From positions 1 to 64,000 of IMG/VR virus record IMGVR_UViG_3300012036_000007: a stretch of DNA of 64,000 nt, one strand, 5' to 3'. The translations under genes were made by a program, and so were the position numbers. The notes under the pieces were generated by a model that saw nothing but the letters and a program-made list of their open reading frames with translations, searched no databases and was not told the DNA's origin. This document shows positions 1-64,000 of the stretch, in pieces. Position 1 is the stretch's first letter. Every line of letters begins with the position of its first letter. This stretch comes from a virus.

Positions 1-26
1 AGTCATCCCGTCAGCTTAGCCAAGAT

Positions 27-563
27 TTACGGGTTAGCTACCGGTATCGCTGATAGTGCGAAAATCAGAATAAGGAAGGAAATCAGCAGGCCGACCATGA
101 TGGATAGCCGCCGTGAAAGCACTTTGGCAGTCTCTTTCTCGCTGTTGTAGATCACCAAACTGTCTGCAACTGCCTGATCAAAAAGCTCGTTTATGTCCTT
201 CGCTAGGTAGTGCCTGTATGTCGCTGAGACAGTAGGCGGCAAGACGACATCGTGAGTTGTCGGAATGCATGATCGCACGGCTACGACAGCAATAGCTACC
301 GCAGTCCCCCATGCCAGAGTGGCCAATAGGTAAGTCAGCAATCCAAATTGCTTTGACTCAATCGAGAGCATCGAACCAAACGATAATGCAAACGACGCCG
401 CTCCGACCGTAGCTAGGCAGCGATTCTTTAGCGACTCATTTGCTCTGCGTATTTCGTTCACCGCCAAGCCATGCTGCTCCAACGCCAGCTGTTGTTGGAT
501 GGTCAGGTCATCATCGTCGGAAAACCCGCAATACATATCTTTTTTGATTGTTGAACGATCCAT
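27..563 (-). CDS. hypothetical three-helix membrane protein
   Basis: This 178-residue protein has no family I recognise. It has two adjacent hydrophobic segments at about residues 48-66 and 74-97, then a charged soluble stretch of about 55 residues, and a third hydrophobic segment at about 152-173. It would sit in the inner membrane with the middle part probably cytoplasmic. It is the only minus-strand gene near this end and diverges from the plus-strand operon; its start codon overlaps that of the next gene by 2 nt, so one of the two starts may be wrong. The ribosome site is weak (AAAG). The arrangement recalls small membrane effectors or superinfection-exclusion proteins, but that is speculation. 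Confidence 0.6.
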   Translation of the reverse strand: MDRSTIKKDMYCGFSDDDDLTIQQQLALEQHGLAVNEIRRANESLKNRCLATVGAASFALSFGSMLSIESKQFGLLTYLLATLAWGTAVAIAVVAVRSCIPTTHDVVLPPTVSATYRHYLAKDINELFDQAVADSLVIYNSEKETAKVLSRRLSIMVGLLISFLILIFALSAIPVANP

Positions 564-756
564 GCCAGAACCACTTTCGGAAGAAAACGAAGAAAAACTG
601 AAGCAAGCGCAAGAGAAGCTTGAGGCGATGCGAACGGAGTTTGCCGAGCTGCGTCAGAACTCAGTCGATGAAACGCCTAGGGATCAAATCAAGAAGTCGC
701 TTACCGAGATCATCGGCATCATCCAAGGCATTCGCAAACGCAAAACACTCGACTAA
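562..756 (+). CDS. small coiled-coil protein
   Basis: This 64-residue protein is highly charged and predicted helical, with a heptad-like run of E, K and L over residues 5-35 and a basic C-terminus. I do not recognise it. An upstream in-frame start at 499 exists but would lie inside the divergent membrane protein gene, so the internal ATG at 562 is preferred. The ribosome site is poor. It stands alone before the sigma factor operon. Confidence 0.45.
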   Translation: MPEPLSEENEEKLKQAQEKLEAMRTEFAELRQNSVDETPRDQIKKSLTEIIGIIQGIRKRKTLD

Positions 757-830
757 CCCACTCCATAGCTAGACCGCAAACCTCTTCAAAAGACACGGAA
801 CAAACTCGCCAAAATAGATCGCATACCCAC

Positions 831-859
831 TTGCTTGGGCGTAAGAAAGTAACTACACT
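831..859 (+). promoter_or_regulatory. candidate sigma-70 promoter of early operon
   Basis: TTGCTT at 831-836 and TACACT at 854-859 are separated by 17 nt, in a 264-nt gap before the first sigma factor gene. The two boxes match 3 of 6 and 4 of 6 of the consensus, so this is only a candidate. The ECF-type motif seen elsewhere is absent here, which would fit host-polymerase transcription of an early operon. Confidence 0.35.
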
Positions 860-1020
860 TCACCCATCTGACGGCGACAAGCGTTCTGTTTGCTTTCGCC
901 ACAAGCCACGGATAGATGGAGTGAAGGCAATGCAGATCAGAAAGCGTTTTCAAGCGTATCTGGGCAATCTCTTAGCCCGTCTGCCCATGGTTCTCAACAC
1001 GAATCGAAAAGGCAGTTCCG

Positions 1021-1635
1021 ATGACAACATCCAACGAATTAGCGGTCATTCTAGTCGGCATGAAATCGATGCTCCACCGGCGATATGTGGGCAAGCTTCG
1101 TAAGATCTCGCATCGCGAGGACACCGACGACCTATTCCAGGTCACGGCCATGAACGCCCATGCAGCACTTCCGAGGTGCAGGGCAGAAACAACCGAAGAG
1201 ATTCAACGCTGGGTGATGACCATCGCGGCCAATGCCGTCCGGTCCAAGATCCGGAGCCACAAGGCAAGCCGTAAGCGATCGATCGAGCAGGAAGATACCT
1301 CGCTTGAGTTCGCGCATCCGACGAGTGAAGACAGGCAAGTTCAGCGGGTCTTCGACAAAGAGCAGTTGAAATTTATTCACGACTGTATCGACCGCATGAA
1401 TCGTCGCGCAAGGCCGGTTTTCGTTGACCGGGTGATTTACGGCATGAGCTACGAAGAGCTGTCGGAGAAGCATCAGATCGATATTAAGCCGCTCCGGAGT
1501 CTTGTCTATCGCAACATCCAGTTTGTAAAAAACGAGATGCAGCAACGGAACCTGCCAGGGTTCGACCTGCCTGACCCCGGCAATGACTACGACCCGTTTC
1601 TGAGCGACGAATACGACGACCTCCACGACAACTGA
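1021..1635 (+). CDS. ECF-like RNA polymerase sigma factor (copy 1)
   Basis: This 204-residue protein looks like a group 4 (ECF) sigma factor. A sigma2-like region at about residues 15-85 contains DDLFQVTAMNA at 36-46 followed by WVMTIAANAVRSKIR, and a sigma4-like helix-turn-helix lies at about 116-170 (MSYEELSEKHQID...LVYRNIQ). An acidic tail of about 30 residues follows. The same DDLFQVTAMNA segment occurs in the second sigma factor at 32936-33445, so they are paralogues. AAAAGG lies 9 nt before the ATG. It heads an operon with the ParB-like, DnaC-like and DnaB genes. I infer that it redirects host RNA polymerase to the phage motif GCGCAATC-N13-TGCGTCTA; it has no such motif itself, which suggests early expression. 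Confidence 0.78.
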   Translation: MTTSNELAVILVGMKSMLHRRYVGKLRKISHREDTDDLFQVTAMNAHAALPRCRAETTEEIQRWVMTIAANAVRSKIRSHKASRKRSIEQEDTSLEFAHPTSEDRQVQRVFDKEQLKFIHDCIDRMNRRARPVFVDRVIYGMSYEELSEKHQIDIKPLRSLVYRNIQFVKNEMQQRNLPGFDLPDPGNDYDPFLSDEYDDLHDN

Positions 1636-1642
1636 GCCCCAC

Positions 1643-1957
1643 ATGCTTGCCGTCAATCTTCCTGAATTCCATGGCCTCTGCTCAATCGGGCAATGGAATT
1701 TGTGGATCGAGTCTTTCAAAGACGGACGGGCGTTGATTCAGATCGAGGCATTCACGCCTACAGTTGTGAATGGCCACGAGTTGGGAAAAGGAATGAGCTG
1801 GTCGAGTGAGGTAACGCTTGATCGGCGGCGTCCAATAAATGTCGCGATAGATGAATGCGAAGTCTATCTCCATCGGATTAAGAACCGGGTTCGGATCGCG
1901 ATCGCTGCCCCGCAGGATGTCCGACTACGAAGAATCGAAAAGGAACCGAGTAAGTGA
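1643..1957 (+). CDS. hypothetical protein
   Basis: This 104-residue protein is not recognised. It is rich in beta-type sequence with a basic C-terminus (RLRRIEKEPSK). It starts 7 nt after the sigma factor gene, and its stop overlaps the GTG of the ParB-like gene (GTGA), so it is translationally coupled. The context suggests an early regulatory or replication accessory, but nothing in the sequence shows this. Confidence 0.65.
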   Translation: MLAVNLPEFHGLCSIGQWNLWIESFKDGRALIQIEAFTPTVVNGHELGKGMSWSSEVTLDRRRPINVAIDECEVYLHRIKNRVRIAIAAPQDVRLRRIEKEPSK

Positions 1958-3453
1958 TTAGCCAAGCCAAGCCCTCTGCTGAGATAGTTTTCAACACTCG
2001 AATCAAAGAGTCGTTGGTTGAGATGCGAGTCGAAGAATGGGGCGAACTCGAGGATTCGATTCGCAACCACGGCGTGAGGGATGCGGTTGTGGTTTGGGAT
2101 GACGGTGAGCGTCTCACGATGGTCGACGGTCATGCCCGGTACAAGATTGCTCGCCAGTGTGGGGTGCCGTTCAAAATCCACAAGATGCGGTTTGATTCGA
2201 TCGATGAAGCTATCGCATTCCGGCAGTCAACTCAGGTCGGCAGGCGGAATCTCACTCCATCGGTTTTCAAGGCCATGCTTGGCAAGCTGGTAGCCAATCG
2301 TGGTGACAAGTCAGTTGAGGACATCGCGAGAGAGAACGGGGTCAGCACCCGCACGGCCAATCGAGCTGGTGCACGCGAGGAAGTAACTAAGGCTCTCAAG
2401 TCGATGGGTCAAAAGAAGCTGGCGGACAAGTTGTCCGAGGCCCCGCAGAAGGCTGTCGATGCGGTCAACAAGGAGTTGAGGGTCGCGAAGTCACCCAAGG
2501 AAGTTATCGAAAAGAGTCGAGAGGTCTTGGTCAGTCCGCCTAAGCCGACGCCCAAGCCGGTAGCTAAGCCAGCGGTTAAAGACGTGGCGTCTGACTATGC
2601 GTCGGTTACGGGGCAGGTTGACAAGTTGTCCGAGGACGACAGGCGGAAGTTGCTTGACAAGTTGTCCGAAGAGTTTGGCTCCACCAACAAAAACGTTGGT
2701 CAATCGAATGACAACTTGTCTGAAGATGAAATCAAGCCGCTGGCCAAGCGACGGATTCATCGGCGTGATGAGGTCGATCGTGTGGTGATGGATCTTGGGA
2801 TTCTCGGAGATGGCGACTTCATCCACGCGATTGAAATGGCATGCGAGCATCGAAGGATTCGTACCCGAAGAGCGATCGAGCTGATCATTGTCTCGCTGGT
2901 TGCTCGATTACCCGAGAGGAACCGAAAAGACGTTCAAATGCCCATGTTTTGCGATGCGGCGCAAGACATTCCCTTGCCGGCGTCGATCGACACCCCAAAG
3001 AATCGAGAGGCGTGGAATCGATGGTGCAAGAATTTGGATCAGAAAGGCGTGCCGCTATCGGGTGCTGAGGCGGAGGCGGAGTTGTCTCGCCTTGGAAGGT
3101 GCAAGCCGAGCAGCATTCCGAAGATGATCGAGCAGGCATTACGGCAGAGGCAGACAATTTTGCCCCGTGCTACCCAGCTAGAGGCCTTCGATGAGGCACC
3201 CACGATGGAGGAAGTCATGGGGTACGCCAAGGCAAGTAAGAGTATCACCACCGATGGCAAGCTGTTCTTTCTAACGAAGGACGCGAAGGGCTGGGAGGGC
3301 GTCAGTGATTGGCGGAAGGCCTTGCACGCATGGAATGGCTGGGACGAGAAGCGTGCGAAAGACGAATTGCGCAAGAAGCCCAACGTGGGCGAGAAATGGG
3401 ACCCGTCATTGAAGACCGGGGTCGTTAGTTACGGGCCTCTTTCCCGTAAGTAG
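1954..3453 (+). CDS. ParB-like N-terminal domain DNA-binding protein
   Basis: Residues about 8-85 match the ParB/Srx-type nucleotide-binding fold (...EDSIRNHGVRDAVVVW...LTMVDGHARYKIAR), followed by a helix-turn-helix at about 110-130 (SVEDIARENGVSTRTANRA). The rest, to residue 499, is a long linker and an unrecognised C-terminal domain. No ParA partner is in the window, so a role in regulation or origin recognition is as likely as partition. The linker contains the peptide D(K/N)LSE four times, encoded by nearly identical palindromic DNA (see the repeats). The GTG start at 1954 overlaps the preceding stop. Confidence 0.72.
   Translation: MISQAKPSAEIVFNTRIKESLVEMRVEEWGELEDSIRNHGVRDAVVVWDDGERLTMVDGHARYKIARQCGVPFKIHKMRFDSIDEAIAFRQSTQVGRRNLTPSVFKAMLGKLVANRGDKSVEDIARENGVSTRTANRAGAREEVTKALKSMGQKKLADKLSEAPQKAVDAVNKELRVAKSPKEVIEKSREVLVSPPKPTPKPVAKPAVKDVASDYASVTGQVDKLSEDDRRKLLDKLSEEFGSTNKNVGQSNDNLSEDEIKPLAKRRIHRRDEVDRVVMDLGILGDGDFIHAIEMACEHRRIRTRRAIELIIVSLVARLPERNRKDVQMPMFCDAAQDIPLPASIDTPKNREAWNRWCKNLDQKGVPLSGAEAEAELSRLGRCKPSSIPKMIEQALRQRQTILPRATQLEAFDEAPTMEEVMGYAKASKSITTDGKLFFLTKDAKGWEGVSDWRKALHAWNGWDEKRAKDELRKKPNVGEKWDPSLKTGVVSYGPLSRK
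2424..2436 (+). repeat. palindromic repeat 1 in ParB-like gene
   Basis: GGACAA-G-TTGTCC is a perfect 13-nt dyad. It belongs to a set of four related sites within 300 bp, each encoding D(K/N)LSE. It could be a binding site for the ParB-like product or another phage regulator. Confidence 0.45.
2619..2631 (+). repeat. palindromic repeat 2 in ParB-like gene
   Basis: TGACAA-G-TTGTCC has one mismatch to the perfect dyad at 2424. The downstream CGAG is also shared with that copy. Confidence 0.42.
2655..2667 (+). repeat. palindromic repeat 3 in ParB-like gene
   Basis: TGACAA-G-TTGTCC is identical to the copy at 2619 and lies 36 bp after it. Confidence 0.42.
2709..2721 (+). repeat. palindromic repeat 4 in ParB-like gene
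   Basis: TGACAA-C-TTGTCT is the most diverged copy, but the GACAA...TTGTC dyad is kept. It lies 54 bp after copy 3. Confidence 0.38.
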
Positions 3454-3514
3454 TTTTTAGACCGTGTGTACTGTTCCTTAGGGGCAATACGCGCCAACTT
3501 TTTGAAAGGCAGCT

Positions 3515-4153
3515 ATGAGTGCAGACAAGAAAGCAATGGCATCGTTGAAGTTCGATGAACTTCGGCATCGAATAGGTAGGCGATTTGACGATGTGTCGTT
3601 CAAGACCTACGACATCTACGACGAACATCAGCGAGAGATTTTCGACATGCTGGTGCAGTATTGCGACCGGTTGGATACCCACGTCCCCGATGGGGTCAAT
3701 GTGCTCTTGCTTGGCCCATGTGGTACGGGCAAGGATCACCTAGCTATGTCGATAGCGAGAGATGCTGCGTCCCAAGGCTTCACGACGGTATGGACCGACG
3801 GCGAATCGCTGTATTCCGAGCTACGTGATTCGATGGATAGCGAGTCGACAAGCGAGCAAGAAATAATCCGGAAGTATGTTCAATGTGACATCCTTTGGAT
3901 TAGCGACCCTGCGCCGACTGTTCCACTTGGCTCGAGATCGATGGGAGCGATAACCGATTACCAAGCTCGAATGCTTTACCAGATCATCGATATCCGGTAC
4001 CGCAAGATGAGGCCGGTAGTCATGACCGCCAACTCGACCAACGTCAGTCAGTTTCAAGATCTTATCGGCCATCGAACATGTGATCGGATCGCCCACAATG
4101 GGGTGGTCTTAACATGCGGCTGGGAATCATATCGTCGAAGGGAATCACTATGA
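3515..4153 (+). CDS. DnaC/IstB-like helicase-loader ATPase
   Basis: This 212-residue AAA+ protein has a Walker A motif at residues 67-74 (GPCGTGKD, Lys73) and a Walker B-like strand (DILWISDP). It has the size and layout of DnaC/DnaI/IstB helicase loaders. The loader role is supported by the next gene, which is a DnaB helicase overlapping by 4 nt (ATGA). GAAAGG lies upstream of the ATG. Walker B here ends in SDP rather than DDL or DEL, an unusual variant. Expected role: loading DnaB onto phage origin DNA. Confidence 0.75.
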   Translation: MSADKKAMASLKFDELRHRIGRRFDDVSFKTYDIYDEHQREIFDMLVQYCDRLDTHVPDGVNVLLLGPCGTGKDHLAMSIARDAASQGFTTVWTDGESLYSELRDSMDSESTSEQEIIRKYVQCDILWISDPAPTVPLGSRSMGAITDYQARMLYQIIDIRYRKMRPVVMTANSTNVSQFQDLIGHRTCDRIAHNGVVLTCGWESYRRRESL

Positions 4154-5472
4154 GCGACCAAAACGAACGACCGATCGAGCGAGACCCATTCGAAGCACTG
4201 ATCGACACCAACACAGAGCAGGCGTTTTTGGGATGTCTGATTATCGACGAAACGGCCATCCATGAAGTGATCGATCAGATTCGGGCCGATGACTTCTATG
4301 ACGATGGGAATCGAAAACTATTTGAGTTGCTTGTTGAGGCTCGCGAAGACGGGGTGGCGACAACTAACATGGTGGCTATCCTCAAGCGAATCAAAGACCA
4401 AGGTCTTGGCAATTTTGGAATCGACGGGAAATTCCTAGCGAAGTTGGCAAACATCGTCCCGAATGCCGCCAACGCCGTAGGGTTTGCCATCGACTTGATC
4501 GAGCTGTCCAGGAAGCGTGATCTGTACGAACTCTCCAACACGATCACTCGCAAGGCCTTGTCTGGCAACCATACCGCTGTCGAGACAATTGGGCAGGCGT
4601 ACAAGGTGCTAAGCGACATCGAGGCCCGTGCGTCGATCGAGGTAAAGACATTCAAGGAAGCTTGCGTCGATGCCTTGACGCAATTGCGGACCCGATCGGA
4701 GGATGGAGGTAAGAAAGGAATGGCCATCGGGATACCGAGATTTGACGAGCATGAAGGCGGGATCGTGAAAGGCCGGTTGATGACAATCGCAGCACGGCCC
4801 GGAGGAGGCAAGACCGCACTAGGGATGCAGATCGTAAGCAATCTGGCAGTGGACGGATTCAAGACCTTGGTTGTCTCGCTTGAAATGACGAGCACGGAAT
4901 TAGCGGAGAGGCATCTATCGGGTTGCCCGAATGTGGATCCCAAGCGGATCAAAGACGGGACGCTTGATGAGTACGATTGGCACACGCTCGAGGCACACGT
5001 AGAGGGTTCGAACTATCCGATCTACATCTATTCGCCCCCTCGCGCATCGATACGCCAGATTATGGCGGCAGTGCGTTCGATGATTCAGAAGCACAAGATC
5101 GATGTGGTCTTGATCGACTACTTGCAGATCATTGAGGGTGAGGACTCGCGAATGGATTCATCGAACCGGATCACAAGCAATATGCGAGTGATCGACAAGG
5201 AGATGGCCGAGCAGCTGGACCTAGCAGTGATCTTGCTTTGTCAGTTGAATCGTGAGGGCAAGGGTAAGAAGCCGACACTTGGGGAGCTGAAGGGGTCGGG
5301 ATCGATCGAGCAGGATTCTGACGTGGTGATGACGATCCACAACGAGGGCGAAGAGGACGAACGTCTATTGTCGGTCCTCAAATATCGCCAGGGTGGTCAG
5401 TTCGATATCCCGATGCGATGGGACGGTGCGACTACGACATTCGAGCAAAAATACATGTACGAAGACACGTAG
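4150..5472 (+). CDS. dnaB: replicative DNA helicase, DnaB family
   Basis: This 440-residue protein shows the two-domain DnaB layout. The N-terminal helical domain is at about residues 8-115 and starts with the typical EQAFLGCLIID. The RecA-like ATPase domain has Walker A ARPGGGKTALG (Lys221), Walker B VVLIDYLQII and the C-terminal CQLNRE...LGELKGSGSIEQDSDVV block. It should be the 5'-3' hexameric helicase at the phage fork. The ATG at 4150 is chosen over an earlier in-frame start because it overlaps the loader stop and is preceded by GAAGGG. No primase is visible in the window. Confidence 0.95.
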   Translation: MSDQNERPIERDPFEALIDTNTEQAFLGCLIIDETAIHEVIDQIRADDFYDDGNRKLFELLVEAREDGVATTNMVAILKRIKDQGLGNFGIDGKFLAKLANIVPNAANAVGFAIDLIELSRKRDLYELSNTITRKALSGNHTAVETIGQAYKVLSDIEARASIEVKTFKEACVDALTQLRTRSEDGGKKGMAIGIPRFDEHEGGIVKGRLMTIAARPGGGKTALGMQIVSNLAVDGFKTLVVSLEMTSTELAERHLSGCPNVDPKRIKDGTLDEYDWHTLEAHVEGSNYPIYIYSPPRASIRQIMAAVRSMIQKHKIDVVLIDYLQIIEGEDSRMDSSNRITSNMRVIDKEMAEQLDLAVILLCQLNREGKGKKPTLGELKGSGSIEQDSDVVMTIHNEGEEDERLLSVLKYRQGGQFDIPMRWDGATTTFEQKYMYEDT

Positions 5473-5480
5473 GAGAGAAA

Positions 5481-5509
5481 GCGCAATCGCTGGCCAACCA
5501 CTGCGTCTA
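5481..5509 (+). promoter_or_regulatory. phage ECF-type promoter motif, site A
   Basis: GCGCAATC at 5481-5488 and TGCGTCTA at 5502-5509 are separated by 13 nt. It lies 8 nt after dnaB and precedes the recombination operon. It is one of nine same-spacing copies, all on the plus strand. CGTCTA resembles ECF -10 elements. Confidence 0.75.
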
Positions 5510-5544
5510 CTGAGTTGAGTGAAAGATTCAACCGAGGTGAGACG

Positions 5545-5940
5545 ATGCAAGTTAAAGCGATTTGGATAATAAAAACACTGGTTTTCGAGACCGAAGATCA
5601 CAAGCATATTGTGACGGTTTCAAACTGGCCAACGAAGCTGGATGTCACAGACATGCTCCATGCTTTGTGCGGCAAACCAGAAGACGGTTGCTACACATGG
5701 AACGAAGGCATTAACGAGCTTAAGCGAATCATCAGTTTGGTTTGCATGCGTAGCGATCAAATCAATCAAGAGATTCGTCGCATCGAGCCGTTCACCGATG
5801 GTGCCAGCATGCACCTTGCATTGTCGATGGCAACCTTGTTCTTGAGCAAGACGCTCGAAGTTCCAATGAAGGAAGCGAGAATGCTTGTCTCGCTCAACAC
5901 AACGGACGTGGATAAGTTCACCGGAGCTATCCATGAATAA
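5545..5940 (+). CDS. hypothetical protein, first gene of recombination operon
   Basis: This 131-residue protein is not recognised; it is mixed alpha/beta with no clear motif. The ATG at 5545 is chosen because of a strong ribosome site (GAGGTGAG, 5 nt upstream). A TTG at 5515 in the same frame is only 5 nt after promoter motif site A and is less likely. Its stop overlaps the exonuclease start, so the two are coupled. Position suggests a recombination or replication accessory. Confidence 0.7.
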   Translation: MQVKAIWIIKTLVFETEDHKHIVTVSNWPTKLDVTDMLHALCGKPEDGCYTWNEGINELKRIISLVCMRSDQINQEIRRIEPFTDGASMHLALSMATLFLSKTLEVPMKEARMLVSLNTTDVDKFTGAIHE

Positions 5941-6820
5941 TGATCAACTGCTGAGATTTGCCACCCGTGAAGAGTGGTTGGCTAATCGCAAGAATTCGAT
6001 TGGCTCTTCCGATGCGGGTGCCATTCTTGGGCACGGATATGCCACTCAAAGCCGGTACACGTTGTGGCTGGACAAGACGGGGCAATCAGAGGTCGAATTC
6101 GATGACCAGACCCAAGAGCGGTTTGCGAAGGGTCACGCTGCTGAGAAATACATCGCGGACCTAGCGCGGATTTCGCACGGATGGGAAGTGCAGTTCGACC
6201 CCGATCACTCGATGCGGGTTTCGTCGGACATGCCGTATGTGACGGCATCGCTAGACATGTTTGCGATCGTCGATGGCAAGCCCTGCGTTTTGGAGGCCAA
6301 GAATCTTTCGAGCTGGGTGGCAAAGAAGGAGTGGGACGAAGCGGCTGGCAAAGCCCCGTTGAAGTTCTCGCTTCAGGTGCAGCATCAGTTGCTTGTCACT
6401 GGCTGGGATCAGGGTTATTTGGTCGGACTCAACGGCATGGATTTGCTAACCATTCCGGTTCCGAGACATGAGCAGATCATTAGCCAGATGAGTGTGGCTT
6501 ACCGAAAGTTCTGGCATTCGGTTGAGAACCGCATTGAGCCGGAGCTAGATGGCAGCAACGCCACTTATTCGGCATTGTGTGAAAACAATCGTCCGGTAGA
6601 GCGGCAGGTAAAGCACGTAGAAGACACGGAGTCGGAGTTGGTGGAATCCTATTTCTTCGCCGAAGAGATGTTGTGTGAGGCGGAGAAAACCCGCAACAAA
6701 CGACGCAATGAGGTGCTCGGATTGTTTGGTGACAACGAGAGCTTGGTGATGCCCGATGGTAGTTGGGTGTCGGTTAAAAACGGGCGGGGGAAGACTCGCC
6801 GAATCAAGAAAGGTAGATAG
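5933..6820 (+). CDS. YqaJ-like viral exonuclease (lambda Exo fold)
   Basis: This 295-residue protein matches the YqaJ viral recombinase family. It has GSSDAGAILG near residues 23-32, the PD-(D/E)XK core with Asp108 (SLDMF) and Glu121-Ala-Lys123 (VLEAK), and QVQHQLLVTG as the helical QxxxY-like element. These enzymes resect double-stranded DNA 5'-3' to leave single strands for an annealing partner, and the next gene encodes a RecT-like partner, so the pair forms a SynExo recombination system. It overlaps the previous gene by 8 nt. Confidence 0.88.
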   Translation: MNNDQLLRFATREEWLANRKNSIGSSDAGAILGHGYATQSRYTLWLDKTGQSEVEFDDQTQERFAKGHAAEKYIADLARISHGWEVQFDPDHSMRVSSDMPYVTASLDMFAIVDGKPCVLEAKNLSSWVAKKEWDEAAGKAPLKFSLQVQHQLLVTGWDQGYLVGLNGMDLLTIPVPRHEQIISQMSVAYRKFWHSVENRIEPELDGSNATYSALCENNRPVERQVKHVEDTESELVESYFFAEEMLCEAEKTRNKRRNEVLGLFGDNESLVMPDGSWVSVKNGRGKTRRIKKGR

Positions 6821-6822
6821 AG

Positions 6823-7716
6823 ATGGCAACAGTGACAGAGAATCCCGAAGCGAAAGCACCGGAGAAGAAACGAACCCGCGATTTAGCAGTGCCTGAAAGC
6901 ATGGCATTGCAATCAGTGATGGCAGAGGAGGCAAAGTTTGAGCTAATCCAACGCAAGGCGATGGTGTACGCAACAAGTGGCTTGGTCCCGAAGCAGTATC
7001 AAGGCAAGTTGCAAGCGGGAAGTGTGATGATCGCGATGAATATCGCGCAGCGAATGGACGTAGATTTGCTGATGGTGATGCAGAATCTCTACATCGTGCA
7101 TGGCAATCCAGGCTGGTCCGCGCAGTTTCTTATTGCGTGTTTCAACCAAGGCGGGGACTTCACCGCAATTCGGTACAAGTTCGATGGTGAAGGTGATAGC
7201 TACGGGTGTACGGCCTATTGCACCGAGAGGGCTACCGGCGATCTGATTGAAGGCACCAAGGTTGACTGGAAGATGGTCAAGGGCGAGGGCTGGTCGGCAA
7301 AAGCCGGATCGAAATGGAAGACCATGCCAGAGCAGATGTTTCGCTACCGGGCGGCAACGTTTTTGGTTCGAACGACTGCACCTGAAATCGGCATGGGTTT
7401 TAAGACCGTTGAGGAGTTGGAGGACATTACGCCAGACAAAAGGCAAGTTGCGGTTGACGATCTTGACGAATTGTCCACCGTGTTAGACGCGGAGTACGTT
7501 GTTGACGAAGACGATCAGCAAGCTGTCTCGACACTGGAGGCGGACTTTGATGACATCCTCAGAGAGGCCGATACGGAATCGGAACTCAAGTCATTAGGTG
7601 TGACGATCAACGGCGAAAAGAGTCTAGGGGAAGACGGAAGGGGCGTGATGCTCAAACGGGTGCATGCAAAGCTCAAGGCAATTCAGGAAGCGAAAAAAGC
7701 TGATGGCGGTCTCTAA
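6823..7716 (+). CDS. RecT-like single-strand annealing protein
   Basis: This 297-residue protein has the features of the phage RecT superfamily: a helical N-terminal region, LQAGSVMIAMNIAQRM, a beta core around NPGWSAQFLIACFN, and WKTMPEQMFRYRAATFLVRTTAPE at about 165-190, which is typical of RecT proteins. The tail is acidic and ends in a helix. It follows the exonuclease with a 2-nt gap. It should bind single strands and promote annealing during replication or repair. Confidence 0.78.
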   Translation: MATVTENPEAKAPEKKRTRDLAVPESMALQSVMAEEAKFELIQRKAMVYATSGLVPKQYQGKLQAGSVMIAMNIAQRMDVDLLMVMQNLYIVHGNPGWSAQFLIACFNQGGDFTAIRYKFDGEGDSYGCTAYCTERATGDLIEGTKVDWKMVKGEGWSAKAGSKWKTMPEQMFRYRAATFLVRTTAPEIGMGFKTVEELEDITPDKRQVAVDDLDELSTVLDAEYVVDEDDQQAVSTLEADFDDILREADTESELKSLGVTINGEKSLGEDGRGVMLKRVHAKLKAIQEAKKADGGL

Positions 7717-7882
7717 GGTATATCGGTTCGAAGACAATTCGCACTGGCATATTTATCGATACCAGCCGACGCAAAAACGCGCTTGCCTGATCGCAGTTTA
7801 TGAGGATTCGCGGCACCCACGAATAGGATTTTCGCTCAAGCATGTGCTTGGGTTTTTGGGGTGCCTAAGGGGTGACGAATAA
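7703..7882 (+). CDS. small hypothetical protein
   Basis: This 59-residue basic protein (MAVSKVYRFEDNSHWHIYRY...) is not recognised. It overlaps the end of the RecT-like gene by 14 nt and the start of the next gene by 11 nt, which suits a tightly packed phage operon. The start is uncertain. Confidence 0.5.
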   Translation: MAVSKVYRFEDNSHWHIYRYQPTQKRACLIAVYEDSRHPRIGFSLKHVLGFLGCLRGDE

Positions 7883-8684
7883 ACGAAGTCCACTTGAAAT
7901 GCCCGCAACTCTACAAGAGTGGCGGGCTGTATTTGGAGACGATCTTGGTTTTGAAACCAATGTCGATCCACGTGCCGTAAGTTTCCCACCCGGCCACCCC
8001 GATAAGATTGCTGAGTTGCGTTCCCGGGTCAGCCGAGGGCAGCGATTGTGGCACCCAGACGACAAGCGAGAAGACTGGGGGGATTTCGTCTTCGATCGAT
8101 CGACGTGGAAGGCGTACGGTGACCAATCCTTTGGCGTGGTGGTCGGGATGGATCGTAAGGACAGACATCGGCACGCGATATGGAAGGCCATTGCTGAACC
8201 CCTTGGGAATCAGAAGCTTCTCTACATCAATGCCCGGGCTGGCTATGTCGATAGCTTTCAGAAGGATCGCGAGTTAGAGCAGATCTACCGCCATGCACGC
8301 AGGATGGGTGCATCGTTCGTGGCGGTTTGTTCCTTGTTCACAGCGAGATGCAAGCAGGTCAAGGATTTGCACGAACGCGAGTCATTGATTACCGGCGGTT
8401 CGATGCAGTGGATGCGGTGGCTAGCTGGCTGGGTGGACAAGGCGATTGTGTGCTGGGGTGAGACACCGTTGATGAATCGCCATGCAGATGTTTTGTGGAT
8501 GCTCTCGCGGACGACCATCAAGGGCCATGTATGGTGTGTCTCATCAAGCGGTGACGAATGGCCACGTGAGGTGTCCTACAACTTGGGGATGGACCGTTTC
8601 GAATTTACTGAGTTGATCGAGGATCACAAAATTGAACACGAAAGAGATGAAATCGATCTTCAAGAAGCAATTGACCGGCAGTGA
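7872..8684 (+). CDS. DUF1643-like protein
   Basis: The 270-residue protein ends in a domain recalling DUF1643: FGVVVGMDRKDRH, then ASFVAVCSLFTARCKQVKDL and AIVCWGETPLMNRHADVLWML at about residues 145-230. DUF1643 proteins are widespread in phages and their biochemistry is not established. The N-terminal 85 residues are specific to this protein. The start could be GTG at 7872 or ATG at 7899; neither has a strong ribosome site. It sits between recombination genes. Confidence 0.65.
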   Translation: MTNKRSPLEMPATLQEWRAVFGDDLGFETNVDPRAVSFPPGHPDKIAELRSRVSRGQRLWHPDDKREDWGDFVFDRSTWKAYGDQSFGVVVGMDRKDRHRHAIWKAIAEPLGNQKLLYINARAGYVDSFQKDRELEQIYRHARRMGASFVAVCSLFTARCKQVKDLHERESLITGGSMQWMRWLAGWVDKAIVCWGETPLMNRHADVLWMLSRTTIKGHVWCVSSSGDEWPREVSYNLGMDRFEFTELIEDHKIEHERDEIDLQEAIDRQ

Positions 8685-9216
8685 ATTTGAATCTGTTGTT
8701 TCGAAGCGGATGGATAAGTATCGAGATGCGGGCGTAGCCGATATTCGCAAGAGTGGCGTTGCAGCGTTTTACACATCAAGCGGGTGGCAGGTCCAGCAAT
8801 CTCGCCCTGACTTCGAAGGCATCATGCAAGGGCCGGTTCCGATCGTGTTTGATTGCAAGGCCTGCTCAGGCCATTCGTTTGGGCTCTCGAAGTACCAAAT
8901 GCACACCAGCGGCAAAAAGGAATCGCGGCGGTATCAACTGGAGTACATGTTCGATAAGGCCAGTTACGGCGTGGTAGCGTTTTTCCTTATCCATTGGAAC
9001 CCACGCGAGTTGAAGACCAAAGCGGCAGAGGCGGTGACGTATGCGTTCCCAGTGCATCGCGAGATGCGGTTTTGGGACAAGTTCGAGCGTGGCGAAATCA
9101 AGTCGATTTCACGCGATGATTGTGATGAGTATGGCCACCGCGTTAGTTGGACGCTGTTCAACAGGTTGGACCGAAATATTCAGCCCGACATACGAAATGC
9201 CGTTTCGTTGATGTGA
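8632..9216 (+). CDS. RecU-like Holliday junction resolvase / PD-(D/E)XK nuclease
   Basis: This 194-residue protein resembles RecU-type resolvases: a helical start with the GSEFESVVSKRM element, then SRPDFEG at 57-63 and VFDCKAC at 72-78, giving candidate metal ligands Asp60, Glu62, Asp74 and the Lys76 of the xxK motif. RecU enzymes cut four-way junctions formed during recombination. The context (YqaJ, RecT) agrees. The TTG start at 8632 has GAGG 10 nt upstream; an ATG at 8647 is the alternative. It overlaps the previous gene by 53 nt. Confidence 0.72.
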   Translation: MNTKEMKSIFKKQLTGSEFESVVSKRMDKYRDAGVADIRKSGVAAFYTSSGWQVQQSRPDFEGIMQGPVPIVFDCKACSGHSFGLSKYQMHTSGKKESRRYQLEYMFDKASYGVVAFFLIHWNPRELKTKAAEAVTYAFPVHREMRFWDKFERGEIKSISRDDCDEYGHRVSWTLFNRLDRNIQPDIRNAVSLM

Positions 9217-9302
9217 CATGTTGCTTGGATTTGCTTCTAGCTCTACGACAGGTGGGTGTGCGATTGCACCGGCCAATTGGGTTCGTAGCAGGCAGCAGGA
9301 AC

Positions 9303-10214
9303 ATGACGGCAGAATCAGAAGTTAAGCAAACAGTGTTGGTGGAAGTCCCGCAGCGTACGTTGGATGCGTTGGAGCAAGATCACGACCACATCACGCAGAT
9401 CAGAGCGGCTATGGCAAAAGTCCGCTATCAAGAGGATGTTGTGTCTGGCATCAAGGATGAGCTGAAAGATGCCAAGACAGAGTTGGATTTGCGTCAGGCT
9501 AAGATGAATGACCTGATCGAGAGCGGGCCGCCCAAGGTCGATCCTCAGCAGATGCTTCCTTTCGGTGTCGTCAGCACGGATGATGAGGAAGGTGATGAAG
9601 ACGAGGGAGATGATTTCGATTCGCTTGACGATGATCCATCGGATGATGAGACGATCGGCGGTGACGGTGAATCGATCGACGGTGATGACGAGGCGAATCT
9701 GCCCGATGGTGAATCGATTGATGCAGAAGGTGAATCGATTGGGCCGGATGATGAGTCGCCAGCGGTGGCCAACGAATCGGCAGCTGTTGAAAGCCAGCCC
9801 AAGTTAAAGGTGCCTGACTTTATCATGTTGATGGCTATCCCGATGAAGTCCAAGAACGCGTTGGCAGCAACGGGAGTGACGAATCTAGCTGAGTTGCAGA
9901 ACCTCGCGAACGGCAACAACCCGAAGTATCCGAAGGGTCTGCCAGACGTGAAGGGTTTGGGACGCAAGAGCATCGAATCGCTGATTGAAGAAATGCCATC
10001 GACGGCCAAGGAGCAGCCGAAGGTCAAGGACACGCCGAACGGTGAGGTCAAGAAGATCCAAGCGTTGAGCTTTATGACCGGCGAATCGTACTCGATTGAG
10101 GCTGGCAACAAATACGATGCGATGGTCATGCACGACGGTAAGGCCATCGTTGAGTTAGGCACTGAGAGGTTCGAGCTTGCTGAATACGACTACGAATTGG
10201 TGGTCGAAGAATGA
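9303..10214 (+). CDS. acidic coiled-coil protein with helix-hairpin-helix-like region
   Basis: The 303-residue protein has an N-terminal coiled coil (residues 15-70), a very acidic low-complexity centre (90-160) containing GESI(D/G) three times, then a helical module with LAATGVTNLAEL...GLPDVKGLGRKSIESLIE at about 180-230 that resembles the alpha-CTD-like helix-hairpin-helix, and a C-terminal beta domain. The HhH-like part suggests DNA or RNA polymerase contact, but this is inference. The ATG at 9303 follows AGCAGGAAC; an earlier in-frame start would cross the previous gene. Confidence 0.65.
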   Translation: MTAESEVKQTVLVEVPQRTLDALEQDHDHITQIRAAMAKVRYQEDVVSGIKDELKDAKTELDLRQAKMNDLIESGPPKVDPQQMLPFGVVSTDDEEGDEDEGDDFDSLDDDPSDDETIGGDGESIDGDDEANLPDGESIDAEGESIGPDDESPAVANESAAVESQPKLKVPDFIMLMAIPMKSKNALAATGVTNLAELQNLANGNNPKYPKGLPDVKGLGRKSIESLIEEMPSTAKEQPKVKDTPNGEVKKIQALSFMTGESYSIEAGNKYDAMVMHDGKAIVELGTERFELAEYDYELVVEE

Positions 10215-10438
10215 GTAACCAAGATAAATTCTGGATGGTGTTAGGTCGTGGCGTGCCAACACATCGGCATTCGACTGAAGAGGTTGCTCGGAATGAGGCT
10301 GGTCGGCTGGCCAAGCTGAACCCAGATCAGGATTTCTATGTCCTCGAGGCTATCGCAGTAGCCAGAAGCAGCACGGTGTCTTGGTCGAATCTTCGCAGTC
10401 CAGCATCGGTCCACATTGAAGATGATAAGCCGTTTTGA
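10211..10438 (+). CDS. small conserved-looking phage protein
   Basis: This 75-residue protein begins with KFWMVLGRGVPTHRHSTEEVARNEAGRLAKLNP, a pattern I associate with small phage proteins of unknown function. It overlaps both neighbours by 4 nt (ATGA at the start, TTGATC-type overlap at the end), showing coupled translation. Confidence 0.68.
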   Translation: MSNQDKFWMVLGRGVPTHRHSTEEVARNEAGRLAKLNPDQDFYVLEAIAVARSSTVSWSNLRSPASVHIEDDKPF

Positions 10439-10941
10439 TCACCGCGACAGAAATTGAACGGGCTTTGATTCGGTATCTGAGTCGGCCCGGTCGCTTGATC
10501 TGCACGAACACCTACATGCTTGATTCACCGTGGGAGAGTGATTTACTCACGGTGAGCAAGCCGATGTATTGGCAGGAATTCGAGATCAAGCTGACGGTCG
10601 CAGACTACAAGGCAGACTTCCGCAAAGCCTACAAATGGGGGGCAAAGATCAAGAAGCATGTTGCTTACGCCCGGTCTCAAGAGATCCGAATCAATCGCAG
10701 GATATTGTGTCCCAAGCCGCGCCAGTTCTGGTTTGTGTTCCCCGAAGGCATGGTGCCGGTATCGGAAGTGCCTCAGCATTGCGGGGTCCTGCTGTACGGT
10801 AAAAGTGATTGGCGTGAAGAGAATTGCATCAAGTTGGCCAGGAAAGCCAGAGTGCTTAAGAACCCAACGAAGTTGACCGAAAGGCATATTTTCAACCTTG
10901 CTTTGAAGTGTGCGACGAAGACGCATTCGATAAACGGGTAG
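10435..10941 (+). CDS. MmcB-like PD-(D/E)XK nuclease
   Basis: The 168-residue protein has the PD-(D/E)XK pattern: a helical start, ESDLLTVSK with Asp36, then EFEIKLTVADYKADFRK with Glu50-Ile-Lys52. The arrangement resembles MmcB-type DNA repair proteins, which are linked to mutagenesis and repair. The TTG start overlaps the previous stop. A role in phage recombination or repair fits the operon. Confidence 0.65.
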   Translation: MITATEIERALIRYLSRPGRLICTNTYMLDSPWESDLLTVSKPMYWQEFEIKLTVADYKADFRKAYKWGAKIKKHVAYARSQEIRINRRILCPKPRQFWFVFPEGMVPVSEVPQHCGVLLYGKSDWREENCIKLARKARVLKNPTKLTERHIFNLALKCATKTHSING

Positions 10942-11025
10942 GGCGTCGATATTGCGGTTGTCGGTGACTGGCCGGACTTTGGACAGCACGAAAGTTGTGT
11001 TTATGTCCATCCAAAGGTTCGAACT

Positions 11026-11547
11026 ATGCCCTGGTATCAAGACCGGCGGTTTCACATTGCCATCGGTATCACCACCGTATTCCTCCTGTTGCGATTTCTG
11101 TTCACCGGCAATCTGTCCGTGGTCGGTGATTACTACTTCGTGCCGGAAGACCCCGAAAAGCCGAAGTCGATCGATATTGTCCCGGTCCTTTTCCAGATGG
11201 CGATATCGTTCTTTGCGATCGTTGGTTCATCGGTTGTCCTGTGGGTGACCAAGATCTGGGCACGTATTGCGGACCTCGTGGACGGATATACCGAGACTCG
11301 CACAGCGACCAAAGCCGAGCCCGGCAGCAAGGAAGAACTCAAAGATGCGCTGTTCGAGGCCGCTAGTGAGGGTCGCAGAGATGAGCTAGACCGATTGGTC
11401 GATTTCACGCGAAAACCCAAGGCCGTAACGCTACTGACTCGCGAGATCCGAGAGGGGCGCCTTGATGAGGCGGAGAAGTTGTTTGCCGAGATCAAGCGAC
11501 TCGAAGGCCAGACCAGTCCTACCAAGCGTAAGGAGGCCGCGAAATGA
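11026..11547 (+). CDS. two-helix membrane protein
   Basis: This 173-residue protein has membrane segments at about 10-29 and 52-75, then a charged helical cytoplasmic tail of nearly 100 residues. AAAGG lies 8 nt before the ATG. It starts a run of membrane-associated small proteins and overlaps the next gene by 4 nt. The role is unknown; holin-like or envelope-stress functions are possible. Confidence 0.65.
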   Translation: MPWYQDRRFHIAIGITTVFLLLRFLFTGNLSVVGDYYFVPEDPEKPKSIDIVPVLFQMAISFFAIVGSSVVLWVTKIWARIADLVDGYTETRTATKAEPGSKEELKDALFEAASEGRRDELDRLVDFTRKPKAVTLLTREIREGRLDEAEKLFAEIKRLEGQTSPTKRKEAAK

Positions 11548-12035
11548 GCGACGACTACCTATACGAAAGCGGAAGCAAACAGAGCAGCGGTGGCGGGTTT
11601 AGCAATCTGATCCTGATCGTCGTCATCGCAGCGGTTTGCTACTTCGCGTGGAATCGATCCGATTGGGGTGGCGGTGATAAGCAAGACCGCGACAAGCAAG
11701 AGGAACGTGAGGACCAAAAAAAAGACGACGAATCCGATGGGCGTGAGGTCGATGCGGATTGGTCTGGCTACAGCTTCTATTCGCTGGTGGAGACCAAACC
11801 GCTAGAGCCCAAGACGCTGTCGATGCTCGATGCGTTGAAGGTCTATGCGAAAGCCAATGACATGGCCGGGGCCGTCCACTACGACGATGACCTGCCCGAA
11901 GTCAAAGACAAGATCGATTGGGCCAAGAGCAAGGGAGTCAGTCCGCCGTTCACGATCCTGTACGAGGACCTACAGACGCCTAAGAGTGTGATTTCATTCC
12001 CGAAAACGATAGCTGATTTGGAGGGCTTGAAATGA
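11544..12035 (+). CDS. single-span membrane protein with charged linker
   Basis: The 163-residue protein has one membrane segment at about 21-36, a highly charged linker (residues 45-70), and a small C-terminal alpha/beta domain (85-163) ending in FPKTIADLEGLK. That domain could be thioredoxin-like but lacks a CxxC motif, so I do not assign it. It overlaps both neighbours by 4 nt. Confidence 0.6.
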   Translation: MSDDYLYESGSKQSSGGGFSNLILIVVIAAVCYFAWNRSDWGGGDKQDRDKQEEREDQKKDDESDGREVDADWSGYSFYSLVETKPLEPKTLSMLDALKVYAKANDMAGAVHYDDDLPEVKDKIDWAKSKGVSPPFTILYEDLQTPKSVISFPKTIADLEGLK

Positions 12036-12940
12036 GCGAACTAGCCACGTTTAAGAACCCAGAAGGTTTTGAATTCTCGACCGGTCTGATAATGCCGGAT
12101 GACAATCAGAAGGCGTTAATGAACGCGGTTGAAGAGTATCCCGACTCGATGATGCTCGACGATCCCGACATCGAAAAGCTGCTGAAGGACTACGATTACA
12201 AACAATCGCGGCGTGATTTAGCACCTTACATGATCAATCAGTCATCGGTGGGAAAGTGCAACACGAGCGCCGTTGTCGGTGCAGTGGATCAACTTCGACT
12301 GCAACAGGGCCTACCCCACATTCCGCTTGCCGATGACCAGCTTTATATGCGGGTCAACGGTGGCCGCGATGCTGGCAGTGCACTGATCGAAGGTTATCGC
12401 GAGTTGCTTGAGCGAGGCGTAGCACCTCGCTTTGTGCAAGTCGGTGGAATGACCAAGGCATTTCCGCACTTCAAGATCCGTCAACGAGATATTCCATCCG
12501 ACATATGGCAAGCAGCCATGTCTGAGATGAGCCGCTTCCGTGGCTTTGAATGGTATCGAGCACCTCTTGATCGGGCCGGTTATGCCAGAGCACTGGCATC
12601 TGCCCTAGCCCGTCGTCAGCCGGTCGTCTTCGCATGGCATGTCGGCAACAACGGGATGCGACTGAGAAACGGCTATGCACAGATTAGCCGTGGACCGGGC
12701 AACCATGCCAACGTCTTCCACTCAGCGAAGTACGTGGGTGGCCAAGACATCGTACACCCAGACGATCGCAATTCATGGGGACCGTCCAAGGACGTGATCT
12801 ATGGCCCAACGAACAGCGGTTGGGGCGAAGCCGGCTACGCGTTATTCACGATGGATGATGCATTCGCATGTGCCGGAAACCACTACACGTACATCGGGAC
12901 TTCGGTACGTCCTGATCCCACTAACGACTTCGGTGTGTAA
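12032..12940 (+). CDS. papain-like (C1) cysteine peptidase
   Basis: The 302-residue protein has the C1 catalytic layout: Gln70 and Cys76 in NQSSVGKCNTSA, His225 in GNHANVFHSAKY, Asn247 in DDRNSWG, and a C-terminal NSGWGEAGYALF that matches the papain NSW..WGE.GY signature. There is no signal peptide. The gene is flanked by membrane protein genes and holin-like genes, so a part in lysis or in opening the envelope is plausible; a virion peptidase or anti-host effector is the alternative. No lysozyme-type endolysin is recognisable in the window, which makes this the best candidate. Confidence 0.78.
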   Translation: MSELATFKNPEGFEFSTGLIMPDDNQKALMNAVEEYPDSMMLDDPDIEKLLKDYDYKQSRRDLAPYMINQSSVGKCNTSAVVGAVDQLRLQQGLPHIPLADDQLYMRVNGGRDAGSALIEGYRELLERGVAPRFVQVGGMTKAFPHFKIRQRDIPSDIWQAAMSEMSRFRGFEWYRAPLDRAGYARALASALARRQPVVFAWHVGNNGMRLRNGYAQISRGPGNHANVFHSAKYVGGQDIVHPDDRNSWGPSKDVIYGPTNSGWGEAGYALFTMDDAFACAGNHYTYIGTSVRPDPTNDFGV

Positions 12941-12976
12941 CCCGTAGTCAAATTCGAACCCTGAGGAAAAGTGATT

Positions 12977-13612
12977 ATGAAACCACAGTTGATCTTATCG
13001 GTGTTTGTTGCCCTAATCGGGTACGCCATCATGCCATCGGATAAGTCCGATGAGCCCAAGCAATCGGTGGCTGAAGTCACCGAGATTGAGAACCCGTTTG
13101 AAGCCGTAGACCTACCGATGTTCGTCTCACAGCTGGACGGCTACGGCACTCCCGCGAGCGAGCCGACAAGCAGTTACGACGTTTGCGATTGTGACTGTGA
13201 CGCCAACACGGAAGCGATCAAGAGGCTTGCATCGCGGGTGACCAAGTTGGAAGCCGAGCACAGCGACTTGAAAGCCAAATTCACGCCCGCGATGGCGAGC
13301 TACAACAGCACTGGAAGCGGAAGCAGTGGGTCGACCTATTCGAGCTACCAGACTGCGAGTGTCGGCAATGGCAGCACCGGTGGGGCGGTCCAGTCCTATG
13401 CCCCGGTAGTTAGCCGTGAGATCCGAACGCCCGTTAGAAGTGCTGTCCAGACCATCGTGCAACCGCAATACCAAGTCCAGTACCAGCCGACTGTATCTAG
13501 TGGCACGTGCTACATCGATCCAGTCAGTGGCCAGCAAATATGCCCGACGGCTAACACAAGCAATTCGTATCAGCCATTGCGGCGCGGACTGCTCGGCTGG
13601 CGTAGGCGGTAG
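12977..13612 (+). CDS. secreted or membrane-anchored coiled-coil, Ser/Gly-rich protein
   Basis: The 211-residue protein starts with a signal-like segment (residues 4-19), has a CDCDCD cluster near residue 68, a short coiled coil (73-98), a Ser/Gly/Thr-rich linker (100-140), and a tail with GTCYIDPVSGQQIC, which may form a disulfide loop. A GTG six nt earlier is an equally possible start; GAGG lies upstream. This architecture suits an envelope or spanin-like role, but no family is recognised. Confidence 0.6.
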   Translation: MKPQLILSVFVALIGYAIMPSDKSDEPKQSVAEVTEIENPFEAVDLPMFVSQLDGYGTPASEPTSSYDVCDCDCDANTEAIKRLASRVTKLEAEHSDLKAKFTPAMASYNSTGSGSSGSTYSSYQTASVGNGSTGGAVQSYAPVVSREIRTPVRSAVQTIVQPQYQVQYQPTVSSGTCYIDPVSGQQICPTANTSNSYQPLRRGLLGWRRR

Positions 13613-13615
13613 GCC

Positions 13616-13858
13616 ATGGCTAATTGGGTCCGTGGAGTATTGATAGCGGTAGCGGTCATTTTGGTCGCTACCGTTATCCTCCGATTCCAAAGCTGTTCTA
13701 TCTTGCCGTTCGATGGACGGTTCCGAGAGTCCATAAGCGATTTTTGGAACGACAGGAAAGAACGCAAACAGGACCGCAATGAAGAGCGGTCAGACGACCA
13801 GAAAGCGGACGATGAGAACGATCAAGACAACCAACGAAGATTTTGGCGAAGGCGATAG
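13616..13858 (+). CDS. small membrane protein with charged tail
   Basis: The 80-residue protein has one membrane segment at about 6-24 and a very charged C-terminal half (DRKERKQDRNEERSDDQKAD). It follows the previous gene with a 3-nt gap. A Rz-like spanin or holin-accessory function is possible from its shape and location only. Confidence 0.6.
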   Translation: MANWVRGVLIAVAVILVATVILRFQSCSILPFDGRFRESISDFWNDRKERKQDRNEERSDDQKADDENDQDNQRRFWRRR

Positions 13859-13861
13859 AAC

Positions 13862-14221
13862 GTGCAGCTCGATTTGATAGTCATATTCATACATGCCATC
13901 GCGGTCACAACGGGCCTCTGGACCATGTATAGACATGGCGAGTTCTTCGAGGACTTCCGCATGTCGGACGTACTGCACGGGCGTTGGGACGCGTGGCTCT
14001 ACATCATCAACTCGTTGTCGACTGCATTATGTGTTGTCGAGATCGCAATCAGGATCGGGTGGTGGGCGACCATCAATTGGAAGTTTTCAGCCGACTTTTG
14101 GATGTACGCCTTTCTTTCGTTCCATGCCTTCTCCGGAATCCTCGCGACGGTCATCCATGTCGTCACCAACAAGTTGCTCAGAAAGGGTGAGTTCTGCGCA
14201 TTGTGTAAAAGGAATTTTTAG
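13862..14221 (+). CDS. three-helix membrane protein, holin candidate
   Basis: This 119-residue GTG-started protein has hydrophobic segments at about 2-20, 45-66 and 78-101, with a short basic, Cys-containing tail (CALCKRNF). The size and topology fit a holin, and a second holin-like gene follows. The family is not recognised. Confidence 0.55.
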   Translation: MQLDLIVIFIHAIAVTTGLWTMYRHGEFFEDFRMSDVLHGRWDAWLYIINSLSTALCVVEIAIRIGWWATINWKFSADFWMYAFLSFHAFSGILATVIHVVTNKLLRKGEFCALCKRNF

Positions 14222-14222
14222 A

Positions 14223-14576
14223 GTGCCTGGAATGCAGCGAGATTACACATGGTTTGCCGTCGCAATCATTTCATTTATGGCCGGAGTGGTGGCCAACATC
14301 GTGTACCCGAATCGACGCGGTGTGCTCGGATTTATCTCTGCTGCTGTGATTGGGATTTTCTGCGGTGGCGTATCCGGCATGTCGGCACACGCGCTGGAAT
14401 TGCACAACAGTTGGGTCTACGTGATATCAGCTTCGGTAGCGGTTCTAGGAGATAGGGTGCTCACGTTTGTGCTTTGTCGGCGTGAAAGGCAAACGACCAA
14501 CAATTACATCAACGGCGGTCAAAACGCGTTCGGGAACAACGAGATCGAAATGAATCACAAGGAAGAGGATCGGTAA
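14223..14576 (+). CDS. putative holin with GGQ-AFG tail motif
   Basis: The 117-residue protein has three membrane segments at about 8-27, 33-54 and 67-88, then a polar tail with INGGQNAFGNNEIEMN. Topology resembles class I phage holins. The GTG at 14223 directly follows the previous stop; ATG at 14232 is an alternative. The tail motif is repeated in the next protein (ISGGQSAFGDNKLAMN), which suggests that the two products bind each other or a common partner. Confidence 0.6.
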   Translation: MPGMQRDYTWFAVAIISFMAGVVANIVYPNRRGVLGFISAAVIGIFCGGVSGMSAHALELHNSWVYVISASVAVLGDRVLTFVLCRRERQTTNNYINGGQNAFGNNEIEMNHKEEDR

Positions 14577-15121
14577 TGCCTGACTTCAATTTCGGCAACT
14601 TCGATATCAGTGGCGGCCAAAGTGCGTTTGGCGACAACAAGCTCGCGATGAATCAGACCATCGGCGCAAACCAAGTCGCAAAGCGACTTGATGCGATCAA
14701 CACGCTTGCAGGCTTGTTCGAGACCGAATTGCAAGTGAGGCAGGCAAGGACAACCACAGTCGACATCGAGCCCGTGAATGATGCCCCACGAGGTGAACCA
14801 GAATCGATTGTTGAGCCAAACCCGTTAGACGAACCGCCTGCTTTGAAAGTCACCGCAGAGTTGATGGCGGAAGCCAAGGAATTGGAGGCTTCAGAGGCCG
14901 AAGGTAACGAGCCCACGGAAGAACAGAAATCGACGTTTGCGGCCAAGGCAAAGTCTGTATTTGGCTCCGTGGGTGGGTTTCTCAGTAAGAACTTCATTCC
15001 GGCTGCGAGGGTAGCTGTTGCAGGGTTATCGGTAGGCACGCCGGGATTTGCGGCATCGGTTATATTGAGTTGCTTGGAGGCAACGATCAAGATTTCATCG
15101 CCCAATGATGAGAGTAAGTAA
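14576..15121 (+). CDS. hypothetical protein with GGQ-AFG motif
   Basis: The 181-residue protein begins with a Phe/Asn-rich segment and ISGGQSAFGDNKLAMN (residues 11-26), followed by a helix, an acidic proline-containing linker (60-115), and a C-terminal hydrophobic region (about 140-170) that may insert in the membrane. It overlaps the holin-like gene by 1 nt and shares a motif with its C-terminus. Function is unknown; a holin regulator is one possibility. Confidence 0.58.
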   Translation: MPDFNFGNFDISGGQSAFGDNKLAMNQTIGANQVAKRLDAINTLAGLFETELQVRQARTTTVDIEPVNDAPRGEPESIVEPNPLDEPPALKVTAELMAEAKELEASEAEGNEPTEEQKSTFAAKAKSVFGSVGGFLSKNFIPAARVAVAGLSVGTPGFAASVILSCLEATIKISSPNDESK

Positions 15122-15128
15122 CCCACCC

Positions 15129-15224
15129 ATGATCCAAACCATCTACTACATCCTCCGCCACCCGATCCACGCGTATCGCGGTTCGGTACCAGATACACAA
15201 TTCAACGTCACATTTTTTGAGTAA
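15129..15224 (+). CDS. possible 31-residue peptide
   Basis: An ATG at 15129 opens a short frame reading MIQTIYYILRHPIHAYRGSV and ending at TAA 15224, just before the fibre gene. It has no clear ribosome site, so it may be chance or a leader peptide. Confidence 0.2.
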   Translation: MIQTIYYILRHPIHAYRGSVPDTQFNVTFFE

Positions 15225-15230
15225 TGGCTA

Positions 15231-18200
15231 ATGGCAATTAATTTATCGTCCACGACAATCGCTGAAAATAATTCAATCAACGATGCGGTCGGAACGCTAT
15301 CGGCCACGGATGTGGACGTGGGTGGTACGCTGACGTTTACTTTGGTCTCCGGATCAGGTGACACGGACAACGCATCGTTTTCGATCGTCGGCACCGAATT
15401 GCGAGCAGCAGAGGTTTTTGATTTCGAAACGAAGTCTAGCTACTCAGTGCGTATCAACGTCAACGATGGCACCGATGACTATTCCGAGGCGTTTACGATT
15501 ACGGTAACGGATGGCATAGACTTTATAGAAACCGGATTCAAATTCATCAACTTTCGGAACTCAGAAATATACACGACCGATGATGCAGGCGATACGTTTT
15601 GCGTTAGTGATGTTTATCCTACTACTCGAAACGGAATAACATTTGGCTGGACAAACGGTGCACCTACAGATTCGAACAGAAGCTCAAGCGTCGACCCGAA
15701 ATTTGCAGGTTTTAATGGTACAAATACTGGTTTTATTAAATTCCGCCTAGATTTAACCCCTGGTACTTATCGATTTCGCTCAGCCAGTGGAATCGCGAAT
15801 CAAACTATCAGCACGGGGATCCTTGTAAATCAAGGAAACTCCGCAGGGGAAATTTACCGCGTAGCATCGGTTAGCGTACCGTCCGGCAGCTCGCTCGATG
15901 CTGGTGGTACTGTTCGGACACGAGCTGATTGGTTGGCAAATAACGACTACGTAGAAGCAACAATCACAGAAAGCTTTATAGAGATTGAACGCAATAACGT
16001 CATTCTCTACTTGCAGACGTTCGGTTTTGAGGAACTAGTCGTTCCACTATCCGCAGCAGTGTTGAGCAACGCCACAGATAGCGGTGTTCATGATGGAACA
16101 ATCTTTGCTAAAGAGCCTGAAGGTCACCAAATCGGAAAAATTTCGTCTCCTACTGGTGCTCAAGCTTTTTCTCTTCTGGGGTCGTCATCTACTTACCTTG
16201 CCCTCGAAGATAGAAACGGATCGACCTATCTGGTAACTACGGGGACTCGCATCCCAGACAATTGGACTGATACGGTAACCATTCGGCAGACAACCGACTT
16301 GGAAACGAAAGATACTAATTTCGTCTTGACCGCAACAGCTATTGACAGACCGGTTACTGGGCTGTATTCAGACGTAACTAGCCGAACTCTGAGTGAGAGA
16401 GCGATCACCCGAGCAGTCATCTACGCAGAATTGTGGCCTGGATACGAAGACCAAGCATTTGACTCGGATCAAACAGCGACTAGCACAACTGACCTAAGAG
16501 ACAAAATAAATGGATTGACGCCTGACGGAACTAGCTGGTATCGAATCCGGGTGCAAGACGGAACGTGGACCGGGACAGCGTTTCTAAACAAGAAAGATTT
16601 CGGGGCAGGCGGATTGTTGATAGAGCCTGATACAGGGCACGATCCACTAATTGAGTGTGAAATCGACAACATGCTTCTTCGCAAATGCCATGTTCGGGGA
16701 TTGAAAATCAACCCGTGGGGCGATAGTGCTGGTCAGTATACTTTTAATGGCGGTATCGGATCAGCACCTTACACATTGCTTCGATTTTCGGAACTAAGAG
16801 CTGGGGCTTTTTATGCACCTGGATTTGATATTGATGACTGGGCCGATTGGTCCGATGTGTTTGGGTTTGAATTTTGCGAACAAATTGCCATCCACAATTG
16901 TGAGTTCAATGGTGTGTCGAATTGTGTGAACATTTCCGGAGGGCGGATTTTTAGCCTTGTCGGCAATACCTACAGACAAGTTGTGCGTGATTTCCATGCT
17001 TTAACTACGGCTTTCCGTTTCAGTACTCCACGAGGTGTGTTCGACGACGATATCACCTACTGCGAAATAGTAGATGGTACGTCATGGGATAAACCTGACA
17101 TCCTGAGCCAAATCGCTACCGTCGGAGTTCCGCACGCTGATTATCTTCAGATTCGAAGGACGACAGGAGGCGGGGCCGCTTACCCGACAGGTTCGGCGGG
17201 ATTGAACGGAAGCTCTAATGTAGCTTGGTTTCCAAATGTAATCGGTTTTACGGCTTCAGAAAACCGACTGTACGAAGTGGTATCAGTTACAGGGGACGGA
17301 TTGATAGACCCCCAAAACCCACCTACTGGAACCGGGACAGGAATTGTCTCTGGCAATGTTACTTTTGACTATTCAGCAGAATACGATTTGGGGACTGACT
17401 TTAGAGTGGTTCTAGAAAACAATTGCGTCCTAGCCGATGGAATCAATACAAACGTCGATGATTCGATTTACCCTGACGTACAGTTTGTCATCAATTCAAA
17501 CAATGGCTGGAATAATAATCTTATCATTTCCGCTATCAACAACATGTGCGGAACTAAAAACATCAGAGGCATAGTAGCAGGTAGTGATTCTGAAGTTTAT
17601 GCAGAAAAGAACACCTTTGTTGGACCTGCTGAAAAACCTCTACAAAATGACCAAGCCATCATTAGCGGCGGTCTGGTGTGGGCATCGAGAAACATTGTTG
17701 GTGTCGCAGATTCAGCTCCAAATGTTGAGTCTAACCTAGGCGTGTTAATGAGCGAAAACAACGTCGGGGTTAATTTTCGATCTGGGGCTGTGTCACCGTT
17801 TTTGCCAAACGAAGTTTTAATTGGGACTTTTACACTCCAGGGTTCGGTAGGTTGGGTTTACCCAATCACTGACGACGACACGGTTGACGCCACTGAGTTC
17901 CGAGCAGATATGCAAGGGCAGTTAACGCATAAAGCTGGAACAGCAGGGGCTACGATTACGCCTCTTGCTAATAATGACGTTACAGCACCAACCCTAGAAT
18001 CGATTACGATTCAATCGAGCGGGACAACAGCCAGTCTGCAATTTTCCGAGCCGGTCACAGGTACAACCGTCCCCGTGTTTTCGACAGCAGGGATCGTTGC
18101 TACGTATGTATCGGGTAGTGGCTCGGACGAACTAACGTACTCACTCAGCCGAATTGCCTACTCAACAGATACGCTCACAGCATCATTGGCCGGTGCTGCA

Positions 18201-18749
18201 ATTCTCGATGACTCCGATAATGCTTTGGTTGACGTTACAGGATTTTCGGTAACAAATAATTCAACCCAGCCGGAACCTGACGTAACAGCACCAACACTTA
18301 GCAGCCCAACGATTAGCATCACGGGCACGACAGCAACGCTCTCTGTATCGACAAACGAAGCCAACGGCCTGATCTACTATTTACTCAAAGCCGGATCAGC
18401 TCCAAGCGATGGGGAGATTCTGTCAGCTTCTCAAACCGTGGCTCCTGGCTCAACTGGGGTGATTTCTCTCGGAAGCGAAACGGTTCTTTATGAGACGACA
18501 TACCATCTAGGCGTCTTTCAGCTAGATGCTGCGTTCAACCAATCTGCAACCGTAACTACTTCCGAGACTAGTGGATCGGAGCCTTCCTCGGTAGACACCG
18601 AAGCAATCATCGAGGCAATCGAAGCAGCAACGGCAGCAATCTTGGCAACTACAAGCAAAGCGGCTATCCGTGAAGCGCTTGCAGGTCGTTGGACGAACTT
18701 AGGTACGGGTGCCGACTTTGACGATATTGAAATAGGAGATACACCGTAA
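15231..18749 (+). CDS. putative tail fibre/tailspike with cadherin-like and beta-helix regions
   Basis: This 1172-residue protein is built like a receptor-binding fibre. Residues 1-95 form a cadherin-like repeat (SSTTIAENNSINDAVGTLSA...FDFETKSSYSVRI). The middle, about 400-850, has a repetitive Asn/Gly-rich pattern typical of right-handed beta-helix tailspikes. Two Ig-like modules start with APTL near 920 and 1020 (TTASLQFSEPVTGT resembles the SwmB type). A short helix, EAIIEAIEAATAAIL, near 1125 may trimerise. The DNA is visibly more AT-rich than its surroundings, which suggests acquisition as a host-range module. The ATG at 15231 has only a weak GAG upstream. Confidence 0.75.
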   Translation: MAINLSSTTIAENNSINDAVGTLSATDVDVGGTLTFTLVSGSGDTDNASFSIVGTELRAAEVFDFETKSSYSVRINVNDGTDDYSEAFTITVTDGIDFIETGFKFINFRNSEIYTTDDAGDTFCVSDVYPTTRNGITFGWTNGAPTDSNRSSSVDPKFAGFNGTNTGFIKFRLDLTPGTYRFRSASGIANQTISTGILVNQGNSAGEIYRVASVSVPSGSSLDAGGTVRTRADWLANNDYVEATITESFIEIERNNVILYLQTFGFEELVVPLSAAVLSNATDSGVHDGTIFAKEPEGHQIGKISSPTGAQAFSLLGSSSTYLALEDRNGSTYLVTTGTRIPDNWTDTVTIRQTTDLETKDTNFVLTATAIDRPVTGLYSDVTSRTLSERAITRAVIYAELWPGYEDQAFDSDQTATSTTDLRDKINGLTPDGTSWYRIRVQDGTWTGTAFLNKKDFGAGGLLIEPDTGHDPLIECEIDNMLLRKCHVRGLKINPWGDSAGQYTFNGGIGSAPYTLLRFSELRAGAFYAPGFDIDDWADWSDVFGFEFCEQIAIHNCEFNGVSNCVNISGGRIFSLVGNTYRQVVRDFHALTTAFRFSTPRGVFDDDITYCEIVDGTSWDKPDILSQIATVGVPHADYLQIRRTTGGGAAYPTGSAGLNGSSNVAWFPNVIGFTASENRLYEVVSVTGDGLIDPQNPPTGTGTGIVSGNVTFDYSAEYDLGTDFRVVLENNCVLADGINTNVDDSIYPDVQFVINSNNGWNNNLIISAINNMCGTKNIRGIVAGSDSEVYAEKNTFVGPAEKPLQNDQAIISGGLVWASRNIVGVADSAPNVESNLGVLMSENNVGVNFRSGAVSPFLPNEVLIGTFTLQGSVGWVYPITDDDTVDATEFRADMQGQLTHKAGTAGATITPLANNDVTAPTLESITIQSSGTTASLQFSEPVTGTTVPVFSTAGIVATYVSGSGSDELTYSLSRIAYSTDTLTASLAGAAILDDSDNALVDVTGFSVTNNSTQPEPDVTAPTLSSPTISITGTTATLSVSTNEANGLIYYLLKAGSAPSDGEILSASQTVAPGSTGVISLGSETVLYETTYHLGVFQLDAAFNQSATVTTSETSGSEPSSVDTEAIIEAIEAATAAILATTSKAAIREALAGRWTNLGTGADFDDIEIGDTP

Positions 18750-19405
18750 TGGGTGCTTTTCAAACTGTTTTCGGCAGTGGTGACTCGACCAACGTCATCA
18801 CAATCGAAGGCGTTGATGCGACTGATTATTTCGATGCAAAATTCGCGGCACTCGCTGGGGTCGGCATCCGTACCGTAACGCTCGAAGTTTCGAATGGCAC
18901 TATCAATGTGCAATCGGCTCGCGTGCGTCTCACTAGCGATCTGGGAACGTTTACGGCCACAACGGACGCAAACGGCCTAGTTACGTTTAATCTCGACGAT
19001 GATGATTACATTGCCGCGGTCGTGGCGGCGGGCCATAGCTACAACGGATCAACGATCACTGTGGATAGCGACGAAACGTTCCCGGTCGTGCTTACGCCAA
19101 TACCTACCGTGGTGAGCGATCCAGGTTTTGTGACTGGTTGCTGGGAGTGCTTTGTAGATGGCTCAACATCTGAAGGTGTAGAAGTCAGTCTTCGGTTTGC
19201 TAGGTTCGATCGCAGCGATATTGGCAAGCACCACAGTAAGGCCGTCCGAAAGATACTCAGTGACGCGAGTGGTCAGGCGTGCTTCAGCAACATGTTCCCC
19301 GGCGCGACCTACGAGGTATGGACCAAGTCAGAACAGTTGCGGAGCGTCGTTACCGTTCCGAAAACAGCAACAGGAACGATTCAACTTGGTTCGTTTTCCG
19401 ACTAG
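18749..19405 (+). CDS. virion-associated beta-sandwich protein
   Basis: The 218-residue protein starts 1 nt inside the fibre stop, so it is coupled to it. Residues 30-110 look like a carboxypeptidase-regulatory or prealbumin-like beta-sandwich (VRLTSDLGTFTATTDANGLVTFNLDDDDY), and 140-210 look like a second such domain. It is probably a fibre tip, chaperone or baseplate-attached protein; this is by position and fold type only. Confidence 0.62.
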   Translation: MGAFQTVFGSGDSTNVITIEGVDATDYFDAKFAALAGVGIRTVTLEVSNGTINVQSARVRLTSDLGTFTATTDANGLVTFNLDDDDYIAAVVAAGHSYNGSTITVDSDETFPVVLTPIPTVVSDPGFVTGCWECFVDGSTSEGVEVSLRFARFDRSDIGKHHSKAVRKILSDASGQACFSNMFPGATYEVWTKSEQLRSVVTVPKTATGTIQLGSFSD

Positions 19406-19469
19406 TGATTGTTTTGAATTGTGTGGTGTTGCATCCATGGTTGTGGAAGGCAGTTATTGACCCCGCAAC

Positions 19470-19742
19470 ATGATGGATACGCAAATGGAATCGGTCCCTT
19501 TGAACGTCGCATATTACTGGACGTGCAAGACCTGTGCTCGTCGCAATTTTGCACTGCCTGACGTGATGGAAGTGGATGAGGACGAGCGAGAAGAGGCTTA
19601 TCGGTTTATCCACGACATCGAAGATTGGCAGGGCCTGCCAGACGATTGGGGCGATTTTGAAGTGTACGGAATCCCCAAGCACGTAGTGTGCGAAAAGTGT
19701 GCAGCAAGATTCGAAACGATTGATTACCTCGATGACGAATGA
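19470..19742 (+). CDS. small zinc-ribbon-like protein
   Basis: This 90-residue acidic protein has two CxxC pairs, CKTC at about 19-22 and CEKC at about 74-77, typical of a zinc ribbon. The start is uncertain because two ATG codons are adjacent (19470 and 19473) and no good ribosome site is visible. It ends 4 nt before promoter motif site B. Confidence 0.58.
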   Translation: MMDTQMESVPLNVAYYWTCKTCARRNFALPDVMEVDEDEREEAYRFIHDIEDWQGLPDDWGDFEVYGIPKHVVCEKCAARFETIDYLDDE

Positions 19743-19746
19743 TCCA

Positions 19747-19775
19747 GCGCAATCATTGTTTCCCAAGTGCGTCTA
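19747..19775 (+). promoter_or_regulatory. phage ECF-type promoter motif, site B
   Basis: GCGCAATC at 19747-19754 and TGCGTCTA at 19768-19775 with a 13-nt spacer. It precedes the methylase-helicase operon by 87 nt. Confidence 0.75.
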
Positions 19776-19862
19776 GCTACTTGGGCGGCATTGTCGCTCG
19801 TTTGCTTTCGTGAGTTTCTTTGATCGTGTTTTCTTGCGCCGTGTTCGGCTTGGGGTATCGTT

Positions 19863-20747
19863 TTGCCTATTTTAGATCCAGACCAACAGTGGTATTTGCA
19901 TCATGGTGACTGCATTGAGCACATGTCGGAAATGCCCGATGCATGTGTCGATCTGGCTGTGTTTTCGCCACCATTCCCATCTGTCTACGCCTATTCGGGG
20001 TCGGTCAACGACATAGGCAATAGCGAGGACCTAGGTGGGGACGCAAGGCTACATCTGTCATTCTTCTACAACCAGCTTGCTCGGTTGGTTAAACCCGGTC
20101 GGGTGTGTGTCGTCCATGTGGTCCAGATACCGCGTATGAAGCGATGTGGCGAAGTAGGCCTGAATGACTTCCGTGGTCTTAACATCCGCTTAGGTGAGCG
20201 TTCTGGGCTCGTCTATGAATATGATTGGGCTATTCGTCGTAATCCCCAAGAGCAGGCGGTGCGGACTCGCAGCCGGGAGTTGCAGTTTGCGGGGTTGGAG
20301 GCCGATCGGGCAAAGATTCGTGGGACCCTCAATGACTATCTCATCAAGTTCCGGGCGCCGGGCGATAACGCGGTGCCGGTGAATTCGGGTGGGGATGTGA
20401 GCCGCAATGATTGGATCAGTTGGGCGGAGGGTACTTGGGATGGCGTTCGTATGTCGGACACGCTCAACACTAAGGAAGCAAAGGGCGAAGACGATACACG
20501 GCACGTTTGCCCTTTGGCGTTGCCGGTGGTCGATCGACTAGTGCGGTTGTATACGAATCCGGATGAGATTGTATTTTCGCCATTCGCGGGAATCGGATCG
20601 GAAGGCTATGCGGCATTGCGGCTTGGTCGACGGTTTTACGGCTGTGAGCTGAAGGACGAGTATGTAACGGCTGCTAGGGGTAACTTGGCGAAGGCTAATG
20701 CGTTTAGCGACGACCAACTTTCGCTCTTTTCGTCGGAGGTGGTTTAG
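19863..20747 (+). CDS. DNA methyltransferase, beta-class N4/N6 amino type
   Basis: The 294-residue protein has catalytic motif IV SPPF at residues 35-38 and the SAM-binding FSPFAGIGSEGYAALRLGRRFYGCE near 240-265. Motif IV before motif I is the beta-class order. SPP-type motif IV is more common in N4-cytosine methylases, but N6-adenine cannot be excluded. The TTG start has GGGG about 7 nt upstream. It directly abuts the following helicase gene; such methylase-helicase pairs are frequent in phages. It probably protects phage DNA from host restriction. Confidence 0.85.
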   Translation: MPILDPDQQWYLHHGDCIEHMSEMPDACVDLAVFSPPFPSVYAYSGSVNDIGNSEDLGGDARLHLSFFYNQLARLVKPGRVCVVHVVQIPRMKRCGEVGLNDFRGLNIRLGERSGLVYEYDWAIRRNPQEQAVRTRSRELQFAGLEADRAKIRGTLNDYLIKFRAPGDNAVPVNSGGDVSRNDWISWAEGTWDGVRMSDTLNTKEAKGEDDTRHVCPLALPVVDRLVRLYTNPDEIVFSPFAGIGSEGYAALRLGRRFYGCELKDEYVTAARGNLAKANAFSDDQLSLFSSEVV

Positions 20748-22235
20748 GTGCAAATCCGATTCGATACATCCAGCGTGGCGGACTATAAGAAGTTTTTGAC
20801 GGCAAAGACCCTGCCTGGGTTTCGGCTTACCGGAACCGTCGCTACGATCCCTGACCGGTATGCTCATCTATTGGGTGGGAAGCCATCATCGGGTGTGGGC
20901 TCGGAATACTCCCCTGATCCATTCATGTTCGATTATCAAGGGGCAATCACTCGCATGGCGATTCGTCGCCAGAAGTTTAGCGTGTTCGCAGCGTGCGGGC
21001 TCGGTAAGGCCTTGATCGCACTCGGATACGCAAAGCACGTCAACGAATTGCTGGGGCGAAAAAAACGGGTTTTGATTTTCACTCCCCCGATGGTTGTGGG
21101 GCAGATGATTGCAGAGGCCGCTAAGTTCTACGGCGACGATATGCCGGTTGAGCGAGTGACGGCGGCAAACCTGCAACAGTGGCTCGATAGCGAAGGCGAT
21201 GCAGTTGGGATCTGTAATTACGAAGCGTTAAAGAAGGACACGCGACCGGGCAACCTTGGCGCATTAGTGCTCGATGAGTCATCTATTCTGAAGTCGGCAG
21301 GTGCGACCTACGCCAGTATTTGCATCCGGCTTGGCCAGGGGCTCGATTGGAAGCTCTGCCTGACGGGTACGCCAGCTCCAAATGATCGAATCGAGTACGC
21401 GAACCATTCGGTTTTTATGGATAGATATCCGACGGTCAATTCGTTTTTGGCCTCGTTCTTTGTAAACCGTGGTCAGACTCAGAACCGCTGGGAACTGAAG
21501 CCCCATGCGTTGAAGCCGTTTTATCGATCGCTATCAGATTGGTGCATCTTCCTGAGCGATCCAGGCATTTATGGGTGGAAAGACAATGCGGGGACTCTGC
21601 CGCCAATCCATACGCACATCCATCATGTGGATCTGACGAAACAGCAGTGGGATTGGGTGCACAGTCATCTCGGTGCATTGGTGCCTACTCGCGCCGGTGG
21701 GATACAGACGCGAGGCTCTTACGGTCAGGTAGCTAAGGGGCATTGGAATGGCCAAGATTTTGAAACAAACAAACCGGAGTTTATGGCGGATCTGATAAAG
21801 CAGTGGCCAGAAGAATCAACGTTGGTTTGGTGCATCTACGATCAAGAGCAAAAGCTGGCCCATGCGGCGCTGGGTGGCGAGTCTCTTAGTGGCAGCGATT
21901 CGATTGCTAGGCGAGAGAGTGTGGTTGGCCGGTTTATTTCTGGGGAGTCAAAAGTACTCACGAGCAAGGCGAAGATTCTGGGGTTCGGATTGAATCTTCA
22001 AATCGCAACCCGTCAGGTTTTCAGCGGAGTCCAGGACTCCTACGAAAACTATCACCAGTGTGTGAAGCGTTCAAACCGAGTCGGGTCGGTCAAACCGCTC
22101 AACGTCCATATCCCAGTGACGGAGCTGGAATTACCGATGCTCGAAAACGTGCTGGAAAAGGCTGATAGGGTCGAATCGGACATTCGCGAGCAGGAAGAGA
22201 TATTCAAGTCGTGTGCAGTGGGGCTAGAACTTTAA
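20748..22235 (+). CDS. SNF2/DEAD-like superfamily 2 helicase
   Basis: The 495-residue protein has SF2 motifs: motif I AACGLGKALIAL (81-92), motif II LVLDESSILK, motif III LTGTPAPND, and a C-terminal domain with LGFGLNLQIA and YHQCVKRSNRVGS (motif VI, with Arg). The residue after the Walker Lys is Ala (GKA) instead of Thr or Ser, which may weaken ATP hydrolysis. It starts with GTG immediately after the methylase gene. It may act with the methylase on DNA; the mechanism is not known. Confidence 0.82.
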   Translation: MQIRFDTSSVADYKKFLTAKTLPGFRLTGTVATIPDRYAHLLGGKPSSGVGSEYSPDPFMFDYQGAITRMAIRRQKFSVFAACGLGKALIALGYAKHVNELLGRKKRVLIFTPPMVVGQMIAEAAKFYGDDMPVERVTAANLQQWLDSEGDAVGICNYEALKKDTRPGNLGALVLDESSILKSAGATYASICIRLGQGLDWKLCLTGTPAPNDRIEYANHSVFMDRYPTVNSFLASFFVNRGQTQNRWELKPHALKPFYRSLSDWCIFLSDPGIYGWKDNAGTLPPIHTHIHHVDLTKQQWDWVHSHLGALVPTRAGGIQTRGSYGQVAKGHWNGQDFETNKPEFMADLIKQWPEESTLVWCIYDQEQKLAHAALGGESLSGSDSIARRESVVGRFISGESKVLTSKAKILGFGLNLQIATRQVFSGVQDSYENYHQCVKRSNRVGSVKPLNVHIPVTELELPMLENVLEKADRVESDIREQEEIFKSCAVGLEL

Positions 22236-23227
22236 TGGCTCGCATGAATTCCCAAACCAATTTTGGCTATTTTCCAGCTTCGCCCGCAACCATCGAAGCG
22301 ATCGCGGAACGTATCTATGCCGTCCCAGGGACTTCGTTGATGGATCCATGTGCCGGTGATGGCAGTGCGATCAAGCAACTGGCTGAATTGATTAACGTCC
22401 CACTCTCTCGAGTCATTGCTTGTGAGTTAGATCTGACGAGGTCCGATCAGCTGAGGCAGAATCTACCGACATCACGGCTATCGCTTTGCAGTGACTTTCA
22501 CGCGGCATACGGGGCGGGCAAGGTTAGTCTGCTTTTTATCAACCCACCGTACGACAACGAGTTAGGTGGTTCGGTTTCCAGTGAGTTCGCATTCTTGGCC
22601 CGAGCGGAACGGTATCTAGCGGCCGGTGGCGTGTTGGTGATGCTGGTCCCAGTTCGCAAGCTACGCGATGTGAATATGCGGACGGCGTTGTGGACCCATT
22701 TTGAGTCAGTAGAAGTCGTTCGTCCGCCTGAGGGGTGCGACAAGTATGGGGAGCGGATTGTAACGGCTGTGAAGCGAGAAAAGGCCAAGCCGACTCAATC
22801 GAACCTGCCGTATGAATTCCTGCGGGCTGAGGGTACTGGCATTGAGTACCGGACCGTCCCGGGGCAGGTTTTCGATCTAGAAAAGACATCGTACACCGAT
22901 GGCGATTTGGAAAGGTTGCTTGACACTGAGTCCGCATTGAGATCGTTGGTGGGGACCGGTTACCGGAATATCCGAAACGTAAGGCCACCCCTTGAGCTAG
23001 GTGACGGGCACAGGGCTCTGTTGCTCGCAGCCGGTCATCTGAACGGCAAGGTCTCGCGAGAGGGCGAGAAACCTCATGTGGTACGCGGTACGTGCCGGAA
23101 GACCGAGAAGGTGATCGACCAGAGCAGTGACGGCAAGCACCAAACAAAGGTGGTTGCAGAGCAGATTGAGTTGGTAATTCGGACGATCGATCAGAGCGGC
23201 AAGATTAAGGAGATCGTGGGTGCTTAG
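22235..23227 (+). CDS. DUF6094-like class I methyltransferase
   Basis: The 330-residue protein begins with FGYFPASPATIEAIAERI, has a SAM-binding motif I LMDPCAGDGSAIKQL (residues 34-48) and catalytic NPPYDNE near 104-110. This combination is what I recall for DUF6094 proteins, adenine-type methylases found on phages and integrative elements. The start overlaps the helicase stop by 1 nt. It forms a unit with the next helicase and DnaJ genes. Confidence 0.75.
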   Translation: MARMNSQTNFGYFPASPATIEAIAERIYAVPGTSLMDPCAGDGSAIKQLAELINVPLSRVIACELDLTRSDQLRQNLPTSRLSLCSDFHAAYGAGKVSLLFINPPYDNELGGSVSSEFAFLARAERYLAAGGVLVMLVPVRKLRDVNMRTALWTHFESVEVVRPPEGCDKYGERIVTAVKREKAKPTQSNLPYEFLRAEGTGIEYRTVPGQVFDLEKTSYTDGDLERLLDTESALRSLVGTGYRNIRNVRPPLELGDGHRALLLAAGHLNGKVSREGEKPHVVRGTCRKTEKVIDQSSDGKHQTKVVAEQIELVIRTIDQSGKIKEIVGA

Positions 23228-23753
23228 GGATATCAAATTTACGCGATGGCGATCCGGTGGTTCCCCGCTGGTTCACCCCGCAAAGTGCAAGGCATATGCG
23301 GTAGCGGAAGAGCGACAACCAAGATTCTTGATCGCTCATCTAGCCGCACCGGTGAATGTGGCTAAGGGTATCGCGGCGATGGTCCGTGGTGGTCTCGATT
23401 TCGAGGTCTATTGTGATTCGGTTGGCCATTCGCAGAACTGCCCGCACGGTTACAGCGTGGCAATTACTCGGCTACCGAAGTTTTCTACCGCACAGGTCTT
23501 GATCGTTAGCAAGGACCCTCAGTTGCTAGTTGGCGGATATGAGCAGGCACTTTGGGATTATTGCAAAGGGGATCAGATCACGACCCCATTGATGGACCAA
23601 TGGCAGGAATCGATTGCTGAATCGGTAGAGAGGTTTGCACTAGTGCGGCAAGCCGGAGGGTTTGGAATTGAGGCCCGGATTGCGCGATTCGATAGTCAGC
23701 GAATGGACAAGCTCGTCAGCGGGCTGCTTAGTAAACGAAAGATCAAAATCTAG
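23220..23753 (+). CDS. hypothetical protein between methylase and helicase
   Basis: The 177-residue protein is not recognised. It contains Cys and His residues near 65-75 (VYCDSVGHSQNCPHGYS) that might bind metal. It overlaps the methylase gene by 8 nt and the helicase gene by 1 nt, so it is probably part of their complex or pathway. Confidence 0.65.
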   Translation: MLRDIKFTRWRSGGSPLVHPAKCKAYAVAEERQPRFLIAHLAAPVNVAKGIAAMVRGGLDFEVYCDSVGHSQNCPHGYSVAITRLPKFSTAQVLIVSKDPQLLVGGYEQALWDYCKGDQITTPLMDQWQESIAESVERFALVRQAGGFGIEARIARFDSQRMDKLVSGLLSKRKIKI

Positions 23754-25705
23754 TGAATAGCGTCAGTGAGTATTTGCATCGATACAGCGATGCGTTGTCG
23801 GACCGTATTGATGAGCTGCATGAGCCACTTCATTACCGGGGTCAAGCATTTGATTTCGCGGAGACGAAAAGGCAACCGAAGAGAGGTCAGACCGATGCGA
23901 TAGCAGCATTGGTGAAGGCCATGAGGGCAGGCGAAAAGACCGTCAACATGGTTGGGGCACTCGGTTCCGGTAAGACGACGGTTGCGGCCATAGCGGTCCA
24001 CACGCACGCCAGGGGGCGTCCTTATCGGTGTATCGTCATGTGCCCGCCACACCTGCCCCGAAAGTGGAAGCGAGAGTTGCTCGATATCGTACCGCAAGCA
24101 CGGGTTCAGATTGTAGAACGGTATACGGATCTAGTGCGTCTGGCGTCTTGCAGGGCCGCGCCGATTGGTGCTGAGTTTTACATCGTCAGCGAATCGATGG
24201 CCAAGTTGGCCCCAGCATGGAAGCCGTCCGTTGTGGTCAGGCGTAACGGGTTGGCATGTGGTCGATGCTATTCCCGTCCGATGAAGAAGATCGTGGGCGA
24301 TGAGACGGGGCTAGAGCCCATGTCCCTCGATGATCTAGGCAATACCAAGACGAGCTGCAGTACGTGTGGGGAGCCGCTTTGGCAGTGGGTGGCCAAGCCA
24401 AGTCGATGGCCTATCGCAACCTACGCGGCCAAGAAGATGCGAGGGATGTTCGATTATGCCGTGATAGACGAAGTCCATGAGGCATCGGGTAGCAACACCG
24501 CAATTGCGATAGCTGCGAGCAAGATCGTCAGCATGTGCAAACACGTCATTCCCCTCACGGGTACGTACGTGAATGGCTATGCACACGGGATCATGCATCT
24601 GCTGTGGCGATCGGCACCAACAAGCCTGCAAACGATGGGCTTCGAGTATGGCCAGACATCGGAATTCGCGAAGAAATACGGACGGCTTGAAAAGACGATT
24701 CGCACCAAGGTACCGACCTATAGCAATCGTCAGTCCTCAGGCTCGAAGGGCCGGACGACGGTTAAAGTCAGGCCGGGAGTAATGCCTACTATTTTCGGCG
24801 ACCACCTGCTAGGCAAGTGTGTCTTCCTAGGACTCGAAGATATTTGCGACGACCTGCCCCAGTTTACGCGGGGGGTCTCGCCAGTGCATATGGAGTCCGA
24901 GCAGTTTGCTGCCTATCGGGAAATCGAAGAGGCAGCCGCATCGGCGATGCATGAATTGATCCAGAGCGGCAACATGCGTGCTATCTCGCAGTTGATTCGA
25001 TGCATGATTGACTATCCGGACCATCCGAACGGATACGGCCCCATTGGCTACGAAGATGAGGATCAGCAATGGCGGGAGATTATCGAACCACGAAGCCTTA
25101 AAGATCAGGTTTGGCCCAAGGATCGTGCATTGATCGACCTAGTGAGATCCGAAGTATCGGCGGGTAGGAAGTGTTGGGTGTTTGCGGAAATGACGCAGAA
25201 GCGAGATGTCCAGCGTTTGTTACAGGCCAAGCTAGAGCGGGTTGGGATTCGGACAGCGGTATTGCGATCGGGGGCGGTGCCAACAAAAAAACGCGAGGAA
25301 TGGATTGCCAAGCACGCGCCGGGTGTGGATTGCATCATCTCGCACCCACGATTGGTGGCAGTCGGTTTGGATTTCTTCCAGCGAGATCCAAGGGGAGGTT
25401 ATCTCTACAACTTTCCGACCTTGGCGTTCTACCAGACAAGCATGCAGACGTCGGTAGTGCGTCAAGCAAGTGGGAGGGCGTTTCGGATTGGGCAGGAACT
25501 GCCCTGCAAGGTCATCCACTTTCACTACGAAGAGTGCTTGGAGCAAAAGATGGTGAATCTAATGGGTGCCAAGATTCAGGCCAGCGAGGCGATTGACGGC
25601 AAATTCAGTTCAGACGGTCTGAGTGCGTTGTCAGACACCTCGGATGCGATGGGCATGGCGTTGGCCAAGTCTTTGGTGGCAAGTATGCAAAAGGTGGTAG
25701 CGTGA
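23753..25705 (+). CDS. SF2 helicase with zinc-finger insertion
   Basis: The 650-residue GTG-started protein has Walker A VGALGSGKTT (Lys74), motif II IDEVHEASGS (DEVH at 239-242), motif III LTGTY and a C-terminal lobe with QASGRAFRIGQ (motif VI). Between motifs I and II are CGRC and CSTC pairs (about residues 165-202) that make a zinc-binding insert. The RIGQ ending is typical of Snf2-like remodelers. It overlaps the DnaJ gene by 4 nt, which suggests a helicase-chaperone partnership. Confidence 0.82.
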   Translation: MNSVSEYLHRYSDALSDRIDELHEPLHYRGQAFDFAETKRQPKRGQTDAIAALVKAMRAGEKTVNMVGALGSGKTTVAAIAVHTHARGRPYRCIVMCPPHLPRKWKRELLDIVPQARVQIVERYTDLVRLASCRAAPIGAEFYIVSESMAKLAPAWKPSVVVRRNGLACGRCYSRPMKKIVGDETGLEPMSLDDLGNTKTSCSTCGEPLWQWVAKPSRWPIATYAAKKMRGMFDYAVIDEVHEASGSNTAIAIAASKIVSMCKHVIPLTGTYVNGYAHGIMHLLWRSAPTSLQTMGFEYGQTSEFAKKYGRLEKTIRTKVPTYSNRQSSGSKGRTTVKVRPGVMPTIFGDHLLGKCVFLGLEDICDDLPQFTRGVSPVHMESEQFAAYREIEEAAASAMHELIQSGNMRAISQLIRCMIDYPDHPNGYGPIGYEDEDQQWREIIEPRSLKDQVWPKDRALIDLVRSEVSAGRKCWVFAEMTQKRDVQRLLQAKLERVGIRTAVLRSGAVPTKKREEWIAKHAPGVDCIISHPRLVAVGLDFFQRDPRGGYLYNFPTLAFYQTSMQTSVVRQASGRAFRIGQELPCKVIHFHYEECLEQKMVNLMGAKIQASEAIDGKFSSDGLSALSDTSDAMGMALAKSLVASMQKVVA

Positions 25706-26319
25706 ATCTCTATGATGTACTTGGTGTGAATGAGGATGCGACAGCAGAGGAGATCAAACGAGCTTATCGAAAAAAGGCCCGTGAGAGTCACCCTGATAAC
25801 GGTGGAGATGGTGAGGCATTCCGGAGGGTCAACGAGGCCCATCGGGTACTGATCAATACAGAGGATCGCGAGAGCTACGACCGTAGCGGGGAGATCCCTA
25901 ACCCAAAATCTGCCATGAGTGCGGCGGAAGAAATCATGCTTTCGAGTTTGCAGTCGGCTGTATCTGGAGGGGCCAAAGATGTCTTTCGGGCCATGCGGTC
26001 TGATTTGGACCGCAAGCGATCTGAGGCCAAGGCGGAGTGCGGGCGTGTCAAAGGAATAACCAAGCGGCTTGCTAAGGATCTCGATCAGGTCAAGAACCAG
26101 AATAAGGCCCCGAAGGATGGCAGTGGGTTTGGTTTGGTGGTCAATTGGTTTGAGTCACAGATTCAAATCAGTAGCGAAGTGATTGAGCGGATGGAGAAGC
26201 AGATTCAGGTTTTCGGTGAGGCCCTTGCGTTAGTCGATGGCCTGCAAAGCGAGCCAGATCAGCAAGACAGGCGAACAATGGCCGGGGCGGGCTACACGGT
26301 TTGCACGTGGGACGTTTGA
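25702..26319 (+). CDS. DnaJ-domain protein
   Basis: The first 60 residues are a complete J domain (LYDVLGVNEDATAEEIKRAY) with the HPD motif at residues 30-32. The remaining 145 residues are helical and lack the zinc-finger and client-binding domains of true DnaJ, so this is a type III J protein. It would stimulate host DnaK at a specific target, perhaps the co-transcribed helicase. GTG start, 4-nt overlap with the helicase gene. Confidence 0.85.
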   Translation: MNLYDVLGVNEDATAEEIKRAYRKKARESHPDNGGDGEAFRRVNEAHRVLINTEDRESYDRSGEIPNPKSAMSAAEEIMLSSLQSAVSGGAKDVFRAMRSDLDRKRSEAKAECGRVKGITKRLAKDLDQVKNQNKAPKDGSGFGLVVNWFESQIQISSEVIERMEKQIQVFGEALALVDGLQSEPDQQDRRTMAGAGYTVCTWDV

Positions 26320-26320
26320 T

Positions 26321-26698
26321 ATGGGCAGGATTAAAGACATCAATGAGCTGTCCGAAGCGAACAAGGCCAAGTTGGTTGCCCTGTATGAGCGTGGATGGAC
26401 GGTCGAGAAGATTGCAAGCCGCTACGGGCTTGCGCAAAAGCAATTGAGTGATCTTCTAGCGGTTGATGAATCGTTCGAACCAGTACCGGCTGAATCACAT
26501 ATTGGCCATCACTTCCCAGTCGACATGCCTCTATTGAAGCCAGCAACACGTCGGGGGCATCCAGCGCTGTCGAGACAGATACGCAAGAACTTCCCACGCT
26601 GCATGGGGTGCGGTGCGTTGATCACTGAGAAGCGTTGTGTTCGCTGCGAGTTGGTGGCGAGTCAGAAAATGCAGGAAACCAAAAAGGATTTGAGATGA
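26321..26698 (+). CDS. HTH and zinc-ribbon protein
   Basis: The 125-residue protein has a helix-turn-helix at residues 12-46 (KLVALYERGWTVEKIASRYGL) and a C-terminal CMGC...CVRC pair (about 92-111) for zinc. It is probably a DNA-binding protein. It begins 1 nt after the DnaJ stop and its stop overlaps the next start (ATGA). Confidence 0.66.
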   Translation: MGRIKDINELSEANKAKLVALYERGWTVEKIASRYGLAQKQLSDLLAVDESFEPVPAESHIGHHFPVDMPLLKPATRRGHPALSRQIRKNFPRCMGCGALITEKRCVRCELVASQKMQETKKDLR

Positions 26699-27054
26699 GC
26701 GAACCGATACGCGGACGGGTTCTACCCGATGATGTCTGCCGCTGCCACGATTCACAATGCGAGATTCGTGAGCAATGCCTGCGATACCTCCATCGATCCC
26801 AAGGTGGCGAGAGGGTTGTAAGCACGGCATCGATGCGAATACCCGGTCAGGAATGCACAGATCGGATCAATCCCGGTGATTCTTGGCTGAGTTGGCGCAG
26901 TGGTGAATGCCCGATTGCGTCTGATTCAGTGGTCGAGGTTGCATTCAATTCCGGTGGTTTGCAGACAGAGCGGTCGGCGGGTAGTTACTGCTGGCGACAC
27001 GAGAATGAGGGATCGGACATCGTAGCCTTCCGGGTCAGTGATGGGACGCAATAG
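26695..27054 (+). CDS. Cys-rich hypothetical protein
   Basis: This 119-residue protein carries Cys residues at about 15, 17, 22, 28, 54, 72 and 98, with CRCHDSQCEIREQC near the start, suggesting a metal-binding fold. It is not recognised. It is translationally coupled to the preceding gene. Confidence 0.6.
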   Translation: MSEPIRGRVLPDDVCRCHDSQCEIREQCLRYLHRSQGGERVVSTASMRIPGQECTDRINPGDSWLSWRSGECPIASDSVVEVAFNSGGLQTERSAGSYCWRHENEGSDIVAFRVSDGTQ

Positions 27055-27262
27055 AGGAATCAGATACAGGTCGCATCTTCGGCGATGTGGTTTTCGCACG
27101 TGGTCGGAAGTCCAAGCACGCCGGGATGCGATCCTCAACAGTGATACTCATGGGTTGCCAGAAAGGTCCGAACTTCGAGAAATCGGAAGGCTGACCCGTC
27201 TACGTGAGGCTTGGGAATTCCAAGTCATACGAAGGCAAGTAGATTCAAAGGGTGGTTTGTGA
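27041..27262 (+). CDS. small basic hypothetical protein
   Basis: The 73-residue protein is Arg-rich (GRNRGIRYRSHLRRCGFRTW), which could fit nucleic-acid binding. It overlaps the previous gene by 14 nt and the acetyltransferase start by 1 nt; a GTG 3 nt earlier is an alternative start. Confidence 0.55.
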   Translation: MGRNRGIRYRSHLRRCGFRTWSEVQARRDAILNSDTHGLPERSELREIGRLTRLREAWEFQVIRRQVDSKGGL

Positions 27263-27759
27263 TGAATGGTGCAGTGCATATTCGTTGGATGATTCGCATG
27301 GACATGCCCAGCGTGTTAGGGATCGAAAACCGATGCTTCGAATTCCCATGGAGTGAAGACGATTTCGTGAGGTGCCTGATGCAGCGTAATTGCATTGGTA
27401 TGGTGGCTGAGATTGACGGCCAAGTGGCAGGCTTCATGCTCTATGAGTTGCACAAGAACCGCTTGCATTTACTCAACATTGCAGTCGGGCCGGAATACCA
27501 GTGGCTAGGCGTATTCACAGCGATGATCAACAAGCTGAAAGGCAAGTTGTCGGTAGAGGATCGGAATCGAATCATGCTCGAAGTTCGCGAGACCAATTTA
27601 GATGCTCAATTGGCTTTTAAAGCCTTGGGTTTTCGAGCAATAAGCGTGCTGCGGGACTTCTACATTGAGACGGACGAAGACGCGTATCTATTCAGCTACC
27701 GATACGCTCCAACCGTTGAGGAAGCGGAACACCGTCTTACGGGTCAGATGCGTGGTTGA
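27262..27759 (+). CDS. GNAT-family N-acetyltransferase, RimI-like
   Basis: The 165-residue protein has the GNAT fold order: IRWMIRMDMPSVLGIENRCFEFPWSEDDF at the start, VAGFMLYELHK, motif A LLNIAVGPEYQWLGVFTAMI at about 78-97, and the C-terminal NLDAQLAFKALGF. The usual QxxGxG/A acetyl-CoA loop is degenerate (YQWLGV), so the activity is uncertain. RimI acetylates ribosomal protein S18; a phage relative may modify a host protein. Confidence 0.72.
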   Translation: MNGAVHIRWMIRMDMPSVLGIENRCFEFPWSEDDFVRCLMQRNCIGMVAEIDGQVAGFMLYELHKNRLHLLNIAVGPEYQWLGVFTAMINKLKGKLSVEDRNRIMLEVRETNLDAQLAFKALGFRAISVLRDFYIETDEDAYLFSYRYAPTVEEAEHRLTGQMRG

Positions 27760-27863
27760 GGTGTGTGTCGCAAGCAACAAGCTATTTGCCTCACGCATGG
27801 CTTTTGTGCTCTACTATGCACAAAACGCATTGCTTAGGTTCGGGGCTAGGGGGTATTAGGTAG

Positions 27864-28286
27864 ATGGCAGACGACGATTCGGAAGTGAAGCTGATAGGCC
27901 GGGAGTTGACCATGCTCTGTCGTGCCGTTACCGAGGGGTGGGATATTCCGCAGGAGATGCGGAAGAAAGTCGTCTCCCATTTTCAGCACGTGATTGATGA
28001 TCCGGAAGCGACCCATCGTGAGAAAGACCGAGCGTCTAAGGGTCTGATTGCGGTCGAGAAACTGAGGATGGATGCGATCAAGACGGCCAAATCGATTGTG
28101 GATGAGGCTCCCACGGTGGTCATCAACAACAACGTGGGGTCTAGAGATACGTTGGCTGAGTTCGTGAACGAGATGAGCCCCGAGCAGCAGACTGAGTTTC
28201 TAGTCAAGTATGGAAAAAACGCCACAACCATTCAGGGCCACGCCACGCCAGCTGCAGGAAGTGCCAGCACTTCGGATAGCGACTAA
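27864..28286 (+). CDS. candidate small terminase subunit
   Basis: The 140-residue protein lies directly upstream of the large terminase gene and overlaps it by 77 nt. It is mainly helical, with a basic N-terminal half and a Ser/Thr-rich tail. Size and position fit TerS, but no clear helix-turn-helix is visible, so the assignment rests on position. Confidence 0.5.
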   Translation: MADDDSEVKLIGRELTMLCRAVTEGWDIPQEMRKKVVSHFQHVIDDPEATHREKDRASKGLIAVEKLRMDAIKTAKSIVDEAPTVVINNNVGSRDTLAEFVNEMSPEQQTEFLVKYGKNATTIQGHATPAAGSASTSDSD

Positions 28287-29967
28287 GGGAGCGTGCCGTT
28301 CGCTCGAGACGTTCTTTAGGCTGGCGTGGCCGCATGTTCCTCGCGCTATGGGCGAGCTTGTTTGGGAGCCATACATCCCGGTCGTGTGCCGCCATCTCCA
28401 GGCGGCTTTTGAAGGCAAGATTGGTAGGCTGTCGATCAATCTACCCCCAGGTGTTTTGAAATCGACTTTGGTTTCATGTGTATTCCCAGCATGGGTTTGG
28501 TCTCAGACGCCGGGTGCTGGGATCGTGTCGGTAGGCTATGACGACGGGCTGGCGAAGCGAGATGCGTCTGACTCACGCGATTTGATGCGGACGGAATGGT
28601 ATCGCAGTCTTTGGCCGGAAGTCACGTTTCGGGACGACACTGATGCAAAGGGATATTATCGGTTGACTCAAGGGGGGTGGCGGATGGGCCAGACGTACAA
28701 GAAGCGCCTGACTGGAGATCACCCGGTTTACTTCATATGGGATGATCCGTTGAAGGCCATTGATGCCCATAACGCGAGTCTGATCAAGGAATTGCGGGAC
28801 TGGTACTTCAAGACCGTAAGTACCCGAGGTAAGGCCCGCACTGTCGTCGACGATACGGGTAGTGGGGTGTCGAGTGTCCGGCACATTCTCTGTGGTCAGC
28901 ATCTTTCGGTTTCAGGCCCGTTGATGATCCCAGAGGAGCAGAACGCAATTGACACAGCAGAGGGGCGTGAAGGGCGATGGCATATTGTCAAATTCCCGAT
29001 GCGATATGATCCGGCAATAGCGATGCCAGACCGTGGATTCGGTGGTGAGTATCGGACCGAACCCGGTCAGTTGCTCGACCCATTACGACTGCCAGAAAGC
29101 ACTGTGGCTGATATGGAAATGGACCTTGGCAATGATGCCCATGCCCAATTGCAACAGAACCCGGTCGAAGTCCAAGGCACGATGTTCAAGGCCGACAATC
29201 TGATTGAGATCGATGCGGACGAAGTGCCAGCCGACCTGGATGAGGTTGTTAGGTTCTTCGATAAGGCGGCAACAAAAGACGGAGGATGTCAGACGGCAGG
29301 TGTTTTGATTGGCAAACACAGTCGCCAGATTGGCGAGAAATCCGTATTCAACCCTCCCAAGATCCACTACTACATCTTGGACGACCACAGCGGGCATTGG
29401 GATGTGGACCGCGTCGAAGATGAGATCGTGCTTTGCAAGGACGCGGATCTAGCGGTATGGGGGTTCGATCGATATCGACTTGCAATCGAGGAGGAGGGTG
29501 GAAGCGGAGGTAAGGTCTCAGTGAGGTCGACTGAAAAGCGGATGCAGGGCGTCCAGTTCGAGGCGATCAGTCCCGTGGGGAACAAAGAAGCTAGGGCGAC
29601 ACCGCTTGCGAGAGAAGTCAGGCTAGGCAATGTCTACATCGTCCGTGGATCATGGACCCCTGCATTTAAGACCCAGATGCGTCAGTTTCCCAACGGGAAG
29701 TTGAAGGACAAGATCGATGCGGCTGCGGGTGCTCATCTTTGCCTGGAGGGCACGATTGGAACCAAGAATAAGAAAAAAGGAGCATTGGTGAGTCGTCCGC
29801 GAACGAATGTCATCTGCGTAGCAGCTGGCTGCGATCGACCAATCGAATCCGGTTCCGATTATTGCTGCCCAGAGTGCGAGGTAGTTTCGGGATTCAATGA
29901 TCCAACGATGACTGTCGACCACAGCGATGGTTGCTGCGGGCGGTATTTCAGGGCAAGCAATTCCTAG
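28210..29967 (+). CDS. terL: terminase large subunit with Cys-rich C-terminal extension
   Basis: The 585-residue protein has the packaging ATPase motif LPPGVLKST at 78-86 (Lys84), Walker B YFIWDDP near 177-183, and an RNase H-like nuclease region with VRFFDKAATKDG (about 345-360) and GFDRYRLAIEE. The last 70 residues are unusual: VICVAAGCDRPI, CCPEC, a His and CCGRYF, together about seven Cys that could bind zinc. Most terminases lack this. It packages DNA through the portal encoded next. The start at 28210 overlaps the TerS candidate and has a weak ribosome site. Confidence 0.9.
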   Translation: MEKTPQPFRATPRQLQEVPALRIATKGACRSLETFFRLAWPHVPRAMGELVWEPYIPVVCRHLQAAFEGKIGRLSINLPPGVLKSTLVSCVFPAWVWSQTPGAGIVSVGYDDGLAKRDASDSRDLMRTEWYRSLWPEVTFRDDTDAKGYYRLTQGGWRMGQTYKKRLTGDHPVYFIWDDPLKAIDAHNASLIKELRDWYFKTVSTRGKARTVVDDTGSGVSSVRHILCGQHLSVSGPLMIPEEQNAIDTAEGREGRWHIVKFPMRYDPAIAMPDRGFGGEYRTEPGQLLDPLRLPESTVADMEMDLGNDAHAQLQQNPVEVQGTMFKADNLIEIDADEVPADLDEVVRFFDKAATKDGGCQTAGVLIGKHSRQIGEKSVFNPPKIHYYILDDHSGHWDVDRVEDEIVLCKDADLAVWGFDRYRLAIEEEGGSGGKVSVRSTEKRMQGVQFEAISPVGNKEARATPLAREVRLGNVYIVRGSWTPAFKTQMRQFPNGKLKDKIDAAAGAHLCLEGTIGTKNKKKGALVSRPRTNVICVAAGCDRPIESGSDYCCPECEVVSGFNDPTMTVDHSDGCCGRYFRASNS

Positions 29968-29969
29968 AC

Positions 29970-29998
29970 GCGCAATCGGTGGCAGGGCAGTGCGTCTA
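29970..29998 (+). promoter_or_regulatory. phage ECF-type promoter motif, site C
   Basis: GCGCAATC begins at 29970, 3 nt after the terminase stop, and TGCGTCTA spans 29991-29998; the spacer is 13 nt. Transcription would start near 30005 and enter the candidate RNA gene. Confidence 0.75.
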
Positions 29999-30004
29999 CT
30001 TGGT

Positions 30005-30304
30005 TGAACGCAATCGTAGTTGACCAAAGGCATGGCATTGAAGATGAAGAAACTATTGACCGAAATCCGCAGGCCGACTGCTCGATGGTGAGACACACGA
30101 CGGTCTGCCCGTCTGAGTGTCCGGCCTAGATGTTTGCGGGGGGCTGGTATTGCGAATCGCTTATCCGCATCGCAAGACTGAGTCTGTCCGCTGGTCGGGG
30201 AATGGCGGTCACTGCCTAGCCGTGAGTGGCATCGTAACCACGGTTCGAGTTCTCCTTGAGGAGGGTCGCTATAGTTCTCGTCGAGCTGTAGCGGCCCTTT
30301 TTTT
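30005..30304 (+). ncRNA. candidate structured RNA of about 300 nt
   Basis: The 428-nt gap between terminase and portal has a consensus promoter motif at one side and a strong intrinsic terminator about 300 nt later, with no convincing coding frame between. It contains stable stem-loops: GACAC/GTGTC enclosing GACGG/CCGTC at 30092-30121, and TTGCGA/TCGCAA at 30150-30175. It does not fold as tRNA or as any RNA family I know. Placement beside the packaging motor genes recalls the phi29 packaging RNA, but there is no sequence support for that. The 5' end is inferred from the motif. Confidence 0.5.
30262..30304 (+). terminator. intrinsic terminator of candidate RNA
   Basis: AGGGTCGCTA at 30262-30271 pairs with TAGCGGCCCT at 30289-30298 (one G-U pair), with extra inner pairing, followed by seven T residues at 30298-30304. 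This is a strong rho-independent terminator. The portal gene begins 91 nt later, so it needs read-through or its own promoter; TTGCGC-N17-TATGTA at 30303-30331 is a weak candidate. Confidence 0.82.
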
Positions 30305-30395
30305 GCGCCCATGCCAAATCTGCCCTATGTAGTGGCCATCCATTAACCTCACAAATCTACTTCCCGTCCCCCGAAGATTTATATGAGGCCAGACC

Positions 30396-32747
30396 ATGGG
30401 TCTACCGATCCCGACCGAAATCAAGAAGCAAAGAGCAGCCGAGCAACAGGCATTCGATGAGGCGTTTAACCGGACGCTATCCGCTGCCCTTTCCGGTTCG
30501 CCTCTTGGACAAGAAAGCTCTAATCCACGAGGTGAAGTCAAATCGTTCAACGGCTGGAACTATCTCGGCATCACTGCCATAGCTAGGCAAGCTGCAAGGT
30601 CTCACCACTATGTCTATGACGGTAGTCACAATGCGAAGTCCAAGCGTGCCAAAGCCAAGTCGATATACGGGTCCAAGTGGCGAAATCTTGCCCAAGACGG
30701 AGCGGCCGATGTGGTCGACGAATCCCATTGGTGTGCCCGGTTGGTATCCAGACCGGGTGGCCGAATATCTATTGGTGTTTTCATTTGGGAGTACATCCAG
30801 CAGATGCACCTCCACGGGGCTTGCATCATCTGGAATCGTCGATCGATTGACGGTAGCCGGATTGTACAGCGGTTGATTATCCCGATGTCGATCGCACATC
30901 GGATCATGCCCGGTGAAGACAGAGCGGCCCCGAATGGTGGTGTCGAGATCAAGATCGATAACGCGGGGTTGGGTTGGTACGCACGCAAGGAATTTGGTGC
31001 ACTGGTCAACAAAGTAATCCCTGTTGAACAGCTATCGGTGGTGAGATACCCACATGCACAATCCAGGGGTGATGGCCAGAGCCCAAGCGATGCAGCCGGC
31101 TGGTGGATCGATCTAGCCACAATGGTCGACATGACTCGCTGGCGGCATATGAAGCGTGGACCAAAACCTCATGCGTTGCTGACATTCGATGATCCGGACA
31201 TCGATGAGGAAAAGCTGAATGAGGTCGAGAAGCGGATGAACCGCAAGTTCGAAGGCGACCGGATGGATGAGAAGTGGGCTGCCATTGGCGGTGGTGCCAA
31301 GATCCAAAGCACAACGACTCCGAAGGATATGAAATATGAAGAATCATTCGATCAAATCGGTCGAGTGATCCTAGCCACCCACGGCGCAGGAGCTGCCATG
31401 GTGGGCCTAACCGACAACATGACCCACGGAAGTATCTCAGCAGCGATCACCCAAGCCAATACCGTTGTGCAAGCCGACTTGGATTTGCTCGGTGAGGACT
31501 TCACGTTGCTCTTTGAGGACTTTGGGCAATCGATGGTCTGCGAGTTCGAAACCCAGCCGATGGATGATCCGGCTGTTGTTGAGACGCAGTTGACGCAAGA
31601 CCTAGCAGCGGGTTGTCGGCTCGGTAAGGAATGGCGTGCAATCCGCGGCCTGCCCCCGTTCGGTGACTGGCGAGATGATGCCCGCGTGACATCCACAGGA
31701 TTCGTCCGTGATGAGGATCCAGAGAACGCCCCAACCACACAAGCACGTCCTGAGATGGTGCTAGGCCGAACCGACTACCCGGCGCCTAAATCGATGTCCA
31801 AGTCGGCACCCAAGTCGTCCCCCAAGGCGGAAAGGGTCAAAGCCGACGACAGTCCGATCGTGGCTGTCGACCTAGATGGGACGTTGGCCGTCCTGGGTAA
31901 GTACGACCCGGATATGATCGGGGAACCAATCAGGTCGTCTATCGAGATCGTACGAAAGCTGGATCGTGCCGGAGTCCGAATTTGCATCTTTACCTGCCGG
32001 GATAATGACGAGCTAGTCAGGCAGTGGTTGGAGGCTAATAGAGTCCCGTTTGATGCCCTGAATGAGAACCTTGCGGGCTTCCCCACCTCGGGCAAGATCT
32101 ATGCGGATGCGTACTTCGACGATCGGGCTGTGAACGTCGATGAGGGGCTTAAAGGAATCGCCCATGCGTTGGGTAAAGAATGGTCGATCAAGCTAGGTGA
32201 GAATCCACACAAGCTAGGTGCGATCATGTTGGAGGTGCCTGCAAAGATGCGGGCAGCTATCAAGGGATTGCAGGGATTGATTCCAGCTGAATCGGTAGCT
32301 CCAGAGGGGCTGGAAGAATGGCCCCATGTGACGGTACTCTACGGAATAACTGGAACACCGATCGAAGAGGTCGTGGCAGAGGTCCGCAAGATTCGACGCA
32401 TCGAGGTATCTGTCGGTGACCTAGGATTTTTCAACCGCGATAATGATTCGGTCGCCAAGTTGGCTGTCGAGTCCGATTACTTGCGGAAGATAAACGGCAA
32501 GTTGTCCGATTCATTCCCGGTCGAGACCCACCACCCCGAATACAACCCGCATATCACGTTGGGCTACGTCCGCAATGACGGGGCGAGCTACAGCAAGGTA
32601 ATGAATCGATTGCGTGGCGAGGTTTGGGAAGCAACCCATGCGGTGGTCTCAGTCGACGGGCGGAAGATCCGCGTACCGCTGGTCCACAAGCCGGAAACCG
32701 TGATAGATCGGATGATGGGCAAGACAGCCTACAGCAACGGCCACTAG
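30396..32747 (+). CDS. portal protein fused to HAD hydrolase and 2H phosphoesterase domains
   Basis: The 783-residue protein has three parts. Residues 1 to about 455 look like a phage portal (VKSFNGWNYLGITAIARQAA, QLSVVRYPHAQ, THGAGAAMVGLTDNMTHGSISAA, GLPPFGDWRDD). After a Lys/Pro/Ser linker, residues about 487-600 form a HAD-like domain: VDLDGTLA (Asp492, Asp494), CIFTCRDND, and YFDDRAVNVDEG. Residues about 625-760 form a 2H phosphoesterase: PHVTVLYG (His644, Thr646) and PHITLGYV (His719, Thr721). HAD enzymes remove phosphates; 2H enzymes open cyclic phosphates or 2'-5' linkages, and the phage anti-CBASS protein Acb1 is a 2H enzyme. The fusion would put twelve copies of each domain on the portal ring. 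The ATG follows TGAGGCC. Confidence 0.85.
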   Translation: MGLPIPTEIKKQRAAEQQAFDEAFNRTLSAALSGSPLGQESSNPRGEVKSFNGWNYLGITAIARQAARSHHYVYDGSHNAKSKRAKAKSIYGSKWRNLAQDGAADVVDESHWCARLVSRPGGRISIGVFIWEYIQQMHLHGACIIWNRRSIDGSRIVQRLIIPMSIAHRIMPGEDRAAPNGGVEIKIDNAGLGWYARKEFGALVNKVIPVEQLSVVRYPHAQSRGDGQSPSDAAGWWIDLATMVDMTRWRHMKRGPKPHALLTFDDPDIDEEKLNEVEKRMNRKFEGDRMDEKWAAIGGGAKIQSTTTPKDMKYEESFDQIGRVILATHGAGAAMVGLTDNMTHGSISAAITQANTVVQADLDLLGEDFTLLFEDFGQSMVCEFETQPMDDPAVVETQLTQDLAAGCRLGKEWRAIRGLPPFGDWRDDARVTSTGFVRDEDPENAPTTQARPEMVLGRTDYPAPKSMSKSAPKSSPKAERVKADDSPIVAVDLDGTLAVLGKYDPDMIGEPIRSSIEIVRKLDRAGVRICIFTCRDNDELVRQWLEANRVPFDALNENLAGFPTSGKIYADAYFDDRAVNVDEGLKGIAHALGKEWSIKLGENPHKLGAIMLEVPAKMRAAIKGLQGLIPAESVAPEGLEEWPHVTVLYGITGTPIEEVVAEVRKIRRIEVSVGDLGFFNRDNDSVAKLAVESDYLRKINGKLSDSFPVETHHPEYNPHITLGYVRNDGASYSKVMNRLRGEVWEATHAVVSVDGRKIRVPLVHKPETVIDRMMGKTAYSNGH

Positions 32748-32760
32748 TTTTCGGGAATTT

Positions 32761-32789
32761 GCGCAATCACCGATTCGATTGGGCGTCCA
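32761..32789 (+). promoter_or_regulatory. phage ECF-type promoter motif, site D (degenerate)
   Basis: A perfect GCGCAATC at 32761-32768 is followed after exactly 13 nt by GGCGTCCA, two changes from TGCGTCTA. It lies 13 nt after the portal gene and upstream of the second sigma factor, so the sigma factor may control its own gene from a weak site. Confidence 0.55.
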
Positions 32790-32935
32790 CCACCGAACAC
32801 CTAGATGGGCCGTCTGTTTTCTTTGAAATGCGACCCATTTTGAGTGAATCCCACTACCGCGCTAGGCCGAACTACTGTAGCATATAGAGAACAGTTGAGG
32901 CACTTGGCTTCACGGACCTCGAAAGGCGAATTCAG

Positions 32936-33445
32936 ATGGCAACAGCAGCAGAAATCACGGACGTTTTGGTAGGATGCGAAAACCGGATCAAGGGTATCGC
33001 GACCAAAGCAGTAGACGCCGATGACTTGTTCCAGGTCACGGCCATGAATGCCCTGGCCAACGGGGAATCTTGCGAAGGCCAGACTGCTGATGAGATCCAA
33101 GCTTGGGTGATCAGTGTCGCATATCGTGCTCGCACATCCGCATGGCGCAAGTCAACGGCTGCTAAGCGTGACAGTCGGCGGACGCAAGGTATCGAGCGGC
33201 ATGATGCCATCGAATCAGAGGCACCGTCCGAGGTTGCTGAGGATCGAGAATTGGCCCAAGAATTAGTGAGCCGACTTGAGCAGCTCCCAGCCCAAGCAGC
33301 GGCCATCATTCGTATGCGATACCTTGGCCAGATGGAGGCCAGCGAAGTGGCTGAGGAATTAGGGATCACACGCCAGCAAGTGAATTACAAGCTGTGCCGA
33401 GCCATGACCCGACTGCGAAAACTGTCTGCTGATTTGGTGGCCTAG
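32936..33445 (+). CDS. ECF-like RNA polymerase sigma factor (copy 2)
   Basis: This 169-residue protein is a compact ECF sigma factor. Sigma2 is at about residues 5-85, with DDLFQVTAMNA at 29-39 and IQAWVISVAYRARTSAWRKS, and sigma4 at 115-163 with LPAQAAAIIRMRYLGQMEASEVAEELGITRQQVNYKL, a classical helix-turn-helix. A spacer with many acidic residues links them. It shares 11 identical residues in a row with the first sigma factor. AAAGG lies 9 nt before the ATG. It is better conserved to known ECF factors than copy 1 and is my preferred reader of the GCGCAATC-N13-TGCGTCTA promoters, one of which (degenerate) lies upstream. Confidence 0.87.
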   Translation: MATAAEITDVLVGCENRIKGIATKAVDADDLFQVTAMNALANGESCEGQTADEIQAWVISVAYRARTSAWRKSTAAKRDSRRTQGIERHDAIESEAPSEVAEDRELAQELVSRLEQLPAQAAAIIRMRYLGQMEASEVAEELGITRQQVNYKLCRAMTRLRKLSADLVA

Positions 33446-33588
33446 CATCGCATGCAATGAATGAAACGGACGCGAACTATCTGAATTAGTCGCGATCCGA
33501 TGGGTCTGCCGAGCAGGGCAAGTAAAGCTCTGTGACTCGGGGCCATATTTGGGCAGCTGCCGATTCTTGAGCGATTCTTCGACCCGTT

Positions 33589-33617
33589 GCGCAGTCGATG
33601 GCTTTCGCGTGCGTCTA
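33589..33617 (+). promoter_or_regulatory. phage ECF-type promoter motif, site E
   Basis: GCGCAGTC at 33589-33596 and TGCGTCTA at 33610-33617, 13-nt spacer. The next ATG starts only 7 nt later at 33625, so the transcript is likely leaderless. Confidence 0.72.
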
Positions 33618-33624
33618 TCTCAGC

Positions 33625-33891
33625 ATGGATGCACTGGCTTTGAGGATGATTGCACTAGCGATGCGTGAACAAGATACGTTCGCTGTTTCGATCACCTACA
33701 CCGATGCATCCGGTGTTAGGACTCGCCGCGTGGTGAGCCCCATACGTTTTGAGCAAGGTACGGATCGCTTCAAGGCCTTGTGTCTTGCGCGTGAGGATGT
33801 TCGCACGTTCCTGTCGTCGAAGTGCAGCGATGTGCGATTAGTCCACGCCTGCGATGTCGTGATGCCTGTTGAGATTGAAAGGTTGCTGTGA
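33625..33891 (+). CDS. small WYL-like domain protein
   Basis: The 88-residue protein resembles an isolated WYL domain: AVSITYTDASGVRTRRVVSPIRF followed by FKALCLAREDVRTFLSSKCSDVRLV. WYL domains sense ligands or nucleic acids and usually sit in transcription regulators with a helix-turn-helix, which is missing here. The ATG at 33625 is 7 nt after the TGCGTCTA block of site E and has no ribosome site, as expected of a leaderless start. Its stop overlaps the next gene. Confidence 0.62.
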   Translation: MDALALRMIALAMREQDTFAVSITYTDASGVRTRRVVSPIRFEQGTDRFKALCLAREDVRTFLSSKCSDVRLVHACDVVMPVEIERLL

Positions 33892-34562
33892 TGGATGAAG
33901 TGGTTTTGGTTGACGCTGGGGACGGGCGAAAGCTGGTCAAGAAGTGGAGCGAGGATGGAGAACGACGGCTGTACGGCTGGGACGGGGCATTCGTAGGTCG
34001 GTTTCATATTGCGGCTATCAATTTTTGTGCCGCGCGTAGATTGCCTGCCGTTTTTACTGATGAAATGGGCCGTGTTTGTGGTGTTTATGAAGATCCTTCC
34101 TTCGCGATGATCGGCGGTGCCAAGCTATACATCGACCACGAAGGCGTTCCGCACGTTGTTGCCGAAGAGATGCGGATTGTTTGCCGCGATGAAGGTGGGT
34201 TTGCTGTACTGGTTGGTGATCGCGAATGCGACCACCTGACCTACGATGAGATGCTTGGTCTGGTGGCGTCGACTTTTTCAAACCATGCCCGTTGTTACCA
34301 GTGGTTGCGGACTCGCGAGGAGAGTCGCGTGCGTGATGCGGCCTTGCGTGACAGTGCTGCGGAGCGAGCGGAGTCTTGTGTTGATGATGCGGTAGTGCCC
34401 CAAGTGGAACCGGCGAAACCGGAAGAGTGTGATGCAGTCGTCGCTAGTGACGCACAAGCTGCAGCAAAGTCGTGGGACGATCAGAGAGAGTACTTGGCTC
34501 GCAAGATCATGGATGATCGCGAAAAAGCTAAACAGCAAAGGCGACCACAGCGATTTGGTTAG
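33891..34562 (+). CDS. hypothetical protein
   Basis: The 223-residue protein is not recognised. It has a beta-rich N-terminal part with GDGRKLVKKWSEDGERRLYGWDG, a central region with CRDEGGFAVLVGDRECDHLTYDEML, and a charged helical tail from residue 140. The ATG overlaps the stop of the WYL-like gene, so it is coupled; a GTG 3 nt earlier is possible. Confidence 0.62.
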   Translation: MDEVVLVDAGDGRKLVKKWSEDGERRLYGWDGAFVGRFHIAAINFCAARRLPAVFTDEMGRVCGVYEDPSFAMIGGAKLYIDHEGVPHVVAEEMRIVCRDEGGFAVLVGDRECDHLTYDEMLGLVASTFSNHARCYQWLRTREESRVRDAALRDSAAERAESCVDDAVVPQVEPAKPEECDAVVASDAQAAAKSWDDQREYLARKIMDDREKAKQQRRPQRFG

Positions 34563-34597
34563 GCCTGTCAACGTCTGAAACATTGGGATTGTGAGCA

Positions 34598-35104
34598 ATG
34601 AGATTGATTTTAATCGGGTGCAGCAAGACAAAGCTGCCGTACACACCAGAGCGAAAGCGTGGTGGTCGGATCAGGCCGCAAGAGATGTACGGCGGATCGC
34701 TGTTTTCAAAGCGGGTTAAGTATGCTGAGTGTCGCAATCTCCAATGGCGGGTTCTGTCAGCGGAGTACGGGGCATGGCGACCGGACGAAGAGCGCAAACC
34801 GTACGATGAAACACTTGCAGATAAGACACCTGCTGACTTCGCAATCTGGCATGCTTGGGTTGCGTACGATCTGATTCACGAGCTTTTCGAACCGTTTGAG
34901 ACAGGGGAGGCCGAGCAACCGCTTAAGCCTTGCGACCTGACGGTTGAGATCCATGCTGGCAAGTTGTATGCCCATCCGTTGGCTGAGATCTTAGGAAGCC
35001 TCGGAGTGAATGTTGAATTGCCCTGCGAGGGTCTCGGGATTGGGGAGCAGTTGGCAATGTATACCAGCGGTCGGTTGTCCGGTGAATGCGTCGCAAATGC
35101 GTGA
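34598..35104 (+). CDS. DUF6884-like protein
   Basis: This 168-residue protein matches my memory of the DUF6884 pattern: RLILIGCSKTKLP at the start, MYGGSLFSKRVKYAE, WRVLSAEYGAWRPDEERKPYDETL and GLGIGEQLAMY. The members are common in phages and plasmids; the function is not established to my knowledge, though the fold may relate to nucleobase-processing proteins. GTGAGCA is a weak ribosome site. Confidence 0.68.
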   Translation: MRLILIGCSKTKLPYTPERKRGGRIRPQEMYGGSLFSKRVKYAECRNLQWRVLSAEYGAWRPDEERKPYDETLADKTPADFAIWHAWVAYDLIHELFEPFETGEAEQPLKPCDLTVEIHAGKLYAHPLAEILGSLGVNVELPCEGLGIGEQLAMYTSGRLSGECVANA

Positions 35105-35122
35105 ACGAAAATGAGGGAAGCT

Positions 35123-35380
35123 ATGGAGATTCAAGCTACGCCAACAAAGTTTGTGATCGGGATTCCTGGTGAGAAAACAGACGGTCCCTATTTATTTCGG
35201 TCGTCCGCAACTGTCGAGATCGTAGATGAGGCGGCTGGACCGTTCCTTCTGCTCAGCGTTACGAACGATGGTGAGTACCCGGAAAACACATTGCCTATCG
35301 ATCTAACTGAAATAGATGCGTTCTGCAACGCACTGAAATCAATAGCGAGTCAAGTCATTGGAGAGCCTACGAATGAGTGA
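35123..35380 (+). CDS. small hypothetical protein
   Basis: The 85-residue protein is acidic and beta-rich (TKFVIGIPGEKTDGPYLFRSS) and not recognised. The ATG at 35123 is preferred over 35111 because AGGGAAG lies just before it. It overlaps the next short gene by 8 nt. Confidence 0.58.
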   Translation: MEIQATPTKFVIGIPGEKTDGPYLFRSSATVEIVDEAAGPFLLLSVTNDGEYPENTLPIDLTEIDAFCNALKSIASQVIGEPTNE

Positions 35381-35489
35381 AGAACCTCGAACGGATGAAG
35401 AGCTTGAAGAGTTCGTCAAGCAGATCCGAATTAGGGATCAACGCAACGCGGTCAAAAACGAACTGTGGATCACAAACCAGCGGAGCTGA
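35373..35489 (+). CDS. 38-residue acidic peptide
   Basis: An ATG at 35373 with GGAG upstream opens MSEEPRTDEELEEFVKQIRI..., ending at TGA 35489. The amphipathic, charged composition and overlap with the preceding gene suggest that it is real, but it is too short to be sure. Confidence 0.45.
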   Translation: MSEEPRTDEELEEFVKQIRIRDQRNAVKNELWITNQRS

Positions 35490-35519
35490 AAAAACTTTCC
35501 CTTTCTTCCTGATTTCGTA

Positions 35520-35548
35520 TTGCACAAGCAAGACCGTGTCGATATAAT
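35520..35548 (+). promoter_or_regulatory. sigma-70 promoter of regulator unit
   Basis: TTGCAC at 35520-35525 and a perfect TATAAT at 35543-35548 are separated by 17 nt. It is the best sigma-70 promoter in the window. It drives three small genes ending in an XRE-type regulator, so host polymerase controls this unit rather than the phage sigma motif. Confidence 0.78.
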
Positions 35549-35600
35549 TTAGGACATGGCAAGCGAATGACGCGAGCCGAAACTAACCGGAGACAAAACG

Positions 35601-35951
35601 ATGAACGCAGCTGAAATCAAAACTGAAATCGAGCGATTGGCACAAAGCCGCAAAAACCAAGTCAACGTGGAATTCGAGGGATACGACCCCGGCCACGAAA
35701 TGCCGCAAGATCGCATGATCTCGAAATTAATCGACGAAATGCACAGCGGTGGACACATCATGGTCGGCGATGAGATTTACAGCAGCGACGAAATTCAGAC
35801 GATCCGCGAAACGTTTAACGCCAAAGTCAAGCATTTTATGGCTGATTATCATGGTCAAGGCGTACCAACCGCGACTATGCAAGGGTGGGAAAAAGAAGTT
35901 GGGATGAAGCAGAGCCAAATCAAAAACGCTGTCAAAACATTGGGGCTGTAA
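35601..35951 (+). CDS. hypothetical protein in regulator unit
   Basis: The 116-residue protein is charged and mostly helical, with ending MQGWEKEVGMKQSQIKNAVKTL that could be a helix-turn-helix-like segment. GGAG lies upstream of the ATG. It is the first gene after the sigma-70 promoter, with a leader of about 45 nt. Confidence 0.65.
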   Translation: MNAAEIKTEIERLAQSRKNQVNVEFEGYDPGHEMPQDRMISKLIDEMHSGGHIMVGDEIYSSDEIQTIRETFNAKVKHFMADYHGQGVPTATMQGWEKEVGMKQSQIKNAVKTLGL

Positions 35952-35953
35952 TC

Positions 35954-36145
35954 ATGACCAACGATCAAAAGAAAATTGCGGAAAAATACGTCGCCCACTA
36001 TCCGCATCTAAAGCATTTGGCGGACAACGCCAATGCCGATCCGGCGGCAGAAAAAACGCTGGGAGATGAGATAGGCCGGTTGGCCTGTCCTCCAACGGTT
36101 AGCCCGTCCGAACTGTACGCGATCAGCAAACTGGGGATCGCGTGA
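35954..36145 (+). CDS. small hypothetical protein in regulator unit
   Basis: The 63-residue protein (MTNDQKKIAEKYVAHYPHL...) is helical and not recognised. It begins 2 nt after the previous stop and overlaps the XRE regulator start by 4 nt, so the three genes form one translation unit. Confidence 0.58.
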   Translation: MTNDQKKIAEKYVAHYPHLKHLADNANADPAAEKTLGDEIGRLACPPTVSPSELYAISKLGIA

Positions 36146-36513
36146 ACAAGGCACTGCTGAGAGCGTTCCGAAGATCGAAAATGTCGACTTACGAGTTAGC
36201 TGCGACGACGGGATTGAGCAAGTCAACGGTTGGCCGCTGGGTTCGTGGCGAAACTGATTTGTCGGTCTCTAATTTCGAGGCGATCGCGGATGCACTTGGC
36301 CTCACGAGTAAGCAGCACGGAGGTAAACGTACAGCGGGGCCCGGAAAATCGCTTGGGGCTCCGCCGAAACGCGGTGTGGCGAAGGTCCCGTTCAGCGGGC
36401 GGGCGACCCCCGAAGTCGTTGAATTCCTGCGGCAGACGGGCAACATTAGCGAGCAGATCGAAACGGTTGTTCGGCGATCGAAAGCGTTTCGAGAGTGGAA
36501 CCAAGCCCGTTAG
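36142..36513 (+). CDS. XRE-type transcription regulator
   Basis: The 123-residue protein has a Cro/cI-type helix-turn-helix at residues 12-55 (KMSTYELAATTGLSKSTVGRWVRGETDLSVSNFEAIADALGL). A basic linker and a short helical tail follow. It is transcribed from the sigma-70 promoter at 35520 and may repress its own unit or the divergent phage genes, similar to a Cro or cI protein. GTG start, coupled to the gene before. Confidence 0.78.
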   Translation: MNKALLRAFRRSKMSTYELAATTGLSKSTVGRWVRGETDLSVSNFEAIADALGLTSKQHGGKRTAGPGKSLGAPPKRGVAKVPFSGRATPEVVEFLRQTGNISEQIETVVRRSKAFREWNQAR

Positions 36514-36570
36514 GTCGGCAATCAATTGCGTTAGCACAGTCGCAGAATCAAGCCCATTTCGTGATCCGTG

Positions 36571-36595
36571 GATTCCCCTATCATGATGGGGAATC
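36571..36595. repeat. 8-bp inverted repeat upstream of nuclease gene
   Basis: GATTCCCC at 36571-36578 and GGGGAATC at 36588-36595 flank a 9-nt loop, 21 nt before the preferred start of the nuclease gene. There is no T-tract, so an operator or an mRNA hairpin is more likely than a terminator. Confidence 0.5.
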
Positions 36596-36615
36596 ATCAA
36601 CGAAAGGCTTTTGGT

Positions 36616-37704
36616 ATGGTCAAGAAAAAGAATCCGGTTGCCGTTTGGTTAACCGCAGTTGTCGGCATCTTCGCCGTCCTCATCTTCGGTTGCTGCGGTA
36701 TGGGTGGGCTTTCCGTTTTGCTGTCGCCAGTCACAGTCAAGATCGCAGATGAGTCTCCCATATTCGATGAGCCTCAAGCATCGGCGCCAGACGAGGAGGT
36801 GGGACCATCGACTGAACCGCTCGACGAACTGGATGTCCTTGACAGCATTCCTCTGAAAGAGAGCGAGCCTGATACCGATCCCGTAGTTGCCGACTCATCG
36901 CCCCAGCCAGAGCCGCGAACGTGGAACACAAGCGACGGCAATAACACGATCGAAGCGAGGCTGACAAACTATGTGCGTGAGAGCGAGACCGTTGAGCTAG
37001 AGAATGTCAGCACTGGCAAGCGTGGTGAAGTGCCTTTGGCTAGTCTGAGTCTTACCGATCGCGAATACGTCAAAGCCATTTGGGGGCCACCGATTAACGA
37101 AGGGGCTGAGGTCCTCGTTGGCATGATCTCCCGCACCAAAGACGGTGACACGATCGACTTCAAGTCGTTGGATGGTCGGGAAACGACTATCCGGCTCGAG
37201 GGTGTCGATGCCCCTGAAAAGGCGCAGCGATTTGGAGAAGAATCCACGGAATGGATCTCTCGAAAGATGTTCAACAAAATCGGCCGTGCTGAGATCACCG
37301 GCAAAGATCGGTACGGTAGATCGCTTGGCTATCTGTATGTCGGCGATGACTGGGTGAATGAGGACCTACTGACCGCTGGCCTCGCTTGGCACTACGTGAA
37401 GTACAACAAAGACACGCGACTTGCAGAGGCACAGCAGACGGCACGGAGGCTTGGGCGTGGCTTATGGGCGGACGCTAGGAAAGTCGCACCGTGGGATTAC
37501 CGCAATGGCCAGCGAGTCGAGACCGCATTGCCTGCCAATGTCGAGAGCACGCGAGAGGATGAGGAGATCGTCTACATCACGGACACGGGCACGAAGTACC
37601 ACCGTGAGAGCTGCCGCTTTGCCAAGAAGTCGCACTACCCGATTCCGCTAAGCAGGGCTACATCTGCTTACGAACCGTGCAAAGTCTGCAATCCAAAGCG
37701 CTAG
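36616..37704 (+). CDS. membrane-anchored thermonuclease with SHD1-like domain
   Basis: The 362-residue protein has an N-terminal signal anchor (about 9-28), an acidic linker, an SLA1-homology-like domain at about 84-135 (RTWNTSDGNNTIEARLTNYV...VPLASLSLTDREYV), a staphylococcal nuclease domain at about 150-285 (DGDTIDF, RLEGVDAPEKAQRFGEES, DRYGRSLGYLYVGDDWVNEDLL), and a C-terminal YHRESCRFAKK...CKVC module. SHD1-like domains are frequent in planctomycete extracytoplasmic proteins, which supports the host assignment. The ATG at 36616 has AAAGG 8 nt upstream; an earlier in-frame ATG lies in the inverted repeat. It may degrade extracellular or incoming foreign DNA. Confidence 0.82.
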   Translation: MVKKKNPVAVWLTAVVGIFAVLIFGCCGMGGLSVLLSPVTVKIADESPIFDEPQASAPDEEVGPSTEPLDELDVLDSIPLKESEPDTDPVVADSSPQPEPRTWNTSDGNNTIEARLTNYVRESETVELENVSTGKRGEVPLASLSLTDREYVKAIWGPPINEGAEVLVGMISRTKDGDTIDFKSLDGRETTIRLEGVDAPEKAQRFGEESTEWISRKMFNKIGRAEITGKDRYGRSLGYLYVGDDWVNEDLLTAGLAWHYVKYNKDTRLAEAQQTARRLGRGLWADARKVAPWDYRNGQRVETALPANVESTREDEEIVYITDTGTKYHRESCRFAKKSHYPIPLSRATSAYEPCKVCNPKR

Positions 37705-37773
37705 ACAAAGATTGGCGACGAGGTTGATTGCATTCCACAACGCCGAATGAAAGAGAGGTGTCGCTAACCAAGG

Positions 37774-38145
37774 TTATTTATGCCCGCTCTCCTCGGTGAC
37801 AATAGTTTCGATTCTTTTCCAAACTGAGTCGTTTAGCTCGTCGTTTTCGTATTTACGCGCTAGAGCAGTAAGCACGCTGGTGGCTTCCTTGCTTTTGCCT
37901 TGGATTCTCACCTGCAGGGATCGAACAGACTGCAACGCCCAAACGCGAAATTCATCTTGCATGTTCTCGCAACCGAGCACTTGCAGCCATGCGTGTATTG
38001 AGTCTTCATTTGGGGGATTCTTCTCGCCTCGTTCGATTTGCGAGACCATCGAAACCGAATGACCACTCGCCTTCGCAAGGGTTACTAGGGTTTCCTTAGC
38101 TTCGCGTCTCGCTTTCCTTAGTTGGTCGCCAAAAATATGTGCCAT
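37774..38145 (-). CDS. XRE-type transcription regulator, minus strand
   Basis: The 123-residue protein has a clear Cro/cI-type helix-turn-helix at residues 5-60 (LRKARREAKETLVTLAKASGHSVSMVSQIERGEKNPP), then a helical C-terminal half. It is transcribed away from the Rad50-like gene, with a 319-nt intergenic region holding several dyads, so it probably represses its own or the divergent promoter. Together with the XRE gene at 36142 it suggests a two-regulator switch, though no integrase is visible. Confidence 0.78.
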   Translation of the reverse strand: MAHIFGDQLRKARREAKETLVTLAKASGHSVSMVSQIERGEKNPPNEDSIHAWLQVLGCENMQDEFRVWALQSVRSLQVRIQGKSKEATSVLTALARKYENDELNDSVWKRIETIVTEESGHK

Positions 38146-38176
38146 TGTGATTGCCTGATGTTTAGCAGCTGGAATC

Positions 38177-38196
38177 CCTCGATCTTAGAATCGAGG
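38177..38196. repeat. 7-bp hairpin upstream of minus-strand regulator
   Basis: CCTCGAT and ATCGAGG flank a 6-nt loop, 32 nt before the minus-strand regulator start. It lies in its probable leader and could be an operator or an mRNA hairpin. The same gap also holds TTCCACC/GGTGGAA arms farther apart. Confidence 0.4.
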
Positions 38197-38328
38197 TGAA
38201 AGGTTTCCACCCGACTGGTGTAACTAAACCGGGGCGGTGGAATCCGGTCAAGTTCACGGAATGGGAAAAGCCTGATAATTGGGGAAATTGACGATCTTGC
38301 GATGGAATCTACAGTTAGAGCTGTGTGC

Positions 38329-38342
38329 GTGATCAGGATCAC
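38329..38342. promoter_or_regulatory. operator-like dyad GTGATC-AG-GATCAC
   Basis: A perfect 6-bp inverted repeat with a 2-nt centre lies between the divergent regulator and the Rad50-like gene, about 50 nt before promoter site F. It is a good candidate operator for the XRE protein at 37774-38145. Confidence 0.45.
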
Positions 38343-38390
38343 AGTATTTCCACTTTCTCGCGGATCTGGACTGGTGGCCAATTTTTTTAA

Positions 38391-38419
38391 TTGCAATCGC
38401 CTTCCCGCCCTTGCGTCTA
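38391..38419 (+). promoter_or_regulatory. phage ECF-type promoter motif, site F
   Basis: TTGCAATC at 38391-38398 (two changes in the first block) and TGCGTCTA at 38412-38419, spacer 13 nt. It precedes the Rad50-like gene by 45 nt. Confidence 0.68.
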
Positions 38420-38464
38420 CCGGAATGAATCCATTTTCATTCTCTGACGCAAAGGCAAATAAGC

Positions 38465-39895
38465 ATGGCAACCGCCACTGAAGTATCCATCAATCACGTC
38501 CAGGCCATCGAGCACGTGGAATTCGATATGCCGCCCGGTCAGGGTGGCATCCGAATCATCAAGGGCAGAAACGGAGCTGGCAAAACCACGGCCCTGCTTT
38601 GTGTCTCTGCCCTCTTGGGTGAGAAAGTCACACTCGGGGTCAGCGACGGCCATGATCGCGGTTCGATCAAAGGCATGGGGGTCGAGAAGGTTGTAACCGA
38701 CAAGATCCGAACCAAGGGCAAGACCGACACGAAATCGCTGACCGGTCGATTCAATATCTCGGATTTGGTTGATCCACGCTTGAAGGATGCGGCTGCTCGA
38801 AACAAGGCACGGGTCAAGGCTCTGGTTTCCCTCACGTCAAACGATTACGGCCCCGAAGACTTCTACGGTCTGTTTGGCGGCGAAGATAAGTTCTGGGATA
38901 CCGTCGATGCCGAATCGCTCGAAGGGGCATCTGATCTTTTGGAGTTGGCAGGCAAGGTCAAGCGGGCAACCGATGCGGTAGCGAAAGGCTACGAAGTCAG
39001 TGTCGAAGATTCTGAGGCACGTTGGCAAGTGGCGGTAGAACAATCCAAGGGTGCTAAGCCAGATCAACCGCCTAAGGGGGTCGCGGAGTTGGCAGACGCG
39101 TACTCGGCATCCAAGTCAGCTTTGGAGCAAGGTCGGGCGCAAAACGAAGCCAATGAGACAGCACGTAGGGACAACGAATCGATTGATGCTAAGCTCGAAC
39201 AGCATCTGTCGTTTGAGCCCGATTACGATGTGGAAGAGACCCGCGAAGGGCTGGCCAGGACCATAGAAACGGTTGAGGTACTTCGAAAGAAGTTAGAAGC
39301 CGCTGAAGCATCCAAAGCGGAGTATGAAAAGCGAGTCAATCAGATTGACGCATGGACGGCCCGTCGTGATGAGCTGGCATCGATGCGCAAGCCCGTCAGT
39401 TTGAGCGTGGTCGATGTGGATTCACTCGAATCCGATGAGCGTCATGCTTTGGAAGCCCTCCACAATGCGGAAGCGGCAAAGCAGCAATGGGAGGCAGCCA
39501 CGCGAGCGAAGGAACTGTCGGATCAGATCAAGAGCGACCAAGACCGAGCCAAGAAGTTTCGGGCGATCGCAAAGGGGACTTCCGATGTCGTAACCAGCAA
39601 GCTCGATGTTGAGGGCCTCAAGCTAGTTGACAGTGTGCTGATGAGCGAACACGCCCGCCGCGGTAAGTGGGTGGCCTTCGATGAGCTGAGCGAGGGAGAG
39701 CGATGCCGGATTGCAATTGCGATCGCAATCCAGGCCCTTGGCGCAGGCGGCGTCCTGGTGCTAGAGCAAGAGGTTTGGCAGTCACTCGATACGGCCACCC
39801 GTGAGGCGGTGCGGGATCAGTGCTGTGATGCAAAGGTCTGGCTGGTATCGGGCGAGGTCGGTGATTGCGATCTGTGCGTCGAAAGCGAGGTCTGA
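38465..39895 (+). CDS. Rad50/SbcC-like ABC ATPase
   Basis: The 476-residue protein has Walker A GRNGAGKTT at 34-42, a coiled-coil centre (about 185-350, rich in A, E, K), an ABC signature LSEGERCRIAIAIA near 413-425, and Walker B GVLVLEQEVW. The order Walker A, coiled coil, signature, Walker B is that of Rad50/SbcC/SMC proteins. The coiled coil is short and lacks a zinc hook. The Walker B has Glu-Gln where Asp-Glu is usual (LEQE), which may change hydrolysis. No nuclease partner is adjacent. DNA-end processing or replication support is likely. Confidence 0.8.
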   Translation: MATATEVSINHVQAIEHVEFDMPPGQGGIRIIKGRNGAGKTTALLCVSALLGEKVTLGVSDGHDRGSIKGMGVEKVVTDKIRTKGKTDTKSLTGRFNISDLVDPRLKDAAARNKARVKALVSLTSNDYGPEDFYGLFGGEDKFWDTVDAESLEGASDLLELAGKVKRATDAVAKGYEVSVEDSEARWQVAVEQSKGAKPDQPPKGVAELADAYSASKSALEQGRAQNEANETARRDNESIDAKLEQHLSFEPDYDVEETREGLARTIETVEVLRKKLEAAEASKAEYEKRVNQIDAWTARRDELASMRKPVSLSVVDVDSLESDERHALEALHNAEAAKQQWEAATRAKELSDQIKSDQDRAKKFRAIAKGTSDVVTSKLDVEGLKLVDSVLMSEHARRGKWVAFDELSEGERCRIAIAIAIQALGAGGVLVLEQEVWQSLDTATREAVRDQCCDAKVWLVSGEVGDCDLCVESEV

Positions 39896-39899
39896 CCCG

Positions 39900-40097
39900 A
39901 TGGACGATCAAGAAGTGTTGGCAGAAGACATGACGAAGGCCGCTCACAGCTTGGATTTTGCTGTGGGTAGTTTGCGGGAAGCGATCAAGACCGCATCTGG
40001 CCAGCAAGTTGTCGAACTTGATGAGATGGTTGCCGACATCGATCGAGTCATGCGGAAGCTACACGGTTTGCGTGAAGAGGTTTCACGTGATGGGTAG
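39900..40097 (+). CDS. small coiled-coil protein
   Basis: The 65-residue protein is a probable helical hairpin (ELDEMVADIDRVMRKLHGLREEV). It begins 4 nt after the Rad50-like gene, with GAGG upstream, and could be a partner of that ATPase. An earlier in-frame start would overlap the ATPase gene and is rejected. Confidence 0.58.
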   Translation: MDDQEVLAEDMTKAAHSLDFAVGSLREAIKTASGQQVVELDEMVADIDRVMRKLHGLREEVSRDG

Positions 40098-40131
40098 AGC
40101 CGACTAGTCCCAACCTCTTAGCAACCACCCA

Positions 40132-40160
40132 AAGCCAGCCTATTCAGGTTGGCTTTTTTT
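40132..40160 (+). terminator. intrinsic terminator after Rad50-like unit
   Basis: AAGCCAGCCT at 40132-40141 pairs with AGGTTGGCTT at 40146-40155 (one G-U), 4-nt loop, followed by a T-run to 40160. It separates the Rad50-like unit from promoter site G, so this segment has a terminator-promoter pair. Confidence 0.85.
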
Positions 40161-40170
40161 GTTGCCCGTC

Positions 40171-40199
40171 GTGCAGTCGAAGGCCATGCAATGCGTCTA
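40171..40199 (+). promoter_or_regulatory. phage ECF-type promoter motif, site G
   Basis: GTGCAGTC at 40171-40178 (two changes) and TGCGTCTA at 40192-40199, 13-nt spacer. It lies right after a terminator and 37 nt before the beta clamp gene, the cleanest promoter context of the set. Confidence 0.75.
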
Positions 40200-40236
40200 A
40201 CACTGGTACTCGTTTCGAAACCAAGAAAGGCATAGC

Positions 40237-41328
40237 ATGAAGTTCCAAATCGCAAGAGACCGATTCCTCACCTCGTTCCAGGTAGCAGCATCGGTCGCCC
40301 CGAACAAATCCCCGAAGGATATCCTCAAGTACGTGAAGTGCATCGCAAGTGAGGGCCGTATCTCGCTCTCTGCCACGGATATGGACCACGGGGTAAAACT
40401 GGAACTCACCGGAGCGGCGGAACAAGATGGAAGCTGCTTGTTTCACGCAGAACGGATGTTGCGGATCTTGAAAGAGACGGACGCAGACGACATTGAATTC
40501 GAGCTGAACGGAACGGATCTTCGCATCGCTGCGGGCAAAGCCGACTTTAAGCTCTCGACGGCCAACCCTTATGAGCATCCAGGTGTGGAGTTGATCAAGG
40601 ACGGGGAAACCATCACTCTCGATAAGCGGGCTATTTGTCAGGGGCTCAAATTCACGTCCTTTGCGACCGACTCGGAGAGCAGCCGGTATGCGTTGGGGGG
40701 CGTCAATATCGAGCTGGATGGCGGGGTGTTGAACTTCATCGGCACCGATGGCCGTAGGCTGTCGAGGTTTCACATCGATGACATCGCAGGCAAGGACATG
40801 CGCGGAATTGTCCCGACGCGAGCTTGTCAGTTGTTGGCCCGGACACTGGTGAGCGAGGGTGATGCTGAGATCCGGATGACCCATAATCATCTGCAGGTGA
40901 CAACCGAACGGGGTTGCTTGTGGACCCGACTAGTAGAGGGTCGGTATCCTTCGTGGCGTCAGGTTATCCCAGATCGTGATGGTTCGACGTTTGAGGTTCA
41001 TGTCGGGTCTTTATTGAGCTGCGTCAGGCAGGCTTCGATCACGACCGAGAAGGAATCGCGTGGCGTGAATATGACGATCAGCAGTGGGTTGCTAACCATG
41101 GCCTCCAAGACAGCGGATGTTGGTGCCTCAAAGTCAGAGATTCCGATTGCATACGAGGGTGCTGAAATTGATGTGGTGTTGGACCATCGATACGCCTTGG
41201 ATTACTTGCAGGCGTTGGACCCCCTTGACGTTGTAGGGATCTCGATGGTGAGCAGCCATCAGACTGTGTTGCTCACCTCTGGCAATGGTAGCGAGTACGT
41301 CATCATGCCGATGTCCAAAGATCAGTAA
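40237..41328 (+). CDS. dnaN: DNA polymerase III beta sliding clamp homologue
   Basis: The 363-residue protein has the length and three-domain repeat of bacterial DnaN: MKFQIARDRFLTSFQVAASVA at the start, RYALGGVNIELDGGVLNFIGTDGRRLSR in domain 2, FVEGRYPSWRQVIP-like VEGRYPSWRQVIP, and the C-terminal SEYVIMPM. It should form the ring that tethers a polymerase. A phage-encoded beta clamp of the bacterial type is uncommon; it may recruit host polymerase III to phage DNA. GAAAGGC lies 8 nt upstream of the ATG. Confidence 0.92.
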   Translation: MKFQIARDRFLTSFQVAASVAPNKSPKDILKYVKCIASEGRISLSATDMDHGVKLELTGAAEQDGSCLFHAERMLRILKETDADDIEFELNGTDLRIAAGKADFKLSTANPYEHPGVELIKDGETITLDKRAICQGLKFTSFATDSESSRYALGGVNIELDGGVLNFIGTDGRRLSRFHIDDIAGKDMRGIVPTRACQLLARTLVSEGDAEIRMTHNHLQVTTERGCLWTRLVEGRYPSWRQVIPDRDGSTFEVHVGSLLSCVRQASITTEKESRGVNMTISSGLLTMASKTADVGASKSEIPIAYEGAEIDVVLDHRYALDYLQALDPLDVVGISMVSSHQTVLLTSGNGSEYVIMPMSKDQ

Positions 41329-41366
41329 GCTTGAACTTGGGCCAAGACCGGTGATAACTAGCCGCT

Positions 41367-43823
41367 ATGGCTAAACCACTTGAATACCCGATTAAACTAA
41401 CCAACCATCCTGACAATGCGGGATCGCTAAAGAGTCTCAGCGACTCGATTAGTAAGGCGATGCGGGGTGCGGATTTATCCATCCAGTCGGTGGGTGAATC
41501 GGCAGTTGCTCAACTCAGTGCGATCGAGCGTTCTGTGGTTTCAGCGAGTCAAAGCCTTGGTGGTTTGTCTCGCAATAGCGGTTCGCTGCGAGAATCTTCG
41601 GTCGGTCCGGTAGCCCCGGCTGCTCCTATTGGTTCGGTTGATCCAGTCGGCCCATCTGGTGTGGATGCAGCAGCCGGGTTCAATCGGGACTTCGAGCGCG
41701 AGCAGAATCTAAACCCGCCTAGATTCATGGTGGAAATGCCGGATGTGGCGGGTGTGTCCTCCGATTTCATGTCGGATCTTGGGACGGCGTTTGATTCGAA
41801 TCCCATCGACGTGAACCCGTCGGTCGGTTTCGACCCGGCTGAGATCAGTGCGGAAGCGGATGAGTTGAAGCGGTTGTTGGATTCGAAGCTCGCTGCGGAT
41901 GCTGTCGCGGTGGGCGTGTCGCTTGATGACGATGTGCTGAGTGACCAGCTTGGTGATTCCTTGCGGCAGTTGGAGGATCTTGAGAGAGCTGGGGGTGGCG
42001 TAGGTAAAGAGCTTTCATCATCGTTCCGAGAAATCGCGTCTAAGGCGGAAGAGAGTGCATCTGGAATTGGCCAGCTTGCTTCTGGCTTAGCCTTTCTGAC
42101 TGCGGGGAATGAGGATGCAAAGGAATTCATCAACACGCTTCTCAAAATCAAGGGAGCGACTGACGTAGGGCTTGGGTTGTTTAAGTCTCTATCTGGCTTG
42201 GTTCAAGTGACCTCGCTGGTGAAAGACAGGACGGCATTGCGATCCCAGGCACAGCAGATAGACAACCAGCGAACACAAGTAGCTAGGCAAGCGGCATTGC
42301 AGTACGTGACGATGCTTGACCGGCAAGGCATCTCATTATTGAAGGCCACCAATGGCAACCGTGCCCATGCGGCTGCATTGAGGCAGGTAGCCACCGAAGC
42401 AAGACGGGCGGCTATTGCGGAGCGTGATTTCAACACCTCAGCGAGTTCCGGTGGGTTCAAGGGTGGGGGCGGACGTGGTAGCGGCATCGCAGGCCTGATC
42501 GGTTCATCGCTTGGGGGTTCAGTCGGCGGTGGAGGGTTGGTGAGTACCGTTGCTTCGCAAGCGGGCGGTTCTATTGGCGCATCGATAGGTGGAGCATCCA
42601 TTGGAGCAGCTGCAATACCCGCTGCGGCTATCGCTGGCGTAGGTCTGACAGCCGGAGCACTAACCGTCGGGTTGATAGGCCTTGCTGACACTCTTGATGG
42701 CAGTGCGAGCGACATCGATTCCAACACGGCCAAGATCGGTTCTTCGGCAGCCGAGTGGGCGGACTACGTCGGGGACATGACGGGCCTATTCGACCTGATT
42801 GATTCATCGGGGTTGGAAGCAGCTGAATCGATGCGGGCTTTTGCGAAACAGAACCAAGCTCAAATCGATGCGATCAACAAGCAGTTCGATGACAAGCAAG
42901 AGGCAGCCGACTTGAGCCTCAGCCGTGAAGCCGACGATGCGGCATTGGGGAGCAGTTTCGAAAGGCTCGACCTAGAAGTCCAATCCGGACTGATGAGCGA
43001 CTTGGCGGCAGAGACCCAAAAGGCGGCTGCCCTTGCAGGACGCTTGACCGTACAGGCAGACATTTATCAGAAATCGATCACCGGTACTGGGGTGAGTTTG
43101 GTGGAGAGCAATGCGGCTTTGGATGACGGGATTGATCTAGCCGGTCGGCTTGTGGCAGTCCAGAAGGATCAGTTGAAGGCCATCCAGCAAGAGACGGACG
43201 AACGGAGGAAAGCCAATGAGGAAGTCACTAAGGGTTTGCGAGATCGATTATCTTTGCTTGACGAGGAGGAGCGGAAGCAACGGGACATCTACTCGACCGA
43301 GAAAGAGCGACTCGAGAACGCGGCTATTCGGTTCGTCAAGTTGTCCGAGGTCGACAAGCTGGAAGCACTTTCGGCAAAGAGATTGGCGGATGCAGGTAGG
43401 GCGTCAGAACTATCGCGGTCGCAGCGTGATTTGCTTGATTCGATTGGAACGCGAGATGCATCAACTGCGGTGCGCGGAGCAAACCTAGCGGATGCCCAGA
43501 ACAGTGGCTTCTTCCGGAGCTTTGGTGGCGATGAGCAGCAACGGATAGCGGATGCCCAGCGAGCACGTCAGCAGGCGATGAGCGAGAGTCAGCAAGTGCA
43601 GGTTCAGATCGCGAATCAGGTGGCGGTGGACTTGAAGATCCAATCCAATGAGCAGGCGATTACGGACAAGGTGACGCGTCAGGTACTTGCGGCCATCGCG
43701 GAGCGGGATCGATTGGCGGACCTGAGAAGACGGACGGATGCTAGGGAATTCAGGCTGAATAATGATCGAGAGATGGAAGCATCGCAATCTCAATTCAACC
43801 AAAGCAATCCAGCACTTAACTAG
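41367..43823 (+). CDS. putative tail tape measure protein
   Basis: The 818-residue protein has a Ser/Ala-rich helical N-terminal region, a Gly/Ala-rich hydrophobic block at about 370-445 (GIAGLIGSSLGGSVGGGGL, GASIGAAAIPAAAIAGVGL) and long charged coiled coils from 500 to 800. Hydrophobic membrane-spanning stretches inside a long coiled-coil protein are typical of tape measure proteins. It would set a tail of roughly 120 nm. It lies far from the tail chaperone genes (61836-62674), next to the beta clamp, which is an unusual place. No peptidase domain is seen. Confidence 0.68.
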   Translation: MAKPLEYPIKLTNHPDNAGSLKSLSDSISKAMRGADLSIQSVGESAVAQLSAIERSVVSASQSLGGLSRNSGSLRESSVGPVAPAAPIGSVDPVGPSGVDAAAGFNRDFEREQNLNPPRFMVEMPDVAGVSSDFMSDLGTAFDSNPIDVNPSVGFDPAEISAEADELKRLLDSKLAADAVAVGVSLDDDVLSDQLGDSLRQLEDLERAGGGVGKELSSSFREIASKAEESASGIGQLASGLAFLTAGNEDAKEFINTLLKIKGATDVGLGLFKSLSGLVQVTSLVKDRTALRSQAQQIDNQRTQVARQAALQYVTMLDRQGISLLKATNGNRAHAAALRQVATEARRAAIAERDFNTSASSGGFKGGGGRGSGIAGLIGSSLGGSVGGGGLVSTVASQAGGSIGASIGGASIGAAAIPAAAIAGVGLTAGALTVGLIGLADTLDGSASDIDSNTAKIGSSAAEWADYVGDMTGLFDLIDSSGLEAAESMRAFAKQNQAQIDAINKQFDDKQEAADLSLSREADDAALGSSFERLDLEVQSGLMSDLAAETQKAAALAGRLTVQADIYQKSITGTGVSLVESNAALDDGIDLAGRLVAVQKDQLKAIQQETDERRKANEEVTKGLRDRLSLLDEEERKQRDIYSTEKERLENAAIRFVKLSEVDKLEALSAKRLADAGRASELSRSQRDLLDSIGTRDASTAVRGANLADAQNSGFFRSFGGDEQQRIADAQRARQQAMSESQQVQVQIANQVAVDLKIQSNEQAITDKVTRQVLAAIAERDRLADLRRRTDAREFRLNNDREMEASQSQFNQSNPALN

Positions 43824-44119
43824 TCGTTCGCTAGATCGGCTAGTCGTTTACTTGCTTGGTTCAGTCTCTCCCTTGCTGACTCTAAACGGTCTTGATCTTC
43901 TGCCAATGCGGCGGTCCACTTATCTACTTCATCCCGGTCTCCGGTATCCAATGCGGACTTAATGATGTTCTCGCTGTTTCCGATCATGCTTTCGGCTAGC
44001 TCGACATTCTTCTCGGCAAGCTTGTATTCCGCTTCCGCCCTAGCGATCTTGTCTGCAACTGACTCGCCACACCCGGTAAACACAACCAAAGCGAGAACGA
44101 GAACCGATAGATATTTCAT
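43820..44119 (-). CDS. small lipoprotein with coiled coil
   Basis: The 99-residue protein starts with a signal peptide (MKYLSVLVLALVVFTGCGES) whose FTGC is a lipobox, so Cys17 is probably lipidated. The rest is a helical coiled coil. CGAAAGG lies 9 nt upstream of the ATG on this strand. It is transcribed against the tape measure gene, overlapping it by 4 nt at the 3' ends. Small phage lipoproteins often block superinfection, but spanin or host-derived roles are possible. Confidence 0.72.
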   Translation of the reverse strand: MKYLSVLVLALVVFTGCGESVADKIARAEAEYKLAEKNVELAESMIGNSENIIKSALDTGDRDEVDKWTAALAEDQDRLESARERLNQASKRLADLAND

Positions 44120-44262
44120 CTGAGAGAGCCTTTCGAGGGATTAGGGGGCAACGAACACCGATTGTAATCAATGCCCGCTAGATCGTGGCACATGGCTACT
44201 AGGCTGTATTGTTCGAGTGACGTGAATTTGCCAGGGCTGGCTTTGAATTAATAGACTTGACG

Positions 44263-44297
44263 TACTCCCCACGGATAAATCCGGGGGATTCTTAGGT
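44263..44297 (-). ncRNA. probable omega-RNA 3' end / right-end hairpin
   Basis: Immediately after tnpB, the minus strand contains GGATTTATCC within CCCC/GGGG arms, the conserved right-end hairpin that in characterised TnpB systems forms the 3' part of the guide RNA scaffold. Sequence downstream of about 44257 on this strand would be the guide. The 5' end of the RNA lies inside the gene and cannot be placed. Confidence 0.45.
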
Positions 44298-45434
44298 TCA
44301 AACAGAAACAGCAGGCTGAGCCTGACTGACATTTCCTCGCCTATCGAGCTGACGACCCAGCTCTTGAATGTTTATCGCAGCGTTGTGGTCTCGGCCAATT
44401 GAATGACCGCAACCACCGCACTCAAACGTACGAACCGAAAGCGGCATGTCTTGGACATGTCCGCAATCGCTGCACGTCTTTGTGGTCGGCTCGAATCGTC
44501 CAACTTGAACGACGCGACACCCTCGCTTTGCTGCAACGTGCTTGAGTATCGACAAGAACGAATCAAACGCCAAGTCGGAGACCTTACGGCCCCAAAGTCG
44601 TTTCATGCCATCTAAGTTCAAATCCTCAAAACACATCACCGCGTACCGGTCGCAAAGGTTATGGGCCAGTTTGAAGAACCAGTCACGACGGCGGTTTGCA
44701 ATTCGTTCGTGGACTCTCGAAAGTCGATTCTTCGCTTTGCGTCGGTTGTTGCTTCCCTTGGTTTTCGTCGCAAGTTCACGATTCGCTTTCGCCAATTGAG
44801 CACTACCTTGCTTAAAAAACTCCGGGCTGGTGATCGTACTTCCATCATTAAACGTGAGAAAGTCTTTCAAACCGAAATCCGCGCCGCCGACATTACTCGT
44901 TACTGGCGTGGATGGCTTAAATTCTTCGTTCAATGTTGAGAAGCACAACCACAATCGATTCATGCGGTCACGTTTCACCGTGACCGTCTTTATCGTTCCT
45001 TCGATCTCTCTGGAGTTCACAAACTTGTAGTTGTGTCGTCCGATCCTAATCCTGTTGCCACCGAGCAGCTTCCATCCTGCTTGCGTCATCGTGAACGACG
45101 AATACTCTCGCGACTTTTGAAATCCGGGGCGACCTGCTTTGACTCCCTTGCGAGTCTTCAACCACTTGAAAAAACGCTGGTAGGCATTGTCCAAACGCTC
45201 AACGACTTTTTGGACGGACTGCGATCCAACCAGCATCCAATCTTCATGACGTTTGCGGAGTTTCGCAATGTGTTTCTGGAGTTTCGCCTTCGAACAATAC
45301 TTGCCGAACAGACGGAAGTACGTCCGTTGAAATGCCACCGCGTGATTCCAAATACGACCGTACGTAGAAATCATGCGATGCAATCGCACATTCCTGCGTG
45401 TTTCGAACAGTCGGTATTTGTACGTTCGTCGCAT
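44298..45434 (-). CDS. tnpB: TnpB RNA-guided nuclease (IS200/IS605 family)
   Basis: The 378-residue protein has the TnpB plan: RRTYKYRLFETRRNVRLHRMI start, OrfB domain, RuvC-I GADFGLKDFLTF (Asp kept), RuvC-II CFEDLNLDGMKR (Glu kept), a zinc finger CSDCG...CGGCG, and RuvC-III GRDHNAAINI (Asp kept). All catalytic residues are present, so it could be an active RNA-guided DNA nuclease. A longer reading frame adds 67 residues upstream, but the family start fits the Met at 45434. A 12-bp inverted repeat lies in its leader. Confidence 0.9.
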   Translation of the reverse strand: MRRTYKYRLFETRRNVRLHRMISTYGRIWNHAVAFQRTYFRLFGKYCSKAKLQKHIAKLRKRHEDWMLVGSQSVQKVVERLDNAYQRFFKWLKTRKGVKAGRPGFQKSREYSSFTMTQAGWKLLGGNRIRIGRHNYKFVNSREIEGTIKTVTVKRDRMNRLWLCFSTLNEEFKPSTPVTSNVGGADFGLKDFLTFNDGSTITSPEFFKQGSAQLAKANRELATKTKGSNNRRKAKNRLSRVHERIANRRRDWFFKLAHNLCDRYAVMCFEDLNLDGMKRLWGRKVSDLAFDSFLSILKHVAAKRGCRVVQVGRFEPTTKTCSDCGHVQDMPLSVRTFECGGCGHSIGRDHNAAINIQELGRQLDRRGNVSQAQPAVSV

Positions 45435-45465
45435 CGGTTGTCTGTGAAAGGTGCCCCGCACCGGC

Positions 45466-45537
45466 TGACACACAACTCGCGCAGAAGAATCCGCAAGAAT
45501 CGTTACCGGTTTGGAGCGTATCAAAAGTTGTGTGTCA
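45466..45537. repeat. 12-bp perfect inverted repeat before tnpB
   Basis: TGACACACAACT at 45466-45477 and AGTTGTGTGTCA at 45526-45537 flank 48 nt. It lies 32 nt before the tnpB start on the minus strand and inside the element. It could fold in the tnpB mRNA leader or bind a regulator. Confidence 0.6.
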
Positions 45538-45788
45538 CGAGTTATTATAGCGATACCTACTTGCAGGGCAACACGTATTTGGTCGGATCGACGCCATATC
45601 GAACGGCGTCGATCCGAATCGCTATCCATCCCCATAGCTAAAGCAGGGGGCTTTCCGCGATGTCAGAGTAATTGAGAGTTGGAAGCAGTTGTCCGGTCAC
45701 CGAATTGGCGGATTCGACTAGGTGCTGTCGTTCGTGCGCAAACTGCTAAGATGCTCCCCATCATCAACAAAGGCATGGGGCAGAGCGA

Positions 45789-48700
45789 ATGCAGGCAGCA
45801 GAATTCATTGAGCGCTGGACGAAGTCCGGCGGAGCGGAGCTAGCAAATTCGCAGGCGTTCATAGTGGAGCTGTGTGACCTATTAGGTGTCGATCATCCAG
45901 ACCCGACGATTGACTCTGGCGAGGACCAAAACACGTACGTCTTCGAAAAGGCAATAAAATTCAACAATGGGGACGGAACCTTCAGCGACGGACGAGTCGA
46001 CCTGTATAAGCAAGGCAGCTTCGTTTTTGAGTCGAAGCAGGGCGTTGAGAAGAAAAACGCATCGGCAGATGAACGACTGGCTACGGTTACCCGCAATGCC
46101 AGACAACGAAGCGGGACTGGCAAACGAGGCTCCCGTGAATGGGAAAAGTCGATGTTTCGGGCGAGAGGTCAGGCGAAACGTTACGCGGAAGCCCTCCCGG
46201 AGTGGCCACCTTTCTTGGTTGTTGCCGACATCGGCTATTGCTTTGATTTGTACGCGGACTTTAGCGGCACAGGGAAGAACTACCAGCCGTTTCCCGACCC
46301 ACGTAGCTATCGAATCGAAATCACTCGACTCAGTGACGAGAATGTACGTGGTGACCTTCGGTTGCTATTCACAGGTCCGCACCAACTCGACCCTAGCAAA
46401 CGATCGGCAGAGGTTACGCGGGAGATTGCGACTCGACTGGCAAAGCTGGCCAAGAGCTTGGAGGCCCAACACGACCCGGAGGTTGTAGCGGGTTTTCTGA
46501 TGCGATGTTTGTTTACGATGTTTGCCGAAGATGTCGACCTAATCAAGCGAGATGGATTCACCGAATTGCTGTTGAGTCTTCGCACAGAGCCGGACAACTT
46601 CGTGCCAATGGTGGAGGGTCTTTGGACTGCGATGGACTGCGGTGAGTTCTCCCAGTTCTTGCGCGAGAAGGTCCGTCGATTTAACGGCAAGTTCTTCAAG
46701 GACAAGACCGCTTTGCCGGTAACGCTAGACCAGTTGCAACTCCTGATCGAGGCAGCGGGCGACTACGACTGGAAAGATGTCGAACCAGCGATATTTGGAA
46801 CCCTGCTCGAAAGAGCGTTGGATCCGGTGGAACGTCACAAGCTAGGAGCACACTACACGCCACGTGCTTACGTTGAGCGGTTGGTGATGCCAACGATCAT
46901 CGAACCATTGCGTGAGCAGTGGGATGCGACCTACGCGGCTGCCACACGACTGGATGACGAAGGCAAGCGAAAAGATGCGGTCAATCTTTTGCGTGAGTTT
47001 CACGGTGAGCTATGTGAAGTCAGGGTCTTGGACCCGGCATGTGGAAGCGGAAACTTTCTTTATGTCGCGATGGAGTTGATGAAACGGCTAGAGGGGGAAG
47101 TCGTAGCGACTCTGGCAAGTTTCGGGGACAACGTTCTGCCGGGAATCACGATCGACCCGCATCAATTCTTGGGGATCGAGATCAATCCGAGGGCTGCAGC
47201 GCTGGCGGAGTTAGTCTTGTGGATCGGGTACGTACAGTGGCACAAACGAACGCGAACAGAAACGACGCCTCCCGAGCCAATCCTGCGAGATTACGGCAAC
47301 ATCGAGTGCCGCGACGCAGTGTTGGATTGGGACAGAATCGAGCCGGTTGTCGATGATGACGGCAATCCCGTCACTCGCTGGGATGGGCGAACAACGAAGC
47401 CGCACCCGGTCACGGGCGAAGAGGTGCCCGATGAAGATGCACGCGTTCACGAGCAGCGTTACATCAATTCAAGAAAAGCCGCGTGGCCCGAAACGGATTA
47501 CATCGTCGGCAATCCGCCGTTCATTGGCACGTCGCGGATGCGAGACGCACTGGGCGACGGCTACACCAAGGTGATCCGATCGACGTACAGCGAACTGCCC
47601 GAGTCGTGTGATTACGTGATGTACTGGTGGCACACGGCGGCCGAAAGAGTGCGGGCCGAACAAGCCAACCGCTTCGGTTTGATCACGACAAACAGTCTTC
47701 GTCAAACGTTCAATCGCCGAGTCGTCACACCGCACTTGCAAGCCAAGAATCCGCTTTCGATCGACTTCGCGATCCCAGATCACCCGTGGGTGGATACGGC
47801 GATGTGCGCTGCGGTGCGGATCGCGATGACGGTTGGCGTTCCGGGCGAATCGGCTGGCGTGTTGAACCGCGTGGCATCGGAAGAAGAACGCGGAGAGGAA
47901 GCGGCAGCAATCGAGTTCAAGACTTCGAGCGGGATCATCCAAGCTGACTTGCGAATTGGCGCGGACGTTGGTTCGGCAATCACTCTTCAAGCGAATGAGG
48001 ATCTCAGCAATCGAGGCTATTGCCTTTTCGGCCAGGGGTTTGTCCTTGAGGCAAAAATTGCTGCCGACCTAATTGCAAAAGGATGCGGAGCGACTATCCA
48101 TCCGTACCTGAACGGGCGAGATGTTACGCAGCAGGCTCGCGGTGTTTTTGTAATCGACGTCTGCGAGTTGAAGTCAGAAGACGTACGTCAACGTTTCCCT
48201 GCCGTCTACCAGCATCTGCTAGATTTCGTCAAACCCGAACGTGATCAAAATAACCGTAAGAGTCGCCGAGATAATTGGTGGGTGTACGGTGAGCCAAATC
48301 CAAAGCTCCGAAAACAGCTTGTCGGGTTGCATCGCTATATCGCAACCGCGGAGACGTCAAAGCATCGCTTCTTTGTGTTACTTGACGATGCGATCCATCC
48401 CGACAATGCATTAATTGCTTTCGCGGTAGATGATGTTTCCATCCATGGCGTGCTTTCGAGCAAAATTCACGTTTGCTGGGCACTCGCCGCTGGTGGTCGA
48501 CTCGGGGTAGGTAATGATCCGCGTTACAACAAAACCCGCTGCTTCGAGACCTTCCCATTCCCCATCACTGACGCAGCCAGCAAGAAACGCATTGGCGACT
48601 TGGCTGAGCAACTCGACGCCCATCGCAAGCGGCAGCAAGATCAACACGCAACGCTGACGATGACCGGCATGTACAACGTGCTGGAGAAGTTGCGATCCGG

Positions 48701-49202
48701 TGAAACACTGACGGCCAAGGATCAAACCATCCACCAGCAAGGACTCGTCTCGGTACTGAAACAGATTCACGACGACCTCGATGCCGCCGTGTTCGACGCC
48801 TACGGATGGCCCCACGATATGGAAGACGAAGAGATCTTACAACGCCTAGTCGATTTGAATCACGAACGAGCCGAAGAGGAAAGTCGTGGAATCGTTCGGT
48901 GGTTGCGTCCGGACTTCCAAAACCCCGACGGTGCGACACAAACCGCCTTTTCTGGCCAAGAGAAAAAGATTCCCGCCAAGAAAGCCGCTACGAAGGTCAA
49001 GAAGCAACCTTGGCCCGCGACCTTGCCAGAGCGAGTGAAAGTCGTTCGCGATTCACTTCTAGAACTGCGGACTCCAATATCGTCCGACGACATGGCCAAG
49101 CGGTTCACTCGGGCGGCGAAGACCAATGTGAACCAGATACTCGACACGCTAGTCGAATTGGGGCAGGCACGACTCACCGATGACTCGCAATATGTCCGGT
49201 GA
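45789..49202 (+). CDS. MmeI-like (type IIL/IIG) restriction-modification enzyme
   Basis: The 1137-residue protein combines nuclease and methylase. The N-terminal part has Asp71-X9-Glu81-Ser-Lys83 (DLYKQGSFVFESK), the exact D-X9-ExK spacing I recall for MmeI. The gamma-type methylase has motif I LDPACGSGN (Asp415) and motif IV NPPF (575-578). The region 600-950 should recognise DNA (FPFP near 920 is common in the family). A winged helix at about 1085-1130 ends it. Such single proteins methylate one strand and cut at a distance. It may defend the lysogen or infected cell against other phages. The ATG has GGGGCAGAGCG upstream. Confidence 0.83.
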   Translation: MQAAEFIERWTKSGGAELANSQAFIVELCDLLGVDHPDPTIDSGEDQNTYVFEKAIKFNNGDGTFSDGRVDLYKQGSFVFESKQGVEKKNASADERLATVTRNARQRSGTGKRGSREWEKSMFRARGQAKRYAEALPEWPPFLVVADIGYCFDLYADFSGTGKNYQPFPDPRSYRIEITRLSDENVRGDLRLLFTGPHQLDPSKRSAEVTREIATRLAKLAKSLEAQHDPEVVAGFLMRCLFTMFAEDVDLIKRDGFTELLLSLRTEPDNFVPMVEGLWTAMDCGEFSQFLREKVRRFNGKFFKDKTALPVTLDQLQLLIEAAGDYDWKDVEPAIFGTLLERALDPVERHKLGAHYTPRAYVERLVMPTIIEPLREQWDATYAAATRLDDEGKRKDAVNLLREFHGELCEVRVLDPACGSGNFLYVAMELMKRLEGEVVATLASFGDNVLPGITIDPHQFLGIEINPRAAALAELVLWIGYVQWHKRTRTETTPPEPILRDYGNIECRDAVLDWDRIEPVVDDDGNPVTRWDGRTTKPHPVTGEEVPDEDARVHEQRYINSRKAAWPETDYIVGNPPFIGTSRMRDALGDGYTKVIRSTYSELPESCDYVMYWWHTAAERVRAEQANRFGLITTNSLRQTFNRRVVTPHLQAKNPLSIDFAIPDHPWVDTAMCAAVRIAMTVGVPGESAGVLNRVASEEERGEEAAAIEFKTSSGIIQADLRIGADVGSAITLQANEDLSNRGYCLFGQGFVLEAKIAADLIAKGCGATIHPYLNGRDVTQQARGVFVIDVCELKSEDVRQRFPAVYQHLLDFVKPERDQNNRKSRRDNWWVYGEPNPKLRKQLVGLHRYIATAETSKHRFFVLLDDAIHPDNALIAFAVDDVSIHGVLSSKIHVCWALAAGGRLGVGNDPRYNKTRCFETFPFPITDAASKKRIGDLAEQLDAHRKRQQDQHATLTMTGMYNVLEKLRSGETLTAKDQTIHQQGLVSVLKQIHDDLDAAVFDAYGWPHDMEDEEILQRLVDLNHERAEEESRGIVRWLRPDFQNPDGATQTAFSGQEKKIPAKKAATKVKKQPWPATLPERVKVVRDSLLELRTPISSDDMAKRFTRAAKTNVNQILDTLVELGQARLTDDSQYVR

Positions 49203-49338
49203 TGGATGGCAACTTGTAGACGAAAGAACTGTTTGCCATGCATGCTGTGCAGTGGATACGGCTGCGACCTTGCGGCTCCTATATCGCCGGTCAAGAATGC
49301 CAGATTGTCACGACAACCCCTAGATAGGATGATCACCC

Positions 49339-49506
49339 ATGCCACGCTCAGTGAGATTCATGAAGTTGCGATACAGATTCTTTCGACGGCTGACGGGCGC
49401 TGAATACCCGGCTTTGAGGGCAGACGAGATAGCAGAGCGATGTTATCACCTAGCGCGTGATGGCAAATCCCCCACCATTGCCAGCATTAAAGGCGGCAAT
49501 TCGTAG
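49339..49506 (+). CDS. small basic peptide gene
   Basis: ATG at 49339, preceded by TAGGAT 6-11 nt upstream, opens a 55-residue frame (MPRSVRFMKLRYRFFRRLTG...AERCYHLARDGKSPTIASIK) ending at TAG 49506. The N-terminus is strongly basic. The function is unknown; it lies in the otherwise empty 0.58-kb gap after the restriction enzyme. Confidence 0.4.
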   Translation: MPRSVRFMKLRYRFFRRLTGAEYPALRADEIAERCYHLARDGKSPTIASIKGGNS

Positions 49507-49787
49507 CCAAAAGCCGGAAGGAGGCAGAAACCGGAGCAGATCAATTAGCTACCTAGCATTCTGCAAAAGTACCGTTCTATGCCGGGTTGACCTGATTTGT
49601 CCACGGCAATTCCAGGCTGATGTAGCTTGGCGATTCCATTCTGTCGCGACTTACTCTCAAACCAGAGCCGGCACGTTAGACCTAATCATCATCTTCGAGA
49701 ATGCCGATAGAGATTGAAAAGAGAAGCCATTTTCTATTTCGATAGTGTCAAAATGCGCAATCGTCTCGCAAAGGAAGAAAGCAAGCT
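49507..49787. other. intergenic region without convincing gene
   Basis: This 281-nt gap before the adenine methylase has no convincing gene. An 86-codon frame at 49457-49717 crosses it but lacks family features and a ribosome site. GCGCAATC occurs at 49755-49762, but no TGCGTCTA follows at the right distance, so it is not counted as a promoter. AAGGAAG serves as the ribosome site of the next gene. Confidence 0.5.
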
Positions 49788-50621
49788 ATGATCGCGAAAA
49801 CTAGAAATCGGCGGCAATCTGCGCCAATCAAGTGGCATGGCGGCAAGACCTACCTAGCTGCTGGCATTATCGAAATGATGCCGGAACACATTCATTACGT
49901 TGAGCCATTCTTTGGCGGTGGTGCTGTTTTTTTCCGCAAGACGAACGAATTGATTGAAGGGCATTCGGAAGTGATCAACGATGTCTACTCCGAACTGATC
50001 AATTTTTGGCAAGTGCTAAAGTGTCGAACGAGCTTCAGTGAATTTCAGCGGCAGGCATTACAAACACCATTTGCCAAGCCAGTTTGGGATCTGGCGATGA
50101 CCGAATCGTCAACCGATCCAATCGCCAAAGCTCTTGCGTTCTTTGTTCGATATCGACAGTCTAGGCAGGGCCTTGGAAAAGACTTTGCAACAATGTCTCG
50201 AAAACGGACGCGACGCGGCATGAATGAGCAGGTGTCATCTTGGCTATCGGCCGTAGATGGCCTGCCCGAGGCACACGCAAGGCTTCAACGTGTTGTCATC
50301 TACTGTGATGACGCATACAAATTGATCAGACGAGAGGACGACGCCCAAACTCTATTCTATTGTGACCCGCCTTACATTTCCCAAACTCGCGTTGTGAGCG
50401 ATGCTTACCTCTTCGAAATGACGGACGAGCAACATTGCGAGTTGCTGACGACGTTGGGCGAGATTCGCGGGAAGATGCTTCTGAGCGGTTATCGTCACCC
50501 CGTATATGACGCAGCAGCAGAACGGTATGGCTGGCGACGAACGGATACCAAAATCGACAACAAGGCGAGTTCGTCGAAAACTAAGCCAATCAAAATTGAA
50601 TCAGTCTGGTCGAATTTCTAA
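49788..50621 (+). CDS. D12-class N6-adenine DNA methyltransferase (Dam-like)
   Basis: The 277-residue protein has IKWHGGKTYLA (residues 13-24), the SAM motif VEPFFGGGAVFF (about 38-49) and catalytic CDPPY near 190-194. This order is that of the alpha-class D12 family, including Dam and the phage Dam enzymes. The specificity is probably GATC-like but cannot be read from the sequence. With the neighbouring MmeI-like enzyme it forms a DNA modification island. GGAAG precedes the ATG. Confidence 0.88.
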   Translation: MIAKTRNRRQSAPIKWHGGKTYLAAGIIEMMPEHIHYVEPFFGGGAVFFRKTNELIEGHSEVINDVYSELINFWQVLKCRTSFSEFQRQALQTPFAKPVWDLAMTESSTDPIAKALAFFVRYRQSRQGLGKDFATMSRKRTRRGMNEQVSSWLSAVDGLPEAHARLQRVVIYCDDAYKLIRREDDAQTLFYCDPPYISQTRVVSDAYLFEMTDEQHCELLTTLGEIRGKMLLSGYRHPVYDAAAERYGWRRTDTKIDNKASSSKTKPIKIESVWSNF

Positions 50622-51362
50622 TCATACGGCTCCTGCCGCCTTACGAACGTTCATCAACGTTGACAAAATCAATTCATCGCTTAAAGCTTGGCAGCCAGTT
50701 CTATTTCTGACCTGCGCACAGAGTGCCATTGCTTCACGAGGATGACAGACGATTTCATCGATCGTCACACTCTTGTACATATCTGCGTGACAATCGCAGG
50801 TAAGTTCTTTGAACCGAGATGGATCGATATCACATTCGACGTTCTCAATCTCTTTCTTTAGATTGCGGCGTCTTCCGGTCGATCGCAAACCAGTCGGACA
50901 ACCCTTCTGTCTGCGAATATTCATAAGAGTCTTCAGAACGATGACTTCGTGCAGCGCTTCGGACCCTACGCCATCACGAACGTATTCAAAGTAACTCAAT
51001 GCCATTGCTGGATCGCAAACCAGTGTATCAATGGTCATTCCAGGGCAATGAACCAGCATCGCGTCGATCAAACGCTCGCGGAATTCATCTGGCGAATCGG
51101 TGCATCCACAAGCTGCAAGTTCATTCTTTAGTAACATTCTCTTCTTCCTTTTTGGGTTTGGCTTACCGAAGTCAATTGAGTCAAACAGTCTGTAATAGTC
51201 GATTAAGAGCTGTGCTGAACTGAGTCGCAAATCAGCGTATGTCCCGTCCCGCTTTCCGACAACAAACTCCTGCAATGTAGCCTGTGGCACTCCGCTTCCG
51301 CGGGCGACAGCAGAGATTGAATCATCTTCCAAGATGTATCGTCGGAGAATTTCAGCAAGCAT
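50622..51362 (-). CDS. HTH protein with duplicated domain
   Basis: The 246-residue protein has an N-terminal helix-turn-helix (residues 10-45, SISAVARGSGVPQATLQEFVVG) followed by two copies of one domain, at about 88-155 and 176-243. Both contain (S/M)TID(T/E)(L/I)VC(D/H)P, then AL-type helices and end in TLMN(I/V)R. A Cys-rich linker lies between. I do not know a name for the domain. It converges with the adenine methylase gene; the stops abut. GAGGT lies 6 nt upstream of its ATG. It is probably a DNA-binding regulator or nuclease-associated protein. Confidence 0.7.
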   Translation of the reverse strand: MLAEILRRYILEDDSISAVARGSGVPQATLQEFVVGKRDGTYADLRLSSAQLLIDYYRLFDSIDFGKPNPKRKKRMLLKNELAACGCTDSPDEFRERLIDAMLVHCPGMTIDTLVCDPAMALSYFEYVRDGVGSEALHEVIVLKTLMNIRRQKGCPTGLRSTGRRRNLKKEIENVECDIDPSRFKELTCDCHADMYKSVTIDEIVCHPREAMALCAQVRNRTGCQALSDELILSTLMNVRKAAGAV

Positions 51363-51401
51363 CGATTACCTCAAGAACGTCTGATTTGAGGAATTGAGTT
51401 C

Positions 51402-51417
51402 TATCGGAAAACCGATA
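51402..51417. repeat. dyad TATCGG-AAAA-CCGATA
   Basis: A perfect 6-bp inverted repeat with an AAAA centre lies 39 nt upstream of the minus-strand HTH gene start, overlapping a CATTAT box on that strand. It could be the operator at which this HTH protein controls itself. Confidence 0.45.
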
Positions 51418-51619
51418 ATGCTCAAGAGACGGTCTGAGGAAATATTGCGAGTCTGCTGCTTTTATTTCGGATCAAGAGTTCTGAAGTAGTGAGAGCAGAT
51501 AGCTTTTGGGGGTAGTCTCAATGATTCTTTCGGGCGATCCAAGCGTTCCATCGCAAGGCTGACAACCAATTTGCAGCGGCATTCAATGACGTCAACTTGC
51601 TGGCCCGACTAGAAACCTC

Positions 51620-51648
51620 GCGCAATCCCGGCCCTGCCCGTGCGTCTA
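51620..51648 (+). promoter_or_regulatory. phage ECF-type promoter motif, site H
   Basis: Perfect GCGCAATC at 51620-51627 and TGCGTCTA at 51641-51648, 13-nt spacer. The next ATG begins 7 nt later at 51656, exactly as at site E, so this mRNA is probably leaderless. Confidence 0.78.
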
Positions 51649-51655
51649 GCTCTGT

Positions 51656-52318
51656 ATGGGCAATCAAGACATAGACACCGAATCATTCGCAACCATGCTG
51701 CTCGACACCAACTACCCATGGTGTTGGCAATGTGGGCGAATGCCACCGGGTGACCGACCTACGCAATGGAATGCCCCTTGGCTGCTCCACCGTGCTCACT
51801 TGGTCAACAAGCCCCGCGTAGAAGACAGACGGGTTTGCGTCCTGCTCTGCCCAAAGTGCCACACCCAATTCGATAGCGGTTGCGGGCTTTCACTGGCGGA
51901 GATGCTGTGGATAAAACGCAAGTTTGACCCCGCATATTACGACCGGCCATTCATGCAGAAATTTGCCACGAAGAAGTTGCCTGCGATACGTCAGCCCAAT
52001 GGGTGGATATACAACGCACGGCGGGGGCAGCCCAAGCGGATTCTGACCCTTCGAATGAAGGGCAAGTACTGGGATCAGATCAAAGACGGGACCAAGACTA
52101 CCGAGCTGCGATTGAGAACCGACTATTGGCGGAAGCGATTGATTGGTCGCGAATACGATGAAATCCACCTGTGGCGAGGTTATCCGCCCAAGTCGGACAC
52201 GTCCAAGTTGTTGGTGCGAAAGTGGCGGCTGGTCAGTGTGGCCACCGTCTTGCATGAGGAATTTGGACCCGAACCAGTTGATGTGTTTTGCATCGATGTT
52301 GCGATGGCTCTTAGGTGA
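51656..52318 (+). CDS. HNH-like zinc domain fused to ASCH domain
   Basis: The 220-residue protein has CWQC (23-26), LHRAHLV (His45, His48) and CPKC (65-68), the layout of a small HNH-like zinc module, then an ASCH domain at about 128-215 (ILTLRMKGKYWDQIKDGTKTTELRLR...REYDEIHLWRGY). ASCH domains bind RNA or modified nucleosides. The ATG is 7 nt after site H and lacks a ribosome site. Targets are unknown; it may cut or process RNA or modified DNA. Confidence 0.72.
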   Translation: MGNQDIDTESFATMLLDTNYPWCWQCGRMPPGDRPTQWNAPWLLHRAHLVNKPRVEDRRVCVLLCPKCHTQFDSGCGLSLAEMLWIKRKFDPAYYDRPFMQKFATKKLPAIRQPNGWIYNARRGQPKRILTLRMKGKYWDQIKDGTKTTELRLRTDYWRKRLIGREYDEIHLWRGYPPKSDTSKLLVRKWRLVSVATVLHEEFGPEPVDVFCIDVAMALR

Positions 52319-52327
52319 AGGTGGTCA

Positions 52328-52642
52328 ATGAGTTCCCCGAAAAGAATCCAACGAAAACGAATCAAGGGTTGGCGAATGCCTCCCAATACTTCGTGTGTGA
52401 CAAGACCGGGCAAATGGGGCAACCCTTTTGATACCGGCAAGCAGTTTCGCGAGATCCTCGCGCCTTTGATCGAAGGGGATCTAGCCATCAGATGCAGTGC
52501 GGTAAATCACCGGCACATGCTGCGGATTGCCCAAGAGATCAGGGAGCTACGTGGCTTCAATCTAGCGTGCTGGTGTCCAGTTGTTTCTTGCTGCCATGCA
52601 GACGTACTTTTGGAATACGCCAATAGAAGGATGCAGAAATGA
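52328..52642 (+). CDS. DUF4326 protein
   Basis: The 104-residue protein has the DUF4326 features: RIQRKRIKGWRMPPNTSCV, RPGKWGNPF, then LRGFNLACWCPVVSCCHADVLLE at the end. DUF4326 proteins are widespread in phages, with no established function. It lies 9 nt after the HNH-ASCH gene and overlaps the next start. Confidence 0.82.
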   Translation: MSSPKRIQRKRIKGWRMPPNTSCVTRPGKWGNPFDTGKQFREILAPLIEGDLAIRCSAVNHRHMLRIAQEIRELRGFNLACWCPVVSCCHADVLLEYANRRMQK

Positions 52643-53031
52643 GCAAGTCACCGAACGTGGATCTCAATAAGCGAGTGCCGGCCTACCGGGTTCAAGACGC
52701 GGACGGCAGGGGCCCGTGGAAGCCGGGATTCTCTAAAGTGTGGGTCCAGGACCGGACCGATGACGAGTTTGCCGCATTGGCCCCGATTGCTGAGCAGTTC
52801 CCTGATCTGGTATTCCCGTCCGGGTATCACTTTGGATGCGGCTGCGAGACCGTAGATCAGCTCAAGCTGTGGTTCAATGTCGAAGAATTTAGAATCCTTC
52901 GCAGTCACGGTTATCACGCCGTATCGCTGAAGGTGGATCGGATGATCGCGCGATCAGATGTGCAGTGCGTATTCGGGCGACGGCTTGCTCTGAATCGCAA
53001 GGTCAGGAAGTTCGCGTTATACGGTAGGTGA
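52639..53031 (+). CDS. phage hypothetical protein
   Basis: The 130-residue protein begins KRVPAYRVQDADGRGPWKPGFSKVWV and has GYHFGCGCETVDQLKLWFN and a GYHAVSLKVDRMIARSDVQCVF segment. The pattern is familiar from phage proteins next to DUF4326 genes, but no function is known. It is coupled to the gene before by an ATGA overlap. Confidence 0.7.
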   Translation: MSKSPNVDLNKRVPAYRVQDADGRGPWKPGFSKVWVQDRTDDEFAALAPIAEQFPDLVFPSGYHFGCGCETVDQLKLWFNVEEFRILRSHGYHAVSLKVDRMIARSDVQCVFGRRLALNRKVRKFALYGR

Positions 53032-53037
53032 AGTGGA

Positions 53038-53069
53038 GTCAAATCACTAGATGCGTCTAGGGATTTGAC
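53038..53069. repeat. 32-nt near-perfect palindrome
   Basis: GTCAAATC at 53038-53045 pairs with GATTTGAC at 53062-53069, and CTAGA pairs with TCTAG inside, with one mismatch and a TGCG loop. It starts 7 nt after the previous gene. There is no T-run, so it may be a DNA-protein site or a processed mRNA end. The TGCGTCTA inside it is part of the dyad. Confidence 0.7.
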
Positions 53070-53211
53070 AGCGAGATCAAAACGCCCGCGTAGGGGCATC
53101 AACCCTGCGACGGGATCGAAAGAGCCGGCATCGCACATTTGATGACTTCCGCACCATACCAACTACTCGCTAGCTCGGGCGTAGGCATGGTGCTACAGCA
53201 GTATTTATGGC

Positions 53212-53265
53212 GGCGGCGGGCACTCATCGACTTCGCAAGCTTCAGATCGATCAGTGCCCGCCGCC
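53212..53265. repeat. 13-bp perfect inverted repeat before MuF-like gene
   Basis: GGCGGCGGGCACT at 53212-53224 and AGTGCCCGCCGCC at 53253-53265 flank 28 nt. In RNA this GC-rich stem would be very stable and would bury the GTG at 53254, so it may control translation of the head operon. A smaller CCCGAT/ATCGGG stem follows at 53282-53306. Confidence 0.72.
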
Positions 53266-53322
53266 TCGGCTTTGATAGCCCCCGATATTGATCTTCGGAA
53301 TCGGGCCATCAATCATCTTCCC

Positions 53323-53988
53323 ATGGACGTGCCAGACCGCGAAGAACTCGAAAACCAAATTGCTGCCATCATCATTCTATTGTGGATGGACTTCTCGCAG
53401 ACTCGTTATCAATCGCGACAAGCAGCATGGCAGCGGTTCAACACGCTGTTCAATGAACGGGCCAAGCCCGTGGTCTCTCGCATCTACGGCAATGCCAGGG
53501 TCGATCTAGGTCAGTCTTTCGGGGTGAACTACCAGACACCGATCAACTCCAGTGCTTCCGGTGTCGGAACAGTCGATGCAACTGCACCGCCGATCTCGCT
53601 ACGCGGGTTAGGTGCTCGAATGACTGAACTTGCTAGACGGGTCTTTGACTCGTTTTGGGCCCGCATCGAACCGTGGATTCGCGGTGAGGAAGACAAGCCC
53701 GAATTCAAGGACTACGAAGCGGATCGGACTGCAACAGATGTGGTCACCCGATCTCACACCGAAGGGGAGATGGACGGAGCTGGCGATGTGAATGACCAAA
53801 CGGGCAAGCAAATCGTAGCGGTGTGGTTCACAGAACCCGGTGCTTGCCCAGTCTGTAGCCCACTGCATGGGACCGTCCAATTGTGGCGCAGACGGTTTCC
53901 GGAGGGGCCACCCGCACCGCACCCGAACTGTAGATGCTATCTCGAATGGCGAGAAATGAGCGCCGGTGAGATCGGAACAGCCGGTTAG
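53323..53988 (+). CDS. MuF-like head morphogenesis protein
   Basis: The 221-residue protein ends with the Mu gpF-type signature: GKQIVAVWFTEPGACPVCSPLHGTVQLW...APHPNCRCYLEW. These proteins are minor capsid parts or act in head assembly. The N-terminal half is helical. I use the ATG at 53323; a GTG at 53254 in the same frame lies inside the strong inverted repeat. The ribosome site is weak in both cases. It begins the head gene block. Confidence 0.75.
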   Translation: MDVPDREELENQIAAIIILLWMDFSQTRYQSRQAAWQRFNTLFNERAKPVVSRIYGNARVDLGQSFGVNYQTPINSSASGVGTVDATAPPISLRGLGARMTELARRVFDSFWARIEPWIRGEEDKPEFKDYEADRTATDVVTRSHTEGEMDGAGDVNDQTGKQIVAVWFTEPGACPVCSPLHGTVQLWRRRFPEGPPAPHPNCRCYLEWREMSAGEIGTAG

Positions 53989-54080
53989 TTGGTTGGTCGC
54001 CTTGTGTTGAGGTTGGTAATCGCTCGTCCGACACTTGCCGCCATTAAGTTCAACCAACTTTCTGGAGGCAAATCGTCCAC

Positions 54081-54266
54081 ATGGGTAACCGAACGGGTCG
54101 CAAGACCATCGCATCGACCGAAACCAAAGCTGCGGTGCTGAAGGTCCACAAAGGTAATCCCGATCTGACGGCACCTCAAATCGCCGAGAAGTTCATCGGG
54201 GTCAGTGCTCGCCAAGTTCGATACTGGATCGGACAAGCTAAATCCAAGGAGCGAGCCAATGCCTAA
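54081..54266 (+). CDS. small HTH protein
   Basis: The 61-residue protein is almost wholly a helix-turn-helix (VLKVHKGNPDLTAPQIAEKFIGVSARQVRYWIGQA). It overlaps the protease start by 8 nt. GGAGG lies 12 nt upstream. Its place among head genes is odd; a small regulator or packaging adaptor is possible. Confidence 0.6.
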   Translation: MGNRTGRKTIASTETKAAVLKVHKGNPDLTAPQIAEKFIGVSARQVRYWIGQAKSKERANA

Positions 54267-55692
54267 TTCTACGGGCATTATCGTGGATGACTTTGGCACC
54301 GATCCGATGATCGATGATGCCAACATGTCCATCCGATTCCGAATCTGCACCTCGGACTTGGACCGCGAAGGCGACATCATCGAACCGTCTGGGGTCGATT
54401 GGTCGGACTACGCCAACAATCCAACGGTCCTGTTCAATCACGGCTTTGGCGATATCAGCCTGCCTGTGGGTAAGAGCATCGACAAAGACGGTGTGCTGCA
54501 TCTGTCATACGACCCGGAAGAGGACGCGATCTACTCGCGGACATTCTTCGACGAGCGATTCGAGTTGAGTCGTCAGACTTTCTTCCTCGTCAAAGAGGGA
54601 TTCATGCGGGCCGCTTCGATCCACGTCATGCCGTTGATGGGAATGATGCGAGAGTTGCAGCATGGTGGAAGTCACGTCTATGGCTCATCGATGCTTGAGT
54701 ATTCGATATGCACGGTGGGCGCGAACCAGAACGCTTTTGCCAAGACAAATCCAAAAGGAGAGCGATTTTCGGAGTTGATGGCGTTGCAGTTGGAAAGCGC
54801 AGACCGAATTTTGGATACCCACAAGCTTGGAGGTGATCCGATCAACGCATCGCTGGCCAAGTGCTTGCAGGCATTCCGCCCCAAGTCCAAGGCAACTAGC
54901 CCTGGGGTCACTTACGTTGATGAGGATGAGATGGATAAGAAAACATTGAGCAAGGCGGAGGTCGACAAACTCGAGACTCTAGCTTTGGCAAAAGCCTTGG
55001 GTGATCGCGTTCAATACGATGACTCAACTCAAAAGCTTTTGACCGCACGGGCCAAGTCTCTTGATGGTCTTCCGAAGATGGAAGATGACGACGAGACGAT
55101 GACGAAGATGAGCGACGACGAGATCGAACCCAAGGAAATGGGTAGCGAGAACGTCGATGAACCGCAGGCGGAGCCGACTTCGGATCTTCCGCCCGGTGCT
55201 CAATATCTTGCAGCTCTCCATGCCGACGCTGCCGACTTCCTCAGCAAGTTGGAAGCTGTCAGCAAGTACACCGAAGAGCCAAAGGTCAAGGAATTGGCTG
55301 GCGAATTGGCTTCGACCGTCCAAGAGACGGTTGCGGCTATTGAGGGTGGTTCGGCCACGATCTACGCCGATGCACCTTCGCTTGTCGGTGAGGCTGTCGA
55401 AGAATCTGCCGAGATGATGAAGTCATGGCTGGCAGATAAAGGAGCAACCGGCAGCTACCAGTTGACCGGCCTTGCACGTCGACTCGACATCGTTCTTGCC
55501 AATCCGTCTTCGCCCAAGGCAAAGACGATGGTCGAAAACACTCGACGCGATTTGTTGGCCCTTGAAATGGCGGCCCGCAACTACAAACCCAAGTCGGTCA
55601 CCAACCCTGAGACTGAGGCCAAGATTGCTTCACTCACTAAGATGGTCACCCAACTTCAAGAAGCAATTCAGACGCAACCTGCCGCGCTTTAA
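54259..55692 (+). CDS. HK97-type prohead protease fused to scaffold-like region
   Basis: The 477-residue protein has an S78-like protease domain in residues 20-190: RICTSDLDREGDIIEPSGVDWSDY, His61 in LFNHGFG, and Ser120 in MRAASIHVMP. The second half is acidic and helical (EMDKKTLSKAEVDKLETL, DDDETMTKMSDDE), like a scaffold that is removed during maturation. It precedes the capsid gene as in HK97-like phages. The ATG at 54259 is the natural start; an upstream in-frame start would overlap the HTH gene. Confidence 0.87.
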   Translation: MPNSTGIIVDDFGTDPMIDDANMSIRFRICTSDLDREGDIIEPSGVDWSDYANNPTVLFNHGFGDISLPVGKSIDKDGVLHLSYDPEEDAIYSRTFFDERFELSRQTFFLVKEGFMRAASIHVMPLMGMMRELQHGGSHVYGSSMLEYSICTVGANQNAFAKTNPKGERFSELMALQLESADRILDTHKLGGDPINASLAKCLQAFRPKSKATSPGVTYVDEDEMDKKTLSKAEVDKLETLALAKALGDRVQYDDSTQKLLTARAKSLDGLPKMEDDDETMTKMSDDEIEPKEMGSENVDEPQAEPTSDLPPGAQYLAALHADAADFLSKLEAVSKYTEEPKVKELAGELASTVQETVAAIEGGSATIYADAPSLVGEAVEESAEMMKSWLADKGATGSYQLTGLARRLDIVLANPSSPKAKTMVENTRRDLLALEMAARNYKPKSVTNPETEAKIASLTKMVTQLQEAIQTQPAAL

Positions 55693-55750
55693 AGCGGGGA
55701 CGGAATTTCCCTTTTCGTAATCCGGCTAACAGAGTTTAGGAGTAAACCAC

Positions 55751-57016
55751 ATGAGCGCGGAACTAAAAGACCTTGAAAAGAAGGTCGAAGCATTAACGAA
55801 TTCGTTATCGAAGAATCATAACTCGATCGATTCGTTCCGATTCAACGGTGAAAACCAAGCGACGTCGTTCTTTGAGGACACGCCCGCAAAGTCCGGCCCT
55901 TCGCGATACGGGACTCCGTTTCGTCGTAGTAGCCGCCCGATGCTGCCTAAGAAGTACGAAGCAGGTCAACTTGGCGATTACGGATCGTTTCTCCGCACGT
56001 TGATGCGGGAAGGCGATAAGTTCAAGGCCTCGCACACGAAAGCATTTGAATCGCTTTCGCTGGCCAAGGCTGGTTCGATCAACACGACTCAGTTTGATGA
56101 GGGCGGTGCTCTTGTCCTGCCTGAGTATGCCGACGCCATTGAGGCCATGATCTACCAAGAGGAGTCGCTTTGGGGTCGAACCCGAAGCAATACCGTTGGT
56201 GGGAACTCGATGAAGTTCACGATCCTTCGCAATGTCGATCAGGCCGATGGCGTCCGACATGGTGGAGCACTCGGGTACTGGACGGGTGAAGGCGATCCGA
56301 TTCAGACTTCGAATCTGAAGTTTGATGAACTCGACGTCTCACTCCAAAAGCTTGGCGTGGCCGTGTTCTTGACCGAAGAGCAGATCGATGACAGCGGATA
56401 TGACATCGTTGGTTTCACCAATGAAGTCGTGCAAGCTGAATTCGATTACCAGCTCGATCGGGCATTGATTCGCGGTGATGCGGTCAAGAAACCAATGGGG
56501 CTGCTCAAAAGTTCGCACCGTGTCACGATCGATAAAGAAAGCGGTCAGTCCGCGGCATTGGTGGCTGAAAACGTCATCAACATGCTTTCCCGTCGTTGTT
56601 CGTCCTCACCGGGTGACAACTGGATCATCCTGTACAACCAGGATCTCGAGCCGTTCCTGACTTCGATGTTCTTGCCGACCGGGCCGAATTCGGGCGAGTT
56701 GGTTTACATGCCAGCCGGTGGATTGGCTGGCAACAAGTACGCCACACTCGGTGGCTATCCTTGCATGGCCAGCGAGCATTGCAGCACGGCTGGCAAAGAG
56801 GGTGACATCATTTTCTGGAACGCCAAGGATTACGTGTCGATCAACAAGGGTGGCATCAACACCTACGCTTCGCCACACGTCAAATTCCTGGAAGACATGA
56901 ACTGCTTGAAGTTCACGTTCCGAGTCAATGGTCGTCCGATGTATGACGAGCCGATCAAGATGGAGCAAAGTGCCAAGCTTCGCTCATCGATCATCACTGT
57001 CGAAGACCGCATCTAG
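55751..57016 (+). CDS. HK97-fold major capsid protein
   Basis: The 421-residue protein has the HK97 pattern: an N-terminal delta-like helical region (about 1-110) to be cleaved, then GGALVLPEYADAIEAMIYQEESLWGRTRSNTV, QKLGVAVFLTEEQIDDSGYDI, FDYQLDRALIRGDAVKKPMGLL (typical of the fold), and the C-terminal GGYPCMASEHCS...GDIIFWNAKDY. It follows the protease by 58 nt, with TAGGAG upstream of the ATG. Confidence 0.9.
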   Translation: MSAELKDLEKKVEALTNSLSKNHNSIDSFRFNGENQATSFFEDTPAKSGPSRYGTPFRRSSRPMLPKKYEAGQLGDYGSFLRTLMREGDKFKASHTKAFESLSLAKAGSINTTQFDEGGALVLPEYADAIEAMIYQEESLWGRTRSNTVGGNSMKFTILRNVDQADGVRHGGALGYWTGEGDPIQTSNLKFDELDVSLQKLGVAVFLTEEQIDDSGYDIVGFTNEVVQAEFDYQLDRALIRGDAVKKPMGLLKSSHRVTIDKESGQSAALVAENVINMLSRRCSSSPGDNWIILYNQDLEPFLTSMFLPTGPNSGELVYMPAGGLAGNKYATLGGYPCMASEHCSTAGKEGDIIFWNAKDYVSINKGGINTYASPHVKFLEDMNCLKFTFRVNGRPMYDEPIKMEQSAKLRSSIITVEDRI

Positions 57017-57064
57017 TCTCTAGGTGTTTACCAAAACGATTTTTAGTTACTGGAGATTTTAGAA

Positions 57065-57589
57065 ATGGGTGCAAGTGATAATGGCTCGATTGCCCAGCTG
57101 TCCGACTTTGTGGTCGGAATTGGAGCAGGCGCGGGAGCAACGCGAACTTCTCAGGAGTTCAATTTCATTGGCAATGAGGGTCTAAACGCCATCGTTGTCA
57201 CAGACGCTAGTGGTGCAGCTGCTACCGCGACCACGATCACTCTTGAGCAATGCCAAGACGCTGCAGGTACAGGTGCGAAGGCTTTGCAGATCAAGAGTGT
57301 TGAGAGCAAGATCGCTGCTGACGGCGCGTTCAGTCCAGCGACTGATATTTGGGCGGATGCTACGGCGATAAGCCGTGAAACACCGGCGAATGACTTTGTG
57401 ATCGCCGATACGGATCAAGCTGCGGTGGTGAATATCTTTGTCCTGCCTCAGGACTTGGATGTCGCAAACGGTTTCTCTCACGTTCGGGTCAAGTTGGTAT
57501 CTGCTTCAACAGCGGTTGTATCGCAAGTGTTCTTCGTGCCGACTGGGCGTCAATATAAGGGCGTCAAAGCCAATAGTTCTTTGGCGTAA
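57065..57589 (+). CDS. virion protein, head decoration candidate
   Basis: The 174-residue protein is beta-rich with many Ala, Thr and Val residues (FVVGIGAGAGATRTSQEFNFIGNEGLNAIVVTDASG). It lies between the major capsid gene and a terminator, so a decoration or stabilising protein is likely. GGAGA precedes the ATG. No family is recognised. Confidence 0.62.
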   Translation: MGASDNGSIAQLSDFVVGIGAGAGATRTSQEFNFIGNEGLNAIVVTDASGAAATATTITLEQCQDAAGTGAKALQIKSVESKIAADGAFSPATDIWADATAISRETPANDFVIADTDQAAVVNIFVLPQDLDVANGFSHVRVKLVSASTAVVSQVFFVPTGRQYKGVKANSSLA

Positions 57590-57635
57590 TCAATACGATC
57601 CTCGAGAGTTTTTTGCCTTTCGCTCGATGATCTAG

Positions 57636-57669
57636 AAGCCGCCTGGGATGATTCTCAGGCGGCTTTTTT
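57636..57669 (+). terminator. intrinsic terminator after capsid block
   Basis: AAGCCGCCTG at 57636-57645 pairs perfectly with CAGGCGGCTT at 57656-57665, followed by T residues to 57669. It ends the capsid transcript, giving higher dose of capsid than connector mRNA. Confidence 0.9.
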
Positions 57670-57772
57670 CATGCGCCAAGCGTTGGGGTTGGCGTTGGCT
57701 AATCGCAGTATGTGGGGGCTCGAAAGGCAGTTAAACCTAAGCCAGTCATTCACAAAACAGAAGGTCCGTTGT

Positions 57773-58294
57773 ATGTCGTCCGAAAAAGTTCGTAGTGTTG
57801 CAGCTGAGTTGATCGGACTGCCTGCATTCCGTGTCCTCTCGCGAAGCCTCAAATTGAATCCGAAGTGGGTTGCTACACAGCTCCACATGGCGGCTTCCAT
57901 TCTCTGTCGTGAGACCGAAGGGGTTGATTCTCGCGAATTCAAATCGATCTTGAGTGCTTACGGTGGGTTGCTTGAACAACAGCGGGTCTGGAACGAAGAA
58001 TACTGCGTCTACCAGATCAAGCTCGCCAAGGGTTTGGTCGCTGCGTTTGCAGATATCGAAAATGAGGCCGATGAGTCGGCAGTAGTTGCGGAGGAATCGG
58101 CCCCGGTCGCAACCGAGGCACTCGACTTGCCTGAGAGCGTCAAGGGATTGTTGATCGAAGCCGGGTTGGTTGATTCCGACAAGATCGAGGACAAGATCGA
58201 AGCCAAGTCGCTTGGCAAGGAAATCAGTGGCATCGGTCCTTCGACTGTGACCAAGATCCAAGAAGCGATCGCTAAGGCCAAGGCAAGCGAGTAA
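57773..58294 (+). CDS. structural or connector protein with HhH-like tail
   Basis: The 173-residue protein is mainly helical in its first 120 residues and ends with LDLPESVKGLLIEAGLVDSDKI and EISGIGPSTVTKIQEAIAKAK, a helix-hairpin-helix-like module. AGAAGG lies upstream of the ATG at 57773. It is the first gene after the terminator; a head-tail connector role is inferred from its place only. Confidence 0.6.
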   Translation: MSSEKVRSVAAELIGLPAFRVLSRSLKLNPKWVATQLHMAASILCRETEGVDSREFKSILSAYGGLLEQQRVWNEEYCVYQIKLAKGLVAAFADIENEADESAVVAEESAPVATEALDLPESVKGLLIEAGLVDSDKIEDKIEAKSLGKEISGIGPSTVTKIQEAIAKAKASE

Positions 58295-58297
58295 ACC

Positions 58298-59110
58298 GTG
58301 TCCGGACTGATACCCGTAGCAGTCCATTGTGCGTTGGTCCCCGATGTCACTTTGGGCGAAGAAACGAGACGATTCTTGCTGTCTGCCACGCAGGCGATAG
58401 TGGAGGGCGTCACCGGTCTAGTATTCGGTTCCGAAGTCCGGAGCGTCACAGTTGATGGTTCGATCTACCGGATCACCTACGACGGTGGTCTTTACCAGCC
58501 GGGCGATTCGATTGCATTGATTGGTGGTGGCCTGAATGCTGAGGTGTTTGAGATCACTGCGGTGGGAATGGATGATCTAGACCATTGGCTAGAGATTAGT
58601 TCTGACGATGCATTGGCACCGGCACGACTATTCCCGGTAGTTGTTCAGCAAGGGACGCCCAATGGACGGTTCTTTGATTGCCGTCCATGTCCTGTCTTTC
58701 GGGTGATTACCGTTCAGGCCAAGACTCCCGATCAGTTATGGAGTGAAAGCCAGACGATTGAAACGACCGAATGGGAGCTGACACGCAAGCGGAATCTATC
58801 GGTGGGTGTGGAAGTCCAATTGCATGCGATCCCAAAGGCTATGGAGGGCGGTCGGCATCTAATCAAGCGTCGGTTGTATGAACCGCTCGATTGCTTCCAG
58901 GTCACCTACGTAGCGGGCATCTATTCCGTACCACAGGACTTGATGACAGCCGCTATTGAGATCGCATCCATGGTCAGAGATGCAAACGAATCCGGTGGGG
59001 TCTACGCATCAGAGAGCCTTGATTACTACAGCTACACCCGAATTGGTAAGGATCAACTATCGATGGTCCCCCATTCTGCGATGGCTGTCTTACGGAGGTA
59101 CAAGCTGTGA
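58298..59110 (+). CDS. head-tail connector region protein
   Basis: The 270-residue GTG-started protein is not recognised. It has a beta-rich N-terminal region (VTVDGSIYRITYDGGLYQPGDSIALIGGG) and an alpha/beta second half. It starts 3 nt after the previous gene and overlaps the next by 4 nt. Its location between capsid and tail genes supports a head completion or adaptor role. Confidence 0.6.
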   Translation: MSGLIPVAVHCALVPDVTLGEETRRFLLSATQAIVEGVTGLVFGSEVRSVTVDGSIYRITYDGGLYQPGDSIALIGGGLNAEVFEITAVGMDDLDHWLEISSDDALAPARLFPVVVQQGTPNGRFFDCRPCPVFRVITVQAKTPDQLWSESQTIETTEWELTRKRNLSVGVEVQLHAIPKAMEGGRHLIKRRLYEPLDCFQVTYVAGIYSVPQDLMTAAIEIASMVRDANESGGVYASESLDYYSYTRIGKDQLSMVPHSAMAVLRRYKL

Positions 59111-59469
59111 GCATCAATCGCAGGATGCTAGCCAGAAAAGCTGGCATGATTCCAGGAAGGATCGAAGTTGTGGTCTACGCCTATGCAGGCCGTGATTTGC
59201 ACACGTCAGGCGTTCCGGTGAAATGTGAGCGTAGACCATCGAATAAGAAGCAGGCACGTGGAGAGGCTGACGCAGATGCCTCAGATCATGAGTACGTATT
59301 CTTTACCGCTGAGCTAGAGCGAGTTGGGGTTGAGATCAAGAACGAGGCAGTTATCTACGATCGCGAGATAAGCCCCGCCTATCACGTCGTGGAATCTACC
59401 CGATGTGAGATGCTCAACTCTCGTATCAGAGCCTATTGCAATACCACGGTGGCCCCAGATGTTGCTTGA
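59107..59469 (+). CDS. putative head closure protein
   Basis: The 120-residue GTG-started protein has the size and position of a phage head closure or stopper protein; HTSGVPVKCERRPSNKKQARGEADADASDHEYVFFTAE suggests the flexible loop and beta-barrel of that class. This is inference from synteny. Confidence 0.5.
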   Translation: MSINRRMLARKAGMIPGRIEVVVYAYAGRDLHTSGVPVKCERRPSNKKQARGEADADASDHEYVFFTAELERVGVEIKNEAVIYDREISPAYHVVESTRCEMLNSRIRAYCNTTVAPDVA

Positions 59470-59917
59470 GGACTTCGCTAAGGAACTACTAGAGACGGCA
59501 GAACGGGTCGAGTCATCGGACTATCGTGAGCCGCTGAAAATCGCTGGCAAGACATTCGGTGACGAGGTAGGCAAGAACTTCCTGCGAGAGGAAAGTGAGA
59601 GCGGTAGTGCATGGCCGGAGCATTCACCGGTGACGGTTGCGATCTACGGCCCCCACCCGTTGTTGAGACTCAGCTATGTGATGATGACTGCCGCAACGGA
59701 CTACGGGAATCCAGGGGCTAGTATGGTCTTGGAGAACAACCAAATCACGATAGGAATCGACGGGAACGAGATTCCATACGCTGCGACCCAAAACGATGGC
59801 GGTGGAAATATCCCCGCGCGTGAGTTCTTCTACCTGAATGAAGACTCGCAGGGGTTGCTAGGGGCTGAGTTGGAAATCAATTGCATATCGGTGATCGAAG
59901 AAGAGGTGATGCCCTAA
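59459..59917 (+). CDS. virion morphogenesis / tail completion protein
   Basis: The 152-residue protein contains SGSAWPEHSPVTVAIYGPHPLLRLSYVM, then ATQNDGGGNIPAREFFYLNED, matching the W-x-P...IPARxFL pattern of Mu gpG-like virion morphogenesis proteins that finish the tail or join it to the head. The ATG at 59459 overlaps the previous gene by 11 nt. Confidence 0.68.
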   Translation: MLLEDFAKELLETAERVESSDYREPLKIAGKTFGDEVGKNFLREESESGSAWPEHSPVTVAIYGPHPLLRLSYVMMTAATDYGNPGASMVLENNQITIGIDGNEIPYAATQNDGGGNIPAREFFYLNEDSQGLLGAELEINCISVIEEEVMP

Positions 59918-60642
59918 TGGCTGTAATAAGTGTGTCAGACAATGGTGATGGAACAGGGGCGGTCGTATCGCTAGCTGCTAACACTGGAGTGGCCAAGATC
60001 TACGCGAGTGCGTTTCTAGGTTCGAATGCCAGACGTATGGCGGTGGAGATTGGCGAGATCGATGGCAATGGCACGCTAGACTTTGCTGGTGGGTTAGGTC
60101 CTCATCTCATTGCTGGGGTGAACGATGCGGGGCTAATCGCGCCCATTCATTGCCGGATCACAGACGTAGGGGAAGACATTCATTGGCAGTGCCTCAACGG
60201 GGTCAGGGAGTTCGTGCTATCGCTTGATCTACCCGGCGTGATGAGTGATCCGGATTCGCATTACGTGGTGAAGCTGCCATACAACCCCGATGAAGAGTTG
60301 GCGATCGACAATGGCGACAGGGAATATGGGGTCTTTTACTTCCCGAAGCCCGAGCAATACACGACCGCGAACAACATGGAGGAGTCAGCTAGTTACTTCG
60401 TCCAGGTGCTTTTGATCCGCAAGGCAGGCAGGAAAAACAGCGATGGTTTGGAGCAATTATTGAGCATCCGTCAGAAGATGGCTCTGAGTTTTGCCCACTG
60501 TCCGCTACCAGATGTCGAGGCCGTGCATTCTGTTTACATCCAACCGGGATCAATCATCCTGCCCGATAGGTGGCTCAAGTCCTATGACTGTTCAAGCTTG
60601 GTCTTCCGGTGTGTATCAGAACAACCCAGCGGCATACTGTAG
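59917..60642 (+). CDS. putative tail terminator or minor tail protein
   Basis: The 241-residue protein has two parts: an N-terminal beta-rich region (about 1-115) and a helical region with ESASYFVQVLLIRKAG...LLSIRQKMALSFAHCPLPDV, similar in style to tail terminator proteins. It lies between the completion protein and the tail tube gene. Assignment is by position. Confidence 0.5.
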   Translation: MAVISVSDNGDGTGAVVSLAANTGVAKIYASAFLGSNARRMAVEIGEIDGNGTLDFAGGLGPHLIAGVNDAGLIAPIHCRITDVGEDIHWQCLNGVREFVLSLDLPGVMSDPDSHYVVKLPYNPDEELAIDNGDREYGVFYFPKPEQYTTANNMEESASYFVQVLLIRKAGRKNSDGLEQLLSIRQKMALSFAHCPLPDVEAVHSVYIQPGSIILPDRWLKSYDCSSLVFRCVSEQPSGIL

Positions 60643-60653
60643 GTCTAAGATAG

Positions 60654-61589
60654 ATGGCAAACGAAAACTGCAACGCTAATATCCCACGCGGCCACAAGAT
60701 TGGGTTCGCACTCTACAACACTGCCAAGGCTTCGGCATTCACGAAGCTCTTTTCAGTCAACAGTTTCGGACTGAAGGGCATCACCAACAAAGTCACCGAT
60801 GACGGCATCAAAGGGACGATCTTTGATGTGAAGGGTGAGGACGTTGTTTCAACCAAGGCCGTCAGCGGGGCGGTGACCATGAATCCGCGTCCTGAGGATC
60901 TCGAGGCGGTATGCCATGCGATCTTTGGCGGGCCGGGATTCACTGCGGGGATCCTGAACCCGGGCGAGATGTGCGGTTATCACCATTGGGGCGAGCTAGA
61001 CCCCAAGCTCGATGTGATCTACCGCTATGACAATTGCGTCACATCCTCTGCGACATGGTCGGCTTCCGATAGCTCACCGTTGTTGCTGCTCAATTGGAAC
61101 GTCGAAGGCCAGACTGAGACGCTGACCACAACCGGTGGTGTTGCTGCCTTCCCCAGTGCGATTGTTGCATCATCGGAACAGCCATTTGTGTTCCGGCAAG
61201 CGACATTGACGTTCGGGGGGACTGTCACCCGAATGAAATCCTTCAACTACACGGTGAATCACAATCTGGATCTATCAGGCTTCTACAACTCGTTGACCCG
61301 AGAGGAGATGCCTAGCGGTGGTCAGACCCATGAGCTGAGTGTCGAGCTGCCGTGGGACGTTGCTGCTGAGGTTGCCAAGATTGGATCGATTCAGACCGTC
61401 GCGGCTACGGTTGAATTCGTGGCAGGCACAAGTGAATTCAATTTAACGTTTCCAAATCTGGAATTCGTGATCGACAAGCCAGAGTTGTCGGGTCGGTCAC
61501 GAATCAACAACACCTATTCGTGTATGGCCAAGATGGATCCAGATAACGCCATTCCTTACCCAGTTCAGATCGAGGTCGTCAATGCGTAA
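60654..61589 (+). CDS. major tail tube protein
   Basis: The 311-residue protein has the features of phage tail tube proteins: an all-beta composition with GAVTMNPRPEDLEAVCHAIFG near 78-98 and a C-terminal Ig-like strand region (ATVEFVAGTSEFNLTFPNLEFVI). It precedes a small gene and the frameshifted chaperone, the usual order in siphophages. The ribosome site (TAGGTC) is modest. Confidence 0.75.
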   Translation: MANENCNANIPRGHKIGFALYNTAKASAFTKLFSVNSFGLKGITNKVTDDGIKGTIFDVKGEDVVSTKAVSGAVTMNPRPEDLEAVCHAIFGGPGFTAGILNPGEMCGYHHWGELDPKLDVIYRYDNCVTSSATWSASDSSPLLLLNWNVEGQTETLTTTGGVAAFPSAIVASSEQPFVFRQATLTFGGTVTRMKSFNYTVNHNLDLSGFYNSLTREEMPSGGQTHELSVELPWDVAAEVAKIGSIQTVAATVEFVAGTSEFNLTFPNLEFVIDKPELSGRSRINNTYSCMAKMDPDNAIPYPVQIEVVNA

Positions 61590-61836
61590 GATCGAAGCCC
61601 CAAACGGTGATGCAGCCAATCAACTCCAAGCAGTTGCGGTGGTCAAGGATGCGATGGAGATCCTGAAGCTTCAAGGCCGTAACTCGCACGTTGAGTTTGA
61701 GAACAAAGACGGCGTTTTCTCGATGGTCGTCTTTACCTCGACTGAGTCTATCGAGGTAGATGGTTCGGTAAGTTCGAACCTGTTGAAAGCCTGTACGGTG
61801 AAACCCAAGGCTGAGAATAAAACCAAAGGTAAGTGA
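61582..61836 (+). CDS. small tail-region protein
   Basis: The 84-residue protein is not recognised; it has a helix near the start and a beta-rich middle (HVEFENKDGVFSMVVFTSTESIEV). It overlaps both the tail tube gene (8 nt) and the chaperone gene, so it belongs to the tail operon. Confidence 0.6.
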   Translation: MRKIEAPNGDAANQLQAVAVVKDAMEILKLQGRNSHVEFENKDGVFSMVVFTSTESIEVDGSVSSNLLKACTVKPKAENKTKGK

Positions 61837-62273
61837 TGACTGTAGAGACGCCAGTAGGCCATACAATCCCGAGTGACGATGATGGATACACCCTTGAACG
61901 GTATATCCCCGGTGAAGAGGGTCTATATCCCGGCATTGAAGTCAGCTTCCGGCCATTGCCACCACGACGGGTGGCGGAGTATCGGCGACGAACTAAAGAC
62001 CACGATGAAGTTGAGATGCTTGAGTCTGCTTGTGCGGTTCTGGCCAAGCAGGTGGTGTCTTGGAATGCCAAAGACCACAAGGGTGGAAAGATGGCAGTCA
62101 CCTATCAGAATGCGTTGATCCTTCACCAGAGGATTCAGCAAGCACTTTCGTTGATGGTCATATTCGGGACCTACGCGGGAGTGGTGAATCCTAAGCGAGC
62201 TGATGATCGCGACGACGATGACGGGTTCTTCAACACACCGGTTGAATTCGTTGAGGACTCGCAAAAAAACTAG
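61836..62273 (+). CDS. tail assembly chaperone G-like protein
   Basis: The 145-residue protein lies between the tail tube gene and a second frame, and its last sense codons are CAA AAA AAC before TAG, a classical -1 slippery site. Size and position match lambda gpG, which coats the tape measure protein during tail assembly. A GTG 3 nt before the ATG is a possible start; AAAGG lies upstream. Most ribosomes should stop here, and a few shift into the T extension. Confidence 0.78.
   Translation: MTVETPVGHTIPSDDDGYTLERYIPGEEGLYPGIEVSFRPLPPRRVAEYRRRTKDHDEVEMLESACAVLAKQVVSWNAKDHKGGKMAVTYQNALILHQRIQQALSLMVIFGTYAGVVNPKRADDRDDDDGFFNTPVEFVEDSQKN
62264..62270 (+). other. programmed -1 frameshift site A-AAA-AAC
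   Basis: The heptamer AAAAAAC is in the correct phase (codons AAA AAC) directly before the TAG of the G-like gene. A -1 shift continues as LATALEHLAAYPTL in the overlapping frame. This is the established mechanism of siphophage gpG/gpGT expression. Confidence 0.82.
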
Positions 62274-62674
62274 CCACGGCGTTGGAGCATCTTGCGGCCT
62301 ATCCAACGCTTTCTCAGTTGACTTGTGCTGAGTGCCAGAAGCACGTTTACACGATCCCAGACGGTGAGCCTCAGACGTACGAGGTCGACGGTGAGAATCT
62401 ACCGATCGTCCGTCAGGTTCCGCCTCCGTGTGATGATTGTCCGCGGAAGGGACCGGAGAACGAGCGGTTCTATCGACTGACAGAGCGGAACTATGAGGCG
62501 TGGCAGATGTACGACCGCATCCAGGCCACACGTGGGGCGTACAAGGTGCCGGAGCATCTAAGCAGCTGTCCGGTATGGGCCGACAACATGGCCATCATTA
62601 AGCGGGCTTTGCAAGCAGGGCAGGCTCTGGCGAAGTCCAACATGTACCGTCGGTCGAAAAACGCGCAATCGTGA
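62271..62674 (+). CDS. T extension of tail chaperone (-1 frameshift product gpGT)
   Basis: This frame is entered by the -1 shift at 62264-62270 and adds 134 residues, giving a fused chaperone of 279 residues. It has CAEC and CDDC pairs (a possible zinc site) and a helical ending. It has no ribosome site of its own; a TTG at 62282 is the only internal start. In lambda the T part binds the tail tube protein. Here the tape measure is not next to it but at 41367-43823. Confidence 0.72.
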
Positions 62675-62691
62675 GCTTGCCTGTGCGTCTA
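62663..62691 (+). promoter_or_regulatory. phage ECF-type promoter motif, site I
   Basis: Perfect GCGCAATC at 62663-62670 and TGCGTCTA at 62684-62691, 13-nt spacer. The first block overlaps the 3' end of the tail chaperone gene. A gene starts 29 nt later with an AAAGGATAAG ribosome site. Confidence 0.75.
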
Positions 62692-62720
62692 TATGTGTGA
62701 ACCCAAAAGGATAAGCAGCG

Positions 62721-62966
62721 ATGGACGGACGAATTAGCTTCAACGAAGTGCAACCTAGCGATTCTGTAGTGATGCACTTTTCGGATGAGCGTGAGTGCAT
62801 TGGGGCGTTGGTTTGCAGTGATGGCGAGACGTTTCTGATTCGGTATCGACGCAGGTACAAGACCCAGATGCTTCGTGCTCTTGGCCGGATGGCTCAAGAC
62901 GAGAGTTCGTCGTTCGATTGGGACGATGCGGCGATGATGGCAATGGTTATACGAAACGCGGGGTAG
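62721..62966 (+). CDS. small hypothetical protein
   Basis: The 81-residue protein has a beta-rich N-terminal half (VVMHFSDERECIGALVCSDGETFLIRYRRRYKT) and is not recognised. AAAGGATAAG lies upstream of the ATG. It is the first gene behind promoter site I and is followed by two genes of non-structural type. Confidence 0.62.
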   Translation: MDGRISFNEVQPSDSVVMHFSDERECIGALVCSDGETFLIRYRRRYKTQMLRALGRMAQDESSSFDWDDAAMMAMVIRNAG

Positions 62967-62971
62967 ATGTG

Positions 62972-63721
62972 ATGTCGACGATGGTATTGGATCACAAATT
63001 TGAGCAGCAAGTTGGGGCGGCCCCCTATCGGTTTCTTTTCTGCGAGTCGCTGCCGTCTTCGCAAGTGGCTGAGAAGAATCCAATGGCCTACGAATCAAGA
63101 ATGCGGGAGCTTGCTGAGATCGCCCGGTCTAATGGCGTGACATTCGGTGATTGCGATGTTTGTGGGACTGAGTTGGTACACAACTATGTGTGCGAGAACG
63201 CTGACGAGAAGCGTTTTGTTGTCGGATGTGACTGCGTTGGAAAGATTGGTGATCACAAACTTGTTTCAGCGATTGGGAAGGCTGAGAAGCAACGCAAGCA
63301 GGAGTTAGCCCGTGAACGTCGGGAAGCGAAAAGACGTGCCGATAGCGTAGAGCGAGATGCTCGGTTGGACCTAGAGCGGAAAGCAAATTTCGAACAGCAC
63401 GGTCTGTGGATAACCGACTACGAGCTAGGTCGGCACGAGGCAGAGCAAGAACGATTGGTGCTCCGTGAAGCGATGATGGAACAGAATGGATGGCTGATCG
63501 ACGTGCTGCAAAATCAGCCCGGTAACTTCTGCGATTCGATGTGTGATCGATTGCTAGAGCGTCCATTTGGCGAGCATGAGTTTACGGACAAAATGCTTTC
63601 GGTCATGCAGGATGTGTATGGAAAAGCTCATGGTCGGCGGGGTAGCAAGGCATACGATTCAGCAATCGACGTGTTTGATTCCAAGTTGGACGGTGCTGGG
63701 GATTCGAAGCAAAGAAATTAG
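62972..63721 (+). CDS. zinc-binding coiled-coil hypothetical protein
   Basis: The 249-residue protein has FGDCDVCGTEL and VCENADEKRFVVGCDCVG (residues about 50-90), a four-Cys zinc-type cluster, then a long charged helix (about 95-170) and a C-terminal helical domain. The pattern is seen in phage proteins of unknown function. The ATG at 62972 has GGGG upstream; an earlier in-frame start would overlap the previous gene. Confidence 0.62.
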   Translation: MSTMVLDHKFEQQVGAAPYRFLFCESLPSSQVAEKNPMAYESRMRELAEIARSNGVTFGDCDVCGTELVHNYVCENADEKRFVVGCDCVGKIGDHKLVSAIGKAEKQRKQELARERREAKRRADSVERDARLDLERKANFEQHGLWITDYELGRHEAEQERLVLREAMMEQNGWLIDVLQNQPGNFCDSMCDRLLERPFGEHEFTDKMLSVMQDVYGKAHGRRGSKAYDSAIDVFDSKLDGAGDSKQRN

Positions 63722-63741
63722 TTGTGAAAGCTGAGGTAAGC

Positions 63742-64000
63742 ATGAGGACAGTAAGAATTTTGAGCGGTCCATCGGGCTGTGGTAAGTCAACGCTTTGCGA
63801 GAAGTGGAAGAAGGAAGCGGAGTCAGATAACGTCCGATTCGTTCGTGTTTCGGCAGATGATTACTTCATCGATCGAATCACGGGGGAGTACAACTTCGAC
63901 CCATCCAACCTGCCGATCGCGCACTCATACTGCATGAACAGGTTTCTTTCCATGATGGGAGAAACGAGCGACTCTGATCGTCTATTGGTGGTTGACAACA
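63742..64000 (+). CDS. P-loop kinase, N4BP2/polynucleotide-kinase-like (partial)
   Basis: The first 86 residues read MRTVRILSGPSGCGKSTLCE with Walker A GPSGCGKST at 9-17, followed by VSADDYFIDRITGEYNFDPSNLPIAHSYCMNRF, which fits the P-loop kinases related to N4BP2 and polynucleotide kinase. The gene is cut by the window edge. GAGGT lies upstream of the ATG. A 5'-kinase would complement the HAD and 2H domains on the portal as RNA- or DNA-end repair parts, but that link is speculation. Confidence 0.75.
   Translation, partial: MRTVRILSGPSGCGKSTLCEKWKKEAESDNVRFVRVSADDYFIDRITGEYNFDPSNLPIAHSYCMNRFLSMMGETSDSDRLLVVDN

Follow-up and report, generated by a model that had tools for sequence, protein, structure and literature searches.

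A predicted phage portal protein that carries HAD phosphatase and 2H phosphoesterase domains in a single reading frame

Is a reading frame that appears to join a phage portal to two enzymatic domains a genuine gene, and if so, what could the enzymes be doing there? The question arises from a virus contig in IMG/VR that is 64,569 bases long, the first 64,000 of which were analysed here (the window). An initial annotation had placed at 30396-32747 one uninterrupted frame encoding a portal, a HAD domain with an intact DxDGT motif and a 2H domain with both HxT motifs, and our analysis bears out its coordinates, frame and domains. The plus-strand ORF has 783 codons and no internal stops, the domains follow in the order portal, HAD phosphatase and C-terminal 2H phosphoesterase, and DLDGT at residue 492, HVT at 644 and HIT at 719 are all present. 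The gene, its parts and the neighbouring terminase genes are as follows.

27864-28286, plus strand: probable small terminase (32% identity to the matching L007 gene; weak match to PHROG 18995, E 0.09)
28210-29967, plus strand: large terminase (PHROG 38, E 1.6e-48)
30396-32747, plus strand: portal-HAD-2H fusion protein, 783 aa (ORF, Pfam, PHROG, motifs)
30534-31700, plus strand: portal core, residues 47-435 (PF04860, PHROG 12 and 2662, profile match to 6tba)
31701-31853, plus strand: linker rich in Lys, Ser, Pro and Ala, residues 436-486, with low conservation
31854-32195, plus strand: predicted capless HAD phosphatase, residues ~487-600 (PHROG 1238, Foldseek match to 2obb, motifs)
32211-32690, plus strand: predicted 2H phosphoesterase, residues ~606-765 (PF13563, Foldseek, motifs)

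An early worry was that a sequencing error had wrongly joined two genes. The same frame is present in contigs L002 (same region, 100% identical over 7.5 kb) and L003 (10.9 kb with a single mismatch), which are possibly not wholly independent samples. The stronger argument against an artefact comes from two diverged homologues, which are also the homologous fusions that the initial annotation had proposed to look for. L007, a 100-kb viral contig, encodes at 4992-8684 a 1230-aa frame with the order portal-HAD-2H-ADPrib_exo_Tox, 44% identical to the window protein over 799 shared columns, and L019, a contig in a bacterial MAG, encodes at 4582-8481 a 1299-aa frame with the order portal-HAD-2H-ART, 46% identical. 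With four further occurrences of the single frame, two of them diverged, a frameshift or assembly artefact is ruled out; chance motif matches are ruled out by the profile and fold evidence. Identity between the window protein and these two homologues is 53–54% in the portal, 50% in the HAD and 42–44% in the 2H part. In both homologues an ADP-ribosyltransferase (ART) lies C-terminal of the 2H domain, with the motif NxNQPRxxxGxW, common to the two, ahead of it. Motif and ART are both absent from the window protein, and scanning a subset of the ORFs of the window record revealed no ART gene. Among 392 genomes of the phylum of L019 the portal-HAD-2H match occurs in one, L019 itself, the other matches covering mainly the HAD part in ORFs of ~120–480 aa, and of the 38 records in a cultured-phage collection that matched part of the fusion query none covered more than 80% of it. 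The window fusion is followed by a sigma-factor-like gene (32936-33445), with a 28%-identical stretch downstream of the fusion in L019 (9466-9879).

The portal part is recognised by the Pfam model Phage_portal (PF04860) over residues 101-349, with 51.9 bits against a cut-off of 39.1, as well as by the portal families PHROG 12 and 2662, and a profile comparison matches it to the HK97-family portal 6tba (E 0.002). Judged by these profiles, the portal of the fusion protein is of HK97 type. The large terminase gene sits directly upstream, and the same position is kept in L007 (52% identity) and L019 (36% identity). Between portal and HAD, the linker of residues 436-486 is only 24–36% identical to its counterparts in L007 and L019, against 50–54% for the flanking portal and HAD regions; it is a candidate tether or cleavage region. 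Portals in general form a dodecameric ring with the C-terminus directed towards the capsid interior. Where the enzymes would sit on the portal is taken from this general knowledge, since the full-length AlphaFold2 model, built from a 5-sequence alignment, is of low confidence (pLDDT 49) and too poor to interpret.

The head module of the record lies elsewhere, at 51656-60642; replication genes and others occupy the 20–27 kb that separate it from the terminase and portal upstream.

53254-53988: MuF-like head morphogenesis protein
54205-55692: second capsid-like match (PHROG 617)
55751-57016: HK97-type capsid protein
58298-59917: head-tail connectors

Also in the record are an MmeI-type restriction-modification protein (45789-49202, with MmeI_N, helicase spacer, methyltransferase and TRD), adjoined on the opposite strand by a transposase (44298-45635), and a 1172-aa frame (15231-18749) whose GC3 is unusually low (0.43 against ~0.6) and whose sole match is a weak one to cadherin; it may encode an adhesin-like protein of recent acquisition.

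Within the HAD domain the motifs read as DLDGT at 492, FTC at 532, SGK at 565 and DD at 575, giving D492/D494, T533, K567 and D575/D576 as the catalytic residues, and all of these motifs are kept in the alignment with L007 and L019. No Pfam HAD model matched the fusion protein at E<1. Residues 477-589 are covered by PHROG 1238, a HAD family annotated as 'phosphoheptose isomerase' (E 6e-22), and the same region matches the polynucleotide kinase family PHROG 415 (E 6e-9) and, more weakly, another, PHROG 505 (E 0.005). The NCBIfam model HAD_phos_BT0820 also finds it (E 3e-7), with 30.7 bits far below the equivalog cut-off of 165; an open-access literature search turned up no report on the function of BT0820. 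In Foldseek searches of the PDB the HAD half is closest to BT_0820 (2obb, E 4e-6), with 1xpj also matched (E 2e-4). From its length of 114 aa and from the model, this HAD is probably of the capless (C0) kind, lacking a cap insert. A PNKP-type 3' phosphatase was not assigned, as the HAD_PNKP model gave no listed match to the fusion protein at E up to 1.

The 2H domain is recognised by Pfam 2_5_RNA_ligase2 (PF13563) over residues 636-739, with 37.3 bits against a cut-off of 27, and its motifs are H644xT646 and H719xT721. Both HxT motifs are kept in 22 aligned 2H relatives, the exception being L065, where PHIC replaces the second. An AlphaFold2 model restricted to HAD and 2H, made from a 34-row alignment, has a mean pLDDT of 89, and with the Foldseek matches it confirms both predicted folds; the two HxT motifs together with the bilobal fold of the model place the domain in the 2H superfamily. 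The subfamily is another matter. Foldseek ranks Usb1, Acb1, LigT and plant CPDase together for the 2H half (E 4e-7 to 1e-4, with human Usb1, 6d2z, best at 4e-7 and Acb1 at 2e-6) and also matches it to BCSR5 phosphodiesterase, so that the fold does not discriminate between subfamilies. The domain was not assigned to Acb1, as the Pfam Acb1 model misses its curated cut-off (24.4 bits against 27, E 2.6e-5). We also sought the features characteristic of Acb1, its aromatic base-stacking residues and C-terminal lid (Y12, W74, F107, W147, E141); in the sequence alignment no lid Trp could be aligned and the base-stacking residues were not recognisable. Six residues before the second catalytic histidine, in our reading of the alignment, the window 2H has His and that of L007 has Tyr. 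Nor was it assigned to ThpR/LigT: the equivalog model for RNA 2',3'-cyclic phosphodiesterase, TIGR02258, scores 16.0 against a cut-off of 65.7.

A scan with the 2H domain returned 38 viral loci, the near-identical L002 and L003 copies included, and most of these are long frames, many exceeding 1,000 aa. For the most part they encode large polyvalent proteins of several domains, with two further types of portal-2H protein among them. By Pfam, the domain is joined to a portal in L049, to a Mu-type portal and MuF in L042 and to a Mu-type portal with a weak ART match in L058, the Mu-portal match being below the Pfam cut-off in both of the latter. Elsewhere, again by Pfam, it accompanies LPD5, LPD1, LPD38 and ART-PolyVal (L045), LPD1 (L060), PBECR1 (L040), ddrB-ParB and a helicase (L044), or poly(A) polymerase and ART-PolyVal (L051). 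In L004 (2248-6692) the portal gene is followed, after a 2-base gap, by a separate 924-aa ART-PolyVal/2H protein, in which we also read a C-terminal metalloprotease-like HExxH motif, and in the cultured phage Tunturi_5 the head-tail genes flank one for a 1362-aa ART-PolyVal/2H/GNAT protein. Scores above the Pfam Acb1 cut-off were obtained for several relatives, namely L044 (37.7 bits), L051 (36.1), L045 (30.1), L060 (28.3) and L065 (27.5); the L065 protein (3103-6447), in which PHIC stands at the second HxT, has a weak LAGLIDADG_3 match upstream, a possible intein. An independent association of HAD and 2H is found in the 235-kb phage L011, whose gene at 4342-6444 joins a HAD of this group to a polyvalent InPase domain and adjoins a 2H-SAK gene. 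In a tree of the 2H domains the window protein groups with its L007 and L019 counterparts in a single clade (99/98), and the L004 protein is the nearest neighbour of this clade (82/77). The label 'fused to portal' requires three changes on this tree, with which a single origin of the portal fusion followed by later losses may also be compatible. Taken by its sequence, the window protein belongs to the phage polyvalent proteins, which hold several enzymatic domains and are encoded with virion or packaging genes.

How much of this is new? The initial annotation knew of no described portal of this type, which does not hold for the portal-2H combination: Iyer et al. (2017; PMC5512222) report 2H domains fused to MuF or portal domains and propose that they act as RNases, by analogy with the RNase domain PBECR occupying the same place, or destroy the nucleotides of counter-invader systems. 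A 2022 review (PMC9503650) takes 2H-portal/MuF fusions as a hint that the enzyme is packaged in the head and injected to counter signalling by SMODS, cyclic nucleotides and CRISPR systems. The anti-CBASS idea of the initial annotation is therefore a published prediction. The main text of PMC5512222 mentions no HAD phosphatase alongside portal and 2H and uses neither 'phosphatase' nor 'haloacid', and we found no report of a HAD in a portal-2H architecture in the text of open-access papers. Since portal-2H fusions have been both reported and interpreted, the novelty is confined to the HAD phosphatase inserted between portal and 2H, which appears to be undescribed in the open-access literature and is present in three diverged phages.

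What would the two enzymes do together? A 2H enzyme yields a 2'- or 3'-phosphate end and HAD enzymes remove phosphates; by this family chemistry the pair would therefore work in sequence. We envisage that the C-terminus lies on the capsid-interior side, as in other portals, which would place the enzyme pair, in about 12 copies, within the head where the DNA exits. The pair would then be at hand when DNA enters the cell, either still tethered or, once freed at the variable linker, carried in together with the DNA. Cleavage of a cyclic or a 3'-5' phosphodiester by the 2H would yield a 2'- or 3'-phosphate, and its removal by the HAD would make the step irreversible. The substrate, the least certain step, may be an alarm nucleotide of the host, of the sort used in CBASS or type III CRISPR, and not damaged RNA. 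For Acb1 the product is linear GpAp with a 3'-phosphate (PMC9117128), and by analogy this is the kind of end that a HAD phosphatase could remove. That the virion carries a pre-made enzyme, as the initial annotation proposed with RNA-end repair or anti-CBASS action in mind, stands as the best reading, on the basis of the context of packaged polyvalent proteins. We take the protein most likely to be a virion-carried polyvalent effector in which the 2H cuts a host alarm nucleotide and the HAD removes the phosphate, a reading that we hold tentatively, at somewhat short of even confidence. A narrower picture, in which a portal-borne coupled 2H/HAD machine irreversibly destroys a defence nucleotide at the entry point moments after DNA ejection, seems to us unlikely as it stands. 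Alternatively, the enzymes on the portal might have a role late in infection, in the cell where the phage is assembled.

The choice of a nucleotide signal over RNA as the substrate is a cautious preference, made because of the polyvalent context, the Acb1-like scores of several relatives and the failure to detect an RNA ligase (PF09414), RtcB or a tRNA gene in the record, which is possibly incomplete; in the PF09511 RNA-ligase search the control itself found nothing. The ART of L007 and L019, a typical virion-injected effector domain, supports the effector reading in general. The sub-threshold Acb1 score of the window 2H and the Acb1 lid and stacking residues that could not be placed in the alignment count against the nucleotide-signal reading. 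The serious rival is RNA-end healing, in which the 2H would open 2',3'-cyclic phosphates left on tRNA or other RNA by host anti-phage RNases, the HAD would remove the resulting 2'-phosphate, and the ends would be ready for a host ligase. PMC7824862 describes end healing by phage enzymes in this order, 2H first and HAD phosphatase second, the matches of the window HAD to the two polynucleotide kinase families fit it, the related L011 HAD matches HAD_PNKP weakly (9.5e-5, below the cut-off), and LigT and plant CPDase are among the fold matches. Yet the record shows none of the ligation or tRNA genes just listed, the 2H falls well short of the ThpR/LigT cut-off, and the main text of PMC5512222 states that polyvalent-type 2H domains were never seen with RNA ligases; on balance we consider healing rather improbable as the actual role. 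If the 2H were instead a Usb1-like RNase, an injected 3'-5' exonuclease that leaves a cyclic phosphate and trims or degrades host RNA for takeover, with the HAD cleaning the ends, the top rank of Usb1 in Foldseek would be explained, as would the occurrence of PBECR1 beside 2H in L040, given the RNase proposal by PBECR analogy in the main text of PMC5512222. However, sequence identity to Usb1 is only 9% and other 2H folds score nearly as well, and we judge this reading quite improbable.

Two further readings seem very unlikely. The C-terminal ART of L007 and L019, together with the plant Appr>p cyclic phosphodiesterase among the fold matches, would suit a role in NAD+/ADP-ribose metabolism, with 2H and HAD processing phosphorylated ADP-ribose products of a partner ADP-ribosyltransferase, but neither the window protein nor the scanned subset of gene products includes an ART. 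Since both domains belong to an essential structural protein, they could also serve a non-enzymatic or late structural role, such as DNA packing at the portal, their catalytic motifs being kept by ancestry only; against this, three homologues that are no more than 44–46% identical have kept every catalytic motif of HAD and 2H, next to a poorly conserved portal-HAD linker. Returning to the virion-carried effector, the architecture shared by three diverged phages suggests a 'cut, then remove phosphate' cargo directed against defence signals or RNA ends. Head-packaged counter-defence by portal- or MuF-fused 2H domains is a published prediction, for which, as for any HAD partner, our literature search found no report of an experimental demonstration. 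Because the two enzymes are here covalently joined to the portal, their presence in virions, copy number and timing lend themselves to direct testing. Retention of the HAD partner limits the chemistry to reactions with a terminal phosphate among their products, and the effector domains known from portals now include a HAD phosphatase.

Several known systems can be compared with the protein. With the Acb1 anti-CBASS nuclease of phages T4 and FBB1 (7t26/7t27) it has in common the 2H fold with two HxT motifs, although Acb1 is free whereas the window 2H sits on a portal, misses the curated Acb1 cut-off and lacks recognisable lid and base-stacking residues. The BT_0820-type HAD phosphatase (2obb) is alike in fold and HAD motifs, at 26% identity and a Foldseek E of 4e-6, but on the corresponding NCBIfam model the window HAD reaches only 30.7 of the 165 bits required of an equivalog. 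The healing enzymes of phage RNA repair, a 2H and a HAD of the PNK or Swiss-army-knife families as described in part of PMC7824862, would perform the same two activities in sequence; in the window these are borne by a capsid protein, and the record yielded no ligase. There is also a likeness to the published 2H-portal/MuF polyvalent proteins, which share the 2H domain C-terminal of the portal, the polyvalent context and the predicted packaging and injection against nucleotide-based defence, and to which the branch described here adds, in three phages, a HAD phosphatase.
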